The notes below the pieces were generated by a model that was not told the origin of the DNA, did not search any database, and saw only the letters and a program-made list of their open reading frames with translations. This document shows, one piece after another, positions 1 through 64,000 of a stretch of DNA of 64,000 bases. The DNA comes from Planosporangium flavigriseum (GTDB lineage: Bacteria > Actinomycetota > Actinomycetes > Mycobacteriales > Micromonosporaceae), in the NCBI RefSeq assembly GCF_011947225.1, contig NZ_JAATVW010000009.1, forward strand, positions 124,001-188,000, read 5' to 3'. The stretch's first letter is position 1. The number at the start of each line of letters is the position of its first letter. The translations under genes and the position numbers were made by a program.

Positions 1-1
1 A

Positions 2-196
2 CAGCACCGGGGCGCCCCGCAGGACATCGAGTGGGCGGTCGCCGAGTCCGGCGACGTCCACGTCCTGCAGGTACGGCCGGAGACGGTCTGGAGCCAGCGC
101 AAGCCCGAGGCGCCAATCCTGGAGAAGAAGTCGGCCGTCGACCACGTCCTGATGCGCTTCTCCGGCGGCAAGCTCGCCACGAAGGCGGGATCGTGA
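2..196 (+). CDS. PEP-synthase-like ATP-grasp (PPDK N-terminal) domain protein, C-terminal end only
   Basis: Only the last 64 codons are in the window. The frame reads DIEWAVAESGDVHVLQVRPETV, the signature that closes the pyruvate/PEP-binding ATP-grasp domain of phosphoenolpyruvate synthase and pyruvate phosphate dikinase. In complete enzymes a linker, a mobile phosphohistidine domain and a PEP-binding barrel follow. Here the protein stops about 40 residues after RPETV, so the ATP-grasp domain is a separate polypeptide, as in split enzymes such as phenylphosphate synthase. The stop lies 10 bases before the next gene, so it looks like part of the pyridine operon. Its substrate is unknown; phosphorylation of an aromatic intermediate is only a guess. 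The upstream part would show whether a partner subunit exists. Confidence 0.75.
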   Translation, partial: QHRGAPQDIEWAVAESGDVHVLQVRPETVWSQRKPEAPILEKKSAVDHVLMRFSGGKLATKAGS

Positions 197-206
197 AGGC
201 TGCGTC

Positions 207-1082
207 GTGAAGGCCGCTTACTTCTCCTACCACCGGCCGGCGTCCGTCGAGGAGGCCGTGACCTACCTCGACGAGTACGGCGGCGGCGCCCGGGTGATCG
301 CGGGCGGCCAGAGCCTCGTGCCGATGATGAACATGCGGCTCTGGCGCCCGCTCGCCCTGGTCGACATCAACGGCATCGACGAGCTCACGCACATCCGGGC
401 CGACGGCAGCGCCACCGCGCTCGGCGCGCTGGTGCGCTACTCGACGATCGAGCGGGACCCGGTCGTCGCCGAGCGGCTGCCGGTACTGGCCCACATCGTC
501 CGGTACATCGGCGACCGGCAGGTCCGCAACCGCGGCACCATCGGCGGCAGCCTGGTGCAGGCCGACCCCACCGGGGAGATGCCGCTGGCGTGCCTCGTGC
601 TCGGGGCCATGGTACGGGTGGTCGGGCCGGAGGGCGTACGGGAGATCCCGCTGTCGGAGCTGTACGAGGGCTCCTACGCCGCCGCCCTGGAGCCCGAGGA
701 GCTGCTGACCGAGATCGTCTTCCCGGCCTCGCCGCAGCACTTCGCGTTCACCGAGGTCACCCGCAGGCACAACGACTTCGCCGTGGTCAGCGTCCTCGCC
801 ACCGGGAACCGGGGCGCCGACGGGCGCTGGCGCGACGTGCGGATCGGGCTCGGCGGCGTCGCCGATACGCCGGTGCTCGCATCAGCCGCCGGTGCGGCGC
901 TGGCGGGCACCGACCTGGCCGACGACGCCATCCGCGCCGCCGCGGAGTTGGCCGTCGACGTCATCGACCCGCCGTCGGACATCCGGGCCTCGGCGGAGTA
1001 CCGCCGCCACCTCGTTCCCGTACACGTTCGCCGGGTGCTCACGCAGCTGCGTGACGCCCCGCTGCAAGGAGAAACTGCATGA
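207..1082 (+). CDS. FAD-binding subunit of a molybdenum hydroxylase (CoxM/NdhF type)
   Basis: This 291-residue protein has the two FAD-binding signatures of the medium subunit of xanthine dehydrogenase-family enzymes: AGGQSLVPMMNMR near residue 33 and TIGGSLVQADPTGEMP near residue 112. The C-terminal part matches the CO dehydrogenase flavoprotein C-terminal domain. In the complex FAD receives electrons from the 2Fe-2S subunit and passes them to the acceptor. The partners are encoded at 5056-5532 and 5615-8005, so the subunits are split by five other genes, all on the same strand. The GTG start is chosen because the family N-terminus (KAAYFSYHRPASVEEA) begins there; the ribosome site is weak. 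The stop overlaps the next start (ATGA). Confidence 0.93.
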   Translation: MKAAYFSYHRPASVEEAVTYLDEYGGGARVIAGGQSLVPMMNMRLWRPLALVDINGIDELTHIRADGSATALGALVRYSTIERDPVVAERLPVLAHIVRYIGDRQVRNRGTIGGSLVQADPTGEMPLACLVLGAMVRVVGPEGVREIPLSELYEGSYAAALEPEELLTEIVFPASPQHFAFTEVTRRHNDFAVVSVLATGNRGADGRWRDVRIGLGGVADTPVLASAAGAALAGTDLADDAIRAAAELAVDVIDPPSDIRASAEYRRHLVPVHVRRVLTQLRDAPLQGETA

Positions 1083-1756
1083 AGCTTCGCGAGGAGTTCC
1101 AGGTCGCCAAGCCGGTCGGCGACGTGTGGAGCTTTTTCGAGCAGCCCGAGCGGGTCGCGGCGTGCCTGCCCGGCGTCGAGAACGTGACGGTGGTCGACCC
1201 CGACAACGTCAACGTGCGGGCCACCCAGAGCCTCGGCCCGATGAAGGCCACGTTCGACGCCAAGATCAAGATCAATGAGCGGGTACCCGGTGAACTGATC
1301 GCCTTCACCGCGACCGGCCGCACCGTGAAGGGCGCGCTCGGCAACGTGCGCGCCGGGGTCAGCGTCCAGCTTGCCCCGGTCAACGGCAGCGCCACCGGGG
1401 TCGTCGTCGAGGGCGACGTCGTCCTCGCCGGCGCGCTCGGCAGCGTCGGGCAGAAGGTCGTCTCGAAGCAGGCCGGCAAGGTGACCGCTGAGTTCGCCCG
1501 CAACCTGGACATCATGCTCAACGGCGGCCGGCTCGACGACGTGGCGGCGAAGGACGCAGCGGCGAAACCGCGGCAGCGCGCCGCCGTGGTGACGGAGCCG
1601 ATCCCGGCGGCCGTGCCGTCAGTGGCGCCGCAGCCGGTCGCGCAGTACGTGCCGGCGCCGGCCGACCCATGGTCGCGCGCCGCCGCCGCGCTGAGCCTCG
1701 TCTCGGCGCTGGTCAGCATCGCCGTCCTGATCGTCGTCCTGGGAGGTGCCCGGTGA
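1079..1756 (+). CDS. CoxG-like SRPBCC protein with C-terminal membrane anchor
   Basis: This 225-residue protein begins with the CoxG (carbon monoxide dehydrogenase subunit G) fold: a START/SRPBCC domain with LREEFQVAKPVGDVWSFF and the PERVAACLPGVE motif over about residues 1-150. A Pro/Ala-rich linker follows (about 150-195). A hydrophobic segment near residues 200-222 should tether it to the membrane. In CO dehydrogenase systems CoxG recruits the soluble enzyme to the membrane and links it to the respiratory quinone pool. By analogy it would connect the nicotinate hydroxylase encoded here to the respiratory chain; this is inference. It is translationally coupled on both sides, starting in an ATGA overlap and ending in a GTGA overlap. 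Confidence 0.9.
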   Translation: MKLREEFQVAKPVGDVWSFFEQPERVAACLPGVENVTVVDPDNVNVRATQSLGPMKATFDAKIKINERVPGELIAFTATGRTVKGALGNVRAGVSVQLAPVNGSATGVVVEGDVVLAGALGSVGQKVVSKQAGKVTAEFARNLDIMLNGGRLDDVAAKDAAAKPRQRAAVVTEPIPAAVPSVAPQPVAQYVPAPADPWSRAAAALSLVSALVSIAVLIVVLGGAR

Positions 1757-2370
1757 GCGGGATCGTGCTGCCGGTCGCGCCCGAGGTGGCGCTCGACACC
1801 GACCTGGAGCGGGCCGCCGCGGCGTGGATCCGCCCGTACGACCAGGCCTGGCACCTGATGCGGGCGCGGGACTGGCTGGTGCACATCGCGCCGGACGCGA
1901 GCCTGGAGATGCGGCTCGCGGCGATGGTCCACGACATCGAGCGGATGTTCCCCGGCAGCCCCAAGATGAACATGGCCACGCAAGCCTGGGACGACCCGTA
2001 CTACCTGTTCGCCCACTCGCTGCGCTCGGCCGAGTCCGTCAGCGTCTGGCTCACCGGGCAAGGCGAGGCCGCCGCCGGCGTCGACGAGTACGAGGTCCGC
2101 CGGCTCGTCGCGCTGCACGAGCTCGGCGGCCTGCGCGGCGCCGATGAGGTACAGGCCGGCGACTCACTGTCCTTTTTGGAGACGCTCGCCGAGCTGACCC
2201 GGAACTGGGTGCGCAGCGGCGTGTGCAGCAAGACGAAGGGCGCCGAGAAGCTGCAGTACATGGCCGACCGGATCCGGATCCCGGCTGCCATGAAGCCGGC
2301 CGCCGAGCTCCTGGAGGCGGCCTTGGAAGGGCTCGACCAGATTAAAGAAGAGGAAGTGACTCGCTCATGA
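1753..2370 (+). CDS. HD-domain protein of the pyridine operon
   Basis: This 205-residue protein has the metal-binding HD signature AAMVHDIERMF near residue 57, with further His residues (LVHIAP, FAHSLRS, LHELGG) that fit an HD phosphohydrolase-like helical bundle. The start is the GTG overlapping the stop of the CoxG-like gene. GGGAGG lies about seven bases upstream, and the protein ends in an ATGA overlap with the maleate isomerase gene. Tight coupling on both sides implies a function in the pathway. HD proteins are usually phosphohydrolases or metal-dependent hydrolases or oxygenases. No step of the known nicotinate pathway needs this fold, so the role is open. Confidence 0.85.
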   Translation: MSGIVLPVAPEVALDTDLERAAAAWIRPYDQAWHLMRARDWLVHIAPDASLEMRLAAMVHDIERMFPGSPKMNMATQAWDDPYYLFAHSLRSAESVSVWLTGQGEAAAGVDEYEVRRLVALHELGGLRGADEVQAGDSLSFLETLAELTRNWVRSGVCSKTKGAEKLQYMADRIRIPAAMKPAAELLEAALEGLDQIKEEEVTRS

Positions 2371-3143
2371 CCACTGGCGCCCCCTACCGGGTCGGGCTCA
2401 TCGTCCCCAGCTCCAACACGACGATGGAGACCGAGATCCCCGAGCTGCTGCGCCGCCACGGCGAGCAGTACCGCACGTCGTTCACCTTCCACAGCAGCCG
2501 AGCGCGACTGCACACCGTGGACGCCGAGTCCCTGGCGAAGATGGTCGCCGACAGCGACCGGTGCGCCGACGAGCTGGGCGACGCTGAGGTCGACGTCGTC
2601 GGGTACGCCTGCCTGGTCGCCGTGATGGCGCAGGGCAACGGCGCGCACGTCGGGATCGAGGAGCGGCTGCAGTCGGTCCTGACGGCCAGCCGGTCGGCCA
2701 ACGCCCCGATGACCAGCAGCGCCGGCGCGCTCGTCCGCACCCTGAACGCGCTCGGCCTGCGCCGGGTCGCCGTGGTCGCGCCGTACATGCCGGCCCTGAC
2801 CGAGCTCGTGGTCGGTTACATCGAGGACGGCGGAGTCAGCGTCGCCGACAGCGTGAGCCTGTCGGTGTCCGACAACTGCGCGGTGGGCCGCCTCGACCCG
2901 ACCGGCCTGCCCGAGCACGTCAAGCGGCTCGACACCAGCGGCGTGGACGGCATCGTGCTGTCGGCCTGCGTACAGATGCCGTCGCTGCCGGCGGTGCAGC
3001 GGGTCGAGGACGCCCTCGGCCTGCCGGTCGTCACCGCCGCGACCGCGACCACCCGGGAGATCCTGCTCGCGCTCGGCCTGGAGCCGGTGGTCCGGGACGC
3101 GGGCGCGGCCCTGTCGGCCACAGTTCCCGCGGTGGCCTCATGA
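2367..3143 (+). CDS. nicE: Maleate cis-trans isomerase (Asp/Glu racemase superfamily)
   Basis: This 258-residue protein has the hallmarks of maleate isomerase: the N-terminal VGLIVPSSNTTMETEIP, a first catalytic cysteine at residue 82 in VGYACLVAVMAQG, and a second at residue 201 in LSACVQMPSLPAV. The enzyme turns maleate into fumarate, the last step of nicotinate degradation before the TCA cycle. Length and motifs fit the family. It overlaps the HD gene by ATGA and the hydrolase gene downstream by ATGA. The related arylmalonate decarboxylases are less likely because both isomerase cysteines are present and the neighbours belong to the maleamate pathway. Confidence 0.9.
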   Translation: MTTGAPYRVGLIVPSSNTTMETEIPELLRRHGEQYRTSFTFHSSRARLHTVDAESLAKMVADSDRCADELGDAEVDVVGYACLVAVMAQGNGAHVGIEERLQSVLTASRSANAPMTSSAGALVRTLNALGLRRVAVVAPYMPALTELVVGYIEDGGVSVADSVSLSVSDNCAVGRLDPTGLPEHVKRLDTSGVDGIVLSACVQMPSLPAVQRVEDALGLPVVTAATATTREILLALGLEPVVRDAGAALSATVPAVAS

Positions 3144-3964
3144 CCGTCGAGACCACCGGGCGCAGCGTCCAGGTCGAGGCCAACGGTCTGCGCCACCACG
3201 TCCTGCAGTACGGCGCGGAGGGGCAGCCGGACCTGCTGATCCTGCCGGGCATCACCAGCCCCGCCGTGACCGCGGACTTCTTCGCCACGCTGCTGGCGGA
3301 CCTGGGCTACCGGGTCCACGTGCCCGACATCCGCGGGCGGGGGCGAAGCGACCGGGCCGCTGCGGGCCAGTACCGGTTGACCGACTACGCCGCCGACGTC
3401 GCCGGCCTGGTCACCGAGCTCGGCCTGCGGCGCCCGGTCATCCTCGGGCACTCGATGGGCGCCCGGATCGCGATCGCCTACGCCGTCCTGCACGCGCCCA
3501 AGGACCACGGTCTGCTGATCCTGGTCGACCCGCCGGTCTGCGGCCCCGGCCGGGGCACGTACCCGACCACCCGCGAAGCGTTCCTCGCCCAGCTGCACGA
3601 GGCCTACCGCGGCACCACCGCCGAGGAGGTCCGCCGCTTCTACCCGAAGTGGCCCGAGCGTGAGCTGCGCCTGCGCGCCGAGGTGCTCGCCACCTGCGAC
3701 GAGACCGCGATCCTGGAGACGCACGCCGGCTTCGAGTCCGAGGACATCTTCGGGTACTGGCGCATTCTCACCCAGCCGGCGGTGCTCCTGCGGGGCGGCG
3801 ACAGTCCCGTGGTACCCGCCGCGGCAGCCGACGACCTGGCTGCTGCGAACCCGGGCGTCGAGATCGTGACGGTTCCCGACGCCGGTCACATGGTGCCGTG
3901 GGACAACCTGCCCGGCTTCCTCGACGCCGTACGCCCCTATCTGTCATCAGCCGTCACCCGTTAG
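3140..3964 (+). CDS. nicD: Alpha/beta hydrolase, probable N-formylmaleamate deformylase
   Basis: This 274-residue alpha/beta hydrolase has the nucleophile elbow GHSMG (Ser105), a likely acid Asp130 in LILVDPP and the catalytic histidine at 250 in DAGHMVPWDN. These positions sit where the Ser-Asp-His triad lies in Pseudomonas NicD. The oxyanion region is LPGITSPA near residue 35. NicD removes formate from N-formylmaleamate, the product of NicX, to give maleamate. The gene lies immediately before the NicX-like dioxygenase and just after the maleate isomerase, which supports the assignment. The start overlaps the previous stop (ATGA). Confidence 0.88.
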   Translation: MTVETTGRSVQVEANGLRHHVLQYGAEGQPDLLILPGITSPAVTADFFATLLADLGYRVHVPDIRGRGRSDRAAAGQYRLTDYAADVAGLVTELGLRRPVILGHSMGARIAIAYAVLHAPKDHGLLILVDPPVCGPGRGTYPTTREAFLAQLHEAYRGTTAEEVRRFYPKWPERELRLRAEVLATCDETAILETHAGFESEDIFGYWRILTQPAVLLRGGDSPVVPAAAADDLAAANPGVEIVTVPDAGHMVPWDNLPGFLDAVRPYLSSAVTR

Positions 3965-3987
3965 TCGTCTGGCTTAAGGAGGCCACA

Positions 3988-5025
3988 GTGGACCAGAGCA
4001 TCCTCAACGACATGTGCCGGCGCCAACTCGAGTTGAGCGGCGTGCACGAAGGCGAGACCGTGGTCGTGTTGTCCCAGGGCAACGAGCGCATGGACTACGC
4101 CGACGCGTTCCTGTTCGGAGCGCGCAGCCTCGGCGCGAAGACCTACCACATGCGGCTGCAGGAGCCGCGCCCCTCGTCGGGCGCCTGGGCGGTCGGCGTC
4201 TCCGAGCTCGCGGGCAACACCGAGGCGGTCGAGGCGCTCAAGAAGGCCGACATGGTCGTCGACCTGATCTTCCTGCTGTTCAGCGACGAGCAGTTCGCGG
4301 TGCAGGCCGCCGGTACCCGCATCCTGACCGCCGTCGAGCCGGCCCCGCTGCTGGCCAAGCTCTTCCCGACCAAGGAGCTGCGGGAGCGGGTCGAGTTCGG
4401 CGCCGACCTGCTGGCCAAGGCGAAATCGATGCGGATCACCAGCCCGCACGGCACCGACGTCACGTACTCCCTCGGCGTGTACCCGACGATGAGCGAGTAC
4501 GGCTACACCGACCAGCCCGGCCGTTGGGACCACTGGCCGGCCGCGTTCGTGTTCACCGGCGGCGCCGACGACGGCGTGGACGGCCAGATCGTCCTCGCCC
4601 CCGGCGACGTGCTGCTGCCGTTCAACACGTACGTGCAGACCCCGGTGACCCTGACCATCGAGAAGGGCTTCATCACCGACATCCGGGGCGAGCTCGACGC
4701 CGACCTGCTCACGTCGTACATCCAGTCGTTCAACGACCCGCGCGGGTACGGCATGTCGCACGTCGGCTGGGGCCTGGACGAGCGTGCCCAGTGGCACGGC
4801 CTTACCCAGTTCCCCGGCGGTATGGGCATGGAGCTGCGGTCCTTCTTCGGCAACGTCATGTTCTCCATCGGCCCCAACAACGAACTGGGCGGCCCCAACA
4901 ACACCCCGTGCCACTTCGACATCCCGATGCGTGGCTGCAGCCTCTTCCTCGACGACGAGCCCGTCGTCGTGGACGGCGACGTCGTCATCAAGGAGATGTG
5001 GCCGACGGCGCGCCGCAAGGGCTGA
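3988..5025 (+). CDS. nicX: 2,5-dihydroxypyridine 5,6-dioxygenase
   Basis: This 345-residue protein matches the leucyl-aminopeptidase-like fold of NicX, which opens the ring of 2,5-dihydroxypyridine with oxygen to give N-formylmaleamate. The probable iron ligands are visible: His258 in GMSHVGWG, and His309 and Asp311 in PCHFDIPM. Their spacing corresponds to His265, His318 and Asp320 of the Pseudomonas enzyme. The start is the GTG preceded by AAGGAGG five bases upstream, which excludes the longer open frame. It is separated by 23 bases from the deformylase gene and by 30 from the 2Fe-2S subunit gene. It is the most diagnostic gene of the cluster. Confidence 0.93.
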   Translation: MDQSILNDMCRRQLELSGVHEGETVVVLSQGNERMDYADAFLFGARSLGAKTYHMRLQEPRPSSGAWAVGVSELAGNTEAVEALKKADMVVDLIFLLFSDEQFAVQAAGTRILTAVEPAPLLAKLFPTKELRERVEFGADLLAKAKSMRITSPHGTDVTYSLGVYPTMSEYGYTDQPGRWDHWPAAFVFTGGADDGVDGQIVLAPGDVLLPFNTYVQTPVTLTIEKGFITDIRGELDADLLTSYIQSFNDPRGYGMSHVGWGLDERAQWHGLTQFPGGMGMELRSFFGNVMFSIGPNNELGGPNNTPCHFDIPMRGCSLFLDDEPVVVDGDVVIKEMWPTARRKG

Positions 5026-5055
5026 GCCTGTTTCGTACGAACTGGAGGGATTGCG

Positions 5056-5532
5056 ATGGCGGACGAGGTCGCTGTCACGGTCACGATCAACGGCGAGACC
5101 GTGACCGACCGGGTACCGGCCCGGATGCACGCCGCGGACTTCCTGCGGCACCGGCTGGGGCTCACCGGCACCCATGTCGGCTGCGAACAGGGCGTGTGCG
5201 GCATGTGCACCGTGCTCGTCAACGGTGAGGCGGTGAAGTCGTGCCTGATGTTCGCCGCGCAGCTGGACGGCTGCGCGGTGGAGACCGTCGAGTCCCTCGC
5301 AACGGGTGACCAGCTCAATCCGTTGCAGCAGGCGTTCAAGGACGAGCACGGCCTGCAGTGCGGGTTCTGTACGCCGGGCTTCCTGATGACCGCCACCGCG
5401 TTGGCGCGGCGCGGACAGCGGCTCTGCGCCGCGGAGATCCGCGAGGAGATCGCCGGCGTGCTGTGCCGCTGCACCGGTTACGACGGCATCGTCAAGGCGA
5501 TCGCCCGACATTTGGACGAGACCGCGGTGTGA
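5056..5532 (+). CDS. 2Fe-2S subunit of the molybdenum hydroxylase
   Basis: This 158-residue protein has the two-domain architecture of the small subunit of xanthine dehydrogenase-family enzymes. An N-terminal plant-ferredoxin-type cluster uses Cys43, Cys48, Cys51 and Cys63 (GCEQGVCGMC then C). A C-terminal four-helix domain holds the second cluster at Cys102, Cys105, Cys137 and Cys139 (CGFC and CRC). It relays electrons from the molybdenum site to FAD. GGAGGG lies about seven bases before the ATG. The large subunit follows 82 bases later. Together with 207-1082 and 5615-8005 it completes a three-subunit hydroxylase. Confidence 0.95.
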   Translation: MADEVAVTVTINGETVTDRVPARMHAADFLRHRLGLTGTHVGCEQGVCGMCTVLVNGEAVKSCLMFAAQLDGCAVETVESLATGDQLNPLQQAFKDEHGLQCGFCTPGFLMTATALARRGQRLCAAEIREEIAGVLCRCTGYDGIVKAIARHLDETAV

Positions 5533-5614
5533 CGCTGGGGCGGTGCGCCGACACCGCCCCAGCGAGTCCTGGTCGTGCACAGCATGTCGCGCACAGCATT
5601 GAGATGAGGAACGG

Positions 5615-8005
5615 GTGACGGAGACACTGGAGCGCAGGCCCACCGTGGGCGAGGAGCGCGGCGGGCAGGAGCGGACCTCGTTGATCGGTACGAGCGCCGC
5701 GCGCAAGGAGGACGACCGGCTGCTGCGCGGCGACGGCCGGTTCACCGACGACGTGGACCCGTTGCACGTCCTGGAGATGGCGGTCGGGCGGTCCCCGTAC
5801 CCGCACGCCCGGATCGTCAGCATCGACGTCAGCGCGGCCCTGGAGTTCGAGGGCGTGCGCCAGATCCTGGTCGGCGCCGACGTCCGGCGGATGTCGGCGC
5901 CGCTGACCGTGCTCCGGCCGGTGCCCGGCGCGCCGAAGCTGCCGTACTACGCGCTCGCGCAGGACGTGGTGCGCTACGAGGGCGAGCCGGTCGTCAGCGT
6001 CGTCGCGACCAGCCGGGCCATCGCCGAGGACGCGCTGGAACTCATCGACATCGAGTACGAGCCGATCCCGCACGTCTCCGACGTCATCGACGCGCAGGAC
6101 CCGGAAGCTCCCCAGATCCACCCCGACCTCGTCGAGGGCAACCTCATGGTGGTCAACCCGGAGGGCACCGGGGACCCCGAGGCGCGCATCCGCTCCGCCG
6201 ACGTGGTCGTCTCCGGCCGCTTCCGCATCAACCGGGTCACCGGCCTGCCGATGGAGACCCGGGCCATCGTCGCCGAGTGGCGGCCGGGCGCGCGGGAGCT
6301 CACCGTGCACAGCTCGACCCAGGTGCCGCACCTGGTACGTAAGCAGCTCGCCGAGGTGCTCGGCCTGGCCGAGAGCGACATCCGCGCCGTCGCCTCCGAC
6401 CTCGGCGGCGCGTACGGTCTCAAGCTTGGCATCTACCCCGAAGACGTCCTCGCCTGCCTGCACGCCATGGCGCTGCGGCGGCCGGTGAAGTGGGTCGAGG
6501 ACCGCATGGAGTTCTTCCGGGCCACCACGCACGCCCGCGAGGCGACCCACGACTACCGGATCGCGGCCCGCTCGGACGGGCGGATCGTCGCGATCACCAA
6601 CACGTACGCCACCGACATGGGTGGCTGGAACTCCGGCTTCGGCTCCGCGCAGCTGTCCAGCGTGGTCTTCACCGGCCCGTACAAGGTCTCCGACGGCTAC
6701 GTCGAGCGGCGCGTCGTGCTCACCAACAAGACACCGATCGGCGCGTACCGCGGGTACGGCCAGCCCGAGGTCAACTTCGCCTGCGAGCGGCTGATCGACC
6801 AGCTTGCCCGCAAGCTCGGCCTCGACCCCCTGGACGTGCGCGCCGCGAACATGCTCCGGCCGGAGGATCTGCCGTGGCGCAACCCGGCCGGCGCCGTCTA
6901 CGACAGCGGGGACTACGAGCGCTGCCTGCGGATGGCGGCGGAGGCCATCGGGTACGACGCGCACCGCGCCGCCGGCCGTGGCCCCCGCGCCGACGGCCGC
7001 TATGTCGGCATCGGGCTGTCGTCGTTCGTCGAGCGCACCGGCTACGCCAGCGCCCGCTTCCTGGCCAACCGCGGCTCCCAGTACGGCGCGCACGAGAGCG
7101 TCACGCTGCGCGCCAACCGGTCCGGCGGCATCGACCTGTACACCGGGGTCTCGACCATGGGCCAGAGCAGCGAGACCGCCTTCGCCCAGATCGTGGCCGA
7201 CGTCTTCGGCTGTGACTACGACGCGGTGAAGGTCCACGCTGGCGACACCGCCGCCTCGCCGCTCAACACCGGGGCGTTCGCATCGCGGACGCTGATCGCC
7301 GCGTCCGGCGCGCTCAAGGAGGCGAGCGAGAAGCTGCGGGACAAGACCTTGCGGCTCGCCGCGTACTGCCTGGAGGCTCCTGCTGAGGACGTGGAGATCG
7401 CCGGGGCCGTGGTGCGGCGCCGTGACACCGGTGCTTCGGTCACCTTGGCCGAGGTCTTCTCCCGGGCGATCACCGGTCAGGGCATCCCGCCGGAGGAGGA
7501 GCCCGGCCTGGAGTCCACGTCGCACTTCGAGCCGACCGACGCGGCCTACTCGTTCGGCACCGCCGCGGCGCTGGTCTCGGTCGACCCGGAGACCGGCGAC
7601 TTCGACGTCGAGCGCTTCGTCATGGTGCACGACTGCGGGGTCGCGGTGAACCCGAAGATCGTCGAGGGCCAGGTACGGGGCGCGCTGGTGCAGGGACTCG
7701 GCGCCGCGCTCGGCGAGGAGCTCCGCTACGACGCCGAGACCGGCCAGCTCGTCAACGGGACGATGATGGACTACTTCGCCCCGGCCGCCCCGGACGTCCC
7801 GCCGATCGAACTGCTGCACACCGAGGTGCCGTCACCCGTGACGACGTTCGGCGTACGCGGGGTCGGCGAGGTGGGCACGATCCCGCCGGCCGCCGCGATC
7901 GCCAACGGCATCTGCGATGCCCTCGCCGACTTCGGCGTGGAGCTTCACACGATGCCGCTGACCCCGGAGGTCGTCTGGCGGGCGCTGCAGGAGGCTAGCC
8001 GCTGA
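5615..8005 (+). CDS. Molybdopterin-binding large subunit of a molybdenum hydroxylase, probable nicotinate dehydrogenase
   Basis: At 796 residues this is the full length of CoxL/NdhL-type large subunits. Visible motifs are the N-terminal LIGTSAARKEDDRLLRGDGRF, GAYRGYGQPE near residue 375 and the C-terminal GVRGVGEVGTIPP carrying the active-site glutamate. The CO dehydrogenase signature (a Cys in VAYRCSF) is absent, so CO is not the substrate. Next to NicX, NicD and maleate isomerase the likely reaction is hydroxylation of nicotinate to 6-hydroxynicotinate. Another N-heterocycle feeding into 2,5-dihydroxypyridine is possible. GTG start with GAGG about nine bases upstream. The end lies only four bases from the convergent glycosyltransferase gene. 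Confidence 0.9.
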   Translation: MTETLERRPTVGEERGGQERTSLIGTSAARKEDDRLLRGDGRFTDDVDPLHVLEMAVGRSPYPHARIVSIDVSAALEFEGVRQILVGADVRRMSAPLTVLRPVPGAPKLPYYALAQDVVRYEGEPVVSVVATSRAIAEDALELIDIEYEPIPHVSDVIDAQDPEAPQIHPDLVEGNLMVVNPEGTGDPEARIRSADVVVSGRFRINRVTGLPMETRAIVAEWRPGARELTVHSSTQVPHLVRKQLAEVLGLAESDIRAVASDLGGAYGLKLGIYPEDVLACLHAMALRRPVKWVEDRMEFFRATTHAREATHDYRIAARSDGRIVAITNTYATDMGGWNSGFGSAQLSSVVFTGPYKVSDGYVERRVVLTNKTPIGAYRGYGQPEVNFACERLIDQLARKLGLDPLDVRAANMLRPEDLPWRNPAGAVYDSGDYERCLRMAAEAIGYDAHRAAGRGPRADGRYVGIGLSSFVERTGYASARFLANRGSQYGAHESVTLRANRSGGIDLYTGVSTMGQSSETAFAQIVADVFGCDYDAVKVHAGDTAASPLNTGAFASRTLIAASGALKEASEKLRDKTLRLAAYCLEAPAEDVEIAGAVVRRRDTGASVTLAEVFSRAITGQGIPPEEEPGLESTSHFEPTDAAYSFGTAAALVSVDPETGDFDVERFVMVHDCGVAVNPKIVEGQVRGALVQGLGAALGEELRYDAETGQLVNGTMMDYFAPAAPDVPPIELLHTEVPSPVTTFGVRGVGEVGTIPPAAAIANGICDALADFGVELHTMPLTPEVVWRALQEASR

Positions 8006-8009
8006 CCGG

Positions 8010-8903
8010 TCAGAACGAGTTGCGCAGTGCCGACGGGCGTACCAGCGCGACGGTCGCCCGCCTGCTGCGCGGGTGGCCGAGCACGGCCCGTGACACCTCC
8101 CGCGCCAGGACGATGAGCCAATACAGCGCGGTGACGGCGCTGGAGTGGCGCTGCCGGTACAGCTTGACGCGGTTGACCGCCAGCAGAGCCCACAGCCGCG
8201 GCGACACCTTCGACTCGCCTTCCAGGTGGGTGGCCCGCGCCTGCGGGGTGAGCCGGGTCAGGAAGCCGCGGTCGCGGGCTCGCAGGGCGAACTCGGTCTC
8301 CTCGGAGTACAGGAAGAACGACTCGTCCCAGGGGCCGCAGGCGTCCAGGCAGGGGGTCGACACGAGCATGACGGCGCCGGTGGCCCAGTCCGCGGTGGTC
8401 GGCCGCTCGTAGGCCGCCTCGTCCAGCACGGTCTCGCCGAGGCGTGGATGCCGGCCGGCGCGCCGGCCCAGGGCCGCTTCGCCGAGCGCGCGGAGCAGGG
8501 TCGGCTCCCGCCGCAGCGACCAGGCCAGGCTGCCGTCGCCCAGGTACAGCCGCGGCACGGCGATGCCCACGCCGTCGCGCAGGCTCGCGTACAGGGCTTC
8601 CACGCAGCCCGGTTCGAGCCGGATGTCGGGGTTGAGGATCAGCGCGGCGTCGTACGGGTCAGCGGCGGCGAGACCGGCGTTGATGGCGGCCGCGTACCCG
8701 GCGTTCCGGCCGGTTTGCACAATCGTGCAACCGATGGCGGACCGTTCGGCGATCGCGACCGTGTCGTCGGCCGAGGCGTTGTCGGCGACGATCACCTGCC
8801 GGTCGAGGCGGCCCAGCCCGGCGTCGAGGGACGCGAGCAGGCCCGGCAGCACGGCCGCGCTGTTCCAGGTGACGATGACGACGGCGATCCGTGGACTGTT
8901 CAC
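8010..8903 (-). CDS. GT2 family glycosyltransferase, rhamnosyltransferase-like
   Basis: This 297-residue GT-A enzyme has the N-terminal nucleotide-binding strand IAVVIVTWNSAAVLPGLL, an acidic LILNPDIRLEPG motif near residue 91, and WATGAVMLVSTPCLDACGPWDESFFLYSEETEF typical of WbbL/RfbN-type rhamnosyltransferases. It would add a sugar to the lipid-linked exopolysaccharide repeat on the cytoplasmic face. It starts with GTG in a four-base GTGA overlap with the stop of the upstream GT2 gene, so the two are one transcript. Donor and acceptor cannot be read from the sequence. Confidence 0.88.
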   Translation of the reverse strand: MNSPRIAVVIVTWNSAAVLPGLLASLDAGLGRLDRQVIVADNASADDTVAIAERSAIGCTIVQTGRNAGYAAAINAGLAAADPYDAALILNPDIRLEPGCVEALYASLRDGVGIAVPRLYLGDGSLAWSLRREPTLLRALGEAALGRRAGRHPRLGETVLDEAAYERPTTADWATGAVMLVSTPCLDACGPWDESFFLYSEETEFALRARDRGFLTRLTPQARATHLEGESKVSPRLWALLAVNRVKLYRQRHSSAVTALYWLIVLAREVSRAVLGHPRSRRATVALVRPSALRNSF

Positions 8904-9766
8904 CGGCTCTCCTTCGTGGCGACCGCCCGGCTGCTGTCGTCGCGCAGCCAGGTCGTGTAGTCCCGCGACCGGATGGGCCGGCGCGCCTTCCAGCGAGCCA
9001 CCGCGGTGACCCCGAGGAAGACGGCCAGGCGGGGCGCCATCGCGGGCTCGGCGCGCAGGATGCGCAGGAGGTCGGCTCGGGTCGTGCGCGCTCCGCCGAT
9101 GCCGTCCATCGTGTTTTCCAACTGCGCGATGCCGGTGAGCGCCCGGACCCGTCGGCGCATCAGGTCGGTGGCCGTACGTGGCGGGTGCACCACCACCCGG
9201 GCCTGCCTGACGATCCGGCGCTCGTGCGGTCCGAACGCCACCGACGCCGCGAGGTCGTCGTTCATCACCTGCGGCAGCGCGGCGAGCCGTCGGTGGCCGG
9301 CCTCGCTCACGCCGATCACCCCGCGGCCGTAGAGCCCGTTCCGCACGCCGGGGAGCCGCTGCCAGATGTCGTAGTACCAGCGCACAGTGAGCGGCCGACT
9401 ATCCATTGTGAGCACTCGCGCCGGTGCCGCCGCCAGAACGCCGGGCTCGCCGGGCTCGCCGAGCGCGTCGGCGAGCGCGCGCACGTCCCGTGTTCGCAAC
9501 TCAACGTCAGCGTCCACGTACAGGCGCGGGAAACCTCGTGCGTGTTGATCACCTAACTGAAGGGCATTGGATTTCGCCGCAATCGCGGTTGAAACCACCA
9601 AAACCCGCCCCCCGAAGGACGCAGCTATCTCGGCTGTCTCATCCGAACAGCCATTCGCTACGACAACTACGTGTAATTCGTCGGAGCGGGCATCGGCCAA
9701 AAGCCCGGTCAGCAGTCGACCAATGACCGAGGCTTCATTGTGGGCGGGAATTACGACGCTAATCAC
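8900..9766 (-). CDS. GT2 family glycosyltransferase
   Basis: The GT-A domain starts with ISVVIPAHNEASVIGRLL, and an acidic LYVDADVEL motif follows near residue 82. The open frame continues upstream to a GTG at 9880. Those extra 38 codons are AT-rich, unlike the rest, and lie over a palindromic promoter-like stretch. The GTG at 9766 directly before ISVVIPAH is therefore preferred (288 residues). No strong ribosome site precedes either start, so the choice is tentative. It is first in a two-gene unit divergent from the initiating transferase at 10159. Confidence 0.82.
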   Translation of the reverse strand: MISVVIPAHNEASVIGRLLTGLLADARSDELHVVVVANGCSDETAEIAASFGGRVLVVSTAIAAKSNALQLGDQHARGFPRLYVDADVELRTRDVRALADALGEPGEPGVLAAAPARVLTMDSRPLTVRWYYDIWQRLPGVRNGLYGRGVIGVSEAGHRRLAALPQVMNDDLAASVAFGPHERRIVRQARVVVHPPRTATDLMRRRVRALTGIAQLENTMDGIGGARTTRADLLRILRAEPAMAPRLAVFLGVTAVARWKARRPIRSRDYTTWLRDDSSRAVATKESR

Positions 9767-10158
9767 GGACCAAGTATCGAGCCGGGGGTGGATATGTCCA
9801 CTGGGGTTTACCGAATCTTTTGGGGCGAGCGGAAGAATTCGGACTAATTCGCGCGTGAAATTGTCCAATCGGCTTGACACGGAGAGTCAACAAACGCCCT
9901 GCGCTGAGTAGAGATCAAGTTACGAGCACGCCGCTGACCTGATAATATTTGTGGTATTCGATTGGCGTCTCGGGGTGGCCGTTTTCCTGACCCTGCTGAC
10001 TGTCCGGTCGAAAGTTCGACACTCACCTAGGCGCTGCGCACACTCCGCCGGTAGCTTCCGTTTCAGTCTTGGTGCGGATGCACGTTTGGCGGCATGCATC
10101 GTTTACGGGGACTCGTTCGTTCGCATTCGGTCTGTTAGGGGAGGCAGATCCGTGATGA
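9767..10158. promoter_or_regulatory. Divergent intergenic region of the exopolysaccharide locus, left end
   Basis: This region separates the leftward GT2 pair from the rightward glycosylphosphotransferase operon and is clearly more AT-rich than its surroundings, especially about 9830-9960. It holds an inverted repeat TTGAC-N7-GTCAA at 9874-9890, which also reads as a -35-like TTGACA on the + strand, and an AT-rich GATAATATT at about 9950. A strong GGGGAGG ribosome site at 10138-10144 precedes a seven-codon mini-frame at 10152-10175. Promoter positions were not resolved. Confidence 0.4.
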
Positions 10159-10175
10159 GTGCTGGTGAAAACTGA
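10152..10175 (+). other. Seven-codon upstream mini-frame overlapping the glycosylphosphotransferase start
   Basis: GTG ATG AGT GCT GGT GAA AAC TGA begins seven bases after a strong GGGGAGG and ends inside the first codons of the next gene in a different frame. It could be a leader that couples translation of the initiating transferase, or chance. No peptide function is claimed. Confidence 0.3.
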
Positions 10176-11646
10176 CGTGGTCGTCCTCGAAGCGGTGACC
10201 GGCGCGACCGACGCCAATGTGACGGCCGGCAGTCGCAGGCCACGCATAGGAGATCGTGGCCGGTTCAATTTGGTCATTGTCGACATTCTGGCCGCCTCCA
10301 TGGCGGCGATCGTGATCTATGCGGTGCGGCAGGAAGGCATCGCGATCGCCCGAAACTCGTCGATCATCCGCAACGTGCTGACCGTCGCGATGCCGCTGGT
10401 GTGGGTGGTCGCGCTGGCCCTGCACCGGGCGTACGACCGGTGGTCGGTCCACAGCGTGGCGAAGATGTGGCGCCTGGTCGTCCAGGCCGCCCTCACGCTG
10501 ATCGGAGCAATGTCCGCGGTCTGCCTCGCGCTGCGCTACACCACCCTGCTGGACCTCATTCTCGTCGGGATTCCGCTCATGGCGGCGCTGACCGTCCTGA
10601 TGCGACTGGCGGCCGCTTGGTGGCTGCGCCGCCGCGACGCCGACACCTATCTGCGGCGGACTCTGGTCGTCGGTCACGCCGCGCAGCTCGACGGACTGCT
10701 GGCGACGTTGAGCCGAGGCCGTGACCACAATGTGCGAGTCGTGGCGGCGTGCGTCGCTGACCGGGCAGGCGAACACCAGGCCGTGGCGCTGACCGTGCCG
10801 GTCCTCGGAGACCTCAACGGGATCTGCTCCACCGCCCTCGCCGCCGGCTGCGACTGCGTGATCGTCGCGCCCTGTCCCGAGCTGGATGCCCCGCGGCTGC
10901 GCCAGATCGGCTGGGCACTCCACGACGCCGGTGTCGAACTGCTCGTCGCCCCGGCGCTGTCGGACGTGGCCAAAGAGCGAATCGCGGTCCGTCCCGCGGG
11001 TGAGCTGCCGCTGTTGCACGTGCGTGCACCCGTGTTCAACGGTCCCCAACGTGTCTTGAAAGGACTGTTGGACCGGGTTGGAGCTTTCGCACTCCTCCTG
11101 TGCCTGTGGCCGGCGATGCTCGTGATCGCGGTACTCATCCGGGCCACCAGCAACGGTGCGGCGCTTTTCCGGCAGCGGCGGGTCGGGCGGGACGGCAGGG
11201 AGTTCACCCTTTACAAGTTCCGCACGATGAGCGTGGACGCGGAGACCCGCCTCGGCGGACTCCTTTCTCGCAACGAGCGAGCCGACGGCCTGCTGTTCAA
11301 GATGCGCGCCGACCCGCGGATCACGCGGGTCGGGAGATTCCTGCGCAAGTACTCGCTGGACGAGCTGCCCCAGCTCATCAACGTCCTGACCGGGGACATG
11401 TCGTTGGTCGGGCCGCGCCCGCCGCTCCCGCACGAAGTGGCCCGCTACGACGACACGGTGTGGCGGCGGATGCGGGTCAAGCCGGGGCTCACCGGGCTGT
11501 GGCAGGTCAGCGGCAGATCCGAGCTGTCCTGGGCCGACTCGGTGCGCCTCGACCTCAGCTATGTCGACAACTGGTCCCCGGCGTTGGACGCCCGGATCCT
11601 GCTGCGCACCGTCAGCGCCGTCCTCAAGGGGACCGGGGCGTACTGA
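10159..11646 (+). CDS. Polyprenyl glycosylphosphotransferase initiating exopolysaccharide synthesis (WcaJ/CpsE type)
   Basis: This 495-residue protein has four to five N-terminal membrane segments (about residues 35-155), a nucleotide-binding-like soluble loop, a membrane segment near 305, and the C-terminal bacterial sugar transferase domain. That domain shows RRVGRDGREFTLYKFRTM, YSLDELPQLINVL, MSLVGPRPP and KPGLTGLWQVSGR. It transfers a sugar-1-phosphate to undecaprenyl phosphate, the first step of repeat-unit assembly. The start is uncertain: GTG at 10159 or 10165. The best ribosome site (10138-10144) is spaced for a short frame starting at 10152, not for this gene. It heads a + strand operon. 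Confidence 0.92.
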   Translation: MLVKTDVVVLEAVTGATDANVTAGSRRPRIGDRGRFNLVIVDILAASMAAIVIYAVRQEGIAIARNSSIIRNVLTVAMPLVWVVALALHRAYDRWSVHSVAKMWRLVVQAALTLIGAMSAVCLALRYTTLLDLILVGIPLMAALTVLMRLAAAWWLRRRDADTYLRRTLVVGHAAQLDGLLATLSRGRDHNVRVVAACVADRAGEHQAVALTVPVLGDLNGICSTALAAGCDCVIVAPCPELDAPRLRQIGWALHDAGVELLVAPALSDVAKERIAVRPAGELPLLHVRAPVFNGPQRVLKGLLDRVGAFALLLCLWPAMLVIAVLIRATSNGAALFRQRRVGRDGREFTLYKFRTMSVDAETRLGGLLSRNERADGLLFKMRADPRITRVGRFLRKYSLDELPQLINVLTGDMSLVGPRPPLPHEVARYDDTVWRRMRVKPGLTGLWQVSGRSELSWADSVRLDLSYVDNWSPALDARILLRTVSAVLKGTGAY

Positions 11647-11648
11647 GC

Positions 11649-11698
11649 CGTAGTCAGAACAGTCGTAGTCAGAACAGTCGTAGTCAGAACAGTCGTAG
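11649..11698. repeat. 15-bp tandem repeat, 3.3 copies
   Basis: The unit CGTAGTCAGAACAGT occurs three times without change at 11649-11693 and then breaks off. It lies between the stop of the glycosylphosphotransferase gene and the ribosome site of the next gene. Confidence 0.95.
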
Positions 11699-11725
11699 CC
11701 AAACCACGATCCGAAACGAGGAGCT

Positions 11726-12790
11726 GTGACGTATTCGCTCGCCGGCGATCAGCCCGACCCGATCGGGGTCGCTGTCATCGGGGCCGGTTACTGGGGGCCC
11801 AACCTGGTGCGCAATTTCCAGGCCACGCCGTCGTTCCGGGTCCGCTGGTTGTGCGACCTCGACCTGGACCGTGCCCGCAGGGTTCTCGGGGGGTACTCGA
11901 CGATCACCGCCACCGACGACTACTCCGCGATCCTGGACGACGACGAGGTGCAGGCGGTCGCGATCGCGACCCCGGCCGGTACCCATCTGGACGTCGCCAT
12001 GGCGGCGCTGCGGGCCGGCAAGCACGTCCTCGTCGAGAAGCCCCTCGCGGCGACGTTCGACGACGGCCGGCGCCTGGTGGAGGAGGCGGACCGGCGCGGG
12101 CTGGTGCTCATGTGCGACCACACGTACTGCTACACCCCCGCGGTCGCCCGGATCCGGGAGATCGTGCGCTCCGGCGAGCTGGGGGAGCTGCACTACGTCG
12201 ACTCCGTACGCATCAACCTCGGCCTGGTGCAGCGCGACATCGACGTGATGTGGGACCTGGCGCCGCACGACCTATCCATTCTGGACTTCGTGCTGCCCGA
12301 CGACGTGACGGCGGTGGCGGTCGCGGCGCACGGCGCGGACCCGATCGGCGCCGGCCGCTCCTGCGTGGCCTACCTGACCATCGAGCTCAGCACCGGCGCG
12401 ATCGCGCACATCCACGTCAACTGGCTATCGCCGACGAAGGTGCGCACCACCATGGTCGGCGGCTCCAAGCGCACCCTCGTCTGGGACGACCTCAACCCCA
12501 CCCAGCGCGTCTCGATCTTCGACCGCGGGGTGGACCTGACCATGCCCGAGGAGTTGGGCGACGACGAGCGGCGGGAAGCGCTCATCTCGTACCGGTCGGG
12601 CGACATGGTCGCGCCGGCGCTGGGGGAGCGGGAGGCGCTGCGCGCGATGGTCGACGAGTACGCCAGCGCGATCCGCGGTCGCCGGGCGCCGCTGACCGAC
12701 GGCCGGTCCGGCCTGCGGGTCCTCGGCATGCTCGAGGCCGCCTCGCGCAGCCTCGCCAACCGTGGCGAGATCGTGGAGGTGGCGCGGTGA
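11726..12790 (+). CDS. Gfo/Idh/MocA-family sugar-nucleotide oxidoreductase (WbpB-like)
   Basis: This 354-residue protein starts with the NAD-binding motif VAVIGAGYWGPNLVRNF. It carries the AGKHVLVEKPLA motif near residue 100, whose Lys is catalytic in the family, and the HDLSILDF motif near residue 180. In diacetamido-uronic acid pathways WbpB oxidises C3 of UDP-GlcNAcA before an aminotransferase and an N-acetyltransferase act. Exactly those activities follow here (13752, 14885, 15565). The GTG start has GAGGAG about five bases upstream. The end overlaps the epimerase start (GTGA). Confidence 0.88.
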   Translation: MTYSLAGDQPDPIGVAVIGAGYWGPNLVRNFQATPSFRVRWLCDLDLDRARRVLGGYSTITATDDYSAILDDDEVQAVAIATPAGTHLDVAMAALRAGKHVLVEKPLAATFDDGRRLVEEADRRGLVLMCDHTYCYTPAVARIREIVRSGELGELHYVDSVRINLGLVQRDIDVMWDLAPHDLSILDFVLPDDVTAVAVAAHGADPIGAGRSCVAYLTIELSTGAIAHIHVNWLSPTKVRTTMVGGSKRTLVWDDLNPTQRVSIFDRGVDLTMPEELGDDERREALISYRSGDMVAPALGEREALRAMVDEYASAIRGRRAPLTDGRSGLRVLGMLEAASRSLANRGEIVEVAR

Positions 12791-13755
12791 TCCGGGGCAA
12801 GCGCGCGCTGGTGACCGGCGGAGCCGGCACCATCGGCTCCCACGTCGTGGACCAGCTGGTGCGGCACGGCGCCGCCGAAGTTGTGGTGCTGGACAACTTC
12901 GTTCGGGGCCGGCGGGCGAACCTCGCCTGGGCTCATGCGCACGGCAACGTGCGGGTCGTCGACGGCGACATCTGCGACGTGGCGACCGTACGCGAGGTGA
13001 CCGCAGGTGCCGACCTGGTGTTCCACCTGGCGGCGCTGCGGATCACGCAGTGCGCCGAACAGCCGAGGCTCGCCAACGAGGTGCTCGTCGACGGCACGTT
13101 CAACGTGTTGGAGGCGGCCGTCGAGGCCGGCGTGCGCAAGGTGGTGGCTTCCTCGTCGGCGTCGGTCTACGGGCTGGCCGAGGAGTTCCCCACGACCGAG
13201 CGGCACCACCCGTACAACAACGACACGTTCTACGGGGCGGCGAAGGCGTTTAACGAGGGCATGCTGCGCAGCTTCCACGCGATGTACGGGCTGGACTACG
13301 TGGCCCTGCGCTACTTCAACGTGTACGGGCCCCGGATGGACGTCCACGGCGTCTACACCGAGGTGCTGATCCGCTGGATGGAGCGCATCGCGTCGGGCAC
13401 GCCGCCGCTGATCCTCGGCGACGGCACCCAGACGATGGACTTCGTGCACGTCGCTGACATCGCACGCGCGAACATCCTGGCGGCCGAGGCCGACGTCACC
13501 GACGAGGTGTTCAATGTCGCCAGCGGTACGGAGACCAGTCTGAACGAACTGGCGGTGGCGCTGCTCGAGGTGATGGGCTCGAGCCTTCGGCCGGAGCACG
13601 GGCCGGCGCGGGCCGTGAACGGCGTCACCCGGCGGCTGGCCGACACCGGCGCCGCGGCGTCGCGACTGGGCTTCAAGACCGAGATCGACCTGCACGAAGG
13701 CCTGCGCGGCCTGGTGGAGTGGTGGCGGTCGGAGAAGCAGGAGGCGACCCGATGA
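12787..13755 (+). CDS. NAD-dependent epimerase/dehydratase (extended SDR)
   Basis: The real gene is 322 residues, beginning at the GTG that overlaps the preceding stop. It has the Rossmann motif VTGGAGTIGSHVVDQL, the catalytic SSSASVYG strand, and the YGAAK Tyr-x-x-x-Lys pair near residue 146. The NVYGPRMDVHG substrate loop follows. It resembles UDP-glucose 4-epimerases and nucleotide-sugar dehydratases. Which one cannot be decided from sequence; it may feed a second amino sugar together with the aminotransferase that follows. The stop overlaps the next ATG. Confidence 0.88.
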   Translation: MIRGKRALVTGGAGTIGSHVVDQLVRHGAAEVVVLDNFVRGRRANLAWAHAHGNVRVVDGDICDVATVREVTAGADLVFHLAALRITQCAEQPRLANEVLVDGTFNVLEAAVEAGVRKVVASSSASVYGLAEEFPTTERHHPYNNDTFYGAAKAFNEGMLRSFHAMYGLDYVALRYFNVYGPRMDVHGVYTEVLIRWMERIASGTPPLILGDGTQTMDFVHVADIARANILAAEADVTDEVFNVASGTETSLNELAVALLEVMGSSLRPEHGPARAVNGVTRRLADTGAAASRLGFKTEIDLHEGLRGLVEWWRSEKQEATR

Positions 13756-14888
13756 CGGCCGTGGCCGGACGCAGTATTCCGGTCATCGTGCCGGCGCTCG
13801 GCGAGGAGGAGGCCCAGGCGGCGGCGGCCGCGGTCCGCTCCGGCTGGGTCGCGCAGGGGCCGCGGGTCGCGGAGTTCGAACGCGCCTTCGCGGCGGACGC
13901 GGGGGCCGGGCACGGAGTGGCGGTCACTTCCTGTACAACAGCGCTCCACCTGGCGCTCGTCGTCCTCGGCGTCGGGCCCGGCGACGAGGTGGTCGTACCC
14001 TCGCTGTCGTTCATCGCCACCGCCAACGCCGTGCGGTACGTGGGAGCGACGCCGGTCTTCGCCGACGTCGACCTGCTGAGCGGCAACCTGACGCCGGAGA
14101 CGATCGACGTGGTCCGCACCCGGCGCACGAAGGCGGTCATCGCCGTGCACCAGGGCGGAGTGCCCGCGGACGTGGACGCGCTACGCGCGGTGTGCGCCGG
14201 GTGGGGCATGGCGCTCGTCGAGGATGCGGCCTGCGCGGCCGGATCGACGGTACGCGGCCGGCCCGCGTCGGCCGGCGCGCTGCTGGCCGCCTGGTCGTTC
14301 CATCCCCGGAAGGTCATCACGACCGGCGAGGGCGGCATGGTCACCACCGACGACCCGGACTTCGCCACCCGGCTGCGCCGGCTGCGCGAGCACGGGATGA
14401 GCGTGTCAGCCGCCGAACGGCACGCCAGCGCCCAGCCGGTACTGGAGAGCTACCTGGAGACCGGCTTCAACTACCGGATGACGGACATCCAGGCCGCCGT
14501 CGGCCTCGTGCAGCTGCGCAAGCTGGCTGCGTTGGTGGCCCGGCGTCGCGAACTCGCGGCCAACTACCACCGGCTGCTCGCCGATCTGCCGGGCGTGCAT
14601 CCGGTCCGGGACCCGTCCTACGGCACGAGCAACTTCCAGTCGTTCTGGGTTCTGCTGGAGCGTGCCAATCGCGACGAAGCCCTCGCCGCGCTCGCCTCGG
14701 CGAGGATCTCGGCGCGCCGCGGCATCATGGCCGCGCATCTGGAGCCGGCGTACCGCGGCGTCGCGTCGACACGCCTGCCGAACACCGAACGGCTCACCCG
14801 GGACTCGCTGATCCTGCCGCTGTACCACGACATGACCGACAGCGAACAGGAGTACGTGGTCGACGTGCTCCGGGCGGCGTGCGCATGA
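13752..14888 (+). CDS. DegT/DnrJ/EryC1/StrS sugar aminotransferase, first copy
   Basis: This 378-residue PLP enzyme has VTSCTTALHLALVVLGV (cofactor phosphate binding), VEDAACAAGS (Asp near 160) and SFHPRKVITTGEGG, whose Lys near 191 would form the Schiff base. It transfers an amino group to a keto-sugar nucleotide. It is the more divergent of two aminotransferases in the operon and probably serves the keto sugar made by the epimerase/dehydratase upstream. The ATG lies in an ATGA overlap; the end overlaps the acetyltransferase start. Confidence 0.9.
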   Translation: MTAVAGRSIPVIVPALGEEEAQAAAAAVRSGWVAQGPRVAEFERAFAADAGAGHGVAVTSCTTALHLALVVLGVGPGDEVVVPSLSFIATANAVRYVGATPVFADVDLLSGNLTPETIDVVRTRRTKAVIAVHQGGVPADVDALRAVCAGWGMALVEDAACAAGSTVRGRPASAGALLAAWSFHPRKVITTGEGGMVTTDDPDFATRLRRLREHGMSVSAAERHASAQPVLESYLETGFNYRMTDIQAAVGLVQLRKLAALVARRRELAANYHRLLADLPGVHPVRDPSYGTSNFQSFWVLLERANRDEALAALASARISARRGIMAAHLEPAYRGVASTRLPNTERLTRDSLILPLYHDMTDSEQEYVVDVLRAACA

Positions 14889-15568
14889 GGGATCTCGTCA
14901 TCGTGGGGGCCGGTGGGTTCGCCCGGGAGACCGCCGCGGCGGTCGCGGCGATCAACGAGGTCACCCCGACCTGGCGGCTGCGCGGGTTCCTCGACGACAA
15001 CGAGGCGCTGCACGGCCGATGCCCGTACCTGGACGTGCCCGTACTGGACTGCGTGGAGGCAGCGGGTGAGATGCAGGCCGAGGTGGTCGTCTGCGTCGGC
15101 AACCCGCACGACTACGCCGCCCGGATGCGCATCGTGCGACGGCTCGCGCTGCCGCCCGACCGGTACGCGACCATCGTCCACCCGTCCGCCCACGTGCCGG
15201 CCGGCTGCGTCGTCGGTCACGGCTCGGTGCTGCTGGCGCAGGTCGTCCTCACCGCGCAGGTGCGCGTCGGGGCGCACGTGTCGGTCATGCCGCAGGTGGT
15301 GCTGACCCACAACGACGTCGTCGAGGAGTACGCGACGGTCGCGTCGGGGGTGCGGCTGGGCGGGGCGGTCCGGGTCGCGCGCGGCGCGTACCTCGGCGCC
15401 GGCGCCCTCGTCCGCGAGAGCGTGACGATCGGGGCGTGGTCGCAGATCGGCCTCGGCACCGTCGTCCTGCGGGACGTACCGGCCGGGCAGGTGTGGGCGG
15501 GCAACCCGGCCCGGTACCTGCGCCCGGCGACATCTTCCGATCTACCACTGGGGAGCAACAACCGATGA
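14885..15568 (+). CDS. NeuD/PglD-type sugar O- or N-acetyltransferase
   Basis: This 227-residue protein has the PglD N-terminal nucleotide-binding motif RDLVIVGAGGFARETAAAV. It is followed by a left-handed beta-helix of hexapeptide repeats from about residue 100 (VVGHGSVLLAQVVLTAQVRV and onward). The histidine of LTHND near residue 140 is a candidate general base. It would acetylate the amino sugar made by the neighbouring aminotransferases. It overlaps both neighbours by four bases, so it is strictly coupled to them. Confidence 0.9.
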   Translation: MRDLVIVGAGGFARETAAAVAAINEVTPTWRLRGFLDDNEALHGRCPYLDVPVLDCVEAAGEMQAEVVVCVGNPHDYAARMRIVRRLALPPDRYATIVHPSAHVPAGCVVGHGSVLLAQVVLTAQVRVGAHVSVMPQVVLTHNDVVEEYATVASGVRLGGAVRVARGAYLGAGALVRESVTIGAWSQIGLGTVVLRDVPAGQVWAGNPARYLRPATSSDLPLGSNNR

Positions 15569-16674
15569 CCACAATTCCGCTCGTCGACCTCAAGGCCGCA
15601 CATGCCGAGGTCGCCGAGGAGGTCGAGACCGGCTTCAAGCGCGTCATCGCCGACACCGCGTTCGTCGGGGGAGCGGAGGTCGCCGCGTTCGAGGAAGAGT
15701 ACGCGGCGTTCACCGGCGTGCCGCACTGCGTCGGGGTCGCCAACGGCACCGACGCGCTCGAACTGGCGCTGCGGGCGGCCGGGGTGGGCCCCGGCAGTGA
15801 GGTCATCCTGCCGGCCAACACGTTCATCGCGACGGCGGAGGCGGTGGCCCGCGCCGGTGCTCGCCCAGTGCTCGTCGACTGCGATCCGGATACCTACCTC
15901 ATCGACACCGACGCCGCGCTCGCGGCGATGACGCCCACCACGTCGGCCATCGTCCCGGTGCACCTGTACGGCCAACTCGCTCCGGTGGAGCTGCTGGTGG
16001 CGGGGGTCGACGGCGCCAGCGTGCGCATCGTCGAGGACGCGGCCCAGTGCCAGGGCGCCACCAGGTACGGCGTGCAGGCGGGATCGCACGGTATCGCCGC
16101 GACCAGCTTCTACCCGGGTAAGAACCTCGGTGCGTATGGGGACGCCGGCGCGGTCGTGACGGTCGACCGGGAGGTGGCCGCCGCGGTGCGGATGCTCGCC
16201 AACCACGGCGGTGTGCGCAAGTACGAGCACGAGGTGGTCGGGTTCAACAGCCGTCTCGACGGATTGCAGGCGGCGGTGCTGCGGACCAAGCTCGCCCGGC
16301 TCGCGGCGTGGAACTCCGCGCGCCGGGTGGCCGCGGCGCGCTATGACGACCTGCTGGCCGGACTGGATGTCGTGCGCCCGGTGACGCTGGCCGGCAACGA
16401 GCACGTGTGGCATCTGTACGTGATCCGGGTGCCGGGCGGCCGCCGGGACGAGGTGCTCGCCCGCTTGAACGCGGAGGGCATCGGGGCGGGCATCCACTAC
16501 CCGGTGCCGGTGCACCTGACGCAGGCCTTCGCGTACCTGCGCTACGGGCGCGGGTCCTTCCCGCACGCCGAAGCCACGGCGGGGGAGATCCTGTCGTTGC
16601 CGCTGCACCCTCACATCACCGCCGACCAGCAGGAGCGCGTGGTCGAGGCGCTGGCGAGCGCACTGGCGGCGTAG
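15565..16674 (+). CDS. DegT/DnrJ/EryC1/StrS sugar aminotransferase, second copy (WbpE-like)
   Basis: This 369-residue PLP enzyme has the family start IPLVDLKAAHAEV and VGVANGTDALELALRAAGV. PANTFIATAEAV and EDAAQCQGA follow, then FYPGKNLGAYGDAGA, whose Lys near 184 binds PLP. The LDGLQAAVL motif is typical of WbpE/FdtB-type enzymes. It is the better candidate for transamination of the 3-keto-uronic acid made by the WbpB-like enzyme. It starts in an ATGA overlap and is the last gene of the operon, which ends at a strong hairpin. Confidence 0.92.
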   Translation: MTTIPLVDLKAAHAEVAEEVETGFKRVIADTAFVGGAEVAAFEEEYAAFTGVPHCVGVANGTDALELALRAAGVGPGSEVILPANTFIATAEAVARAGARPVLVDCDPDTYLIDTDAALAAMTPTTSAIVPVHLYGQLAPVELLVAGVDGASVRIVEDAAQCQGATRYGVQAGSHGIAATSFYPGKNLGAYGDAGAVVTVDREVAAAVRMLANHGGVRKYEHEVVGFNSRLDGLQAAVLRTKLARLAAWNSARRVAAARYDDLLAGLDVVRPVTLAGNEHVWHLYVIRVPGGRRDEVLARLNAEGIGAGIHYPVPVHLTQAFAYLRYGRGSFPHAEATAGEILSLPLHPHITADQQERVVEALASALAA

Positions 16675-16679
16675 ACGGG

Positions 16680-16714
16680 GCCGGGCCGGCGGCGCGTCGC
16701 GCCGCCGGCCCGGC
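16680..16714. terminator. Strong hairpin between convergent operons
   Basis: A perfect 16-bp GC-only stem (16680-16695 with 16699-16714) closes a three-base GTC loop, six bases after the aminotransferase stop. It has no T-run, as is usual in actinomycetes. It could end transcription from both the + operon and the - operon that converge here. Confidence 0.75.
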
Positions 16715-16718
16715 GTCA

Positions 16719-16764
16719 GTGCAACCGATTCGGGTGCAACCGATTCGCTAGTGCAACCGATTCG
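16719..16764. repeat. 14-bp repeat, three copies, reaching into the wecB stop
   Basis: GTGCAACCGATTCG occurs at 16719-16732, 16734-16747 and 16751-16764. The last copy encodes the C-terminal residues ANRLH of the leftward epimerase gene, whose stop codon (16748-16750) sits between copies two and three. The outer copies are non-coding duplicates of the gene end. Confidence 0.92.
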
Positions 16765-17890
16765 CCGGAGCCAGATCGGTTGGCCGGGCCGCTCCCTGCG
16801 TCCGCAGCCGGTCGAGCAGCACGTCCGCGATGCGCGCACCCGCCTTGCCGTCCCACAGAGCGGGGCGACGCTTGGCGGGTGGGTCACGCAGCACCGTGGT
16901 GGCCGCGGCGACGATCCGGGCCGGGTCCCGGCCCACCACCTGGTTGGTGCCCTCGTCGACGGTGACGGGCCGCTCGGTGTTGTCCCGCAGCGTCAGGCAC
17001 GGCGTACCGAGGGCGGTGGTCTCCTCCTGTACGCCCCCGGAGTCGGTGAGGACCAGCCGCGCCGACGCCTGCAGCGCGAGGAAGTCGAGATATCCGGCCG
17101 GCGGTACGAGCCGGAGCCCGGCCGGCACGCCGGCGCTCTCCAGCCGGGAGGCCGTGCGCGGATGCACCGGCAGGATGAGCGGTATCCGGGTGGCCACCTG
17201 GCGCAGCGCGTCGAGCAGGGCCGCGAGCGTGTCAGGGGAGTCGACGTTGGCCGGCCGGTGCAGGGTGACGAGACCGAACCCGCCGGCGGTGACGCCGTAC
17301 CGGTCCAGTGCGTCCGAGCTCAGGGCGCGGTCCAGGTTGGCGTACAAGGTGTCGATCATGACGTTGCCGACGAGGTGGATCTGGTCGTCGCGGTACCCCT
17401 CCGCCGTGAGGTTGGTGACCGCGTCCGACGACGGCGCGAAGAGCAGGTCGCTGACACGGTCCGTCACGACCCGGTTGATCTCCTCCGGCATCGACCAGTC
17501 GCGGCTGCGCAGTCCCGCCTCGACGTGCGCGACCACACACCCGGCCTTCGCGCCGACGAGGGCGCAGGCGAGCGTCGAGTTGACGTCGCCGACGACCACC
17601 ACGGCGTGCGGCGCCACCGTCTCGACCAGCGGCTCGAAGGCGGTCATCACCCGCGCGGTCTGGACGGCGTGACTGCCCGAGCCGGCGCCCAGGCGGTGAT
17701 CCGGCTGGCGCAGGCCCAGGTCGCGGAAGAAGACGTCGTTCATCGACTCGTCGTAGTGCTGGCCGGTGTGTACCAGCACGGTCCGCGCGCCGCGCTCCTC
17801 CAGGCCGTCGAGGACCGGCTTGATCTTCATGTAGTTGGGCCGGGCACCGGCCACGCAGATGACCGTGGGCAGGTCAGATGATGTCGACAT
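16748..17890 (-). CDS. wecB: UDP-N-acetylglucosamine 2-epimerase (non-hydrolysing)
   Basis: This 380-residue protein has the family motifs ICVAGARPNYMKIKPV, LVHTGQHYDESMNDVFF, VVVGDVNSTLA, HVEAGLRSRDWSMPEEINR and TDSGGVQEETTALGTP. It interconverts UDP-GlcNAc-type and UDP-ManNAc-type sugars. In diacetamido-mannuronic acid synthesis WbpI does the corresponding step. It is the distal gene of a - strand unit, 17 bases overlapping the end of the dehydrogenase gene upstream. Its last codons are part of a 14-bp repeat. Confidence 0.95.
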   Translation of the reverse strand: MSTSSDLPTVICVAGARPNYMKIKPVLDGLEERGARTVLVHTGQHYDESMNDVFFRDLGLRQPDHRLGAGSGSHAVQTARVMTAFEPLVETVAPHAVVVVGDVNSTLACALVGAKAGCVVAHVEAGLRSRDWSMPEEINRVVTDRVSDLLFAPSSDAVTNLTAEGYRDDQIHLVGNVMIDTLYANLDRALSSDALDRYGVTAGGFGLVTLHRPANVDSPDTLAALLDALRQVATRIPLILPVHPRTASRLESAGVPAGLRLVPPAGYLDFLALQASARLVLTDSGGVQEETTALGTPCLTLRDNTERPVTVDEGTNQVVGRDPARIVAAATTVLRDPPAKRRPALWDGKAGARIADVLLDRLRTQGAARPTDLAPANRLH

Positions 17891-19133
17891 TGGCTCCCCC
17901 CAGCCGGCGGCGGGTGTCCAGGACGTACGTGGCGTTCGTGCGCACCAGCTCGTAGTCGAACTCGTCGTGGTCGGACAGCAGCACGACGGCGTCCGCCGCG
18001 GCGACCTCGTCCGCGCTGAGGGCGACCCGGCGTACCCGCTCGTCCAACCCGTGGATCTCCTCGACCACGTGCGGATCGACCGCGCTCACCTCGGCGCCGA
18101 GCTGGACGAGGAGCTGCGCGACGCGAACCGCCGGAGACTCCCGGGCGTCGCCGGTGTTCTTCTTGTACGCCAGCCCGAGGAGGAGGATCTTCGATCCATT
18201 GACCGCGCGGCGCTTCTGGTTGAGCGCGTCGGTCAACCGCCGGACCACGTAGTCGGGCATGTGGTTGTTGATGTCGTTGGCCAGCTCCACGAAGCGGAAG
18301 CTCTGTCCCAGCGCCCGCTGCACCCGCCACGACAGGTACGAGGGGTCGATCGGCAGGCAGTGGCCGCCGACTCCCGGGCCGGGGGTGAACCGCATGAAGC
18401 CGAAGGGCTTGCTGCCGGCCGCGTCGATCGCCTGCCAGACGTCGATGTCGAGGTCGTGTGCGAGCATCGCGACCTCGTTGACAAGGGCGATGTTGACGTG
18501 CCGGAACGTGTTCTCGATCAGCTTCGCCAGCTCCGCCTCCTTCGGCGAGGTGACCGGCACGGTGGTCTCCACGATCCCGTCGTAGAACTCCTTGACGACC
18601 TTCAGGGACACCTCGTCGACGCCCGAGACGATCTTCGGCGTCGTCTCGAAGGTCCAGGTCTGGTTGCCAGGGTCGATCCGTTCGGGGCTGAAACCGAGGT
18701 GGAAGTCGCTGCCGACGGTCAGCCCCGAGCCCTCCTCGAGGATCGGGCCGAACAGCTCCTCCGTGGTGCCCGGGTAGGTGGTCGACTCGAGGACCACGGT
18801 CGAGCCGGGAGTGAGGTAGCGGGCTAGCGTGCGCGCGGCCTCCTCGATGTACGACACGTCCGGTACGCCGTCGCGCAGCGGGGTGGGCACGGTGACGATC
18901 GCGATGTCGAAGCCGGCGCAGTGCTTGGCGACCGCGGATGGCCGGTAGTGCCCGGAGTCGAGCGCCACCCGGAGCCGCGCAGCCGGTATGTCCTCTACAT
19001 AGGACTCGCCAGCGGCGAGGCGCTCCACCCGGCGGGTGTCGACGTCGTACCCGATCACCTGATGGCCGACCTCGGCGGCGCGCACCGCGAGCGGCAGTCC
19101 GACGTACCCCTGGCCGACGACGACGACGCGCAT
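17874..19133 (-). CDS. Nucleotide-sugar 6-dehydrogenase (WecC/WbpA type)
   Basis: This 419-residue protein starts at MRVVVVGQGYVGLPLAV, the NAD-binding motif; the longer open frame upstream is out-of-family. It contains NTFRHVNIALVNE and GGHCLPIDPSYL, with the catalytic Cys near residue 260, then LGLAYKKNTGDARESPA. It oxidises C6 of a UDP-N-acetylhexosamine to the uronic acid, supplying the substrate of the WbpB-like enzyme or UDP-ManNAcA itself. Its ATG lies in the 3-prime end of the glycosyltransferase gene upstream (the CDSs share one base), and its end runs into wecB. Confidence 0.93.
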   Translation of the reverse strand: MRVVVVGQGYVGLPLAVRAAEVGHQVIGYDVDTRRVERLAAGESYVEDIPAARLRVALDSGHYRPSAVAKHCAGFDIAIVTVPTPLRDGVPDVSYIEEAARTLARYLTPGSTVVLESTTYPGTTEELFGPILEEGSGLTVGSDFHLGFSPERIDPGNQTWTFETTPKIVSGVDEVSLKVVKEFYDGIVETTVPVTSPKEAELAKLIENTFRHVNIALVNEVAMLAHDLDIDVWQAIDAAGSKPFGFMRFTPGPGVGGHCLPIDPSYLSWRVQRALGQSFRFVELANDINNHMPDYVVRRLTDALNQKRRAVNGSKILLLGLAYKKNTGDARESPAVRVAQLLVQLGAEVSAVDPHVVEEIHGLDERVRRVALSADEVAAADAVVLLSDHDEFDYELVRTNATYVLDTRRRLGGANVDII

Positions 19134-20047
19134 CAGCGTTCCCCCTGCTTCGAGATGATCGTTTCCTTCGGTCGCACCAGCTCCCGCGCGACGAGCGCGA
19201 CGAATGCGGCGTTGGTGGTGAGATAGCGACCGCCGAGCCGCCGCGGCTCCTGCAGTGCCCGGTAGAGCCACTCCATGCCCAGTCGCTGCCACGCCCGGGG
19301 CGCCCGCTTCACCACGCCGGCCAAGACGTCGAACGAGCCGCCGACGCCGTGCACCACGGCGGCGCCGGTGCGCTCGCCGTACTCGGCCACGAAGTTCTCC
19401 TTCTTCGGCGAGGTCATGCCGAGGAAGAGCAGGTGGGCGCCGCTACCGGCGATCGCATCGGCGATGGCCGGCGCATCGGCGTCGGCGAAGTACCCGTCGT
19501 GGCTGCCGGCGACGATCAGGGCGGGGAACCGCTCGCGGACCCGCTCGATCATGGTGGCGAGTACGGCCGGCCTGGCGCCCAGGAAGTAAACCGACAGCCG
19601 GCGCTGCTCGGCTTCCCCCAGCAGCCGGATGAACAGGTCGATGCCGGTGACCCGTTCGGGAAGCCGGGTACGCAGGACTCGGCTGGCCCACACCACCGAC
19701 TGGCCGTCGGCCACCACGAGATCGCAGCCGGTGACGGCTGCGTGCAGTTGGGGGTCGCGGCGCATCTTCACGACCTTGGCGGCGTTGACGACGCCGATCT
19801 CCAGCTGGTCACCGGAGTCCACCGCCGCGACGCAGCGCTGCACGGTCTCGTCGAGAGTCAGCGCGTCTATCCCGATGCCGAACAGCGTGCGGCGCCGATC
19901 GGGCAGCTCGTCGTCGAGGGGGCGCCGCGGGCGGGGCAGGTTGAGCTGCGGCTGGTCGTCGAGCGGGCGCCGCGGGCGGGGCAGGGCGAACTCGGGCTTG
20001 GCGTCCATCGCGTCCATCGCGTCCATCGCGTCCATCGCGCCGCTCAC
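19133..20047 (-). CDS. WecG/TagA/CpsF family glycosyltransferase with repeat-expanded N-terminus
   Basis: This 304-residue protein has the GT26 core from about residue 55: GIGIDALTLDETVQRCVAAV, VNAAKVVKMRRDP, CDLVVADGQSVVWASRVL, FLGARPAVLATM and LLFLGMTSPKKENFV. These enzymes add N-acetylmannosamine or its uronic acid to a lipid-linked acceptor, which fits the WecB and WecC genes downstream. The first 47 residues are unusual: four MDA tripeptides followed by two near-identical 15-residue units ending LPRPRRPLDD. They come from tandem DNA duplications. The true start may lie after the repeats. Confidence 0.9.
   Translation of the reverse strand: MSGAMDAMDAMDAMDAKPEFALPRPRRPLDDQPQLNLPRPRRPLDDELPDRRRTLFGIGIDALTLDETVQRCVAAVDSGDQLEIGVVNAAKVVKMRRDPQLHAAVTGCDLVVADGQSVVWASRVLRTRLPERVTGIDLFIRLLGEAEQRRLSVYFLGARPAVLATMIERVRERFPALIVAGSHDGYFADADAPAIADAIAGSGAHLLFLGMTSPKKENFVAEYGERTGAAVVHGVGGSFDVLAGVVKRAPRAWQRLGMEWLYRALQEPRRLGGRYLTTNAAFVALVARELVRPKETIISKQGER
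19910..19999. repeat. 45-bp imperfect tandem duplication inside the WecG-like gene
   Basis: Two 45-bp units, 19910-19954 and 19955-19999, share a first half that encodes LPRPRRPLDD and differ in the second half. The unit length keeps the frame. Confidence 0.88.
20001..20036. repeat. 9-bp tandem repeat, four copies
   Basis: GCGTCCATC repeats four times and encodes four MDA tripeptides close to the start of the WecG-like protein. Each unit brings its own ATG, so several in-frame starts exist. Confidence 0.93.
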
Positions 20048-21228
20048 CCGGCCGACCCGGGCGTGTCGGACGGAAGGCCGAGTCCGCCGAGCCAGGTGAA
20101 CAGCAGCCAGCCGAACTCATACGGGCGGCACTCGCGGTCGACGGCGGCCGGCCGGAAGATCCGTTCGAGCGGGCGGACCCGGGCGCCGGGCACCGCTCTG
20201 GTGGTCAGCCCGTGTGCGGCCCGGACCAGCTTGCGCGGATCGCCCCGGTAGACCTTTCGCCACGTCAGCCCGGCATCGTCGAGGATCATCGACGGGCCGT
20301 CGTCACCCAGCTCCACCGGTCCGGTCATCCACTCCAGACCTCGGACGATCTCGGGCAGGCGATCGGACCCACCGGCCTCGGCCAGGTCGAGCAGTGCCAT
20401 CGGCGCCATCGCGTGCTGGTGCACGCTGTACACCGGGTAGCCCTCCACGAGGGCCCCGGTACGCGCGTCGTGGTGCCACCACCACTGGCCGCCCTCACCC
20501 TGCAGTTCGCAGATGCGCCCCGCGCACTCCTCGGCGGCGGCCAGCGCCGCCGCGTCGTCACCGGAGTGGTGCAGCCGGGCCAGCGCCTGGATCGGATAGA
20601 CCTGATCGGCGAAGCAGGCGACGTGTGTGCGGTACCACGGCAACAGGCCGGTGCCCGTCGCGTGCGGGAACAGGGGGCTGCCACGGTGGCGGCTGGTCAG
20701 CAAGGTGTCCCGGAAACGCTTGAGGATGTCCTCGACGTCCGCCTGGGACCGGCCCGCTGCCAGCGCCGCCACCACCCAGGCCGCCTCGACGACGTACCGG
20801 GGACCGGGGTTCTCGTCGAGCGCGCGCAGCCGGGCCAGGGCCTGGGGCAGCAGCGGGTGGCGGCCCTGCGCGGCCGCCCAGCAGATCAGGGCGGCGTCGC
20901 CGAGGTTGGTGACGCCAGGTAGCCGCCCGATCAGCATTGCGGTGAAATCAGCGGCGTTCCGTCCTGAAAGGACCTGTCGCTGTGTTGCGTTGTCCAACCA
21001 CTGTGCACCGAGGGCGACGATGGCTGCGTAACGAATGCTGACCCCGCGCAGCTCGGTGATCGTGCCGTCGCGGTCCGTGCTGGCCGCCGCGCGGGTGAAG
21101 GCGAATTCGTCGGTTTCCGGACGGTACATCGTCGGCAGGCCACGTACTGCTACGTCGAGAAGGCGCGAGACGAGTTCACCAGAGACCGGATCAGTTGCCG
21201 TAAGTCGTGCGCGTCGGGGCGCCGTCAT
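20044..21228 (-). CDS. Exopolysaccharide-locus protein of unknown function, probably all-alpha
   Basis: No named family was recognised in this 394-residue protein. The middle has repeated helix pairs with a GDAALICWAAAQG, PGPRYVVEAAWVVAALAAG and GQWWWHHDARTGALVEGYPVYSVHQHAMAPMA arrangement. That recalls the alpha/alpha-toroid of glycoside hydrolases, lyases and terpene cyclases. No signal peptide or membrane segment is seen, so it is likely cytoplasmic. It is the first gene of the - strand unit with the WecG-, WecC- and WecB-like genes and overlaps the WecG-like start by four bases. A role in precursor handling or polymer modification is possible but unproven. Confidence 0.75.
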   Translation of the reverse strand: MTAPRRARLTATDPVSGELVSRLLDVAVRGLPTMYRPETDEFAFTRAAASTDRDGTITELRGVSIRYAAIVALGAQWLDNATQRQVLSGRNAADFTAMLIGRLPGVTNLGDAALICWAAAQGRHPLLPQALARLRALDENPGPRYVVEAAWVVAALAAGRSQADVEDILKRFRDTLLTSRHRGSPLFPHATGTGLLPWYRTHVACFADQVYPIQALARLHHSGDDAAALAAAEECAGRICELQGEGGQWWWHHDARTGALVEGYPVYSVHQHAMAPMALLDLAEAGGSDRLPEIVRGLEWMTGPVELGDDGPSMILDDAGLTWRKVYRGDPRKLVRAAHGLTTRAVPGARVRPLERIFRPAAVDRECRPYEFGWLLFTWLGGLGLPSDTPGSAG

Positions 21229-21786
21229 CGGTTGAAATCCTTACGCCGAAGGGGTGTCTGCCTGCTGCGTTCGCTACGCGGCGACGGCACCTACCGTGGA
21301 TTCTGGACATTCATCGCTACCTCAGGTGCGCGTCCGTTGGGAAATTTACCGGTGATGCACCGGTGCTGCGGTCAACAATCCGGCACACTCCGCAGCGGTC
21401 GGGTGAGGCGTCGATGAACGAATGGCGGAGCAAGGGCGCCGTCAATGCCTCCGTACTGTCGCAAGTAGACGTGACAGGCCATGATCAATCGCGATATGAC
21501 CGGATTTGCCATTTGTGACGCTACGAAACAATGACGCTACGGTGTCGGGAAGCTGAGTTCCCAATTGTGGAAAGCGCGGACATCGCGTATTTGTTCTCAG
21601 CTGACCTGTGTCCCATATGGATTTTGCCTAAACGGCTAGGGCGTACCGTCCGCTCAGTGGTCTGAATCCAATTCGGAGGCGGGTTGGTAACGTCCGCGGC
21701 ACTGGTAGGTTTCGCGCTGGGTCGATCCGGACCCTGGCTGCTCTCGCGAGAGAGTTGGATGGCTCTCAGTAGGGAGGATGGCGGCG
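21229..21786. promoter_or_regulatory. Divergent intergenic region, 558 bases
   Basis: This region lies between the leftward toroid-like gene and the rightward secreted protein and must hold both promoters. The stretch 21480-21640 is noticeably AT-richer than the genes. Short frames exist in it, but none has a ribosome site, codon bias or a recognisable product. At the right end AGGGAGG (21771-21777) is the ribosome site of the next gene. Confidence 0.4.
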
Positions 21787-24700
21787 ATGAATGTGGTGCG
21801 CGCGGCAAATCGCGGGTGGTGCATCCGGCGCCGGGCCGGTCGCGCCGTCGCCGCCCTGACCGCCGCCGTCGCGATGGCGGCCGCCGGGCTCGTCGCCGGC
21901 GCTGCGCCCGCCTCGGCGGCCACCTGCTCGCCGAACCTCGTCGTCTGTGAGAACAGTCAGCCCGGGACGCCGGCCAGCGAGTGGGACATCAGCGGCGCGG
22001 GGGACGAGACGCTGCAGGGATTCGCCGCTGACATGAGCGTCAACGTCGGCGGCTCGATCAGCTTCAAGATCCAGGCGCAGCAGGCGTACACCATCGACAT
22101 CTACCGCCTCGGCTGGTACGGCGGGAACGGCGCCCGAAAGATCACGCGGTTGCCCGGCACGTTCCCGGCGCAGAACCAGACCACGGAGTGCGTGACCGAC
22201 AACGCGACGCAGATCTTCGACTGCGGCACCTGGGCGGTGTCCGCCACCTGGGCGGTGCCGGCGACCGCGGTGTCCGGCGTGTATCTCGCCGTGCTGACCC
22301 GTACGGACAACGGCAACGCCAGCCACATCCCGTTCGTGGTCCGTGACGACGCCAGCACCTCCCAGGTCGTCTTCAAGACCTCGGACGCCACCTGGCAGGC
22401 GTACAACACCTACGGCGGCGCCAACTTCTACTCGGGCCCCAACGGCAGGGCAACCAAGCTCAGCTACAACCGGCCGTTCGCCACCCGCGACCTGTTCGAC
22501 GGCCGCGACTACCTGTTCAGCAACGAGTACCCGATGATCCGCTTCCTCGAGCGCAACGGGTACGACGTCAGCTACATCACCGACGTGGACGCCGACCGGC
22601 GCGGTGACCAGATCCGAAACCACAACGTGTTCCTCTCCGTCGGCCATGACGAGTACTGGTCCGGGCCCCAGCGCGCCGCGGTCGAGGCCGCCCGGGACGC
22701 CGGCACCAGCCTGGCTTTCTTCAGCGGCAACGAGGTGTACTGGAAGACCCGCTGGGAGAACAGCCAGGACGGCCACAACACCGACCACCGGACCCTGGTC
22801 TGCTACAAGGAGACCTGGGCGAACGCCAAGTCGGACCCGTCGCCGGAGTGGACCGGCACCTACCGGGACCCGCGCTTCAGTCCGCCGTCCAACGGTGGCC
22901 GGCCGGAGAACGCGCTGACCGGCGTCATGTTCATGAGCAACAGCGACGACCTGGCCCTGCAGGTGCCGGCAGCCGAGGGTAAGTACCGGTTCTGGCGTAA
23001 CACCGGCGTCGCCAACCTGGCGGCCGGCCAGACGGCCACGCTCGCACCGCACACGATCGGCTACGAGTCCGACGAGGACGTGGACAACGGGTTCCGGCCC
23101 GCCGGCCTGATCCGCCTGTCCACCACCACCGGTGATACCCCTGAGTACCTGCGTGACTTCGGCAGCGAGGTGACGCCGGGCACCACTACCCACCACCTCA
23201 CCCTCTACCGGGCGCCGAGTGGGGCGCTCGTCTTCGGTGCGGGCACCATCCAGTGGGCGTGGGGGTTGGACGACAACCACGACAGCGGGTACGACCCGAT
23301 CGCGCCGGCCGACCCCGCCATGCAACAGGCCACCATCAACCTGCTCGCCGACATGGGTGTTCAGCCGGCCACCCGGATGAGCGGGACGGTGGCCGCCACG
23401 AAGTCCACCGACACTGCCGGGCCGACCGTGACCATCACCTCGCCCGCGGCCGGCGCCTCGTTCGCCAACGGGACGAAGGTGACCGTGCAGGGTACCGCGA
23501 CCGACAGCGGCGGCCGCGTCGCCGGCATCGAGGTCTCCACCGACGGGGGCGCCACCTGGCACCCCGCTACCGGCACCGAATCGTGGTCGTACAGCTACTA
23601 CGCCACGGGCGACGGCTCCTCGACGGTCAACGCCCGCGCGACCGACGACAGCGCCAACGTCGGCGCGACGGCTAGCCGGCAGGTCGCCCTGACCGGATCG
23701 ACCTCGCTGTTCGGCGACCGGGTCCCGGCCAACCCCGCCGCCAACGACGCGAGCGCCGTCGAACTGGGCGTGAAGGTGGTCCCCCAGACCGACGGGTTCA
23801 TCAAGGGTGTGCGGTTCTACAAGGACGCCGGCAACACGGGCACGCACAACGGCAGCCTGTGGTCGGTGGACGGCGACCTGCTCGCCACCGGCACGTTCAC
23901 CGGCGAGACGGCCACCGGCTGGCAGACCTTGATCTTCTCGCCGCCGGTACCGGTCATCGCCGGCACCGCGTATCTCGCGTCCTACACCGCGCCCAACGGC
24001 CACTACGCGGCCGACCCGTGGTTCTTCAGCTACGCCGGCCATGTGGCCGCCCCGCTGAGCGCGCCGCGCAACCACGAGGCTGGTGGCAACGGCGTCTTCG
24101 GCAACCCGGGCCAGTTCCCGTCGCGTACGTTCCAGGCTGCCAACTACTACGTCGACGTGCTGTTCGACTCGGCCACGTCGAGTCCGCCGCAGGTCAGCAC
24201 GGTGACTCCGACGCCGGGTGCGTTGTACGTACTGGTATCGACCCGCCCGACGGTGACGTTCAACAAGCCGGTCGACGGGTCGACGATCCAGTTCACCCTG
24301 TCCGATGCCGGGAACGCGTCGGTCGGCGGCTCGGTGTCCTACGACAGCAGCACCCGGACGGCCACCTTCACTCCGTCCTCGGCGCTGGCGGCCGGGCGGG
24401 CCTTCACCGCCACCGTTCAGGCCACAGACACGTACGGCAACCCGATGAAGGCGCCGAAGACGTGGACGTTCACCACCGACCCGGGCAACACGACCATCAA
24501 CCGGCTGTTCGAGGTGGACGCGGTGCCGGCGGTCGCGGCTGTCAACGACTCGGACGCCGTGTCGCTCGGCGTGAAGTTCACTCCCAGCGCAGACGGCTCG
24601 GTGATCGGCATCCGGTACTACAAGGGCGCCGGTAACGGTGGCATCCACACCGGAAGCCTCTGGTCGTCGACCGGCACCCGGCTGGCGACCGCGACGTTCA

Positions 24701-25464
24701 GCGACGAATCGAGCACCGGCTGGCAGACGGTGTACTTCGCGCAGGCGGTCTCGGTGACCGGCGGGACCCAGTACGTCGCGTCGTATTACGCGCCGCGCGG
24801 GCACTACGCCGCGAGCGGCGGCTTCTTCGCCAGCACCTGGACCAACGGCCCGCTCGTCGCAGCCTCCGGCGCCAACGGCGTGTACCAGTACGGGTCGGAC
24901 ACCTTCCCCACCAGTTCGTTCGGAAGCTCCAACTACTGGGTGGATCCGCTGTTCATCACCGCACCAGCCGCGCCGCAGCCGGAGGTGCCGGAGGGTTCGG
25001 TGACGGTGTTTCCGAGCACGGCGACGCCTGTCAACGCGAACTGGAACGACCCGGCCGCCATCGAGGTCGGGGCGAAGTTCACCACTGACGTGGCCGGCGT
25101 GGTCAACGGTGTGCGCTTCTACAAGGGCGCGGCCAACGGCGGTACGCACACCGGCTCGCTGTGGTCGTCGACGGGTACGTTGCTCGCGACCGGGACGTTC
25201 GTCGGGGAGACGCAATCCGGATGGCAGACGATGTTGTTCTCGTCGCCGGTCACCGTCACGCCCGGCGCGACGTACGTGGTGTCGTACTCCAGTGTCGCCG
25301 GGCGCTACGCGGTGGACCTGAACGGGCTGTCCGCCGGCGCGAACAACGCGCCCTTGCACATCCCGCCCGGCGGCGGGCTCTACAAGTACGGGTCCGGATT
25401 TCCGGCGGCGACCACCAACCACAACTTCTGGGTCGACGCGGTGTTCACCCCCAACGCGTCCTAA
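21787..25464 (+). CDS. Large secreted protein: DMFase-beta-like domain, Ig-like domains and three DUF4082 modules
   Basis: About 1225 residues. AGGGAGG is too close to the first ATG (21778) and correctly spaced for the second (21787). A Sec signal peptide with an Arg-rich n-region and cleavage after ASAA occupies about residues 1-45. About 50-530 resemble the large-subunit domain of N,N-dimethylformamidase (GHDEYWSGPQRAAVEAARDAG, FFSGNEVYWKTRWE). Then come an Ig-like domain (about 540-635), DUF4082 number one (about 640-800), a Big_5-type domain, and DUF4082 two and three. The three DUF4082 modules share SLWSS/SLWSV, GWQT and FWVD/YWVD motifs. It is extracellular, and the modules look carbohydrate-binding. 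A hydrolytic or surface-anchoring role in the polymer locus is inferred. Confidence 0.87.
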   Translation: MNVVRAANRGWCIRRRAGRAVAALTAAVAMAAAGLVAGAAPASAATCSPNLVVCENSQPGTPASEWDISGAGDETLQGFAADMSVNVGGSISFKIQAQQAYTIDIYRLGWYGGNGARKITRLPGTFPAQNQTTECVTDNATQIFDCGTWAVSATWAVPATAVSGVYLAVLTRTDNGNASHIPFVVRDDASTSQVVFKTSDATWQAYNTYGGANFYSGPNGRATKLSYNRPFATRDLFDGRDYLFSNEYPMIRFLERNGYDVSYITDVDADRRGDQIRNHNVFLSVGHDEYWSGPQRAAVEAARDAGTSLAFFSGNEVYWKTRWENSQDGHNTDHRTLVCYKETWANAKSDPSPEWTGTYRDPRFSPPSNGGRPENALTGVMFMSNSDDLALQVPAAEGKYRFWRNTGVANLAAGQTATLAPHTIGYESDEDVDNGFRPAGLIRLSTTTGDTPEYLRDFGSEVTPGTTTHHLTLYRAPSGALVFGAGTIQWAWGLDDNHDSGYDPIAPADPAMQQATINLLADMGVQPATRMSGTVAATKSTDTAGPTVTITSPAAGASFANGTKVTVQGTATDSGGRVAGIEVSTDGGATWHPATGTESWSYSYYATGDGSSTVNARATDDSANVGATASRQVALTGSTSLFGDRVPANPAANDASAVELGVKVVPQTDGFIKGVRFYKDAGNTGTHNGSLWSVDGDLLATGTFTGETATGWQTLIFSPPVPVIAGTAYLASYTAPNGHYAADPWFFSYAGHVAAPLSAPRNHEAGGNGVFGNPGQFPSRTFQAANYYVDVLFDSATSSPPQVSTVTPTPGALYVLVSTRPTVTFNKPVDGSTIQFTLSDAGNASVGGSVSYDSSTRTATFTPSSALAAGRAFTATVQATDTYGNPMKAPKTWTFTTDPGNTTINRLFEVDAVPAVAAVNDSDAVSLGVKFTPSADGSVIGIRYYKGAGNGGIHTGSLWSSTGTRLATATFSDESSTGWQTVYFAQAVSVTGGTQYVASYYAPRGHYAASGGFFASTWTNGPLVAASGANGVYQYGSDTFPTSSFGSSNYWVDPLFITAPAAPQPEVPEGSVTVFPSTATPVNANWNDPAAIEVGAKFTTDVAGVVNGVRFYKGAANGGTHTGSLWSSTGTLLATGTFVGETQSGWQTMLFSSPVTVTPGATYVVSYSSVAGRYAVDLNGLSAGANNAPLHIPPGGGLYKYGSGFPAATTNHNFWVDAVFTPNAS

Positions 25465-25660
25465 TTGGGAGGTGTGCGTCAAGTCCGACGAAACCGGATG
25501 GTAGTAATCAAATCGAAATGAGCCAATTGACCGATGGCTGGGTTCACCGCTCGGAGCTACCGTCGCCGGTGAAACCTGGGGGAGGTTGTCGGTCGAGCGC
25601 GTCCGGAATCGCGCAATATGCCGGTGCTTCCGAAGCATGCAACCGGCAGAGGGGAACCGC

Positions 25661-26563
25661 ATGGATTTCTGGGACCTCACCAAGCTGATGGTCCGCCGCT
25701 GGTACATCTCAGTGCCGCTCCTGCTTGCGACGTTCGCGGGCACGGGATACACCGCTATCGCGGTCGAACCCGATTATGCGATCACAGCGTATGTCCAGTT
25801 GATACCACCAGCAGCGTCATCGGATCCCGACCAGGCGACGCGGATACAGAATCCCTGGCTCGCTCTCGGCATGACTTCCTTGAACAATGCCGCCATGGTG
25901 GCCACCCAGGACCAGACGTTCCTCGATGCGCTGAAAAAGAAGGACGACAGCGCGAGCTTCGAAATCACCATCGGAGAACGCAACCCGGTCGCCACGATCG
26001 CGGTCGTCGCGCCTACACAGCAGGAGGTGGAGTCCGCCACGGCTTTGGTCACCAGTCATTACGATGAGTCGGTCAGGTCGCTGCAGGCGCAGTACGGCGT
26101 CAAGCCCGCAGAGATGATCACCGTCTTCCGACTCGACAAGGGTGAGAACATCAAGCGACCGGGCGGCAAGGTCAAGCGTGCGGTGATCGCGGTCTTCGCC
26201 ATCGGCCTCCTGATGACCGGTGGTTTGACGATCCTGATCGATGCCCTGCTACGCCGCCGGCACCGCCGCGACGCAACGACCACCGCTTCCGCCTCGGACG
26301 GTCCGGACTTCGTGGCCGCACCGTCGGGCGCAACCAACGGTGCCCCCGTGGTGCGTCAGCGGGTCAGCGCGGACCCCCCGTACTCGGAAGATTCGGAGCG
26401 GACGAGGCCCTTGGGGCAGTACGCCCTGGACGGCGCGAGGAAAGCTGACCGGGACGCGAAACCTGCGGCGGCCCCGAGGCTTCCCCCGGACGCCACAATC
26501 GTCCTGCCGCGGATGCCCCGAGCAGGTGAGGGGGGGACCAACCAGCGCGGTAGGCGAAATTGA
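25661..26563 (+). CDS. Wzz-type polysaccharide chain-length determinant, without kinase domain
   Basis: This 300-residue protein starts at the ATG preceded by AGAGGGG. It has an N-terminal membrane helix (about residues 14-35) and a periplasm-side-type domain of about 130 residues. A second membrane helix follows near 173-194, then a long polar cytoplasmic tail. This is the layout of polysaccharide co-polymerases. No Walker motifs or Tyr-rich tail are present, so a separate kinase would be needed if one acts. The GC content is somewhat lower than in its neighbours. It ends in a four-base overlap with the polymerase gene, which fits joint action on chain length. Confidence 0.83.
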   Translation: MDFWDLTKLMVRRWYISVPLLLATFAGTGYTAIAVEPDYAITAYVQLIPPAASSDPDQATRIQNPWLALGMTSLNNAAMVATQDQTFLDALKKKDDSASFEITIGERNPVATIAVVAPTQQEVESATALVTSHYDESVRSLQAQYGVKPAEMITVFRLDKGENIKRPGGKVKRAVIAVFAIGLLMTGGLTILIDALLRRRHRRDATTTASASDGPDFVAAPSGATNGAPVVRQRVSADPPYSEDSERTRPLGQYALDGARKADRDAKPAAAPRLPPDATIVLPRMPRAGEGGTNQRGRRN

Positions 26564-27936
26564 GTACGACGGCGATCCATACGACGGATCTCGAACCGGC
26601 GCTGTTCGCGGACCAGACCTATGCGACTCGGCGCAGGCCGGTTCGAATGGACGCCGCGTTGGCCTTCGGATTGGCCATCTGTCTGCTCACGCTGATCCCT
26701 TCGCGGCTGATCCTGCCCGGCACGTCGGCCGATGTGGGCCGCCCCGGGACGGTCATGTGCATGCTGATGTTCTGTTGGTGGGTCGCGACGCGCTGCAATC
26801 CCAAGCTGGCCATGCCCGGCCCGCAACCGGTGCGCTGGGCGGTCCTCCTGTACTTCCTGTCGTTGCTGATCTCCTATGCGATCGGGTTCCAGCGGGGATT
26901 GACTCCGCTGGAGGCGAACGCGGCCGACCGGGCGCTCATGGCCGGTGGCGCGGCATTCATCGGTGCGATCCTGGTCGCCGCGGACGGCATCTCCAACTGG
27001 GACCGGATGCGTTTCGTCCTGCAATTTTTCGTCTGGTGCTCGGTCTACATGTCGGTCATCGGCCTGCTCCAGCAGACACTGCCGTTCAACATCGCGGAAT
27101 ACATGACGGTGCCGGGGCTGACGAACCTCGGCGTGCCCGGATATCAGCAGCGCGGAAGCGGCGTTCGGGTAGCGGGAACGACGACGCACTATCTTGAGCT
27201 CGCCGCGACCCTGTCGCTCGCGCTGCCGGTCGCGCTCCACTTCGCCAAGTTCGCCAGTGCCCAACGCAGCCGACGGTGCTTCGGAATAGCCGCGTTCCTC
27301 ATCGTGGCGGGCGTCCTTGTCACCATCTCCCGTACCGGCATCATCTCCGTCCTCATCGCGCTGCTGATCCTGATGCCTCTGTGGACGTGGCGCGCCCGGT
27401 ACAACGTCTTCGCGCTCGGACTGCTCGCGGTCGCGGGGATGTCAGCGATCAAGCCGTCCACGGTACGGACCTTCTATGACATTTTCGCCGGCGCGAGTAA
27501 TGACTCGAGCATCGTGGTGCGCACGGAGCGATACGCCATGGTGGGTTACTACTACAGCCAGCGGCCGTGGTGGGGTAGGGGCACCGGCACGTGGGAGTGG
27601 CCGATGTACCAGTTCCTGGACAACCAGTGGTTGCGGACGGCGCTCGAGTCGGGGAACGTCGGGGTGGCCGCTCTCGCCGCGGTGCACCTGACCGCGATCG
27701 CCCTGGCGGTCATCTCGTTCCGCCGGGTGAGTGACACCGCGGACCGGCACCTGTGCCTGGTGCTGGTCTCGACTCAGGTGGTGGCGCTCTTCATCGCGTA
27801 CACGTTCGACTCGCTCACGTACACGACGTATTCGCTCACGCTCGGGATGATGGTCGGGCTTTGCGGTGCGGTCTGGCGGTTCACGCATTCGTCCCGAGAG
27901 GTTCGAACCTCCACCCCCAGGTGGTTCGAGCCGTAG
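26560..27936 (+). CDS. O-antigen ligase/polymerase-like membrane protein (Wzy type)
   Basis: At 458 residues with about 10-12 hydrophobic segments, it has the large extracytoplasmic loop typical of Wzy and WaaL proteins. That loop contains GVRVAGTTTHYLELAATLSLA and ERYAMVGYYYSQRPWWGRGTGTWEWPMY. The start is TTG in a TTGA overlap with the Wzz stop. It would polymerise the lipid-linked repeat outside the membrane, with the Wzz-like partner controlling length. The gene end contains a perfect 14-bp palindrome GAGGTTCGAACCTC (27898-27911) and a small hairpin just after it. Confidence 0.87.
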   Translation: MSTTAIHTTDLEPALFADQTYATRRRPVRMDAALAFGLAICLLTLIPSRLILPGTSADVGRPGTVMCMLMFCWWVATRCNPKLAMPGPQPVRWAVLLYFLSLLISYAIGFQRGLTPLEANAADRALMAGGAAFIGAILVAADGISNWDRMRFVLQFFVWCSVYMSVIGLLQQTLPFNIAEYMTVPGLTNLGVPGYQQRGSGVRVAGTTTHYLELAATLSLALPVALHFAKFASAQRSRRCFGIAAFLIVAGVLVTISRTGIISVLIALLILMPLWTWRARYNVFALGLLAVAGMSAIKPSTVRTFYDIFAGASNDSSIVVRTERYAMVGYYYSQRPWWGRGTGTWEWPMYQFLDNQWLRTALESGNVGVAALAAVHLTAIALAVISFRRVSDTADRHLCLVLVSTQVVALFIAYTFDSLTYTTYSLTLGMMVGLCGAVWRFTHSSREVRTSTPRWFEP

Positions 27937-28227
27937 TGGAAGAGCCTGCCCGGAGTCACATTGCCCTATCAGCTGTTCACTTAGGACCCAGATGATTGAA
28001 ACAAGGGCTGAACGACTGAAGATGCCCCGCGACGGGGCTCGGTATCTTGCCAACTGGAGCTGCTTGCGCGGCGCGGATTTCCCGATTGCGTGCCGCCTCT
28101 ACGACGGACACCACGCTGGACCGGAAAGTAGCTTCCCACCTACGCCATCGACCACAGTTGGCGAACACGAGTGGTCGTCGTTCGGCGATCCTGACTGACG
28201 CACCTGATTCGACAGCGAGGAGGACAG
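27937..28227. other. Intergenic stretch with a weak 69-codon frame
   Basis: An ATG frame at 27991-28198 runs 69 codons without a ribosome site or recognisable product. It could be a decayed or chance frame. The GAGGAGG-type site of the methyltransferase gene ends the region. Nothing else was seen. Confidence 0.3.
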
Positions 28228-28962
28228 ATGACCGACGGCGCGACGACCTCGATCGTCGACCGGCTGATGGCGGACGAACCGGTGTTTCACGCCGGTGGGA
28301 CGCGGGTGTGGAACGCGCTGCCAGACACGCTGCGGCTACTGACTGCCAGCGTCAGGCCGGGCGATCGTACGTTGGAGACGGGTGCCGGTGCGTCTACGGT
28401 GATCTTCACCGCGGCGGGGGCTGAGCACACGACGATCAGTCCGAGCCCCGATGAGCACAAGCGCATCCGGGCCTACTGCGAGTCGATCGGTCTGGACACG
28501 AGCCGGCTGTCCTTCATCGCTGACACGAGCGATGTCGCGCTGCCGGCGCTGGCGCTCGATCGGCCGGTGGACGTGGCGTTCATCGACGGTAAGCACTCGT
28601 TCCCGCACCCGGTCATCGACTTCCACTATGTCGAGCAGAGACTGTCGGTGGGCGGGGTGCTGGTCCTCGACGACATACCGATGCCGGCGGTGGCGGTCGT
28701 GTACGGATTCATGCAGGGCTCGCCCGACTGGGAGCTGATCGAGGTCGCCGACCACCGGGCGGCGGCGTTCCGCAAGCTCGCCGCGGCCGATCCTGACGAC
28801 AACTGGCATCTTCAGCCGTTCAACCGTGGCTACCCGGACTACTCGTTCGCCCCGCTGCCGCAGCGGATCCGGCTCACCGCCAACCACCGCGCGTGGCAGG
28901 GTGCGCGAAAGCTCCGGGCGCAGCTTCGTTCCCGCAAGCGGCGGGTCGCGCCTCGCCAGTGA
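28228..28962 (+). CDS. Class I SAM-dependent methyltransferase
   Basis: This 244-residue protein has LETGAGASTVIFTAAGAEHTTISP (SAM-binding loop and following acidic/Ser position). VDVAFIDGKHSFPHPVIDFHYVEQ and GGVLVLDDIPMP fit the Methyltransf_24 group often found in polysaccharide loci. It might methylate a sugar of the repeat unit. GAGGAGG lies about six bases before the ATG. The stop overlaps the flippase start (GTGA). Confidence 0.85.
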   Translation: MTDGATTSIVDRLMADEPVFHAGGTRVWNALPDTLRLLTASVRPGDRTLETGAGASTVIFTAAGAEHTTISPSPDEHKRIRAYCESIGLDTSRLSFIADTSDVALPALALDRPVDVAFIDGKHSFPHPVIDFHYVEQRLSVGGVLVLDDIPMPAVAVVYGFMQGSPDWELIEVADHRAAAFRKLAAADPDDNWHLQPFNRGYPDYSFAPLPQRIRLTANHRAWQGARKLRAQLRSRKRRVAPRQ

Positions 28963-30455
28963 TCACCTCGGGGATGTCCTCCGTCGGGGACGACACATCG
29001 TCGCCAGCGGGAGCTGTGGAAGAACCGTTGGCCCAGTCCGTCCGTCGGGGACTCGGCTGGAGCTTCATCAGCAGCATCGCTACGCGTGTCGGCACGGTGC
29101 TCAGCGGCATCGTGCTCGCGCGGCTGTTGTCGCCCGCCGACTACGGCCAGTTCACCGTTGCCTTGGTCGTGTTGCTCGTCCTCGCGAACATCAATGATCT
29201 TGGCCTGGAGGCGACCCTGGTGCGCTGGCCGGGTGCGATCGACGAGATTGCCCCGACCGCGACCACGATCATCTTCAGCGCGAGTTGCCTGCTCGCCGGC
29301 GGGGTTTTCGTCGGTGCGCCCGCGATCGCGGCGGCGTTGAACGCGCCTGACGCCGCCGGCATCGTACGTCTGATGGCCGTGTCCGTCGTCGTCAACGGCC
29401 TGTTCGCCGTCCCGTCGGCGATCCTGACCAGGTCCTTCATGCAGGGAAGGCGGGCCACCGCCGATCTGACGGGCATGGTGGTGACGCTGGGCCTGTCGGT
29501 CGTCCTGGCGGTCATGGGCTTCGGCGCCTGGAGCTTGGCGTGGGGGCGCTTCGCCGGCAACGGCGTCAACAGCGTTCTGCTCTGGTGGTTCGCGCCAGCG
29601 CGGTACCGGCCGGGGTGGTCTCGTGCGGCGGCCCGGCACGTCTTGGCCGGCGGGCTGCCGATAGCGGGGACTCTTCTGCTCGCGGTCGGCCTCATGAACG
29701 TCGACTACGTTGTCGTCGGTCGGCTGCTGGACCCCGCGGAACTGGGTCTCTACCTGCTGGCCTTCAACCTGTCGAGCTGGCCGGTGAGCATCCTCTCGGT
29801 TGCTGTCGCCCGCATTTCCGTGCCCGCGTTCGCCCGCCTGCAACACGACCTGACCGCGCTGCGAGCGGCGTTCCGGCGTTCGCTCACGCTCATCATGGCG
29901 CCGACGGTGCTGGTCGCCGTGATGCTCGCCGTCTATGCGCTCCCGGCCACCCGCGTCGTCTACGGGCCGCGCTGGTCGGCCGCCGCGGCCGCGTTGTCCT
30001 TCCTGGCGGTACTCGGGGCGCTGCGGGTGGCCATGCAGTTCGCCGCCGACCTGCTGACCGCAGCCGGCAAGGCACGACTCACCCTGGTCATCCAGGGCGG
30101 CTGGATCATCGCCCTGCTGCCGGCCCTGGTCATCGGCGTGACGCACGCCGGAATCCGCGGCGCGGGCATCGCGCACGTCGCCGTGGCGCTGTGTGTCGCG
30201 GTACCAGCCCATCTGGCCGCGCTCGCCACGCTGCGAATCTCGCCGCTGGACGTACTGCGGTCGGCCGGGCGGCCGGTAGCAGCCGGTGCGGCCGCCGCAC
30301 TGGTCGCTGTCGGCGTGCAGTGGCTCATCGCCGACGACCTGGCTACGCTGGTGGTGGGCGGACTGGCGGGTGCGGCGGTGTTCGCCGTGGTCGCGCGGCC
30401 GATACTCAGGCTCGTGTCGGAGTCTCCGGCGGACCCGCGGTCATCAGGCGGGTGA
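28959..30455 (+). CDS. Wzx-type lipid-linked oligosaccharide flippase
   Basis: About 498 residues with 12-14 hydrophobic segments, beginning RRGLGWSFISSIATRVGTVLSGIVLARLLSPADYGQFT, the family start of the polysaccharide-export MATE-like proteins. It moves the undecaprenyl-linked repeat across the membrane. GTG at 28959 overlaps the preceding stop; an ATG at 28974 is an alternative. The end overlaps the convergent glycosyltransferase by 50 bases. Confidence 0.92.
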   Translation: MITSGMSSVGDDTSSPAGAVEEPLAQSVRRGLGWSFISSIATRVGTVLSGIVLARLLSPADYGQFTVALVVLLVLANINDLGLEATLVRWPGAIDEIAPTATTIIFSASCLLAGGVFVGAPAIAAALNAPDAAGIVRLMAVSVVVNGLFAVPSAILTRSFMQGRRATADLTGMVVTLGLSVVLAVMGFGAWSLAWGRFAGNGVNSVLLWWFAPARYRPGWSRAAARHVLAGGLPIAGTLLLAVGLMNVDYVVVGRLLDPAELGLYLLAFNLSSWPVSILSVAVARISVPAFARLQHDLTALRAAFRRSLTLIMAPTVLVAVMLAVYALPATRVVYGPRWSAAAAALSFLAVLGALRVAMQFAADLLTAAGKARLTLVIQGGWIIALLPALVIGVTHAGIRGAGIAHVAVALCVAVPAHLAALATLRISPLDVLRSAGRPVAAGAAAALVAVGVQWLIADDLATLVVGGLAGAAVFAVVARPILRLVSESPADPRSSGG

Positions 30456-31641
30456 GCTGACGGCGCAGCCCCTGCGGCAGCACACCGCCCGCGACCTGGA
30501 CCGTAGCGGTACGCACGCCATCCGCGACCCGTACCCGCAATGGCGACCGACCAGCGACCGCCTCGCGGCAAAGCATGTCCAACTGCTCGGTGACGGACTC
30601 GAGCGAGTAATGGCGCAGAATGAAATCGCGCGAGAATTCGCCCAGCGGGGCGAACCGCTCCGGCTGGCTCACGATCCGTCGCAGTTCGGCGATGAGGGGT
30701 GCGTTGTCCTCATCTCCGTCCCCGAGGCCGTACATGCCGAAGTACCGGAAGTGATCGGCCGTCTCCGGGGTGAACGCCGACGCGAAGCCCTGCTCACCCA
30801 CCACGACGGTCGGTTTTGCGAAGGCCAGGGCGCGCAGGGAGGACCCGCCCATGCCGACGACGACATCGGCGGCCGCGTATACCGGACGGGGGTCCACCAG
30901 CGCACCGGTCAGCACCACCGCCGGTCGGCCGAGTGCGTCGTTGGTCTCCGAGGCAAGGCGTTCGAGGTCCCGCCGTGCGGGGCCGTCTCCCACGATGGCG
31001 AACCGCAACGGCGGTATCTCTCGGCCGAGTACCGCCATGGCACGCACGGTACGGCGCAGCCCTTCCAGCTTCAGGAACTCCACGAGGCGGGAGACGGTCA
31101 CCAGCAGGATGTCGTCGGCATCGAAGCCGTACGCAGCCCGGAACTCCTTGCCGTCCACGGCGCCCGGAGCGTTCTGGTGCACGTCGACCGGGGGAAGGAG
31201 CAACCCGAGGCGATGCCGACCGGCCGAGCGGGCCCGGTCGAGCAGTTCGGGGGTCCCGAAGGTGGTCGGGACCGCACGCGGGATCAGCCGCGGCACCACC
31301 ATCGACATCACCGTGACGAGCAACGGGACGGCACGGGTCAGGTGTACCCCGTAGTACGCGTCGAGGCACTGCGGCCAGTCCCACGCGTGCACGAGATCGG
31401 GGCTCTCGCGGCGGACGGCCGCACGCAGTGCCCGCATCCGGGCGGGTGACGGATGCCGGCCGGCGTCCGGCGCCGGAATGAACCGAAGTCCCTTGTCCGT
31501 GGCCAGTTCGACCATCGGGCCAGGCGTGGCGAACAACACCGGCTCGTGCCCGTGCGCGTCCCGGAGCGCGGCCGCGAGCTCGATCGCGTTCACCTGGGTG
31601 CCCCCGACCTCGAGCCGGTGTGCGAATACGAGGACCTTCAT
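30406..31641 (-). CDS. GT4 family glycosyltransferase, distal gene of the leftward operon
   Basis: This 411-residue GT-B enzyme starts MKVLVFAHRLEVGGTQVNAIELAAAL. It has a C-terminal donor domain with VSRLVEFLKLEGLRR, FAIVGDGPARRDLERLA, a DVVVGMGGSSLRALAFAKP acceptor loop and ETADHFRYFG. The usual ExxxxxxxE pair of GT4 is degenerate here (SSLRALAFAKP), so the donor is uncertain. It is coupled to the preceding glycosyltransferase by ATGA and overlaps the convergent flippase gene by 50 bases. Confidence 0.88.
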   Translation of the reverse strand: MKVLVFAHRLEVGGTQVNAIELAAALRDAHGHEPVLFATPGPMVELATDKGLRFIPAPDAGRHPSPARMRALRAAVRRESPDLVHAWDWPQCLDAYYGVHLTRAVPLLVTVMSMVVPRLIPRAVPTTFGTPELLDRARSAGRHRLGLLLPPVDVHQNAPGAVDGKEFRAAYGFDADDILLVTVSRLVEFLKLEGLRRTVRAMAVLGREIPPLRFAIVGDGPARRDLERLASETNDALGRPAVVLTGALVDPRPVYAAADVVVGMGGSSLRALAFAKPTVVVGEQGFASAFTPETADHFRYFGMYGLGDGDEDNAPLIAELRRIVSQPERFAPLGEFSRDFILRHYSLESVTEQLDMLCREAVAGRSPLRVRVADGVRTATVQVAGGVLPQGLRRQLTRLMTAGPPETPTRA

Positions 31642-32879
31642 GCGGCACCGACTTCCAGTAGCTCGGCGAGTCGCTCGGCGCGCCGGTCCCAGCCGTGTTC
31701 GCGGGCGAAGGCCCGGCGACGGGCGGCCAGCTCCTCGGTACGCGGTACGGCGAGCGCAGCCTGTACCCGCGCCGCGAACTCCGCCGGGGTGGAGGCCGTA
31801 CTGACAAGGTCGGTACCCAGCCACGTGATGGCCGGTAGCGGGGTGGCGACGACCCCTCGACCGGCGGCCAGGTACTCGAGCGTCTTGAGCGGGAAGCTGG
31901 CCCGGTTGAACGCGTTGTCCGCGTACGGGGTGAGGCCGACGTCGATGAGCCGCAGGAACGAGGGCATCTCCACGTAGGGTTTCGGTCCGACCCAACACAC
32001 GTTCGGGCGTTCGGTGAACGCCGCGAAGCGCTCGGCGTGGTAGCCCGGCGCTACCGGTCCCACGATCAACATTGACGAGCCGGTGTCGGCGACCGCCTCC
32101 AGCAACGACAGGTCGATGCGGTCGTTGATGTGTCCGAGCAGTCCGACGACCGGTCCCGTGAGCGCTACGCCGGCCGGGACCGGTGCTTCGTCGACGTCGG
32201 CGTACACGTCCGGGCGGCAACCGTTGGGAATCAGTTCCGCGACGACGCCGTTCCGTGCATACCGTTCCTGAATGGCGGTGGACACGACCGCGACCGTGTC
32301 CGCCCGGTGCAGCGAACGGGCCTCTTCCCGGAGAAGCCGATTCCGCGGTAGACCGAGCATCTCGGCCCCGGCCACCAGGTCATCGGTGGCGTAGAAGAGC
32401 CGGCGCCGTGCGGGGAGCGCGGACCCCGAGTCTTCGAATCGACTGGAGATGACCGCGGCGACCGGCTCTCGCGAAGCGGACCCGTACAGCCGATCGACGG
32501 CCTGGCGGGTGGCGCGGCGGACGATGAGCGGCACCAGACGATGCAGCCCGGGCCGGCTGTACCCGGGCACGACCGGTGTGACCAGGTGGGCCAGCCGTGG
32601 GCCGAGGACCCGTAGCCGTGGTTGATCCAGCAGGCCGCCGAGTTCGGGACGCTTCAGCCTGGTCAGCGCGGATACCGGCGGCTCGACGAAGAGGACCGGC
32701 CGAAACCGGCTGAGCGCCTCGACCATGTGCCGGTCGTGCCCGGGCGGGCCGTCCCACCGACTGCCTGAGAAGTAGACGACCAGGTCACTGCGGGCTCCGT
32801 CGAGAGCGGAGGAGGGCGGGCTCATCAGTTTCCGCATGGTCGGGGCCACAGTTCCTGTTGAGTGAGGTTGAGTCGTCAT
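31638..32879 (-). CDS. GT-B glycosyltransferase (GT4/GT1-like)
   Basis: The gene encodes 413 residues. Visible are VVYFSGSRWDGPPGHDRHMVEAL at the N-terminus, LFYATDDLVAG near 165, VVGLLGHINDRIDLSLL near 250 and PYADNAFNRASFPLKTLEYLAAGRGVVAT near 340, a C-terminal nucleotide-sugar-binding region. This set matches the group annotated as glycosyltransferase family 1, close to teichuronic acid enzymes such as TuaH. It starts in an ATGA overlap with the beta-helix gene and ends in another with the next glycosyltransferase. Confidence 0.88.
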   Translation of the reverse strand: MTTQPHSTGTVAPTMRKLMSPPSSALDGARSDLVVYFSGSRWDGPPGHDRHMVEALSRFRPVLFVEPPVSALTRLKRPELGGLLDQPRLRVLGPRLAHLVTPVVPGYSRPGLHRLVPLIVRRATRQAVDRLYGSASREPVAAVISSRFEDSGSALPARRRLFYATDDLVAGAEMLGLPRNRLLREEARSLHRADTVAVVSTAIQERYARNGVVAELIPNGCRPDVYADVDEAPVPAGVALTGPVVGLLGHINDRIDLSLLEAVADTGSSMLIVGPVAPGYHAERFAAFTERPNVCWVGPKPYVEMPSFLRLIDVGLTPYADNAFNRASFPLKTLEYLAAGRGVVATPLPAITWLGTDLVSTASTPAEFAARVQAALAVPRTEELAARRRAFAREHGWDRRAERLAELLEVGAA

Positions 32880-33937
32880 GCCGTGACCGCCGCGCCGGTC
32901 CCGGCCCAGACGTTGCCTATCCAGGTGTTACCGGGGCCGTTGGAATCGAAATGAGCAACCGGGCCCCACTTGCCACCGTTCGCGTAGACGTCACGGCCGA
33001 AGGTGTTGTGCTCGAACCGAATGTTTCGGGACGTGCCCTTGTCACCCTCACCGCCGTAGACGGTGTATCCGCCGCCGGCCAGGTAGTTGTTTACGACGAG
33101 TACATCGTGCGCCACCCCGAAGTCCTGAAAGAGCGCGAGCGCCGAGGTCTGGTCGAGGTCGTTGATGACCGTGTTGTGTCTGATGACCAGTGATTTGCCG
33201 TCGTCCGGGCCACTTGTCGCCTGGATCATGTCGACGTGGTCGCCGTCGAAGGCCTTCGGGTCGTGCAGGTAACAGTCCTCGATCAGCCCTTGGTTGGTGG
33301 CGACGCCGTCGGCGACCTGGGAGATGTCCGTGCGTCGCACGGTCAGGCCGCCACCGAGGTTGAGAATGCCCTGTTGCATCTGTTGGCTGCCGTTGCCACG
33401 GATCTCGCTGTCCTGGACGACCAGGCCGCTGAATCTGGTTTGCTGGACGATCCCCCAGACCGACGTGTCGGCATTGGTCAGCCGGGTGTTCTTGATGGTG
33501 ACGTTGTTCGCTTCCACGATGATCATGCCGCGTACGTCCAGACCGTCGACGAGGGCGCCGTTCCGGATGACCCGGACGTCACCGGTCTTTTTCAACGCCT
33601 TCCCCGTGGGCACGCCGGTGTTTCCCGCATTGGGCCACCGCACCGGGCCCCCGGCAGCAGAGGATGTACCCGAGCGTCCAGGGTTCGCGCTGGCGGACGC
33701 GCTTTGGGCGGGGGAAGCGGTCGGCAGCGCGGCGGATGCCGTTGACGAAGGGGTGGCGGTGGGTTGGGCGGGAACGTCCAGCGGCGGTCGGGTCAGGATC
33801 ACCCCGGCCCGATCGGTTTTGTGGACTGCGATGAAGGCGACGATGCCGAACACGGCGAGCGTGGTGCCGACAACAGCCCCGCTGATGGTCAGGGCGGTCG
33901 CCCTCCGGCGGGTCCATCGAACTCGATTGAAGCTCAC
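32876..33937 (-). CDS. Membrane-anchored right-handed parallel beta-helix protein
   Basis: This 353-residue protein starts at GTG 33937, which has AAAGGA about eight bases upstream; the longer frame upstream is out of family. An N-terminal Arg-rich stretch and a membrane helix (about residues 10-35) are followed by a Ser/Ala/Pro linker. From about residue 110 there are repeated short beta strands: VTIKNTRLTNADT, GLVVQDSEIRG, GLTVRRTDIS, SLVIRHNTVIND, VLVVNNYLAGGG, NIRFEHNTF. This is the pectate-lyase-like fold common in polysaccharide lyases and epimerases. An extracellular role in trimming or modifying the polymer is inferred. Catalytic residues were not identified. Confidence 0.85.
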   Translation of the reverse strand: MSFNRVRWTRRRATALTISGAVVGTTLAVFGIVAFIAVHKTDRAGVILTRPPLDVPAQPTATPSSTASAALPTASPAQSASASANPGRSGTSSAAGGPVRWPNAGNTGVPTGKALKKTGDVRVIRNGALVDGLDVRGMIIVEANNVTIKNTRLTNADTSVWGIVQQTRFSGLVVQDSEIRGNGSQQMQQGILNLGGGLTVRRTDISQVADGVATNQGLIEDCYLHDPKAFDGDHVDMIQATSGPDDGKSLVIRHNTVINDLDQTSALALFQDFGVAHDVLVVNNYLAGGGYTVYGGEGDKGTSRNIRFEHNTFGRDVYANGGKWGPVAHFDSNGPGNTWIGNVWAGTGAAVTA

Positions 33938-33974
33938 GGCGCGAATCCTTTCGCTGCAGGCGTTGGCTCCATGA

Positions 33975-35000
33975 TCATGATCGCACCACGGCCGGTGACC
34001 ACGCGTCACGCACGAACACGCGGGGGGTGCCGGTGCCGTCGGCGGGGACCGCCCACACATCAGAGGTGGCCGCCCCTGATTCACCGGTACGCGAAAGTCC
34101 ATACAGGACGGTGTTGTCGTCGAGCCACTCGGCCTGGTCGTCGACGCTGCGCGACTCGGAGAGCACGGTCTCCTCGCCGGTCGCAAGGTCGTACACGGCG
34201 AGCCGCCAGCGTCCTGCCGGCAGGTCGCCGTGCTTCTTGAACGCGATACGTGTGCCGTCGGGTGACAGCGACGGGCATTCGACGTCCTCGCGCAGCGCGG
34301 TGAGCGTACGCTTCGACACGCTGCCCTTGACCAGCCACGTCTTGCCGCCCGATGCTCCGGTGGCGTAGAACGTGTCACCGTCTCCGGTGGCGGCGAAGGT
34401 GACGCCCCAGAAGTTCCGGTCGGCGGCGCCAACCGTGCGCCCGTCCACCGCGAACCGGAACTGCTCCAGTTCGGCGACCTGCTGGCCGGTGCTCCGCGTG
34501 ATCAGCGTACGGGTGGAGAACTGTCCGGGAGTGGAGTACGAGTCGCCGTAGACGAACGTGGTGGTCGCGGCGAGCGAACCGTCGCGCGACAGCCTGGCCC
34601 GGCTGGGCAGCCCCGGCAGCGGCAGGTCCGCCGTCGGCGACCACTCCGGCCCGAGTATCCGTGCCGTGTACGTCGTCTTCAGGCCCCGGTTCGCCGCGAG
34701 GCACAGCGCCTGCCGCGTACTCGCGTACACCCGCTCGCACGACGTGGGCGTGAGCGCGCGCGGCCCGTCCGGCGCGGCCAACGGCACGACGGCGACCTTG
34801 CCGTACCCCTGGCCCAGCGCGGTGTTGCGGAAGACCAGGTGCGGCTGGGCAACCACCGAGGCGAGATCCGTCCGGGCCGGCCCGGGGGCAGCTTTCGCCG
34901 CTGCCTGCTGGCCACGTGCGCGCAGGATGTAGACGGTTGCACCGGCGACCGCGACGACGATGACGGCGAGGAGCGCCACCAGGCGCAGTCGCGAACTCAC
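33975..35000 (-). CDS. Membrane-anchored TolB/PD40 beta-propeller-like protein
   Basis: The gene encodes 341 residues starting at GTG 35000. A short Arg-rich N-terminus and a membrane segment (about residues 7-26) precede an extracellular domain. It carries PD40-type motifs such as LSRDGSLAATTTFVYG, CPSLSPDGTRIAFKKH and DDQAEWLDDNTVLYGL, characteristic of TolB-like six-bladed propellers. It overlaps the MFS gene upstream by GTGA and lies 37 bases before the beta-helix gene. A scaffold or sensing role at the cell surface fits, but is not proven. Confidence 0.83.
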   Translation of the reverse strand: MSSRLRLVALLAVIVVAVAGATVYILRARGQQAAAKAAPGPARTDLASVVAQPHLVFRNTALGQGYGKVAVVPLAAPDGPRALTPTSCERVYASTRQALCLAANRGLKTTYTARILGPEWSPTADLPLPGLPSRARLSRDGSLAATTTFVYGDSYSTPGQFSTRTLITRSTGQQVAELEQFRFAVDGRTVGAADRNFWGVTFAATGDGDTFYATGASGGKTWLVKGSVSKRTLTALREDVECPSLSPDGTRIAFKKHGDLPAGRWRLAVYDLATGEETVLSESRSVDDQAEWLDDNTVLYGLSRTGESGAATSDVWAVPADGTGTPRVFVRDAWSPAVVRS

Positions 35001-36238
35001 GCGACTTCTCCGGATGCAGGCTCGTCGGCGCCGTGTAGCAGCCAGGCGGCCACCGGCACCGCGACGGCGAGGAGGACGGCCATGAGCAGCAGCGCCTGCT
35101 GCGGTCCGGCAACAGCCCAGAGGCCGCCGAAGGCGACCGACGAGGCGAACCTGGCGACGGCTACCACGGTCTGCGCGGCGGCGATCCCGCTGCCCCGGGC
35201 CTCGGCCGGGACCAGCTGGCTCACCATCGCCGCCAGCACGCCATCCGTCGCGGCGTAGAACGTACCGAGCAGTACCAGGACGACGACGGTCGTCGCCGGA
35301 CCGGCGAATGGGGTGGCCGCGGCCAGGTACACGGCGATGAGCGCTAGGTGTCCACCGATGAGCACCCGGGCGCGGCCGACGCGGTCGGCGAGCCGGCCCA
35401 GCGGTACGGCCAGGCACAGGTACGCGACGTTCGTCCCTACGTACAGCAGCGGAAACAGCGCCGAGGCGAGCAGGTCGCGCTTCTGCAGGGACAGATAGAG
35501 GAATCCGTCGCCGACGGTCAGCACGCCGAGCAGCGCGGCGGCGACGAGCGGGCGCCGCAGCCGGGGACCGGCGACCGCACGGACCAGGTGGGACAAGCGT
35601 GGGTGAGGCCCGGTCGTCACCCGCTGGTTGGGTACGAACAGGATGAGCACGGCCACGCCGACCACCGCGAACGCGAAAGATGCGGTGAAGACCGATCCGT
35701 AGCTTCCCGGGACGGCCGCGAGCAGCGCGAAGGCGACGAGTGGTCCGATGGCGGCGCCGGCCGTGTCGAGTGCGCGGTGCACTCCGAAGGAGCGCCCTAC
35801 CATTCCGGGCGCGGAGGCACCGGCGATCAGGGCGTCCCGTGGGGCGGTGCGTAACCCCTTGCCGAGCCGGTCAGCGGTGATGACCGCGGTGATCGCGGTG
35901 AGGCCATGCGCGGGAAGCATCGCAAGTCGGCTCAACGCCGACAACCCGTAGCCGGCGGCCGCGACCCACTTGGGGTTGTTGCCCCGGTCGCCGGCGTACC
36001 CGCCGGCGATCCGTACGAGCGCGCTGACTCCCTGGTACATGCCGTCGATGAACCCGTACGCGATGAAGCCGAGCCCCACCTGCGCGGTCAGGTACAGCGG
36101 CAGCACGGAGGAGACCATCTCCGAGGAGACATCGGTGAGCAGGCTGACGACGCCGAGCAGCAGGACAGTTTTTGCGACCCGTTGAGCAGTCGTCCGGTTA
36201 CCCGCCCCACCAGGCCGGTCGCGCAACGAGACATACAC
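34997..36238 (-). CDS. MFS transporter
   Basis: The product is about 413 residues with twelve hydrophobic segments. It carries the family signature TVLLLGVVSLLTDVSSEMVSSVLPLYL, GKGLRTAPRDALI in the central loop, and LADRVGRARVL. This group resembles drug or sugar efflux carriers. GTG at 36238 has AAAGGG about nine bases upstream and fits the family N-terminus; an earlier GTG at 36307 has no ribosome site. It is the first gene of the - strand unit that ends at 30406. It may export a metabolite tied to the polymer, but the substrate is unknown. Confidence 0.85.
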   Translation of the reverse strand: MYVSLRDRPGGAGNRTTAQRVAKTVLLLGVVSLLTDVSSEMVSSVLPLYLTAQVGLGFIAYGFIDGMYQGVSALVRIAGGYAGDRGNNPKWVAAAGYGLSALSRLAMLPAHGLTAITAVITADRLGKGLRTAPRDALIAGASAPGMVGRSFGVHRALDTAGAAIGPLVAFALLAAVPGSYGSVFTASFAFAVVGVAVLILFVPNQRVTTGPHPRLSHLVRAVAGPRLRRPLVAAALLGVLTVGDGFLYLSLQKRDLLASALFPLLYVGTNVAYLCLAVPLGRLADRVGRARVLIGGHLALIAVYLAAATPFAGPATTVVVLVLLGTFYAATDGVLAAMVSQLVPAEARGSGIAAAQTVVAVARFASSVAFGGLWAVAGPQQALLLMAVLLAVAVPVAAWLLHGADEPASGEVA

Positions 36239-36273
36239 GAACGGGGGCCCTTTCGTGGGTGGGCGGGGTCGCC

Positions 36274-36285
36274 CCCAATATTGGG
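36274..36285. promoter_or_regulatory. 12-bp palindrome upstream of the MFS operon
   Basis: CCCAATATTGGG is a perfect palindrome, 36 bases before the chosen MFS start and AT-rich at its centre in otherwise GC-rich DNA. It is a plausible operator. No regulator is encoded in the operon. Confidence 0.4.
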
Positions 36286-36783
36286 CGTGACGCCGGTGAA
36301 GCGACACCGTCGGATCTGACCGATTGTCGACACGGCTGGGTAGCCGTATCTGGTCCGACAGGCTGGCTGCCCTACACCTCTTCGGTGAGAACCCCGTCTG
36401 AATCCAGATAGGACGTCCCGGTTTGGGGGCACATGAAGCGGCGGTCGCCCTTCGGGATCAATCGCTCGCCCGCCCGCCCGGCCGACTCCGACCGCTCCGG
36501 CGGGCCGGCACGCCGGTAACCAATGCGAAGTCAGGTAGGTTGTCGACGGCCACTGCGCCGGCGGCTGTCGACGTCAGACATCCCATAAGGGACGAAAGTG
36601 GCACGCTTTCGGGTGAGGTTGCGCCACGGGGCTTGTGCCTGTCAAATCGGTTGCCGCACCAACACGCGCGGTGGAACCCCCGTCGGCCACGGGGTGGACG
36701 TTCCCCGCGGCGATACAAGCGATCATGGTCCCGACGGCCGTTAGCGGCCAGCAGGATTGCGCGTTGGCACACCGGAGGCGCAG
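36286..36783. other. Intergenic stretch of about 500 bases, no gene seen
   Basis: The region contains the promoter area of the leftward MFS operon. Frames on both strands here have basic, Arg/Gly-rich, out-of-frame-like composition and no family resemblance, so none was called. GGAGG at about 36772 is the ribosome site of the next gene. Confidence 0.4.
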
Positions 36784-37131
36784 ATGATCGAACGCTCCGC
36801 GCGGAATGCGGACTACCTCGACCTGCCCGACGTCAGATCGAAGCTGCGCGCGAGACCCGTTGCGGCCTACCTCGGGGCCCGTCGTGGCATGGTCGGCTAC
36901 AGCCTGCTCATCGCCGTGGGCGTCGCCGCGGCGGTCGACGCCTGGCGCACCGTCTCGCCGTGGTTGGGCATTGCGCTGGCACTGGTGGCCACGCATGCCC
37001 TCGCGGATCTGCTCGTGTCGTGGTACCGGGTGGCGTCACTGCCGTACGTGCAGGCGGCCGAGCGCCCGGCGGACGAGTCAGAGCCCTCGGAAGACCCGCG
37101 CGCCAAGGAAGACCCGAGCGAGCTGCCGTGA
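36784..37131 (+). CDS. Small membrane protein of unknown function
   Basis: The product is 115 residues. GGAGG lies about six bases before the ATG. Two hydrophobic segments (about residues 35-55 and 60-80: GYSLLIAVGVAAAVDAW and WLGIALALVATHALADLLVSW) suggest a membrane hairpin. A charged Glu/Asp-rich C-terminal tail follows. No family was recognised. It stands alone, convergent with the permease gene, and ends before a duplicated 17-bp unit and a strong hairpin. Confidence 0.7.
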   Translation: MIERSARNADYLDLPDVRSKLRARPVAAYLGARRGMVGYSLLIAVGVAAAVDAWRTVSPWLGIALALVATHALADLLVSWYRVASLPYVQAAERPADESEPSEDPRAKEDPSELP

Positions 37132-37132
37132 C

Positions 37133-37166
37133 CGCGGGGCCCAGAACGTCGCGGGGCCCAGAACGT
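37133..37166. repeat. 17-bp tandem duplication
   Basis: CGCGGGGCCCAGAACGT occurs twice back to back (37133-37149 and 37150-37166), directly after the stop of the small membrane protein gene and before the terminator hairpin. Confidence 0.93.
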
Positions 37167-37167
37167 A

Positions 37168-37201
37168 CTGAGGCCCACCCGTCACGACGGGTGGGCCTCA
37201 G
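37168..37201. terminator. Bidirectional terminator hairpin
   Basis: A perfect 16-bp stem (37168-37183 with 37186-37201) has a two-base loop, followed on the + strand by CTCAGTTTTG. It lies between two convergent genes (36784-37131 and 37222-38736) and can serve both. Confidence 0.85.
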
Positions 37202-37221
37202 CTCAGTTTTGACCGGCCGGA

Positions 37222-38736
37222 TCAGTTCGCGGCGAGCTCCGGCTCGCCGGCGAGCGCGCCGCCCGATGGGTCCTGCTCGTCGGGGGCTCCGGCGGACGTG
37301 CCCGAACCCCGCCGGCCCACGATGACGCCGGCGACGAGCGCGAGGACCGGGATGAGGCCGAGCATCGTGCTGACCCCGGCGCTGGCGCCGGTCACCATGG
37401 TGAAGTTGGAGATCACGAGCCACAGGCTGCCGATCAGGCCGATCGCGGCGAGCAGCGGCGCCGCCGTCGTCTTCCAGAACCGGCCGCCCTTGAGGTGGGC
37501 GTTGCGGACGAAGAAGGTGAACACCGCCACCGAGGTGAGCAGCATCAACAGCACCATGCCGACCGTCGACACGCCGGCCATCGAGCCGAAGACGCCCACG
37601 AGCGGGTCGAGCCCGGCCACCGCGAAGACGACCACCAGGACCAGGGCGGTCAGCGTCTGGACCCCCGACGACACCGACGGCGACTGGTGGCGCGGGTGCA
37701 CGCGGCCGAGGGCGCTCGGGAAGGAGCCGTGCTGCGCCAGTACGAACTGGTAGCGGGACACGACGTTGTGGAACGACAGCACGCAGGCGAACAGGCTGGT
37801 GCACAGCAGTACCTGCATGACGTTGCGCAGCGGAGTGCCGAGGTAGGAGTCGGCGGCGTCGAGCATCATGTTGCCCTCGCCGCTGAGGGTCTTCTGGGCC
37901 ACCCCGATGACCTGGTCCGGTCCGGCGGCCTCGACGAGGGCCCAGCACGAGATGGCGTAGAAGACGCCGATGATGAGCACCGCGAGGTACGTCGCGCGCG
38001 GGATGGTCCGCTCGGGCTGCCGGGCTTCGTCCCGGAACACGGCGGTCGCTTCGAACCCGATGAAGCCGGTCAGCGCGAAGAGCACCGGGACGCCGAGGTG
38101 GCCGGAGAAGATCGCGGACGGGGTGAACGACTCACCGGTGATGCCCTGCGGCCCGCCCTTGACGAAGATGGCGAGGTCGAGCGCGACCATGATGGCGATC
38201 TCGAGGACGAGCGCCAGGCCCAGTACCTTGGAGCTCAGTTCGATGTGCCGGTACCCGAGGAGCGCGACGAGCGCGACCGTGGCGAGGCTGTAGATCCACC
38301 ACTGGATGTGCGGGCCGCCGTAGAACGTCACCAGGTCGCCGAGCGCCCAGCCCATGTACCCGTAGATGCCGACCTGGACGGCGGTGTACGCGACCAGCGC
38401 GACGTACGCGCTGCCCATGCCGAGCCGGCCACCGAGGCCCTGGGTGATGTACGAGTAGAACGCGCCCGCTTCCTTAACGTACGGCGTCATCGTCACGAAG
38501 CCGACCGAGAAGATGAGCAGCACGGCGGCGGCGATGACGAAGCCGATCGGGGCGCCCGCGCCGTTGCCGTTGCCGACGGAGAGCGGGACGTTACCGCCGA
38601 TGACGGTGAGCGGGGCCGCGGCCGCGATGACCATGAACACGATGCTTCCGGTGCCGAGCCGGCCGGAGAGCCTGCGTGGAGCCTCAGCTCCACCGGGCGC
38701 TCCATTAGGCGCGGAAGCGCCGGTACCCACAGACAT
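37222..38736 (-). CDS. APC-family amino acid/amine permease
   Basis: The product is 504 residues with about twelve membrane segments. It begins RRLSGRLGTGSIVFMVIAAAAPLTVIGG, the APC superfamily start, and has GFIGFEATAVFRDEARQPERTIPRATYLA in the middle, the signature of amino acid permeases. GAGGA precedes the ATG by about seven bases. It lies 41 bases downstream of the nitrilase-type gene on the same strand, so transporter and hydrolase are probably used together on a nitrogen compound. The divergent PucR-type gene is the likely regulator. Confidence 0.92.
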   Translation of the reverse strand: MSVGTGASAPNGAPGGAEAPRRLSGRLGTGSIVFMVIAAAAPLTVIGGNVPLSVGNGNGAGAPIGFVIAAAVLLIFSVGFVTMTPYVKEAGAFYSYITQGLGGRLGMGSAYVALVAYTAVQVGIYGYMGWALGDLVTFYGGPHIQWWIYSLATVALVALLGYRHIELSSKVLGLALVLEIAIMVALDLAIFVKGGPQGITGESFTPSAIFSGHLGVPVLFALTGFIGFEATAVFRDEARQPERTIPRATYLAVLIIGVFYAISCWALVEAAGPDQVIGVAQKTLSGEGNMMLDAADSYLGTPLRNVMQVLLCTSLFACVLSFHNVVSRYQFVLAQHGSFPSALGRVHPRHQSPSVSSGVQTLTALVLVVVFAVAGLDPLVGVFGSMAGVSTVGMVLLMLLTSVAVFTFFVRNAHLKGGRFWKTTAAPLLAAIGLIGSLWLVISNFTMVTGASAGVSTMLGLIPVLALVAGVIVGRRGSGTSAGAPDEQDPSGGALAGEPELAAN

Positions 38737-38777
38737 GGTGAATCCTCGATCCTTGCGGTTATTGGGCGGAGCGGTGA

Positions 38778-39557
38778 CTAAGCAGGGCGGTGGTACAGCT
38801 CCGGGCGGCGGTCCGCCAGGTAGGGATTTTCTTTCTGGGCCCGCGCGACGACCTCCGGGTCGACGGAGGCGACGAGCAGACGGTTGCCGTGCTCGATGGA
38901 GTCCAGCACGGTGGCGTACGGGTCGACGATGCTGCTGCGCCCCACGTACGTGAGCGTGTTCTCGGTGCCGTCGTGGTTGATGTAGGCCACGTAGACCTGG
39001 TTCTCCCACGCGCGCGAGCGGATGACCTGCTCGGCGACGAAGTCGAAGGGCGTCATCTGCGCCGTGGGCACGGCGACCAGGTGCGCACCGGCGAGCGACG
39101 CCCCGCGCACCGCCTCGGGGAACTCCACGTCGTAGCAGATCAGCATCGCGATGGTCAGGCCGCCGTACTCGACGAGCCCGAAGAGTTCGTCGCCGGCGGC
39201 GAAGTACTCGCGTTCGGCGGCGCCGAACAGGTGGGCCTTGCGGTACCGGCGAAGCACGGTGCCCTCGTGGTCGAGGAAGAACGCCGTGTTGTAGTACGTG
39301 CCGTTGTCGTACTCGGGCGCGCCCAGGATGATCGCGAGCTCGTGTGTCCGGGCGATCTCCCGTACGGGGGAGAGCAGGTCGCGCCTGGCCAGCTCGTGGA
39401 CCGCGGCGCCGATGTCGTATCCGGTGATGAACAGCTCCGGAGTGATCAGGAGCTGCGCCCCGGACTCGCGGGCCAGCCGCGCCGTGAGTTCGAGTTCGGC
39501 GAGGTTCGCGTCGACGTTGCCGGGCGTCCCGGTCGTCTGCAGGCCTGCGATCTTCAT
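38778..39557 (-). CDS. Nitrilase-superfamily carbon-nitrogen hydrolase
   Basis: This 259-residue enzyme shows the Glu-Lys-Cys triad: Glu41 in TPELFITGYD, Lys107 in YRKAHLF and Cys141 in LICYDVEFPE. The family cleaves amides or carbamoyl groups. The sequence groups with aliphatic amidases and carbamoylases rather than true nitrilases. The ATG at 39557 has GAGGAG seven bases upstream; a longer frame upstream is rejected. It is followed by the APC permease gene. The substrate is likely an amide imported by that permease, but which one cannot be read. Confidence 0.93.
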   Translation of the reverse strand: MKIAGLQTTGTPGNVDANLAELELTARLARESGAQLLITPELFITGYDIGAAVHELARRDLLSPVREIARTHELAIILGAPEYDNGTYYNTAFFLDHEGTVLRRYRKAHLFGAAEREYFAAGDELFGLVEYGGLTIAMLICYDVEFPEAVRGASLAGAHLVAVPTAQMTPFDFVAEQVIRSRAWENQVYVAYINHDGTENTLTYVGRSSIVDPYATVLDSIEHGNRLLVASVDPEVVARAQKENPYLADRRPELYHRPA

Positions 39558-39833
39558 GAGAAGCCTCCTCGCGCTACTAGGGTGGCGCAGCTGCGGATCC
39601 GTAGCGTGCAACCTCCTCGCTACGGCTCAGCGGGCGCATTCCCGGCATGGTTCCGGTGTCCCTCGGACATTCTGACCGACGCAGGTGCCGGATTCGCGCG
39701 CCACAGACGGCCCGACCAGCTTCGTAGCCGTGGAAGCATGGCATAGTGGGCGATCAACCCCCAGGAACGAGACGTCTCGAAAACGGCGAGTGACCGGACA
39801 GATTGTCCGACCGGTACTCGGGGAGGTTTGCGC
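39558..39833. promoter_or_regulatory. Divergent promoter region with a 6-3-6 palindrome
   Basis: The region lies between the hydrolase-permease unit and the PucR-type regulator gene. CGGACA-GAT-TGTCCG at 39795-39809 is a perfect inverted repeat ending 24 bases before the regulator start. A related GGACA-GCAG-TGTCC lies inside the regulator gene at 39917-39930. They are candidate operator sites for the regulator or another factor. Confidence 0.5.
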
Positions 39834-41657
39834 ATGCTGCCCACGGTCGCTGAGGTTATCCGGCTCCCGGTCTTCGCCGAGGGCCGGCCCGAGGTGCTCG
39901 CCGGCGCGGACAAACTGGACAGCAGTGTCCGATGGGTGCACATCGCGCCTGTTGCCGGCGTGGGTCGCCTGCTCGCCGGCGAGGAGCTGCTGCTCTCCAC
40001 CGGAATCGGCTGGCCGGCCGAGGAAGGCCAGCTCCTCGCGTACATCTCCGAGCTGAACGACGCCCGCATCTCCGCACTCGTCCTGGAGCTGGGGCAGCGG
40101 TACACCGAGGCGCCCGAGGCGGTCGTCCGGGCGTGCGCGCGGCTCGGCCTGCCGTTCATCGTGCTGCATCGCGAAGTCAGGTTCGTGGCGGTCACCGAGG
40201 TCGTGCACGCACTGATCATCTCCAGCCAGATGGCCGAGCTACGCGAGCGCAACGAGATGCACGAGCTTTTCACCGATCTCACCCGGCGCGGGGCGAGCCC
40301 GGACTACGTCGTCTCGCAGGCCGCGCGGCTGCTCAAGGCGCCGGTGGTACTCGAAGACCTCAACCATCACGTCGTGACGTGGGAGGCGCTGACCTGGGAA
40401 CCGGGAGAGCTGCTCGCCGGGTGGGAGAAACGGTCCCGCTCGGCCGCGCAGCAGGCGACGCCCGGTGCGTCGGCCGGTACCCACTGGTGGCCCGCCGAGA
40501 ACTGGCTGATCACCCGGGTGGAGGCCAGGGGCCAGTACTGGGGAAACCTCGTCGCGCTCCTGGACGCGGCGCCCACCACCGTCACACGAGCGAGCAGCGC
40601 GCGTACCAGCCTGGCGGAGACCGTACTCGAGCGGGTCGCCGTCACCGTCTCGCTCGGCCGGATCGCCGAACGCGGCGCCGACGACTGGCTGCGGCTCAGC
40701 CAGACCCGGATGATGGCCACGGTCCTCGAAGGCCGGTACACGACCACCGCCGCCCTCGAGGCGATCCTCGAAGCCCGCGGCTTCCGGGTCCGGGACCGCC
40801 TGTTCGCCGGGCTCGCCATCCATGTCCCCGGGCACGTCCCCGGCCATGTCCCCGGGCACGTCCCCGGGCACGTCCCCGGCCATGTCCCCGGGCACGTCGC
40901 CGGCCAGCCTGTACCGGAGATTGTCGAGCGGTTGCGGGAGCGCGCCCACGCCGCGGGGTACGACCTGATCAGCTCTACCCCGCGTGAGCGGCCGTACCCG
41001 ACCGTCCTGGCCATGCTGTCCCTGCCGCACCTGGCCCCGCTGTCCCCGGCTCGGCTTGCCGACGCCGACGCGGCCATCGACCTGCTCTGCGGCGCCGTGG
41101 TCAACTCAGGCCTCGTGCTCAACACAGGCCCCGTGCTCAACTCAGGCCCCGTGCTCAACTCAGGCCCCGTGCTCAACTCAGGCCCCGTGCTCAACTCAGC
41201 GACGCCGGCGCCGGTCTTCGCGGCCGGCCCGGTGGTGGCCGACCTGGCCGACTTGCCCCGGTCCCTCGCGGACGCCGCCGACGTGATCGCCACGATCCCG
41301 CGCGAGCAGAGCACACCCGACGGCAGCGGGACTCGCGTACACCGGCCGCCGGCCGCCGCGCTCGCCGTACTGATCGGTGACCCCAGCCTCGACCCGTCGG
41401 TGCAGCGCTTCGTCGAATCAACCCTCGGCCGGATCCTGAAGTACGACGCCGACAACGACGGCGATCTGCTCAACGTCCTGCGCGCGTACGTCGCCAACCC
41501 GACCAACCGCACCAACGCGGCGAAGGCGTGTCACCTGTCGAGGTCCGTCTTCTACCAGCGACTCGAGGTCATCGAGGAACTGCTCGGCATCGACCTGGCC
41601 GACGGCCGCAGCATCGCCACGCTGCACGCGGCGATCCTCGCGCACGCGCGGATTTGA
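39834..41657 (+). CDS. PucR-family transcriptional regulator with two internal repeat tracts
   Basis: The product is 607 residues. GGGAGG lies about seven bases before the ATG. An N-terminal PucR domain (about residues 1-125, VAEVIRLPVFAEGRPEVLAGA) is followed by a central GAF/CdaR-like region. A C-terminal helix-turn-helix contains LLNVLRAYVANPTNRTNAAKACHLSRSVFYQRLEVIEELLG. Two low-complexity insertions are unusual: about seven HVPG tetrapeptides near residue 330, and about five LNSGPV hexapeptides near residue 425. Both come from exact DNA tandem repeats. It is divergent from the hydrolase-permease unit and probably controls it in response to a nitrogen substrate. Confidence 0.9.
   Translation: MLPTVAEVIRLPVFAEGRPEVLAGADKLDSSVRWVHIAPVAGVGRLLAGEELLLSTGIGWPAEEGQLLAYISELNDARISALVLELGQRYTEAPEAVVRACARLGLPFIVLHREVRFVAVTEVVHALIISSQMAELRERNEMHELFTDLTRRGASPDYVVSQAARLLKAPVVLEDLNHHVVTWEALTWEPGELLAGWEKRSRSAAQQATPGASAGTHWWPAENWLITRVEARGQYWGNLVALLDAAPTTVTRASSARTSLAETVLERVAVTVSLGRIAERGADDWLRLSQTRMMATVLEGRYTTTAALEAILEARGFRVRDRLFAGLAIHVPGHVPGHVPGHVPGHVPGHVPGHVAGQPVPEIVERLRERAHAAGYDLISSTPRERPYPTVLAMLSLPHLAPLSPARLADADAAIDLLCGAVVNSGLVLNTGPVLNSGPVLNSGPVLNSGPVLNSATPAPVFAAGPVVADLADLPRSLADAADVIATIPREQSTPDGSGTRVHRPPAAALAVLIGDPSLDPSVQRFVESTLGRILKYDADNDGDLLNVLRAYVANPTNRTNAAKACHLSRSVFYQRLEVIEELLGIDLADGRSIATLHAAILAHARI
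40821..40904. repeat. 12-bp tandem repeat, seven copies, in the PucR-type gene
   Basis: Seven 12-bp units, CATGTCCCCGGG and close variants such as CACGTCCCCGGC, encode HVPG repeats, the last one HVAG. The unit keeps the frame. Confidence 0.95.
41100..41198. repeat. 18-bp tandem repeat, five and a half copies, in the PucR-type gene
   Basis: The unit CTCAACTCAGGCCCCGTG is repeated five times; the first two copies have a few changes and the last three are identical. A half copy follows. It encodes LNSGPV repeats in the linker before the helix-turn-helix domain. Confidence 0.95.
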
Positions 41658-41671
41658 CGGTGCCGTTCTGA

Positions 41672-41697
41672 CCGGCGCCGCTCACCTGCGGCGCCGG
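41672..41697 (+). terminator. Hairpin after the PucR-type gene
   Basis: A perfect 10-bp stem (41672-41681 with 41688-41697) with a six-base loop starts 15 bases after the stop. There is no T-run. Confidence 0.6.
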
Positions 41698-41745
41698 GAC
41701 CCGCACTCCCGCATACACCCCGTTCGCGCCGGGTATCGGCCGCTG

Positions 41746-42858
41746 ATGCCGTACCGTCCACTCGCCGATCCCGCGGTCCGCCGCGTGGCTGTCGTCCGGT
41801 TACGGGTCGGGCTGGGCGATCTGATGTGTTCGGTACCCGCGTTACGCGCCCTGCGGGCCGCCCGTCCGGATCTCGACGTCACGGTGGTCACCTGGGACGA
41901 GGTGGCGCCGTTCGTCGACCGCATGCGCGCCTATGTGGACCATCTGCTGCCGTTCCCCGGTTTTCCGGGCATCCCCGATCGGCCCGTCGACCCCGCAGGC
42001 TGGGAACCGTTCCTGCGTGCCGCCACCGGCTTCGACCTCGCCATCCAGTCGTACGGCGACAACCTCGCCGCCAATGAGGTGTGCCGCGCGCTCGGTGCCC
42101 GGCTGGTCGGCGGCTTCTGGCCCACCGGCATACCGGCCGACCCGCCGGCTGATCCGCCACCTTTGCATCTGCGCTACCCGCGCCACCTGCATGAGGCGTG
42201 GCGGCATCTGCGGCTGTTCGCCCACCTTGGCGTGCCGGTCGCCGAGCGGGCCGAAACGGCCGCTCTGGAATTCCCGACCTGGCCCGCCGACCGGGACGAC
42301 GACGCCCGCGTGCGCGGACGGTACGGGCTTGGTCCCGGCGAGTACGCGGTCGTGCACCCCGGGGCCACCGCACCCAGCCGGCGATGGCAGGCCGAGCGGT
42401 TCGCCGCCGTGGCCGACGCCCTCGCCGGCCGCGGTCTGCGGGTGGTCGTCACCGGCGTGGCCGCCGAGCGCGACCTGACCGAGGCCGTGGTCCGGCAGGC
42501 CCGCTCCTGCCCGCTCGACCTGACCGGCGCCACCAGCCTCGGCGGGTACGCGCTGCTGCTTCGCAACGCGGCCCTCGTGGTGTGCAACGACACCGGTACC
42601 TCCCACCTGGCCGCCGCAGTCGGTACGCCCAGCGTCACGGTGTTCCTCGCCAGCGACCCGGTCCGCTGGGCGCACGCGGGCCAGCGGCATCGGGTCGCCC
42701 GTACCGCGGTCGAGTGCAACCCGTGCCCCCACCTGACCTGCCCGATCGACTTCCGGTGCGCTACCCGGTTGCCGGTCGGTGAGGTGCTGACGCAGGTCGA
42801 CGCCTTGCTACCGGGGGATACGTCGCCGCGTCGGCCAGCACCCGTACCGTCTGGGTGA
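41746..42858 (+). CDS. GT9 family glycosyltransferase (heptosyltransferase-like)
   Basis: The product is 370 residues. It has VRRVAVVRLRVGLGDLMCSVPALRALR, VVHPGATAPSRRWQAERFAAVAD and VVCNDTGTSHLAAAVGTPSVTVF, the core of the GT9 family. A Cys-rich tail with NPCPHLTC follows. In actinomycetes these enzymes add sugars to glycolipids or secreted polymers. No clear ribosome site was seen, so the start is the earliest ATG. The end overlaps the convergent GT4 gene by 98 bases. Confidence 0.88.
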   Translation: MPYRPLADPAVRRVAVVRLRVGLGDLMCSVPALRALRAARPDLDVTVVTWDEVAPFVDRMRAYVDHLLPFPGFPGIPDRPVDPAGWEPFLRAATGFDLAIQSYGDNLAANEVCRALGARLVGGFWPTGIPADPPADPPPLHLRYPRHLHEAWRHLRLFAHLGVPVAERAETAALEFPTWPADRDDDARVRGRYGLGPGEYAVVHPGATAPSRRWQAERFAAVADALAGRGLRVVVTGVAAERDLTEAVVRQARSCPLDLTGATSLGGYALLLRNAALVVCNDTGTSHLAAAVGTPSVTVFLASDPVRWAHAGQRHRVARTAVECNPCPHLTCPIDFRCATRLPVGEVLTQVDALLPGDTSPRRPAPVPSG

Positions 42859-43885
42859 CCATCCGGTCGGCGTCGAACTCACGCAGCGCCCGCAGCCGTG
42901 CCCGCCGGCCCAGGTCCCTACGCAGCTCGGGATCCCCAAGGAGCCGGTCGAACGCGAGGATCAGTTCGTCCACGTCCTCCGGAGGAATCACCATCGCGTC
43001 CGGTCCCACCGCGTCCGCGGTGTCGCCCACCGCCGTGGTCAGGCACGGCAGACCGTGCGCCATCGCCTCCAGCAGCGCCAACGACAACCCCTCGCGCCGT
43101 GACGGCAGGCAGAACAGGTCGAGTCCGCGCAGCAGCGCGGGTATGTCCGGGCACTGCCCGATGAATGTGACCGGTAGGTCCTTGGCCTGCCGTTCCAGTC
43201 GTTCCCGGTCGCGTCCCTGCCCGGCGATCACGACCCGCAGCTGCCGGCCGTGCCGGTCGACCTGGGACACCGCCTCGATGAGCAGGTCGAATCCCTTCTG
43301 GTCGGTCAGCCGGCCGACCGCGCCGGCGACGAGTGGCTGGAGACCGGGCGGGTACGCGACCCGGGACGGCAGGTCGACGCCGTTGCGGACCCGGTGGATC
43401 GCGGTGGCGGGTACGCCCAGGTCGTCGCGCAACTGCCGGGCGACCTCCGCCGACGTCGCCACCACGGCGTCCAGGTTCGCGTACACCGTGCGTAGCTGCG
43501 CCGGGTCAGGGCCTAGGTCACCGTGCAGGTGCAGCGTCGCCACCGTCGGCGCGCAGGCCTGCGCCGCGAGCAGCGCCGCGCGGTTGCTGGCCGGGTCGAC
43601 GAGGTTGACGTGCGCCACCTCCGGGTCGACCGCGGCCAGCGCGGACGCGAGCGCCGGCGCCGATTCGGCATGTCGGGTCAACGGGACGGCCTCCACTACG
43701 GCGCCCGAGTTGAAGCCGCCCGAGTTGAAGGCGGGCGAGCCGAAATACGGCGCGATGGGTGCGGCGACCAGCAGCGTGGGGTCGACCCACGGGGGCGCAC
43801 GATGCAGCAGTTGCCGGACGTACACCTCCGCACCGCCGAAGGCTTCGCTGTCCACCACCATCGCCAGCCGCAACTGACCGACCAT
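42761..43885 (-). CDS. GT4 family glycosyltransferase
   Basis: The product is 374 residues. GGGGAG lies five bases before the ATG at 43885, a better spacing than for the preceding in-frame ATG. It starts GQLRLAMVVDSEAFGGAEVYVRQLL, and contains GAVGRLTDQKGFDLLIEAV and PSRREGLSLALLEAMAHGLP, whose two glutamates fit the GT4 donor-binding motif. A 15-bp duplication encodes FNSGGFNSG near residue 50. It is downstream of the second GT4 gene and overlaps GT9 at its 3-prime end. Confidence 0.9.
   Translation of the reverse strand: MVGQLRLAMVVDSEAFGGAEVYVRQLLHRAPPWVDPTLLVAAPIAPYFGSPAFNSGGFNSGAVVEAVPLTRHAESAPALASALAAVDPEVAHVNLVDPASNRAALLAAQACAPTVATLHLHGDLGPDPAQLRTVYANLDAVVATSAEVARQLRDDLGVPATAIHRVRNGVDLPSRVAYPPGLQPLVAGAVGRLTDQKGFDLLIEAVSQVDRHGRQLRVVIAGQGRDRERLERQAKDLPVTFIGQCPDIPALLRGLDLFCLPSRREGLSLALLEAMAHGLPCLTTAVGDTADAVGPDAMVIPPEDVDELILAFDRLLGDPELRRDLGRRARLRALREFDADRMVTQTVRVLADAATYPPVARRRPASAPHRPATG
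43703..43732. repeat. 15-bp tandem duplication in the GT4 gene
   Basis: GCCCGAGTTGAAGCC and GCCCGAGTTGAAGGC sit back to back and encode a doubled FNSG motif. Confidence 0.9.
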
Positions 43886-43932
43886 CATTTCTCCCCTGCG
43901 GGTGGGCCTCGCCCTGCGGTGGTCGGTGTTCT

Positions 43933-45279
43933 TTACCCCGCTCCGGACTCCGGTCCAGCGGCGGCAAGTCCGGGCCGGCCGAGCGCGGCGCTGTAGACCT
44001 CCAGCACCTGTCGGGCGAGCCGGTCCCAGCGGTAACCGGCGGCCACCTGCCGCCCCTGGTCGCCCAGCCGCCGGCACAGCGCCGCGTCGGCGACCAGCCG
44101 GTCGATCGCTTCCGCGAGTCCGGCCACATCGTCCGGGGCGAACAGGAGTCCATTCAACCCGTCGGTCACCAGATCCGGTATCCCGCCGGTACGCGCCGCC
44201 ACGACCGGCACCCCGGAGTACATGGCCTCCACCAGCGCTGTCCCGAGTTCCTCGTACCGTGACGGCATCACCACTACGTCGGTACCGCGCAGAATTGCCG
44301 GCACGTGATCGTGGCCGACGAAGCCGAGAAACGTGACGCGGGCCCTCAGCCCCAACCGGTCCCGCAACTCTTCAAGCGGCCGCCGGTGCGGGCCGTCGCC
44401 CACCAGCACCACGTGGACATCCGGGCACGTCAGCCGGGCCGCGGCCGTCAGCAGCAGGTCGACGTTCTTCTGCGGATGCAACCTGCCCAGGAACACCACC
44501 CGCGGCCGCGGCAGTCCGGCCAGCGGATCGTGACCGTCCGGCTCATGAGCTTGCGGCGGGGCGAACAGCGCCGGGCGGACACCGGAGGGAATCACCCGCA
44601 CGCGGTGGGCTGGCACACCGTGCGAGATCAGGATCCGGGCCAGCCGGGGCGTCAGGGCGATGATCTGGTCGGCGCGGCGTTCGCCGTGTCGCTCCCACCA
44701 CCCTCCGAGCGCCTTGAGTAGCGCCGACCGGGGACCGGTGACCGACATTGTGTACCGCACACTGGTGTGCACTGTCAGTACCAGCGGTATCCGGTTTCGC
44801 CGTGCCGCGGCCAGCGCGACGGGTACGACGGCCAGATCCTCACCGAGATGCGCATGGACCAGGTCCGCGCGCGCGGCCAACTGTGGGACGAGGCGAGCCG
44901 CGGGTACCGCGTAGAACTGCCGGAACCGGGCGACCGGCAGACCCAGGCGCACCACCAGGGAGGCGTTTGCCAGCCGTGCGACCGGCATCGTGCCGGGTGG
45001 ACGCGTCGTCACCACCGTCTGGGCCACGCCGAACCCGTCCAGGGCCCGGGTCAGCTCACCGGTGTGGGTCTGCATGCCGCCGACCGGGTCGAAGCGGACC
45101 GCGTCGGCGGCCGGACCGTCACCGGGGGGCTCGAACACCGAACACAGCCGAAGCACCCGGAGCCGGGCCTGTCCTGGCCCGGCAGGTGCGAGCGAGGCCT
45201 CGTCGGTGCTGCTCGTCCCTTCACTGCTGCTCGTCCCTTCGCTGCCTGCGGCGGGACCGTCCATGCCACCGTGCTCCAT
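43933..45279 (-). CDS. GT4 family glycosyltransferase
   Basis: The product is about 448 residues. The N-terminal 38 residues are Ser/Gly/Thr-rich and carry two short duplications (GTSSSEGTSS and MEHGG MDG). The GT-B core starts LRVLRLCSVFEPPGDG and has GLPRPRVVFLGRLHPQKNVDLLL, HVVLVGDGPHRRPLEEL and MPSRYEELGTALVEAMYSGVP with the paired glutamates. The start may be the ATG at 45279 or 45264; each has a Shine-Dalgarno-like GGAG at similar distance. It precedes the GT4 gene at 42761 in the same direction. Confidence 0.9.
   Translation of the reverse strand: MEHGGMDGPAAGSEGTSSSEGTSSTDEASLAPAGPGQARLRVLRLCSVFEPPGDGPAADAVRFDPVGGMQTHTGELTRALDGFGVAQTVVTTRPPGTMPVARLANASLVVRLGLPVARFRQFYAVPAARLVPQLAARADLVHAHLGEDLAVVPVALAAARRNRIPLVLTVHTSVRYTMSVTGPRSALLKALGGWWERHGERRADQIIALTPRLARILISHGVPAHRVRVIPSGVRPALFAPPQAHEPDGHDPLAGLPRPRVVFLGRLHPQKNVDLLLTAAARLTCPDVHVVLVGDGPHRRPLEELRDRLGLRARVTFLGFVGHDHVPAILRGTDVVVMPSRYEELGTALVEAMYSGVPVVAARTGGIPDLVTDGLNGLLFAPDDVAGLAEAIDRLVADAALCRRLGDQGRQVAAGYRWDRLARQVLEVYSAALGRPGLAAAGPESGAG
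45208..45243. repeat. 18-bp tandem duplication in the GT4 gene
   Basis: GCTGCTCGTCCCTTCACT and GCTGCTCGTCCCTTCGCT are adjacent and encode a doubled SEGTSS-type stretch. Confidence 0.9.
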
Positions 45280-45290
45280 GCCACCGTGCT
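45261..45290. repeat. 15-bp tandem duplication carrying ribosome site and start codon
   Basis: CCATGCCACCGTGCT occurs twice (45261-45275, 45276-45290). On the - strand each copy provides GGAGCACGGTGGCATG, that is a Shine-Dalgarno core plus an in-frame ATG. Confidence 0.92.
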
Positions 45291-46047
45291 CCTTGGTGAA
45301 AGTCAGCGGAGTTGAAGGTCAGCGGACCGGTGCTCAAGGGGTGAATCGGCTGCGTGGCGACGCCGTCTGCGTGCGGCTGTGGCTCTGCTCGAAGCTGCGC
45401 TCTTCGCGGACCGAGGGCAAGCCGACTCCATTGTGCGCGGGCGGGTGCGGGTGTGCACCCACCTTCCGCACCTACCTGCGGGCCGCACGATCGGGCATGC
45501 CGGCCGGGAGAGTCGTGCGGACGATCAACACCCACTTACGGCGTACCGGCTCGTGACCGGATGGGCCGTTTTCGCGGCACCGATTGCTGAATTGTGCAGG
45601 CTGCGGTCCGGGAGATCGCTTTCCGGGCGCATGGTTACCGGGCCCGTCAGGCCCGTGACGACCGATTAAAGGCGATCTTGTACGCGAACGTGGCGCTCGG
45701 CTGCGTCCTGGACCTGCCTCGTCGTCCCCCGTTGGTGGCCCTCACGTTGGTGGTCCGCACGTTGTCGTCAGCGGCTGGCTGCCGGTTGCCCGTGCGGGAT
45801 GCTGCCGCCAGCCGTACAATTTTTTTCCCAATCAATCGTTTAGAAATTTAAATAGTTCGCTCTCGTTGTGTCGTGATGATTTCCACGTGCATGCTCCGCT
45901 TGACCCTAAGGTTGCCACTCGCTAGCTTCGATGACGGCGCACAGGCCAGTGTCCAGATTGGCGCGTCCAGCTTGCGGGTTCAGTTCGACGGCAAGCTCCA
46001 CGAGAAACTCGTCGCGACCCATTAAACCTTTCACGAGGAGGTTCAGC
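45291..46047. other. Intergenic region of about 760 bases
   Basis: The left part (45300-45700) holds only chance-like Arg-rich frames. The part 45800-45870 is strikingly AT-rich (T-run and AAATTTAAAT) for this genome. A promoter-like TTGACC (45900-45905), 17 bases, TAGCTT (45923-45928) lies about 120 bases before the inhibitor gene. GAGGAGG at about 46037 is its ribosome site. Confidence 0.4.
45900..45928 (+). promoter_or_regulatory. Candidate promoter of the inhibitor gene
   Basis: TTGACC and TAGCTT are 17 bases apart, in the AT-rich part of the intergenic region and in the correct direction for the secreted inhibitor gene. This is a consensus match only. Confidence 0.3.
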
Positions 46048-46509
46048 ATGCCATCACTGCGACGTCTACCGACGCGCGTCACCGCGATCTCGATATTGGC
46101 GACCACGGGATTGGCTGCCGCGGCGGTAAGCGTTCCTTCCGGTGCGTTCGCGGCACGGTCGGTTGGTGTGACGGCCCCTTCCGCTGCAACTCTTTCCGCT
46201 GCTCGGACCACGTTGTTACTGACGGCCGCCCGAGGCGAGGACGGCGACCGCGTCGATCGGACCGCAGTGCTCACCTGTGCTCCTGCCGGAGGTACGCATC
46301 CGGCAGCGTCCCAGGCGTGCGGCGAACTTTCCTCGGTGGCCGGTGAGGTGGCCGCCCTGTCCGAAGGTTCGGGTAGCTGCATCCTGATGTACGACCCCGT
46401 GACGGTCACCCTCCGGGGCTGGTGGCAGGGGGAGGAGAAGTACTTCCGCGCCACGTACTCGAACTCCTGCGTCCTGCACCGGCAGACGCACGCGGTCTTC
46501 GATTTCTGA
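46048..46509 (+). CDS. Secreted subtilisin-inhibitor-like (SSI family) protease inhibitor
   Basis: The product is 153 residues. A Sec signal peptide runs to about residue 36 (cleavage near GAFA). The mature part has the SSI pattern: CAPAGGTHPAASQAC (Cys77 and Cys91, first disulfide), CILMYDPVTV (Cys111) and SNSCVLHRQTHAVFDF (Cys141, second disulfide). The reactive-site loop aligns with Cys-Pro-Met-Val-Tyr of SSI, so the P1 residue would be Leu113 and P2 Ile112 instead of Pro. It should inhibit serine proteases outside the cell. GAGGAG is six bases before the ATG. Confidence 0.93.
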   Translation: MPSLRRLPTRVTAISILATTGLAAAAVSVPSGAFAARSVGVTAPSAATLSAARTTLLLTAARGEDGDRVDRTAVLTCAPAGGTHPAASQACGELSSVAGEVAALSEGSGSCILMYDPVTVTLRGWWQGEEKYFRATYSNSCVLHRQTHAVFDF

Positions 46510-46924
46510 TCCTGGCGTAATTACTCGACGGCGGCATTAACTTAACGGCTTCGCTGGCTAGGCGCCCTTCTGGGTGCTGATCAAAAAGTGTCCCGACGTC
46601 CGTCACCTGCTCTGGCTTAGTTCAACGTGAATATCGCCAGGATATTCGTCGTCCGTTCGGTGCTCGTGTTCGTACTCCAGCAGGAGATTCGTTTTGACCT
46701 GCTGTGGCGGTGTGATTTTGTCCGTGGACAGCGAGTAGCCACCGCCCGCCGAGTCTCGAAGGTTGTATGGACCCGAGATGCGGCGGTGGCTGCCGCCGAC
46801 GTCATCGCCTGGTCCCTCTTCCGACGCAGGCATCAAGCCGCCGTCAAGACCAGCCATGACACCCGGCAAGCCGGCACGGAACCCTGAAACGGATCTCCTA
46901 CCGGAGTACTAGGGTGGCTGGTCT
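46510..46924. other. Intergenic region with a weak leftward frame
   Basis: A leftward frame (ATG 46857 to stop 46603, about 84 codons, acidic, with GGGYSLSTDKITPPQQVKTN) exists with no clear ribosome site and no known family. It may be a small gene but was not called. The sequence 46520-46620 is comparatively AT-rich. No terminator was seen. Confidence 0.3.
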
Positions 46925-47191
46925 CTAGGACGCCTGGCGGATGGGCATGTCGGCCAGCCAGACATCGGCCAGGTCACTGAGGGGGACGTCGAGGGCCTGG
47001 CTGAGACAGACCACAGTGCCGAACGCCGGTGCGGGAAGGCGACCCGCCTCGATCTTGCGCAGCGTCTCGGGGGAGATGCCGGCTGCCAGGGCCACCTCGA
47101 CGAGGCTGCGGCCGGCCCGCGCGGCCCGGAGGGCGGCTCCGAGGCGCTGGCCCGCTGCGATCTGTTCGGCGGTGAGTGGTTGGCGAACCAT
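46925..47191 (-). CDS. XRE-family helix-turn-helix regulator
   Basis: The product is 88 residues. GQRLGAALRAARAGRSLVEVALAAGISPETLRKIEAGRLPAPAFGTVVCLSQAL is a complete HTH_3/XRE domain covering about residues 14-70, with few residues outside it. It is divergent from the methionine aminopeptidase gene, with a 76-base gap that contains an inverted repeat. It may repress its own and the aminopeptidase promoter. The start is the ATG immediately before the family N-terminus. Confidence 0.88.
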   Translation of the reverse strand: MVRQPLTAEQIAAGQRLGAALRAARAGRSLVEVALAAGISPETLRKIEAGRLPAPAFGTVVCLSQALDVPLSDLADVWLADMPIRQAS

Positions 47192-47231
47192 GCCAGCAGG
47201 ATATCCCTCCGGAGCATCCCCGACCTGGCGT

Positions 47232-47245
47232 GGTATAAAAATACC
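47232..47245. promoter_or_regulatory. Inverted repeat GGTAT-AAAA-ATACC between XRE and map genes
   Basis: This perfect 5-4-5 palindrome overlaps a TATAAAA stretch that could be a -10 element. It is 23 bases before the map start and 40 bases before the XRE start on the other strand. It is a natural operator candidate for the small XRE protein. Confidence 0.55.
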
Positions 47246-47267
47246 GCATTTGGAGAGGGAGGCTGTC

Positions 47268-48086
47268 GTGATCGAGCTCAAGTCCGCCGAGGAGATCGGC
47301 CGGATGGCGGTGACCGGCCAGTTCGTCGGCGAGCTGCTCGCCGAGCTGAGCGGTGTCGCCGCAGTCGGCGTCAACCTGATAGACCTCGAACACCACGCCC
47401 GCCGCCGGATCTCCGAACGCGGCGCCGAATCCTGCTACTGGGACTACGCACCTTCGTTCGGCCGCGGCCCGTTCCGCAACGTGCTGTGCCTGTCGGTCAA
47501 CGACGCGGTGCTGCACGGCCTGCCGCACGACTATGTTTTGCGGGACGGTGACCTGCTCAGCATCGACATGGCGGTCGGCATCGACGGCTGGGTCGCCGAC
47601 TCCGCGCTCTCCGTCATCGTCGGCACCCCCGACCCGGCCGACCTGAAGCTGATCGAGGCCACCGAGGTCGCACTGGAGGCCGGCATCACCGCCGCCCAGC
47701 CCGGCGGCCGCCTCGGCGACATCTCCGCCGCGATCGGCGAGGTCGCCCACTCCTACGGCTACGGCGTCAATGCCGAGTTCGGCGGCCACGGCATCGGCCG
47801 CACCATGCACGAGGCCCCGCACGTCGCCAACAACGGCCGCGCCCGCCGCGGCATGAAACTCGACCCCGGCCTCACCATCGCCATCGAGCCCTGGTTCTGC
47901 CGCTCCACCGACAAAATCAAGTTCGACAACGACGGCTGGACGATCCGCTCCGCCGACGGCTCCCGCACCGCCCACTCCGAACACACAGTCGCCATCACGG
48001 CTTCCGGCCCCCAGGTCCTGACCCGCCGCCCCACTCACGGCGCCACCTCAGCCGATCCCACCAAAAAGCCCGCCACAGCCTCCTGA
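47268..48086 (+). CDS. map: Type I methionine aminopeptidase
   Basis: The product is 272 residues, starting at the GTG with GGGAGG five bases upstream. The five metal ligands can be followed: DMAVGIDGWVADSA (two Asp), GGHGIGRTMHEAPHV (His), IAIEPWF (Glu) and SEHTVAIT (Glu). HGLPHD near residue 84 is the catalytic histidine motif. It removes the N-terminal methionine of new proteins. The genome may hold other map copies. This one stands beside its own XRE regulator rather than in a ribosomal operon. Confidence 0.94.
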   Translation: MIELKSAEEIGRMAVTGQFVGELLAELSGVAAVGVNLIDLEHHARRRISERGAESCYWDYAPSFGRGPFRNVLCLSVNDAVLHGLPHDYVLRDGDLLSIDMAVGIDGWVADSALSVIVGTPDPADLKLIEATEVALEAGITAAQPGGRLGDISAAIGEVAHSYGYGVNAEFGGHGIGRTMHEAPHVANNGRARRGMKLDPGLTIAIEPWFCRSTDKIKFDNDGWTIRSADGSRTAHSEHTVAITASGPQVLTRRPTHGATSADPTKKPATAS

Positions 48087-48405
48087 CCCACTGCCCGCCT
48101 TGGGGCGTGACTCAGGGCGTTCCGGGGATGGGGGCCTGCCGCAACTTCCTGAGCAAGTCCCAGCCCCACGCCTCAGCCCACCGCTCAAGGATGCGTGCCG
48201 TCCGGCTGGCCCCTGCGGCGGCCACTAGGCGCCCACGCTTACCAGGCGACCACGCTTACCAGGCAACCACGCCCACCAGGTCACCAATTGGCGAACGTTG
48301 CGGCGCCGGCTTCTCGGTCGGCGCCGCAATCGCCCGATTCGCGACCGCTACCTCGTGCATCGGGTATCTCGCGTCAGGTGTCTCGCGCGTCAGGTGTCTC
48401 GCGCG
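48087..48405. other. Intergenic space between convergent genes, repeat-bearing
   Basis: These 319 bases lie between the map stop and the leftward CrtC-like gene. Apart from the two tandem-repeat tracts (17-bp and 16-bp units) nothing gene-like was seen, and no strong terminator hairpin was found. Confidence 0.4.
48229..48279. repeat. 17-bp tandem repeat, three copies
   Basis: Units GCGCCCACGCTTACCAG, GCGACCACGCTTACCAG and GCAACCACGCCCACCAG are adjacent, in the non-coding space between the convergent map and CrtC-like genes. Confidence 0.9.
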
Positions 48406-48410
48406 TCAGG
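48371..48410. repeat. 16-bp tandem repeat, two and a half copies
   Basis: GCGTCAGGTGTCTCGC is repeated at 48371-48386 and 48387-48402, with a half copy to 48410. The last bases form the stop region of the CrtC-like gene. Confidence 0.93.
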
Positions 48411-49449
48411 CCCGAATCGGCACACCGTGCGTCGCGTCGTCGGTGAGGATCTCGAACAGTGCGCGGTACTCGGCCAGCAGCGTCTCCCGGGCGCCGGTGG
48501 CGCGGTCGGTAACTTCCAGTTCACAGCGCGCGATGTTGGTGTTGAGGCAGTACTTGATACCGCCCGGTGGATTCGGATAGGTCAGACCGACGAACGCCTC
48601 GGCCGGCGCCTCGATGCGCCCGCGGATCCGTACGGCGTCGGATTTGGAGGCGAATTCCCAGAAGAAGTACCCGAACCGGCTGGTCGCCCGGATCCCCTGC
48701 CGTAGCGTGACCAGCGAGTGCTCCCGGCCCCGATGCCGCAGGACCAGCAGGGTAACCATCGGCGTGCTCAGGGGTCCCTGCCGGTTGGCCGCTGTGACGA
48801 TCTCCAGGAAGCTGTCCGGCGCATCGTCGAATCCGGCTACCTGGCCGAAGGCGTACCGATCCGGGTGTCGACTGCCCCAGTTGTGGTTCTGGCTGCCCAC
48901 CCACCCATTGACGGTAACCCGGCGTCCGCCCGCGATCAGCTCGCCGTCGTACCGGGCCAGCGGTTTGCCCACCAGGCTCTTCGCTTTCGGGAAACCGCCC
49001 CGGTAGAGCCGCCGCGGCAGCAGGTAGAGCGGCGGCTGGTCGCCCGCGTACGCCAGGTCCCAGGCCACCGCGGCAGCGTCTGCCCCCGCCGTGTCTGCCC
49101 CCGCCGTGCCGGTTCCGACCATGGCCCCGGCCAACGCATCCGGCCCCAGCGTCGCGTCTCCGATCCGTACCGAGAAGCCCTGGCGGTCGAAGGTGCACTT
49201 GGCGATCGGGTACTCCCGCTTGGCCACGACGTGCCGTCCGGTCTCCCCGTTGAACAGTACGAACCACAGCTCGCCCACCGCGTCCGCCGGACGGCGCGCG
49301 GGGCTGAAGACCGTGTATCGGCTCCAGAACGCGAGCGGTCGGGTGGGGTGGTTGGCCCGCTGGTAGAAGCTCTCGTAGTGGCCGGCCCGCTGACCCGGTT
49401 CGTACTGTGCCCAGTTGACCTGCTGCTCGACCAACGGATCCGGTTGCAT
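48406..49449 (-). CDS. Tocopherol-cyclase/CrtC-like (lipocalin-like two-domain) protein
   Basis: The product is 347 residues starting at ATG 49449, which has GAAAGGG about nine bases upstream; a frame start at 49476 lacks one. FWSRYTVFSPARRPADAVGELWFVLFNG near 40, VNGWVGSQNHNWGSRHPDRYAFGQVAGFD near 190 and GYFFWEFASKSD near 270 fit the beta-barrel of CrtC/tocopherol-cyclase-like proteins. No signal peptide was seen. The catalytic function is unknown, and context gives no pathway. A 15-bp duplication (49076-49105) adds GADTAGADAA. Its last bases lie in a 16-bp repeat. Confidence 0.7.
   Translation of the reverse strand: MQPDPLVEQQVNWAQYEPGQRAGHYESFYQRANHPTRPLAFWSRYTVFSPARRPADAVGELWFVLFNGETGRHVVAKREYPIAKCTFDRQGFSVRIGDATLGPDALAGAMVGTGTAGADTAGADAAAVAWDLAYAGDQPPLYLLPRRLYRGGFPKAKSLVGKPLARYDGELIAGGRRVTVNGWVGSQNHNWGSRHPDRYAFGQVAGFDDAPDSFLEIVTAANRQGPLSTPMVTLLVLRHRGREHSLVTLRQGIRATSRFGYFFWEFASKSDAVRIRGRIEAPAEAFVGLTYPNPPGGIKYCLNTNIARCELEVTDRATGARETLLAEYRALFEILTDDATHGVPIRA
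49076..49105. repeat. 15-bp tandem duplication in the CrtC-like gene
   Basis: GCGTCTGCCCCCGCC and GTGTCTGCCCCCGCC are adjacent and encode a doubled AGADT/AGADA stretch. Confidence 0.88.
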
Positions 49450-49556
49450 CGCCCACTGCCCTTTCGCTCGGCCCATGATAGGTAGGCCGATCGACCGGAT
49501 TGACGATGGGGTGCGCGTATTCGTCCGGGCTGTCCCAGCTGTGGGCTGGGCCTGCG

Positions 49557-50915
49557 CTAGGACCGGCGCCGTGCCCGGAGCGTCGCCGGCACCGTCACGG
49601 CGGCGGTCAGCAGCGACGCGACAGCGAGGCTGACGAGCGAGGCCGACCAGCCGTTGTCGGCAGGGATGCCGAGGTTCGCCTGTCGGGCCGCCCACCAGGC
49701 GGTCCAGCCCGCGCCGACGCCGTCGAAGTACGTCGGCAGCGTCAGCTGGTACGCGACGAAACCCGCTGCCCAACCGACGATGAGCGGCACTCGTGCCGGT
49801 GCGGTCTCCGAGACGTCCCAACTGCCGCGCGGGGCCAGGTAGTAGGCGACCACCAGTACTCCCGCCAGCGGCACGAACACCGCGCCGATCAGGAACAGGA
49901 ACGCCTCGTACGAGGTGGCGTCGACGACGAGCGCGAGTACCGTCGCGACGCCGCCTACCGCGACAGCCAGCAAGCGCCGGTCGACCCGGGCGGCGAAGTT
50001 CTGCGTCGACACCGCCGTTGAGTAGATGTTCGCGAACACCTCGTCGAGTTCGAGGGCCACGAGCACCAGGACGGCGAGCGCGCCGACGGGCACCGCGAGC
50101 AGCGCGCCGACGACATCGAACCCGCCCGTGCCGTAGGCCGCGAGCGCCAGCAAGCCGAGCGTGAAGAACGCGATGGTCGAGACACCGTACCCGACACCCG
50201 CGCCCACGAAAGCGGTCCGTGCGTTGCGCGAGTGTCTGGTGTAGTCGGCAGCGAGCGGGAACCACGATATGGGCATCGCAATGACGACATCGACGGCAGT
50301 CCAGAACGACACTGCGCCTTCGTGGGGCAGGGCGTTCAGTGGATGGCTGAGTACGCGCACGAAGAGGTATGCGGTCGCCGCCAGTGCGACCCAGACGGCG
50401 TAGCGGCCCAGTACGCGCATTGCGCCGAGTGGCCGCACCGCCATCACCGTCGCGAGTAGGCCGGCGGCCAGCACGAACGGCCAGCGCGGCGCGGACAGGG
50501 CCCGGGACGCGGCCTCGGAGATGATGACGATCTCGAACGTCGCCCAGCCCACACACTGGACGACGTTGAGCGCGGTCGGAACGTACGACACTCGCCGGCC
50601 GAGCAGGCCCCGCAACAGGACCATGGCTGGCACGCGCTCCCGGGCGGCAGGGGCGGCGGTGAGGCCGAGCAGTATCGCGCCGATGACCGCGCCGGTGACG
50701 ATCGCCAGGATGCTCGCTCCGAGCGACCGGCCCGGCAGGACCGCGAACGCGGCCGCTACCGGGAGCAGCAGGCTGACGCCGAGGTTGGCCCACAGGCCGA
50801 AGGTGTCGCGCATCCCGAGCGTCTGTGCAGGTGGCTCGGTCAAGGTGAGAGGCGCCTCGGCGGATGAGGTCGAGGACGGGGCCGATGGGTGGTCCGGGAC
50901 GACGGACGCGCTCAC
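49557..50915 (-). CDS. cytX: NCS1-family transporter, probable hydroxymethylpyrimidine transporter CytX
   Basis: The product is 452 residues with about twelve membrane segments. MRDTFGLWANLGVSLLLPVAAAF and ATFEIVIISEAASRAL are typical of the NCS1 nucleobase transporters, and PISWFPLAADYTRHSRNARTAF lies in the central part. The gene starts with GTG at 50915. A TPP riboswitch ends immediately before it, so the substrate is almost certainly a thiamine precursor, most likely hydroxymethylpyrimidine, as for other riboswitch-linked CytX proteins. Other nucleobase substrates are not excluded by sequence. Confidence 0.92.
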   Translation of the reverse strand: MSASVVPDHPSAPSSTSSAEAPLTLTEPPAQTLGMRDTFGLWANLGVSLLLPVAAAFAVLPGRSLGASILAIVTGAVIGAILLGLTAAPAARERVPAMVLLRGLLGRRVSYVPTALNVVQCVGWATFEIVIISEAASRALSAPRWPFVLAAGLLATVMAVRPLGAMRVLGRYAVWVALAATAYLFVRVLSHPLNALPHEGAVSFWTAVDVVIAMPISWFPLAADYTRHSRNARTAFVGAGVGYGVSTIAFFTLGLLALAAYGTGGFDVVGALLAVPVGALAVLVLVALELDEVFANIYSTAVSTQNFAARVDRRLLAVAVGGVATVLALVVDATSYEAFLFLIGAVFVPLAGVLVVAYYLAPRGSWDVSETAPARVPLIVGWAAGFVAYQLTLPTYFDGVGAGWTAWWAARQANLGIPADNGWSASLVSLAVASLLTAAVTVPATLRARRRS

Positions 50916-50916
50916 G

Positions 50917-51009
50917 TGTACTCCCTACGCCGGCATTACCCGGTCAGGTTCCAGCGGTCGGCAGCCCACAGCCGCCCTCTCAGCCCGGTCCAGCCGAGCT
51001 CCCGCACAC
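50917..51009 (-). ncRNA. TPP (THI-element) riboswitch controlling the CytX gene
   Basis: Read on the - strand, the conserved elements appear in order: GGGCUGAGAGGG, then GGAACCUGA, then GGGUAAUGCCGG, then GCGUAGGGAG. The outer stem pairs GUGU at the 5-prime end with ACAC at the 3-prime end, directly before the GTG start. The terminal GGGAG is also the only good ribosome site of the gene. Ligand binding should hide it, giving translational control. Mapping on the + strand: CCCTCTCAG at 50975-50983, TCAGGTTCCAG at 50944-50954. Confidence 0.95.
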
Positions 51010-51083
51010 AGCGCTAACACTGTAGTCCACGGTGGATTCGGCGCCTGGTCCGCTACCGGCTCAGCCTGGCTCGGATCGGCGGC

Positions 51084-52832
51084 TCAGGGGCGGGGGAGGG
51101 GCAGGTTCCTGATGTTGGCGCGGGCCATCTCCCGGGCGGCGTCGAAGTCCCCCGACAGCACGATCTTGCTGAATGCGAGCCCAAAGCCCTTCACCTGCTC
51201 GGGAGTGATCTTCGGCGGCATCGACAGGGCGTTCGGGTCCGTGACAGCGTCGACGAGCACCGGACCCGGGGTCGCGAAGGCCTCCCGCAGTCCGTCCCGT
51301 ACATCGGCTGGATCTTCGATCCGGATGCCCGTCGCTCCGGCGGCCCGGGCAACGGCCGCGAAGTCGGGCTCCTTCATCCTCGTCTGGTACGGCGGCAGGC
51401 CCGCCACCAGCATTTCGAGCTCGACCATCGCGAGGGAGGAGTTGTCAAAGATCACGACCTTTACGGGCAGGTCGTACTGGAGCAGGGTCAGGAAGTCACC
51501 CATCAGCATCGTGAACCCGCCGTCGCCGCAGATCGCGACCACTTGCCGGTTGCGATCGACGTGTTGGGCCCCGATCGACTGCGGCAGGGCGTTGGCCATG
51601 GTGCCATGGTTGAACGACCCGAGGAAGCGCCGTTTCCCGGTCGCGTGGATGAAGCGGGCCGCCCACACGTTGCACATTCCCGTGTCGACGGTGAAGACCG
51701 CGTCGTCAGCGGCGATCTCGTTGATGGCGCTCGCGACCTGCTCCGGGTGGATCGGTCGCCGGCCGTCGGCGCCTTGGGCGTACGCGTGCACCCGGCCCAT
51801 CAGCTCCCGATGCCGGCGAAGCATCCGGTCCAGGAACGACCGGTCGGTCTTCTCGGCGACCTTGGGCAGCAGTGCCCGGACGGTGTCCCCGGCGTCGCCC
51901 CACACGCCGAGGTCCAGCCGGGACCGGCGGCCGAGCCGCTCCCGCGCGATGTCGACCTGGACCACCTTTGAGTCCTTCGGCATGAACTGCACGTACGGGA
52001 AGTCGGTGCCCAGCAGGATCAACAGCTCGCACTCCTGCATCGCGTCGTAGCAGGCGCCATAGCCGAGCAGTCCACTCATGCCGACGTCGTACGGGTTGTC
52101 GTACTCGATCCAGTCCTTGCCCCGCATGGCGTGGCCGACCGGGGCCTTCAGCTTCTCGGCGAGCGCGATCACCTGGTCGTGAGCGCCCGCGACGCCGCGC
52201 CCGCAGAACAACGTCACCGTCCGCGCCTCGTTGACCAACTGGGCGAACTCCGCGATCACCGACTCCGTCGGGTCGGCCGTCGGCCGCTGGCCGAGGCGGT
52301 ACGTGTGCTCGAGGTATGCGCTGCTTGCGGGCTCACCCGCCACGTCACCCGGTAGCGTCACGACCGAGACGCCGCCCCGGCCCAGGGACATCTGGACGGC
52401 CATCTGCGCCACCCGGGCCATCTGCTCGCGTCGCGTCACGATCCCGCAGTAGTGGCTGCAGTCGGCGAACAGCAGGGTCGGGTTGGTCTCCTGGAAGTAC
52501 CCGGTGCCGAGCTCCGTGCTCGGGACGTGCGCGGCGATCGCGACGACGGGGGCATGGCTGCGGTGCGCGTCGTACAGTCCGTTGACGAGGTGGACGTGCC
52601 CCGGCCCGGAGCTTCCGGCGCAGCAGCCGAGCCGGCCGGTCAGCTGCGCTTCCGCGCCAGCGGCGAAGGCGCCGGTCTCCTCGTGGCGTACGTGTATCCA
52701 GTCGATCCCGGGGTGCCGGCGAATGGAGTCGGTGACCGGGTTGAGGGCGTCGCCGACGACTCCGTACATGGTGCGTACGCCCGCGGCGAGCAGAATCTCG
52801 ACGAGCTGATCAGCTACGGTGCGTCGGGCCAT
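51084..52832 (-). CDS. poxB: Thiamine-diphosphate-dependent pyruvate oxidase/dehydrogenase (PoxB type)
   Basis: The product is 582 residues. It starts at ATG 52832 with GAGGTGG six bases upstream; an earlier GTG adds three codons. It has the TPP-enzyme N-terminal region with the catalytic Glu in VRHEETGAFAAGAEAQLTG, and GDGGFTMLMGDFLTLLQYDLPVKVVIFDNS, the GDG-x-N thiamine diphosphate motif. SSGPGHVHLVNGLYDAHRSHAPVVAI is the typical pyruvate oxidase stretch. It turns pyruvate to acetate (PoxB) or acetyl phosphate; PoxB is preferred by length and the membrane-type C-terminus. The thiamine-precursor transporter gene lies downstream in the same direction. Confidence 0.9.
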   Translation of the reverse strand: MARRTVADQLVEILLAAGVRTMYGVVGDALNPVTDSIRRHPGIDWIHVRHEETGAFAAGAEAQLTGRLGCCAGSSGPGHVHLVNGLYDAHRSHAPVVAIAAHVPSTELGTGYFQETNPTLLFADCSHYCGIVTRREQMARVAQMAVQMSLGRGGVSVVTLPGDVAGEPASSAYLEHTYRLGQRPTADPTESVIAEFAQLVNEARTVTLFCGRGVAGAHDQVIALAEKLKAPVGHAMRGKDWIEYDNPYDVGMSGLLGYGACYDAMQECELLILLGTDFPYVQFMPKDSKVVQVDIARERLGRRSRLDLGVWGDAGDTVRALLPKVAEKTDRSFLDRMLRRHRELMGRVHAYAQGADGRRPIHPEQVASAINEIAADDAVFTVDTGMCNVWAARFIHATGKRRFLGSFNHGTMANALPQSIGAQHVDRNRQVVAICGDGGFTMLMGDFLTLLQYDLPVKVVIFDNSSLAMVELEMLVAGLPPYQTRMKEPDFAAVARAAGATGIRIEDPADVRDGLREAFATPGPVLVDAVTDPNALSMPPKITPEQVKGFGLAFSKIVLSGDFDAAREMARANIRNLPLPRP

Positions 52833-52952
52833 GACGACCACCTCAGCGGCAGACGGTGCTATCTCCGGCGGCAGGCGCCATGGATACGCATTCCCGTCGC
52901 CGTCTCGGATAACCCCGAAGCTGTCTCGTATGTCGCCGGCGGGGTCTGTGGT

Positions 52953-53008
52953 CTGCTGGCGCTGATCGTTCCGGCTGGCTCTCTTCGTTCCTGCTGGCGC
53001 TGATCGTT
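52953..53008. repeat. 18-bp direct repeat, 20-base spacing
   Basis: CTGCTGGCGCTGATCGTT occurs at 52953-52970 and 52991-53008. The second copy overlaps the stop codon of the leftward gene ending at 53007. Confidence 0.88.
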
Positions 53009-53765
53009 AGGGAACCAGCGGGCTGTTCAAGGCGGCCTCAGCCGCGGCGCGGTGACCGTCCCACGTGATCGCTTGATCGTCGTGGGGGAGCCTGCCCCAC
53101 AGCATCAGCAGGAGGGCAGCGGCTGGGCCGCTGACCGTGGCGACCGGGTCAGCGGTGATCCGGTCAGTGGTGATCCGGTCAGTGGTGATCGGATCGCCGG
53201 GGCCGAGGATCCACGATCCTGTTGCGGTACCGGTGCCCGTGCTCAGGTCCGTAGCGGTGAAGCGGATCGGATGTGCGGGGGCGCTGAGACGGCCACGCTT
53301 GATCTGGAGCGGCACCATCGTGTCGATCACTTCGGCGATCCCGTCGCCTGCGAGCACCGGGTCGACTTCGCTGGGGATCCCCAGGGCGTGCTCGGCATCC
53401 CACCGGTGAACCAGCGTCTCCAGGCACCTGCGTCGCTGCCAGAAGCCGACGGTGTGCGGCGGGAAGAATGTCCAGGCGTCAGTGGCCGGATCGGTGTCGA
53501 GCGCCGTCAGCAGGGCCGCCGACGTGCCCTTGAACCAGGTCACCAGCTCAGTCGAGGCACGCGGCGCGGGCGGGGACTGGTGGTTGCCCCGCTTCTCGGT
53601 CACCGCCGCCGCAGCCCAGAGGTTGCCGCGGCCCAGGTGGTCCGCAAGGTCGTACAGGGTCCAGTCGCCGCAGTGCTCGATCGGCGTGGAGAGATCCCCG
53701 CTGAGGCACGCCTCGAACGCGTCAAACTCCCGACGCAGCTGCGCCAGGTAGTCGGAAGAATCCAT
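53007..53765 (-). CDS. Mycothiol-dependent maleylpyruvate isomerase family protein
   Basis: The product is 252 residues. The N-terminal DinB-like four-helix domain contains CGDWTLYDLADHLGRGNLW and RRRCLETLVHRWDAEHAL, with histidines in the metal-binding positions of the mycothiol-dependent isomerases (TIGR03083-like). In actinomycetes these proteins act on mycothiol conjugates; the specific reaction is unknown. A 15-bp repeat inserts ITTDRITTDRITADP near residue 190. The product of the next gene upstream is a related TIGR03086-type protein. Confidence 0.85.
   Translation of the reverse strand: MDSSDYLAQLRREFDAFEACLSGDLSTPIEHCGDWTLYDLADHLGRGNLWAAAAVTEKRGNHQSPPAPRASTELVTWFKGTSAALLTALDTDPATDAWTFFPPHTVGFWQRRRCLETLVHRWDAEHALGIPSEVDPVLAGDGIAEVIDTMVPLQIKRGRLSAPAHPIRFTATDLSTGTGTATGSWILGPGDPITTDRITTDRITADPVATVSGPAAALLLMLWGRLPHDDQAITWDGHRAAAEAALNSPLVP
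53147..53191. repeat. 15-bp tandem repeat, three copies, in the isomerase-like gene
   Basis: GGTCAGTGGTGATCC and close variants lie in three adjacent copies and encode ITTDR repeats. Confidence 0.93.
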
Positions 53766-53804
53766 GCCCGTGACTGTATAGCGCGATGCCGTCTTCCGCG
53801 ACGC

Positions 53805-53834
53805 CGTGCTGGGCGGTGCCGTGCTGGGCGGTTC
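53805..53834. repeat. 15-bp tandem duplication between genes
   Basis: CGTGCTGGGCGGTGC and CGTGCTGGGCGGTTC are adjacent in the 87-base gap between the two DinB-type genes. Confidence 0.9.
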
Positions 53835-53852
53835 CGTCGTCGTTGCGTCTCC

Positions 53853-54467
53853 TCATGGAGCGCCGGGAGCTCGGTATGGGTGGCGGCCGAGGAATGCGAC
53901 CAACCGGTCTCCTGGAGCGGCCAGCGGCGGCACGTCGATGGGCGCGGCGAATCGGGTTGGGCGGTCGGCGTCGGTGACGAAGAACGGTGCGAGTTCGAGC
54001 AGCTCCTCGGCCAGCGACGGCGAAATTGGGCGATGTCTCCCGCATGCCCGCGCGACGTCCCACCCGTGCACCGCGATCTCGATGGCTCCGGCACTCGTCA
54101 CGATGCCTGGCGTGAGCGGGCGACCGCCGATCGAGATCAAGTCGTGGCCGTCGGCGGCGCTGGTGCCAAGAAGTGCGCAGGCACGACTGCGCAGGCTCGC
54201 GATCATCTCAAGAGCCCGGTCACCGTCATGAACGGCGAGGCCGGCGTGTCCGAGTTCGACGCGCCCGAGACCGAGAGCCTCGTTCATCGCGAGGAGAGAA
54301 TCGTCCATGTGGACCAGCAGGGACCGGAGATCCCAGCCCAGGCAGGGAGTGCGGCGCGACAGGGCCTCGGATGTGACGAGATGCAGGCTGCCGAGGGTGT
54401 AGGTGATCGCGCGTTCCAGCAGGGTGGTCCCGCCGAGCGAGGCTGCCGTCGTGCGGGTGTCCGTCAT
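53853..54467 (-). CDS. TIGR03086-family metal-binding protein
   Basis: The product is 204 residues. TPCLGWDLRSLLVHMDDSLLAMNEAL (helix with the His ligand), AGAIEIAVHGWDVARACG and a C-terminal LVAFLGRHPYR are characteristic of the TIGR03086 group of DinB-like, probably mycothiol-linked, metal-binding proteins. The reaction is unknown. It is 12 bases downstream of the sigma factor gene on the same strand, so it may be part of that regulon. Confidence 0.88.
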   Translation of the reverse strand: MTDTRTTAASLGGTTLLERAITYTLGSLHLVTSEALSRRTPCLGWDLRSLLVHMDDSLLAMNEALGLGRVELGHAGLAVHDGDRALEMIASLRSRACALLGTSAADGHDLISIGGRPLTPGIVTSAGAIEIAVHGWDVARACGRHRPISPSLAEELLELAPFFVTDADRPTRFAAPIDVPPLAAPGDRLVAFLGRHPYRAPGAP

Positions 54468-54479
54468 CGTCTGGCCAGT

Positions 54480-55481
54480 TCAACGCGCTGAGCGAGGCTC
54501 GACCGGCAGCGTCTCCGGCAGGCCGAAGGTCGCGAACAGGCGGACGTCGAAGAAGCAGGCGACGTGCGTGACGCCGGAGGCGCTGAGCGTGAGAACCGGC
54601 AGGTTGAACGGCCGGTACACGTCGCCGTCGCGCATGTACAGTCCGAACGCCGGCTGGCCGTTCGCCCGGGTGGGAACCAGCCGCATATCGCCCGGGCCCT
54701 CTGCGGGGCACTGCGTGTCGATGAGCCGAGCGATGTTCTCGGCACCCTGGTACCAGCCGATGAACGGCGGCATCTCCCAGACGGCGTCCTTGGTGAACAG
54801 TTCGACAATGGCGGAGATGTCTTTTTCCTCGAAGGCTGTGACGTAGCGGTCCAACAGTTCACGCTGGTCCGCAGCCGTGGGCTCGACGATGTCGTCTTCG
54901 GCTGGGGCTGCCTGGTCGAGCTGGGCTCGGGCGCGTTGCAGCATGCTGTTGACGGCGGTCGTCGTCGTGTCGAGCAGTTCGGCGACCTCGGCGGCCCGCC
55001 ACTGCAGCACGTCGCGCAGAATCAGGACGGCACGTTGCCGGGGCGGTAGGTGCTGTAGCGCGGCGATAAGCGCCAGCCGCAGGCTCTGTCGCGCGGTGAC
55101 GATCGTGGCCGGATCGGTTGCCTCTGCGCTGACCATGATGTCGGGTACGGGCTCGAGCCACGGTACTTCCGGTTGCTGCACCAGGGGGTCGCCAGCATCG
55201 ATGCCCGGGGCGCCGAGTCCGGTGGGCAACGGCCGCTTGCGGCGGCTCTCGAGCGCGGTGAGGCAGACCCTCGTGGCGATCTGGTGGAGCCATGTGCGCA
55301 GTGAAGATCGACCCTCGAACTGGTGGAACGAGCGCCACGCCCGCAGGTATGTCTCCTGGACCAGATCCTCTGCGTCGTGTACGGACCCGAGCATCCGGTA
55401 GCAGTGTGCCAGCAGTTCACGGCGGTACGGGTCCGCCTGGCGCAGGAAGTCCTCGTTGGCCGAATTATCCACCGTGGTCAC
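54480..55481 (-). CDS. ECF-type sigma factor with C-terminal SnoaL-like domain
   Basis: The product is about 333 residues. The sigma region 2 is HCYRMLGSVHDAEDLVQETYLRAWR (about residues 25-50). The region 4 helix-turn-helix is LPPRQRAVLILRDVLQWRAAEVAELLDTTTTAVNSMLQRARAQL. From about 205 a SnoaL/NTF2-like domain follows (LLDRYVTAFEEKDISAIVELFTKDAVWEMPP). This is the SigG-type TIGR02960 architecture, where the C-terminal domain is thought to replace a separate anti-sigma factor. The GTG at 55481 has GAGGAG nine bases upstream; the ATG at 55490 touches it and is less likely. Confidence 0.92.
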   Translation of the reverse strand: MTTVDNSANEDFLRQADPYRRELLAHCYRMLGSVHDAEDLVQETYLRAWRSFHQFEGRSSLRTWLHQIATRVCLTALESRRKRPLPTGLGAPGIDAGDPLVQQPEVPWLEPVPDIMVSAEATDPATIVTARQSLRLALIAALQHLPPRQRAVLILRDVLQWRAAEVAELLDTTTTAVNSMLQRARAQLDQAAPAEDDIVEPTAADQRELLDRYVTAFEEKDISAIVELFTKDAVWEMPPFIGWYQGAENIARLIDTQCPAEGPGDMRLVPTRANGQPAFGLYMRDGDVYRPFNLPVLTLSASGVTHVACFFDVRLFATFGLPETLPVEPRSAR

Positions 55482-55680
55482 CGTCTTCATCTCCTCGATG
55501 GGCGCATGCTGCCGTGAATGCTGAGTGGCATCGAGTCTGTCCTGCGACTGCCGCACCGGTATAGACCGGTGCGGCCGACAAGACTCACCGGTCGAGCGAC
55601 GAATTCTCCAGGCGGGTTCGGGCTGTGCCGGTGATCGTATCCGAGGTGGGAAGGCGCAGCCGCGCACGAGATGGCCGGCG

Positions 55681-56934
55681 TCACTGGCGTCGGTGGTAGC
55701 GGTTGCGTTGGGGCTTTTGCTCCGGGTCGATGTAGGTCGGTGGGATGAATTCGGGGAGTCCGTCGGCGGGGTTGATGCGGATCTGCCAGGGGCTGTGGTG
55801 GACCTGCCGGTGGTGGTAGCCGCACAGGAGCACGGCGTTGTCGAGGCTGGTGGTTCCGCCGTCTGCCCAGTGCACGATGTGGTGGCCGTCGGTCCAGCGG
55901 GGCGGGCGGTCGCAGCCGGGGAACGCGCAGCCGCGGTCGCGCAGGACGAGGGCGCGGCGCAGCGGTCCTTTGATCAGGCGTTGTTCGCGGCCGACGTCGA
56001 GGACCTGGCCGGCGCTGCCGAGTACGGCGGGGAGCAGGGCGGCGTCGCAGGCCAGTCGCCGGGCGGCGGCCGCCGACAGCGACGAGCCGTCGTCCAACGT
56101 CGCGGCCCCGACCTGCTGGCGCAGCGTGTCGATGCCGACGGTGACCACGACCTGGGGGCGGTCGCCGCCGTTGGCGGGCAACTCGCCGCAGGCCAGCGCG
56201 ATCCGGCACACCTCGACCAGGGCGTCGACGCGCCGCTGGCCGGGGGTGCGCACGTCCGGCTCCCCGGCTGACGGCCGGGGCGCGGACAGCGGGTCGATCG
56301 CGGCGCGGACCTGAGCGGCGGATTCGCGGTCGAGCCAGCCGGAAAGCCGGACCCGGTTTTCGCCGGGCACCTCGCTCAGGCGCAGGTCCCGGCCCAGAAA
56401 AGCCCGCTCCTCGGCGCGCTCCATCGCCTCCCGGGCCCGCGCCTCGGCCTCGTCGGGGGCGACGACCTCGAGGATCCGGTTACCCAGAATCTTCAACTGC
56501 TGCGGGCCGAACGTCGCCGCGTCGTCGACCAGGCGCTTCTCCGCGGCCGCGCGGTGCTCGGCCGGCAGGACCGCGACGGCCTTGGCGATCTCGTCGACCT
56601 GCTCGACGTTGATGTCACCGTCGGCCAGGGCGTCGGCGGTGACCGGCAGGTCACGCTCGAGCGCGGCGGCCAACCGCACCAGCCGGAGCGCGGTCTCCTT
56701 CTTGACCCGGTAGCGATCCCGCAGCCACGCGGCCGTGTTCGGCGCGCCCTGCCCGGCCGCGACCGCCCGACCATCGACCTCGCGGACCACCCGCAGCGAA
56801 AGCTCGATCACGCCCTGAAGGTGCGCCTGCAGGCCGTCGAGGAAGTCCACCAGACCGGCCTCCGCCAAGGCGTACACCGGCACCGCCCGACCCTCCTCGA
56901 GCCCGCGATCCAGCGACGCCAACGCACCGTCCAC
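55681..56934 (-). CDS. DUF222 and HNH endonuclease domain protein (13E12-like)
   Basis: The product is about 417 residues. The N-terminal alpha-helical DUF222 part (FLDGLQAHLQGVIELSLRVV, AAWLRDRYRVKKETALRLVRLA) is followed by a C-terminal HNH domain. The domain has GCAFPGCDRPPRWTDGHHIVHWADGG and LDNAVLLCGYHHRQVH, with metal-ligand His and Cys residues. It is very common in actinobacterial genomes, where many copies sit singly; function is unknown, and transposition or intron origins are debated. The start is uncertain: GTG 56934 fits the family N-terminus, an upstream ATG at 57093 has no ribosome site. Confidence 0.9.
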   Translation of the reverse strand: MDGALASLDRGLEEGRAVPVYALAEAGLVDFLDGLQAHLQGVIELSLRVVREVDGRAVAAGQGAPNTAAWLRDRYRVKKETALRLVRLAAALERDLPVTADALADGDINVEQVDEIAKAVAVLPAEHRAAAEKRLVDDAATFGPQQLKILGNRILEVVAPDEAEARAREAMERAEERAFLGRDLRLSEVPGENRVRLSGWLDRESAAQVRAAIDPLSAPRPSAGEPDVRTPGQRRVDALVEVCRIALACGELPANGGDRPQVVVTVGIDTLRQQVGAATLDDGSSLSAAAARRLACDAALLPAVLGSAGQVLDVGREQRLIKGPLRRALVLRDRGCAFPGCDRPPRWTDGHHIVHWADGGTTSLDNAVLLCGYHHRQVHHSPWQIRINPADGLPEFIPPTYIDPEQKPQRNRYHRRQ

Positions 56935-57162
56935 GAACGACAAACTACCGACGCGGTACGACAGATTTCGAACCCCTGTACTACCCCGGTAGGTGGGCCG
57001 GCCGTGCGGTTGACGGCTGCCGCGGTGGGCAGTGAGCGGGCTCGGCTCGCGCGGTGGAGCGGGCACGGTGAAAGCGGTGGAACCGAATCCCATCGGGCCG
57101 ATGAGTTTTGGCTGGAGTGCTGGTCTGTACAGGCGACCGAACGAGAGAAGAGGAGAAGCTCA

Positions 57163-57573
57163 ATGTCGACCGCGATCTTCGTCAACCTTCCGGTGAAGGA
57201 CCTCGGCAAGTCCATGGACTTCTTTACCAGGCTCGGCTTTTCGTTCAACCGGCAGTTCACCGACGAGAACGCGGCCTGCCTCGTCATCAGCGACACCATT
57301 TACGCGATGCTGCTCGTAGAGCCGTTCTTTCAGACGTTTACCAAGAAGGAGATCGCTGACGCCACCAAGAGCACGGAGGCGATTCTGTGTCTCGGCGTCG
57401 AGAGCCGGCAGCGGGTCGACGAGCTGGCGGACCGCGCGCTCGCCGCAGGTGGGCTGCCCGCGAACGAGGCGATGGACCAGGGCTTCATGTACGGGCGGAG
57501 CTTCCAGGACCTCGACGGTCACCTGTGGGAAGTGATGTACATGGATCAGGACGCGGTGCAGGAGCGGGCCTAG
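57163..57573 (+). CDS. VOC-family (glyoxalase/dioxygenase-like) protein
   Basis: The product is 136 residues. AGAGGAG lies before the ATG at 57163. STAIFVNLPVKDLGKSMDFFTRLGFSFN and DLDGHLWEVMYMD are the paired beta-alpha-beta-beta-beta module ends of the VOC fold, with a Glu metal ligand in the last motif. No substrate can be read; many such proteins are antibiotic- or bleomycin-resistance-like or lyases. It stands in front of the ArsC-like gene, 37 bases apart. Confidence 0.88.
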   Translation: MSTAIFVNLPVKDLGKSMDFFTRLGFSFNRQFTDENAACLVISDTIYAMLLVEPFFQTFTKKEIADATKSTEAILCLGVESRQRVDELADRALAAGGLPANEAMDQGFMYGRSFQDLDGHLWEVMYMDQDAVQERA

Positions 57574-57610
57574 AAGGTGCTGGCGGGCCCAGGCTGCGAG
57601 GATTCTCGGC

Positions 57611-58009
57611 ATGGAGCTGTGGAGCAACCCGTCGTGCTCGAAGTGCGTGAGCGCTCGCGACACGCTGGACGCCGCGCGGGTGCCGTACCGGTTGCGCGCT
57701 TATCTGGAGCAGCCGCCTACCGCGGACGAACTCATTGACGTGCTGCATCGGCTGGGGGCGCAACCATGGGAGATATGCCGGACCGGTGAACCGGCCGCCG
57801 TAGCGCGCGGAATGGCCGACTGGCCACGGGACGAGGCGAACGCGCAGCGCTGGATCGACGCGATGATTGAGGCGCCCCAGCTCATTCAGCGTCCGATCCT
57901 TCTGCTCGACGACGGCTCGGCCATCGTCGGACGAACCCCGGAGGCGTTGGACGACGCGGTACGACGCGTGAATCGCTCACTGGCGCAGCGGTCCCGTTCG
58001 CAGCGTTGA
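57611..58009 (+). CDS. ArsC/Spx-family thioredoxin-fold protein
   Basis: The product is 132 residues. LWSNPSCSKCVSARDTLDAARVPYRLRAYLEQPPT is the ArsC family N-terminus with the active Cys in SNPSCSKC, and RPILLLDDGSAIVGRTPE the C-terminal part. It is either an arsenate reductase-like or Spx-like glutaredoxin-fold protein. There is no arsenic operon nearby, so the substrate is unassigned. Confidence 0.88.
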   Translation: MELWSNPSCSKCVSARDTLDAARVPYRLRAYLEQPPTADELIDVLHRLGAQPWEICRTGEPAAVARGMADWPRDEANAQRWIDAMIEAPQLIQRPILLLDDGSAIVGRTPEALDDAVRRVNRSLAQRSRSQR

Positions 58010-58305
58010 GAACAACCCGTTGCTGCGGAGTGACGCCCAGCGGTGTCGCATGTGGACCGATATCACCTACTGCACCGAGCGGTCAAGGCGCACACGGTCG
58101 TGGTGTCCGGTCGTGGCTGGCACTATCAGGCGTCCGGCCCGGGCGGCGCGATCCGCCGGCGGACCGGGCCGGGACTACCTGGCCCGGTCCGGGCTGATGT
58201 GTAACCAGGTCAACGCCGGGCTGTGGTCCTGATCCGGGTCGAGGCGACACCGCAGCCCGACCTGCGGCGCCTCGGGGTCGTCCACGCCGCAGCCAGTCGT
58301 CAAAT

Positions 58306-58608
58306 TCAGTGCTCGTCGTAGTGCCCTTCGTGGGCGGCGTGCCGGTGGCTCTCGTGTACGAAGTCGACGTGGTCGCCGTGCTGGACCTGCTCGTGCCCGC
58401 AGCCCTCGCCGTGGCCGTGTGGATGGTCCTCGGTCTGCACGTGCTGATCGAGGGCGCACTCGTCGTAGTGCCCTTCGTGCGCGTGGTGGACGCGCCCGTC
58501 GTGCAGGTAGTCGACGTGGTCACCGTGCTGCACGCTGGCGTGCCCGCAGGTCGCGCTGTGTTCGTGATCGTGGCCGGCGAGCGGCTGGTGCCCAGCTGCC
58601 GTGGTCAT
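58306..58608 (-). CDS. His-rich putative metal-binding protein with internal duplication
   Basis: The product is 100 residues with about 25 histidines and many Asp/Glu. Two repeats of about 40 residues share the order CGH-x-x-VQHGDHVD-...-AHEGHYDE (about residues 21-50 and 70-100). No signal peptide is seen. It resembles the small His-rich zinc/nickel storage or delivery proteins often annotated near metal transporters, but no transporter is adjacent. Metal preference is open. Confidence 0.75.
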   Translation of the reverse strand: MTTAAGHQPLAGHDHEHSATCGHASVQHGDHVDYLHDGRVHHAHEGHYDECALDQHVQTEDHPHGHGEGCGHEQVQHGDHVDFVHESHRHAAHEGHYDEH

Positions 58609-58819
58609 GGCTATCCCCTTTCCGAGTGGTGAGCGGGTCTTCGGCTACCCGTACGGTCTGCGCTGACACCCGGTCGCTCGAACGGCTCGGCGGCACCATC
58701 TCGCCGATTTCGCGGTGCGCTCGCCGCGCTGGGTAGGAGACTGTGGGGACGCCGGTTCAGACAGCTGTCCGGTGACGGGCACGGAAGCCCGTTGACAACG
58801 CACCCGGGCCGGAACTTTA

Positions 58820-58834
58820 GTTAGTGATGCTAAC
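58820..58834. promoter_or_regulatory. Inverted repeat GTTAG-TGATG-CTAAC upstream of the CFA synthase gene
   Basis: This perfect 5-5-5 inverted repeat lies 60 bases before the start of the methyltransferase-type gene, in a locally AT-rich stretch. It resembles TTAG/CTAA-type operators (for example MarR-type). The binding factor is unknown. Confidence 0.45.
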
Positions 58835-58893
58835 GCTGTCGGTGTGGTGGCGGATTCGCCGAGGTCGTTCCTGGCGGGATGCGGGGAGAGGCT

Positions 58894-60246
58894 GTGGTTA
58901 CTGACCGTAGGGTGGCGCAGCGTTTGAGCCATCTGCTGGAGCAGATGTTGGGCGTACGCCTGCCGTTGCGACTGCGCGGGTGGGACGGTTCGGAAGTGGG
59001 TCCGCCCGGCGCGCCGGTCGTCGTGTTCCGTAACCGGTTGGCGCTGCGGCGGCTGCTGTGGCAGCCCAACGAACTCGGGTTGGGGCGGGCCTACGTGGCC
59101 GGCGACATCGAGCTCGACGGCGATATGTACGAGGCGCTGCGGCGCCTCGATGACCTGTTGTGGCAGCAGCCGGAGCGCGCGGCCCAGCGGGGCGGGATCC
59201 TGCGTGGCGGGATGTCGGGTGGCGAGACCGTGCGCGACCTGATCCGGCTGGGGGCTGTCGGTCCGGCGCCGCGGCCGCCGGCGGAGGAGGCGTCGCTGCG
59301 CGGGAACAGGCACAGTCTCGGCCGCGACCGGCGGGCGATCAGTCACCACTATGACGTGGGAAACGACTTCTACCGGCTCGTGCTCGGCGAGTCGATGGTC
59401 TACTCCTGTGCGTTCTGGCGCTCCGGTGATCCCGACGGCGGCGCTTCCGACTACGGACTGGCCGACGCCCAGCGCGACAAGCTGGAGCTGATCTGTCGCA
59501 AGCTGGCCCTCCGGCCGGGTATGCGGCTGCTCGATGTCGGCTGTGGGTGGGGATCACTGGCGATCCACGCCGCGCGTGAGCATGGCGTCTCGGTCGTCGG
59601 GGTGACGCTGTCGCACGAGCAGGTCGAGTACGCCCGGAAGCGGGTCGCCCAGGCCGGGCTGGCCGACCGGGTGGAGATACGCCTGCAGGACTACCGGGAC
59701 ATCAGCGACGATCCCTTCAACGCCATTTCCAGCGTCGGGATGGCCGAACACGTCGGGCTGGCCCAGTACGCTCAGTACGCCGCGCTGCTCTTCCGACGGC
59801 TGCGCCCGGGCGGGCGGCTGCTCAACCACCAGATCGCGGCGCTGCATCCGACCGACGAACCCGCGACGCTCCCCGGTCCACTGGCCCGGCTGCGCCGCCA
59901 GCCGCGCTCTTTTATCGACGCCTACGTCTTTCCCGATGGTGAGCTCGCCCCGGGCGGGGCCACGGTATCGCTCCTGGAGCGGGCGGGGTTCGAGGTACGC
60001 GACGTCGAAGCCCTGCGCGAGCACTATGCCCGTACGCTGCGCGTCTGGGTCTCCAACCTGGAGGCCAATTGGGACGAGGCGATCCGCCTCACCACCCCTG
60101 GCCGGGCCCGGGTCTGGCGGCTGTACATGGCCGGTTCCGCGCTGTCCTTCGAAGCCGGCCGAATCGGCGTCAACCAGATCCTGGCCGTGAAGGCCGATGC
60201 GGACGGCCGCAGCGGCATGCCGCCAACCCGCGACTGGCTGCGGTAA
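58894..60246 (+). CDS. Cyclopropane-fatty-acyl-phospholipid synthase family methyltransferase
   Basis: The product is about 450 residues. GTG at 58894 has GGGGAGAG five bases upstream; the ATG at 58879 adds five codons that carry this site. ISHHYDVGNDFYRLVLGESMVYSCAFW, MRLLDVGCGWGSLAIHAA, GMAEHVGLAQY and RVWRLYMAGSALSFEAGRIGVNQILAVK are the standard CFA/mycolic acid cyclopropane synthase motifs. The N-terminal lipid-binding part (LGVRLPLRLRGWDGSE) is present. It methylates unsaturated acyl chains of membrane phospholipids using SAM. It converges on the response regulator gene. Confidence 0.93.
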   Translation: MVTDRRVAQRLSHLLEQMLGVRLPLRLRGWDGSEVGPPGAPVVVFRNRLALRRLLWQPNELGLGRAYVAGDIELDGDMYEALRRLDDLLWQQPERAAQRGGILRGGMSGGETVRDLIRLGAVGPAPRPPAEEASLRGNRHSLGRDRRAISHHYDVGNDFYRLVLGESMVYSCAFWRSGDPDGGASDYGLADAQRDKLELICRKLALRPGMRLLDVGCGWGSLAIHAAREHGVSVVGVTLSHEQVEYARKRVAQAGLADRVEIRLQDYRDISDDPFNAISSVGMAEHVGLAQYAQYAALLFRRLRPGGRLLNHQIAALHPTDEPATLPGPLARLRRQPRSFIDAYVFPDGELAPGGATVSLLERAGFEVRDVEALREHYARTLRVWVSNLEANWDEAIRLTTPGRARVWRLYMAGSALSFEAGRIGVNQILAVKADADGRSGMPPTRDWLR

Positions 60247-60271
60247 GCGGCCCTGTCAGGCAGGGGTCTCC

Positions 60272-60652
60272 TCAACCGGGCTGCGTGGCCCCGTTGGCGA
60301 GCGCGGCTTCGACGTGCCCGACCAGCTCCCGCGGCGACAGGGGCTTGCGCAGCAGGCCGACGACGCCCGGCACGTTCGCCGTCGCGAGGTCGGCCGAGCC
60401 GCCGGTGGCCACGATGATCGGGATGTCGGCGGTAACGGGTTCGGACTGCACCGCGGTCACCAGTTCCAATCCGGTCATCCCGGGTGGCATGTCGACATCG
60501 GTGAGCAGGAGGTCTGGCCGACGGTCACGGACCTCGATGAAGGCCGACCTGCCGTCGCGGCACGGTATGACGCTGTGCCCACAGCGCGTCAGGGCGCGGG
60601 AGTACAGCGCCAGGAGATCCGCGTCGTCCTCCGCGATCACCACACATGACAT
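60272..60652 (-). CDS. Single-domain response regulator (CheY-like)
   Basis: The product is 126 residues and consists only of a receiver domain. Asp9/Asp10 form the acidic pocket (VVIAEDDADLL), Asp52 in LLLTDVDMPP is the phosphoacceptor, Thr83 in VATGG and Lys103 in LLRKPLS complete the site. No output domain is present, so it must act through partner proteins. It lies 49 bases downstream of the STAS protein gene on the same strand. Confidence 0.92.
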   Translation of the reverse strand: MSCVVIAEDDADLLALYSRALTRCGHSVIPCRDGRSAFIEVRDRRPDLLLTDVDMPPGMTGLELVTAVQSEPVTADIPIIVATGGSADLATANVPGVVGLLRKPLSPRELVGHVEAALANGATQPG

Positions 60653-60701
60653 CGTCGAGGTCCTCCTGTTGTCGGCCGGATCTTTGGGGGGACGTGGACC
60701 G

Positions 60702-61073
60702 TCAGTTGTTCGTCAAATGCCCGTACAGTCCGGTGATCTCAAGTGCCCGCCGCACGATTGCGCGGCAGTTGGTGGCGGTGAGGGTGATGCCACGCTGCTG
60801 CGCCGTGTGATGTGCGAAGTGGAGTGCGGTGATGCTGCTGGCGTCGAGGAATGTCAGCGGGGCGAAGTCCAGGACGAGTCGGCTGAGGCCGGGCTTGCCC
60901 AGCACGCCCTGCAGCACCGCTTCGAACTGCCCGACCGTTGCGATGTCGAGTTCGCCGCGCACGGTCAAGCCGACCGCTACGTCGTCGATGACCGCCGTGT
61001 CCCCGATGATCGTCGTGCTCAGCGCGAACCGTGGTGGTTTCAGAGTGTCGTGGCCCGTGTCCATCTGACTCAT
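60702..61073 (-). CDS. STAS-domain anti-sigma-factor antagonist-like protein
   Basis: The product is 123 residues. VRGELDIATVGQFEAVLQGVL and LVLDFAPLTFLDASSITALHFAHH form a STAS domain. DASS at 77-80 is where SpoIIAA-type antagonists carry the DSSG phosphorylation motif, so Ser79 or Ser80 might be the target of a kinase. It lies upstream of the response regulator gene in the same direction. A partner-switching anti-sigma factor is not encoded in the immediate surroundings. Confidence 0.85.
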   Translation of the reverse strand: MSQMDTGHDTLKPPRFALSTTIIGDTAVIDDVAVGLTVRGELDIATVGQFEAVLQGVLGKPGLSRLVLDFAPLTFLDASSITALHFAHHTAQQRGITLTATNCRAIVRRALEITGLYGHLTNN

Positions 61074-61112
61074 CCGCCTTCCGCTTGAATTGGGTCAGTT
61101 ACTCGAAATGGG

Positions 61113-62057
61113 TCAGTTATCGGAGTTGCCGTTGCCGGGCTTGCCGTTACTGCCGCTGCCCGAGTTGCCGTTGCCGGAGTTGCCACTGCGGCCGTCCCAG
61201 CCGTGGTCGCGCAGCCACTGTTCAATACGCTGTTCCACATCGCTTTTCGTGCGTCCGCGGGGGTCGCTGTTGGCGGGTACCGATGACACGAGCAGGGCGT
61301 GGCAGAACAGCTCTACCTTGTCTTTGCCGCCGGCCGCCGCGATCAGAGCGGAGAACGCGGGGTTGTCGAGAGTCTTGGCCCTGGCCTTCGCATCCGTGGC
61401 CCCGCTGCCCGTAGTCCCGCTGCCGGTAACCCTGTTGCCGTTGGACCGGTTGTCCGGGTCGTTCTTGCCGATGTTGCTCTTGTTCTTCTCGTTCTTGTTG
61501 TCGCCGTTGTTGCCGTCGGCTTGTTTGACCGTGTCGCCGGTGAGGTAGGCGAAGCACAGATCGACCAGCGGCGGCGTCGGAGACTTGGATGCGTCGGATC
61601 CCTTGGAGGTGCTGGAAGCCTTGGGATTCACGCTGCCGTCGGGGCTGAGGCCGACGGCCGACGGCGTGGCCGCGGGGTCAGCTGCGGAAAAGCCCGAGGT
61701 ACTGGTGGGAGCATGCCGGGCGAGTGGGTTGGGCAATGCGCCGGTGCCGGCGGCCAGCGCTACGCCACCGGCTGTGGTGGCGGCGAGGACCGCGGCGACC
61801 GGGACGGTGAACACCTTCATCATCGCGCTCTTGACCGTGGACAGGCTGCGGGGCCGGGGAACAGGGATGAGCTGGGCCGACCGGAAAGCGGCCAGGATGG
61901 CCTGCTCCCCGGCGAGCTCGTCCGGGCGGCCGGGCGCGGCCGCCGCGGTCAACAGCGCCGACAGCGGCGGGTGGCGATCGTGTGCGCCCATCGGCGCGCC
62001 GCCGAGTAGCTGCTCGGCGGCGCGCCGGTCGAGGTGGCGCGGGTCCTGAATGCTCAT
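61113..62057 (-). CDS. Membrane protein linked to ECF sigma factor, probable anti-sigma factor
   Basis: The product is 314 residues. The start overlaps the end of the sigma factor gene (ATGA). An N-terminal cytoplasmic part of about 75 residues is followed by a membrane helix (about 76-105: MMKVFTVPVAAVLAATTAGGVALAAGTGA). An Asn/Ser/Gly-rich extracellular part and a Cys-containing segment (LCFAYLTG, LFCHALLV) follow. The C-terminus is a low-complexity SGNGNSGSGSNG tail from short DNA repeats. No zinc-binding His-x-x-x-Cys-x-x-Cys motif was seen, so it is not a ZAS-type anti-sigma factor. Regulation of the linked sigma factor is inferred from coupling and topology. Confidence 0.75.
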   Translation of the reverse strand: MSIQDPRHLDRRAAEQLLGGAPMGAHDRHPPLSALLTAAAAPGRPDELAGEQAILAAFRSAQLIPVPRPRSLSTVKSAMMKVFTVPVAAVLAATTAGGVALAAGTGALPNPLARHAPTSTSGFSAADPAATPSAVGLSPDGSVNPKASSTSKGSDASKSPTPPLVDLCFAYLTGDTVKQADGNNGDNKNEKNKSNIGKNDPDNRSNGNRVTGSGTTGSGATDAKARAKTLDNPAFSALIAAAGGKDKVELFCHALLVSSVPANSDPRGRTKSDVEQRIEQWLRDHGWDGRSGNSGNGNSGSGSNGKPGNGNSDN

Positions 62058-62722
62058 GTCGTCCCTGTTGGCGTCGCGGAGCTCGGATCTGTCACACCTG
62101 CGTCGGGGTGTCGGTCACGCCCGCCCGCGCGTTGGTCGAGCTGCTCGGCGAGCCGGCGCAGGCCCCGGTACGAGGCGGTCCGGATCGCCCCGGCCCGCTT
62201 ACCGAGCACCTTCCCGGCTGTTTCGGCGTCGAGGCCGACCACCACCCGCAGCAGCACCGCCTCGGCCTGGTCGCGCGGCAGCGTGCGGATCAGTGCCAGG
62301 GCCGAGTCCGTCGAGATCGACTCCGAGGCGCTGTCGGCGGTGTCCCAGGCGCTCGGCAACTCCAGCATCTGCTCGATTGGGGTACTCACCGCAGGTCGTC
62401 GTTTTCGGTGGCGCAGATGGTCCATCGCCCGGTTGCGGCCGATCGTGGCGGCCCAGGCACGAAACCCTTCCTTGCCCCGGAAGGTGCGCAGGTCCCGGGA
62501 GATCTGCAGCCAGGTCTCCGATGCCACGTCCTCGGCGTCGTCTGCCACCAGGGCTTTCAGGTAGCGCAGCAGGCCGGGTTGAACCGCCCGGTACAGAGCG
62601 CGAAACGCCTCCTGATCGCCCTGCTGCGCGGCGGACACCAACGGCGACAGATCTGTCGGCCGGGCAGTCCGCGGCTCAACCTCTGTCACCGAATACTTCA
62701 CCTCGCCTTGCAGCAACGCCAT
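62054..62722 (-). CDS. ECF RNA polymerase sigma factor
   Basis: The product is 222 residues. The sigma region 2 is FRALYRAVQPGLLRYLKALVADDAEDVASETWLQISRDL (about residues 41-79). The region 4 is LPRDQAEAVLLRVVVGLDAETAGKVLGKRAGAIRTASYRGLRRL. Start at ATG 62722 has no clear ribosome site; GTG at 62701 or 62689 inside the frame are alternatives. It is coupled to the downstream anti-sigma-like gene by ATGA, the usual arrangement of a sigma/anti-sigma pair. Confidence 0.92.
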   Translation of the reverse strand: MALLQGEVKYSVTEVEPRTARPTDLSPLVSAAQQGDQEAFRALYRAVQPGLLRYLKALVADDAEDVASETWLQISRDLRTFRGKEGFRAWAATIGRNRAMDHLRHRKRRPAVSTPIEQMLELPSAWDTADSASESISTDSALALIRTLPRDQAEAVLLRVVVGLDAETAGKVLGKRAGAIRTASYRGLRRLAEQLDQRAGGRDRHPDAGVTDPSSATPTGTT

Positions 62723-63181
62723 GTATTTCGAAGCGTCACTGATCCTAAAAACGTCACACCTGCCACCAATACGGTTGAGACAGGACTAATGACGCAACGT
62801 AGATGAATCAAGCATCGCCGGCTATGCGCGGCGTCACCCCGCCGCTGAGGTCTGCGCGCCACAACACCGTGCCGGTGGGCCGAAGGTCAGTGCCGGTAGC
62901 TCCAAAACTGCAGGTCATGAGGGGTTGGGGCGGGTGTGCCCGATGGTTTCCCGCTGCCGGCTGCGGTGGGTGCGACCGTCTCGTCGCCCTGATTAACCCG
63001 CCGACCCGCTCCGGAGTCACGGCGCGCCATTGCGGCAAAATGTCCAGCAAGTCTTGACTGATTGGCCAATGGGGGAGTGTCCGGTTGGCCGGTGGAGTGT
63101 GGCAATCGTGGTGCTATCTGAGCCTTCCGGCCAGGTGATGATCAACCCTCAGGTCTGTCGATCGCGGGTACCTGGATCGCG
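62723..63181. other. Intergenic region of about 460 bases
   Basis: This holds the promoter of the leftward sigma factor gene in the AT-richer part near 62740-62790. The rest contains only short chance-like frames. No terminator or repeat was seen. Confidence 0.4.
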
Positions 63182-63379
63182 GTGCTCTCGCAGGACGGCC
63201 GGGAGTGGAACATCCTCGTGAAACCTACGTTTCACTTGCTCGACGATCATCAGATCCGTAGCATTCGTTTCACCTATGATCGGCGACGGCGCTTGGATCT
63301 CAGCATCTGGTCGCAGCGCGGCGGCCCGCCATGCCCGGTGATCGTCCACACCACCCGTCTGCGGAAGGGCCTTGCGTGA
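63182..63379 (+). CDS. Small protein upstream of the M20 amidohydrolase gene
   Basis: The product is 65 residues: a GTG start with no strong ribosome site, and a frame free of stops from 63122. The translated residues LSQDGREWNILVKPTFHLLDDHQIRSIRFTYDRRRRLDLSIW look protein-like, with alternating hydrophobic and charged positions, but match no family known to me. The stop codon overlaps the GTG of the next gene by GTGA, which argues for a real coupled gene. An N-terminal extension before the GTG may exist if a rare start is used. Confidence 0.5.
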   Translation: MLSQDGREWNILVKPTFHLLDDHQIRSIRFTYDRRRRLDLSIWSQRGGPPCPVIVHTTRLRKGLA

Positions 63380-64000
63380 GTTCAGATCTCCTCCAGATCT
63401 ACGACCAGTGGCAGCAGCGGCTCGTCGAGGAGCTGCCCGCGGCGATCGAGCTGCGCCACCGCATCCACGCCGAGCCCCGGGTCTCCCACGACGAGTCCGA
63501 CACCGCCCGGCTCGTCACGGAGGCGCTCGGTGCGCCCGATGTCCCGAGCATCGCCGGCGCCGGGCGGGTCGTGCGGATCGGTCCGAGCACCGGGCCGTCG
63601 ATCGCACTGCGCGGGGAGCTGGACGCGCTGCCGATCCGCGAGGAGACCAACGTGCCGTGGAGCTCGGTCAACGGTGCTATGCACGCCTGCGGGCACGACG
63701 TCCACCTGGCGGCGCTCGTCGCGGTCGCCCGGGCGGCCCGTTCACTGCCGCTGCCCTGCGCGCTGCTCGCCGTCCTGCAGCACTCCGAGGAGACCTTCCC
63801 CTCGGGCGCGTACGAACTGCTCGAGGCCGGTGCGTTCGCCGGCCACGACGTCCGTGCCTTCCTGGGTGTGCACCTGCAGCCGCGCCTCGCCGAAGGCGTG
63901 GCCGCCGCGACCGCGGGCCCGGTGAACGCGTCGAGCGACGAGTTCGAGATCGTCGTCGAGGGGCGCGGGGGGCACGCCGGCTACCCGCACCTGACACAGG
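63376..64000 (+). CDS. M20-family amidohydrolase/peptidase, N-terminal part
   Basis: The 208 residues in the window run to the right edge, so the gene is partial. ALRGELDALPIREETNVPW (metal-binding Asp), MHACGHDVHLAALVAVAR (metal-binding Cys-Gly-His-Asp) and LQHSEETFPSGAYELLEAGAF (catalytic Glu pair) define the family. IVVEGRGGHAGYPH near the end is the lid-domain histidine motif. These enzymes are N-acyl-amino acid or hippurate hydrolases. Start is the GTG in a GTGA overlap with the small frame before it. Confidence 0.93.
   Translation, partial: MSSDLLQIYDQWQQRLVEELPAAIELRHRIHAEPRVSHDESDTARLVTEALGAPDVPSIAGAGRVVRIGPSTGPSIALRGELDALPIREETNVPWSSVNGAMHACGHDVHLAALVAVARAARSLPLPCALLAVLQHSEETFPSGAYELLEAGAFAGHDVRAFLGVHLQPRLAEGVAAATAGPVNASSDEFEIVVEGRGGHAGYPHLTQ

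Follow-up and report, generated by a model that had tools for sequence, protein, structure and literature searches.

The operon that enters the window (the whole 64,000-nucleotide stretch of Planosporangium flavigriseum DNA analyzed here) from its left edge adds another example to a type of 3-hydroxypyridine cluster already described in print. We consider it probable that this operon serves 3-hydroxypyridine catabolism of the HpdA (3hpd) kind, in which the substrate would be phosphorylated, hydroxylated as the phosphate ester, and dephosphorylated to 2,5-dihydroxypyridine. The observed basis of this route is gene content, homology, conservation, and co-occurrence. As new elements, we propose an HD-family gene that travels with the genes of a dikinase and a molybdenum (Mo) hydroxylase, together with jobs for the dikinase and the HD protein.

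Gene content of the operon

Eight genes with intact frames and GC3 values of 0.91 to 0.97 were found on the + strand between 207 and 8005, and neighboring frames of the first five overlap by 4 bases (Table 1). The start of the operon lies outside the window, about 3.4 kb further left, where the gene for a NicF-type amidase is followed by that for a PEP-utilizing protein. The first-pass annotation had described a tightly coupled pyridine catabolic operon encoding a three-subunit Mo hydroxylase, NicX, NicD, maleate isomerase, and a CoxG-like protein with a membrane tail in place of a cytochrome partner. Domain and PDB matches confirmed all of these proteins, and the reading as a pyridine catabolic operon, here one that ends in 2,5-dihydroxypyridine breakdown, was upheld. 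Replacement of a cytochrome partner by the CoxG-family protein was likewise upheld by the PF06240 match and by the lack of the haem motif CXXCH across all eight proteins. The gene at 1753-2370 and the three upstream genes (those for the amidase and both dikinase halves) had been missed.

Table 1. Genes of the operon, with positions in the window or, where prefixed L002, on the upstream flank; numbers after accessions are E values
Feature	Position	Strand or location	Match or basis
NicF-type amidase	L002:12591-13256	upstream of window	PDB 4l07 1.7e-73
Substrate-binding/swivel (PEP-utilizing) dikinase half	L002:13253-15121	upstream of window	PF00391
ATP-grasp dikinase half, CreI/HpeI/PpsB-like	L002:15118-16197	mostly left of window	PF01326 1.3e-93
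ATP-grasp (PPDK_N) dikinase half, 3' end only	1-196	+	PF01326 1.3e-93 (whole protein)
FAD subunit (medium), Mo hydroxylase	207-1082	+	PF00941 2.5e-48, PF03450 5.8e-22
CoxG-family SRPBCC protein, 225 aa, C-terminal hydrophobic segment	1079-1756	+	PF06240 2.3e-16; PDB 8uds
Divergent HD-domain protein, 205 aa, putative aryl-phosphate phosphohydrolase	1753-2370	+	ligand conservation, fold
Maleate cis-trans isomerase, NicE type	2367-3143	+	PDB 4fq7 1.3e-67
N-Formylmaleamate deformylase, NicD type	3140-3964	+	PDB 4l0c (deformylase) 6.9e-52
2,5-Dihydroxypyridine 5,6-dioxygenase (NicX)	3988-5025	+	PDB 7cn3 3.1e-91
2Fe-2S subunit (small), Mo hydroxylase	5056-5532	+	PF01799 5.2e-28, PF00111 2.4e-8
Molybdopterin subunit (large), HpdA type; closes operon	5615-8005	+	PF02738, PF20256, PF01315

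Molybdenum hydroxylase and CoxG

The Mo subunit, in which Pfam searches at E 0.001 matched Mo domains only, had quinoline 2-oxidoreductase as its closest solved chain (1t3q, 2.7e-152) and grouped with other HpdA-type loci in one clade of 34 rows with 100/100 support. Aerobic CO dehydrogenase shares the Mo, FAD, and 2Fe-2S subunits and CoxG with the system described here. In form I CO dehydrogenase, however, the large subunit carries a copper-binding Cys loop, and identity of our enzyme as a CO dehydrogenase was rejected because its corresponding loop, AYRGYGQ at residue 377 (aligned to CO dehydrogenase chains), is unlike that loop. An arginine in a loop of the subunit is mostly conserved; the signal from the basic residues of the subunit was too weak to support a phosphate pocket.

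The CoxG protein matched the solved CoxG of CO dehydrogenase (3.9e-11), and its tail contains a 19-residue segment (residues 203 to 221) with a mean hydropathy of 2.83. CoxG was present in 28 of 29 loci with an HpdA-type Mo subunit (by our own cutoff, a score of at least 900 bits). Not every locus encodes the hydrophobic tail, which was found in 22 of the 27 judged (L100 being borderline at 1.6), the 28th, L070, ending at a contig edge. Because CoxG is conserved to this extent and related to that of CO dehydrogenase, electron delivery to the quinone pool via CoxG, as suggested in the first-pass annotation, is plausible. A CoxG homologue with the 3-hydroxypyridine enzyme, and a membrane-anchoring role proposed for it, have already been published (PMC11962113), and the main suggestion of that annotation is therefore not new. 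In Sulfolobus, CoxG-like proteins anchor an enzyme and are dispensable for electron transfer.

The dikinase and the HD-domain protein

PF01326 and PF00391 sit on separate genes, which is a two-component dikinase architecture. The swivel protein was 46.6% identical to its Azoarcus KH32C counterpart, which is encoded next to phenylphosphate carboxylase genes, and 47.6 to 47.8% identical to counterparts in two Rhodococcus cre-type clusters. Its catalytic-His motif was present in all 38 rows that we had labelled 3hpd. By sequence, the upstream pair is a two-component small-molecule dikinase of the phenylphosphate synthase/CreHI/HpeHI kind, and phosphorylation of a small molecule is predicted. PEP synthase and housekeeping PPDK were rejected as identities for the pair: PDB matches of the large half were confined to its C-terminal swivel region (residues 511 to 617), and full-length relatives adjoin phenylphosphate carboxylase, cre-type, or carboxylase genes. 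PpsAB and HpeHI likewise combine a homologous swivel/substrate half with an ATP-grasp half, but in those systems carboxylases come next, and the one ppc-type and the one hpe-type dikinase row fell outside the 3hpd branch. According to published accounts, the dikinase homologues HpeHI, CreHI, and PpsAB phosphorylate phenols.

At E 0.001, neither Pfam nor NCBIfam matched the 205-aa product of 1753-2370. Residues H34, H60, D61, H88, H122, and D137 were invariant in all 72 aligned HD sequences (those of the window, 67 of 80 related loci, L045 to L047, and L007), and a looser Pfam search (E up to 0.1) matched HD in 41 and DUF4202 in 58 of these 72 members. For the AlphaFold model (pLDDT, 94.5), the top 20 Foldseek matches were HD hydrolases or unassigned HD proteins, with a best E of 0.055 and a probability of 1.00, and none below 0.001. 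Judged by its ligand set and by the modelled fold (on probability and rank), the product is a divergent HD-domain protein. Alignment of the family with a CreD set by hhalign was in register but weak (E 5.7e-5, probability 66), and BLAST gave no match between the protein and the two HD proteins of a Rhodococcus ruber cre-type cluster.

The HD gene, the dikinase genes, and the Mo hydroxylase genes stay together across several gene orders. Among the 36 HD loci with at least 9 kb on both sides, a partial or complete swivel half was present in 31, the ATP half in 32, and a Mo subunit in 31; four had none of the three. None of the partners was found in the sequence examined for 17 of the 80 HD loci, and the HD family is therefore not limited to this role. 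In a draw of 394 genomes, an HpdA-type Mo subunit was found in exactly three (G000, G022, and G054); a draw of 394 with the same genome labels gave the same three as strong HD matches, and G053 as a weak one (E 6e-5). Dikinase-anchored loci were examined in 18 of 23 dikinase-positive genomes (all but G431, G493, G511, G512, and G743), several of them being short, and in the sequence examined the HD gene was found in both loci with the Mo subunit and in none of the 16 without it; for one of the two, the HD gene/Mo pairing was visible only on the wider contig. In Thermomicrobium roseum (L043), a dikinase/Mo hydroxylase cluster had no adjoining HD gene. Thermomicrobium-type clusters also combine an HD protein, a dikinase, and another Mo hydroxylase, in this case without NicX.

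Related loci were found in actinomycetes, Solirubrobacterales, and alpha- and betaproteobacteria, overlapping the taxa named for the 3-hydroxypyridine cluster, which is reported from Actinobacteria, Rubrobacteria, Thermoleophilia, and proteobacteria (PMC10117386). When the order to which Paraburkholderia tagetis belongs was searched with the Mo subunit (399 genomes), the genome of that species was the sole match at E 1e-250. A plasmid search with the same subunit returned 1,040 records, of which the best 15 listed were all at most 40% identical and did not include the Ensifer 3hpd cluster, and no record of strain HP1 was among the matches of the swivel-protein, related-locus, and plasmid searches. 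HpdA is reportedly the 3-hydroxypyridine dehydrogenase of Ensifer adhaerens HP1, described in 2020 in AEM by Wang et al., who are said to have listed PEP-utilizing and PPDK-like proteins in the HP1 cluster, to have left the role of these PEP-type proteins open, and not to have discussed an HD protein. The cluster described here resembles that system in its four components, a Mo hydroxylase and a separate SRPBCC/CoxG protein, and in its PEP-utilizing and PPDK-like genes (L002:13253-16197), a likeness judged by content and taxonomy.

Substrate, proposed route, and alternatives

The lower-pathway step to fumarate and the substrate class are well supported. The complete NicX/NicD/NicE/NicF set beside a single Mo hydroxylase means that the substrate should be a single hydroxylation short of 2,5-dihydroxypyridine, and 3-hydroxypyridine is the compound that fits. 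Conversion of nicotinate, the substrate named in the first-pass annotation, to 2,5-dihydroxypyridine requires a second hydroxylase, NicC. Nicotinate routes share NicX, NicD, NicE, and NicF, and the genome has 32 FAD_binding_3 matches; the Mo enzyme could thus be a nicotinate 6-hydroxylase feeding CoxG, with a NicC-type monooxygenase encoded elsewhere in the genome. Against this, no NicC-like monooxygenase was matched in the window, in the flank upstream of it, or in any of the 80 related loci. The queries were nine open reading frames taken from five loci, a few of which may have been read out of frame, and a repeat with three NicC-like proteins likewise gave no match there and one weak match in L184 (E 8.6e-5). 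The original queries did find such a gene in five (L177 to L180 and L183) of eight comparison NicX loci, drawn from 12 genomes that have NicX but lack an HpdA-type Mo subunit (all but G056, G224, G308, and G339). These five actinobacterial clusters combine the monooxygenase with CoxG and a different Mo hydroxylase, whose Mo subunits form a separate 100/100 clade, and have neither the dikinase nor the HD gene, both of which nicotinate catabolism would leave unexplained here. NicAB of Pseudomonas feeds the same lower pathway, but NicB bears cytochrome c domains, and neither such a domain nor CXXCH was found here. The missing NicC-like gene and the different Mo clade led us to reject a nicotinate hydroxylase as the identity of the enzyme; a nicotinate operon is very improbable, and the substrate is most likely 3-hydroxypyridine.

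On the route that we favor, the two-component dikinase would transfer phosphate from ATP, by way of a phosphohistidine, to the hydroxyl group of 3-hydroxypyridine, and the Mo hydroxylase would then hydroxylate C6 of the phosphate ester. Electrons would pass through 2Fe-2S and FAD to quinone, with CoxG as a membrane link or quinone carrier. The HD-domain protein, a putative phosphatase of the pathway, would remove the phosphate, and NicX, NicD, the NicF-type amidase, and maleate isomerase would convert the resulting free 2,5-dihydroxypyridine to fumarate. We place the dikinase ahead of the Mo enzyme by inference, with 3-hydroxypyridine itself as its substrate, and on balance we expect that the dikinase, the Mo hydroxylase with CoxG, and the HD phosphatase form a phosphorylate-oxidize-dephosphorylate module whose Mo enzyme uses the phosphorylated substrate. 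No publication on a phosphorylated hydroxypyridine was found in the open-licence literature, outside of which most subscription papers lie.

Alternatively, the Mo hydroxylase may oxidize free 3-hydroxypyridine, with the dikinase and HD protein serving another purpose, for example enzyme maturation, PEP/AMP supply, or regulation. The 2020 title names HpdA a 3-hydroxypyridine dehydrogenase, phosphorylation is here deduced from genes, and fold neighbors of the HD protein include HD proteins that act on nucleotides and alarmones, but the small-molecule kind of the dikinase, with PDB matches in the swivel region only, and the tracking of the Mo gene by the HD and dikinase genes through changing gene orders make oxidation of the free substrate rather unlikely. 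Some HD proteins with these ligands are diiron oxygenases, and the H-HD-H-H-D set is common to binuclear HD oxygenases, so that the protein might take part in ring oxidation as an enzyme of the MIOX/PhnZ kind and be no phosphatase. With the fold ranking described above, no MIOX or PhnZ entry among the best 50 of 322 Foldseek matches, and no further oxygenase needed in the pathway, we give this role very little credence.

A phosphorylate-oxidize-dephosphorylate module, if true, would parallel the cre pathway, with the Mo enzyme replacing a P450. The 4-cresol pathway of Corynebacterium glutamicum (CreHI, CreJEF, and CreD) has a dikinase, an oxidase, and a phosphohydrolase (PMC7764795). On the proposed reading both systems would have these three components, the dikinase being two-component, and in Rhodococcus relatives an HD protein occupies the creD position, but the cre oxidase is a P450 system acting on a phenol, and the HD proteins have no BLAST-level similarity. 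The five NicX clusters with monooxygenase and CoxG offer a place for the nicotinate idea. If true, the module would answer why HpdA requires PEP-type proteins, and it would apply to further substrates as well, as in the Thermomicrobium-type clusters without NicX. Phosphorylation before oxidation would then be wider than phenols, reaching heterocycles and molybdenum enzymes, and an unnamed, unannotated HD family would gain a name and a testable function.

Gene content and borders of the operon

The region from 207 to 8005 carried eight intact, closely packed genes on a single strand, in keeping with the tight gene order described in the first-pass annotation. Pfam and PDB matches confirmed the families assigned there to seven of these genes; the eighth, encoding an HD protein, had been left out of that list. 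Because the amidase gene and both genes of the two-component dikinase (swivel half and ATP half) are codirectional in the left flank (L002), the operon starts outside the window. The divergent ammonium transporter and GntR/FCD regulator, retained in many related loci, are likely the local regulator and nitrogen link. The mixed-strand genes to the right, recognized by eye as sugar-polymer genes, look unrelated to the operon.

Features of the operon and its surroundings
Feature	Location	Direction	Match or content
Ammonium transporter and GntR/FCD regulator	L002:10049-12322	Divergent from operon	
NicF-type amidase	L002	As operon	PDB 4l07
622-residue PEP-utilizing protein (swivel half)	L002	As operon	
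ATP-grasp protein (ATP half)	L002	As operon	PPDK_N; 3' end reaches window
3' end of PPDK_N (ATP-grasp) gene	1-196		
HD protein	1753-2370	+	
Mo subunit	5615-8005	+	
Sugar-polymer genes	8010-14888	Mixed	Glycosyltransferases, undecaprenyl sugar transferase, epimerase, aminotransferase

Substrate, relatives, and CoxG

NicX, NicD, NicF, and NicE convert 2,5-dihydroxypyridine to fumarate in an established pathway, and Mo hydroxylases of this family attack the carbon adjacent to the ring nitrogen. The four lower-pathway proteins matched solved enzymes (7cn3, 4l0c, 4l07, and 4fq7, respectively). As only one Mo hydroxylase is encoded, the substrate is presumably one hydroxylation short of 2,5-dihydroxypyridine, which on chemical grounds points to 3-hydroxypyridine. 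The nicotinate route requires the decarboxylating monooxygenase NicC after the Mo step. No NicC-like monooxygenase was found in the window, L002, or 80 related loci, either with FAD_binding_3 loci of the same genome or with three NicC-like proteins from other NicX clusters as queries. This, together with the placement of the Mo subunit in a separate clade, argues against the nicotinate substrate originally proposed.

In a 2020 study of Ensifer adhaerens HP1, 3-hydroxypyridine dehydrogenase was reportedly encoded by a four-component cluster, with the SRPBCC part as a separate subunit and with a PEP-utilizing protein and a pyruvate-phosphate dikinase said to contribute to activity in a role unknown. 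The window cluster agrees with it in gene content and is an ordinary example of this known cluster kind. The taxonomy of its relatives likewise agrees with that reported in excerpts of PMC10117386, which place such clusters, in varying gene order, in Actinobacteria, Rubrobacteria, Thermoleophilia, and alpha-, beta-, and gammaproteobacteria. The window's order (NicF, dikinase pair, FAD subunit, CoxG, HD, [NicE], NicD) was present in 21 of 80 loci, NicE often lying elsewhere or beyond the contig end; core genes were ordered differently in Paraburkholderia and alphaproteobacterial loci. Mo subunits were 69 to 72% identical to the window's in the three proteobacterial genomes measured. Pseudonocardia kunmingensis carried two HD/dikinase/Mo clusters (L072 and L100). 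In L100, the Mo subunit was more distant (927 bits) and the NicX-like gene scored 199 bits; this second cluster perhaps serves a related substrate.

Among 394 genomes of the class, NicX matches (E 1e-60) occurred in 15, of which 12 lacked an HpdA-type Mo subunit (at least 900 bits to the window's); context was examined for 8 of these 12. In five (L177 to L180 and L183), NicX, NicE, NicF, and NicD were accompanied by a NicC-like FAD monooxygenase, a CoxG-family gene, and a Mo hydroxylase (in L178, FAD_binding_3 at 5e-27 and COXG at 1.3e-19). The dikinase and HD genes had no match in these five loci. Two of the monooxygenases reached the cut-off of none of the listed NCBIfam models, so their identity as NicC is inferred. 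L181 and L182 paired NicX and NicF with a more distantly related Mo hydroxylase, and L184 held NicX, NicE, and NicF. Mo subunits of the HpdA-type and monooxygenase-type clusters formed separate clades (100/100). Given their monooxygenase and CoxG genes, L177 to L180 and L183 are, judging by sequence, better candidates than the window cluster for a CoxG-linked nicotinate hydroxylase.

Of the 29 loci whose Mo subunit was HpdA-type, 28 also had CoxG; the remaining one (L092) begins at the 2Fe-2S gene. A hydrophobic C-terminal stretch (mean hydropathy of at least 1.6 over 19 residues) was found in 22 of 27 judged, being absent in L095, L099, L101, L114, and L115; CoxG of L047 and L048 also had no tail. 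According to PMC11962113, a CoxG homologue has been proposed as membrane anchor of 3-hydroxypyridine dehydrogenase, and PMC13240472, citing Kropp 2025, describes CoxG of CO dehydrogenase as a menaquinone-binding membrane protein. In Sulfolobus, CoxG-like proteins are described as anchors of a dehydrogenase whose quinone reduction does not depend on them. By analogy with these proteins, and from the tail survey, CoxG probably has a role at the membrane or with quinone.

Co-occurrence of the HD, dikinase, and Mo hydroxylase genes

Alignment of the HD protein retrieved 80 of 90 related loci. Where at least 9 kb was available on each side (n = 36), the swivel half, in part or whole, was found in 31, the ATP half in 32, the Mo subunit in 31, and none of the three in 4; for all 80 loci, many ended by contig borders, the numbers were 54, 55, 44, and 17. 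Since this sample was anchored on the HD gene, other anchors were also used. Among 394 genomes, HpdA-type Mo subunits occurred in G000 (the source), G022, and G054, the same three with strong HD matches (G053 was weak). The dikinase matched in 23 of 396 genomes of the phylum (E 1e-50); of 18 loci from 17 of these, two had a Mo subunit nearby and both had the HD gene (for G685, it appeared once the wider contig, L187, was considered), and 16 had neither within the examined DNA.

A second cluster kind (L113, L117, L118, L124, L125, L130, L133, L134, and L007 of the Thermomicrobium roseum megaplasmid) lacked NicX but combined the HD protein with another Mo hydroxylase and with weakly similar dikinase halves. 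In Thermogemmatispora, Ktedonobacteraceae, and acidobacterial genomes, some HD-family genes stood alone (L122, L123, L126, L127, L132, L135, L137, L138, L140, and L144), with no dikinase or Mo hydroxylase match within the examined DNA; these genes likely have another role.

A putative phosphorylation route

Searched singly, the HD gene had no Pfam match at E 0.001; within its family (n = 72), 41 members matched the HD model and 58 matched DUF4202 (E up to 0.1). H34, H60, D61, H88, H122, and D137 were invariant, as were, among others, E63, R64, R91, E123, Q134, S138, and R173. The AlphaFold model was confident (94.5), and the best-ranked Foldseek matches were HD hydrolases (3dto, 5dqw YpgQ, and small alarmone hydrolases; probability up to 1.00, every E at least 0.001). 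BLAST gave no match to the CreD-position HD protein; profile comparison with that protein and two relatives gave E 5.7e-5 (probability 66), and visual inspection placed the metal ligands in register.

PDB chain matches of the 622-residue protein were confined to its C-terminal swivel region; in HpeH, as described in PMC12167813, a swivel domain is accompanied by a homologue of the rifampin-binding domain of rifampin phosphotransferase. Among 256 plasmid records, 10 spanned at least 80% of the query, and full-length relatives (46.6 to 47.8% identity) adjoined phenylphosphate carboxylase genes in Azoarcus KH32C and P450, ferredoxin, reductase, HD, and aldehyde dehydrogenase genes on two Rhodococcus plasmids, an order consistent with the creC-J genes listed in excerpts of PMC7764795. 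In the swivel-half tree (72 rows), 38 sequences labeled as the 3-hydroxypyridine kind, all with the catalytic His motif, formed one branch with four "other" rows (93/99), and the cre, ppc, and hpe rows fell outside it. The swivel half was present twice per cluster in L047, L048, and L116. On a Haladaptatus salinisoli plasmid (L044), genes for Rieske-type dioxygenase subunits and for a metallophosphoesterase lay close to the dikinase pair, possibly another phosphorylate-oxidize-dephosphorylate set.

We propose that the dikinase would phosphorylate 3-hydroxypyridine, that the Mo hydroxylase would act at C6 of the phosphate ester, and that the HD protein would release the phosphate. Phosphorylation is placed before the Mo step on account of the reported involvement of PEP-type proteins in HpdA activity; it would retain the substrate in the cell and, by withdrawing ring electrons, should favor nucleophilic hydroxylation. 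PMC12167813 calls it unclear why such catabolism begins with phosphorylation, and the strings "pyridin" and "molybd" do not occur in its main text. In searches of open-licence papers, we did not find this account of the dikinase and HD genes in print. It would offer an experimentally testable explanation for the least understood genes of the cluster.
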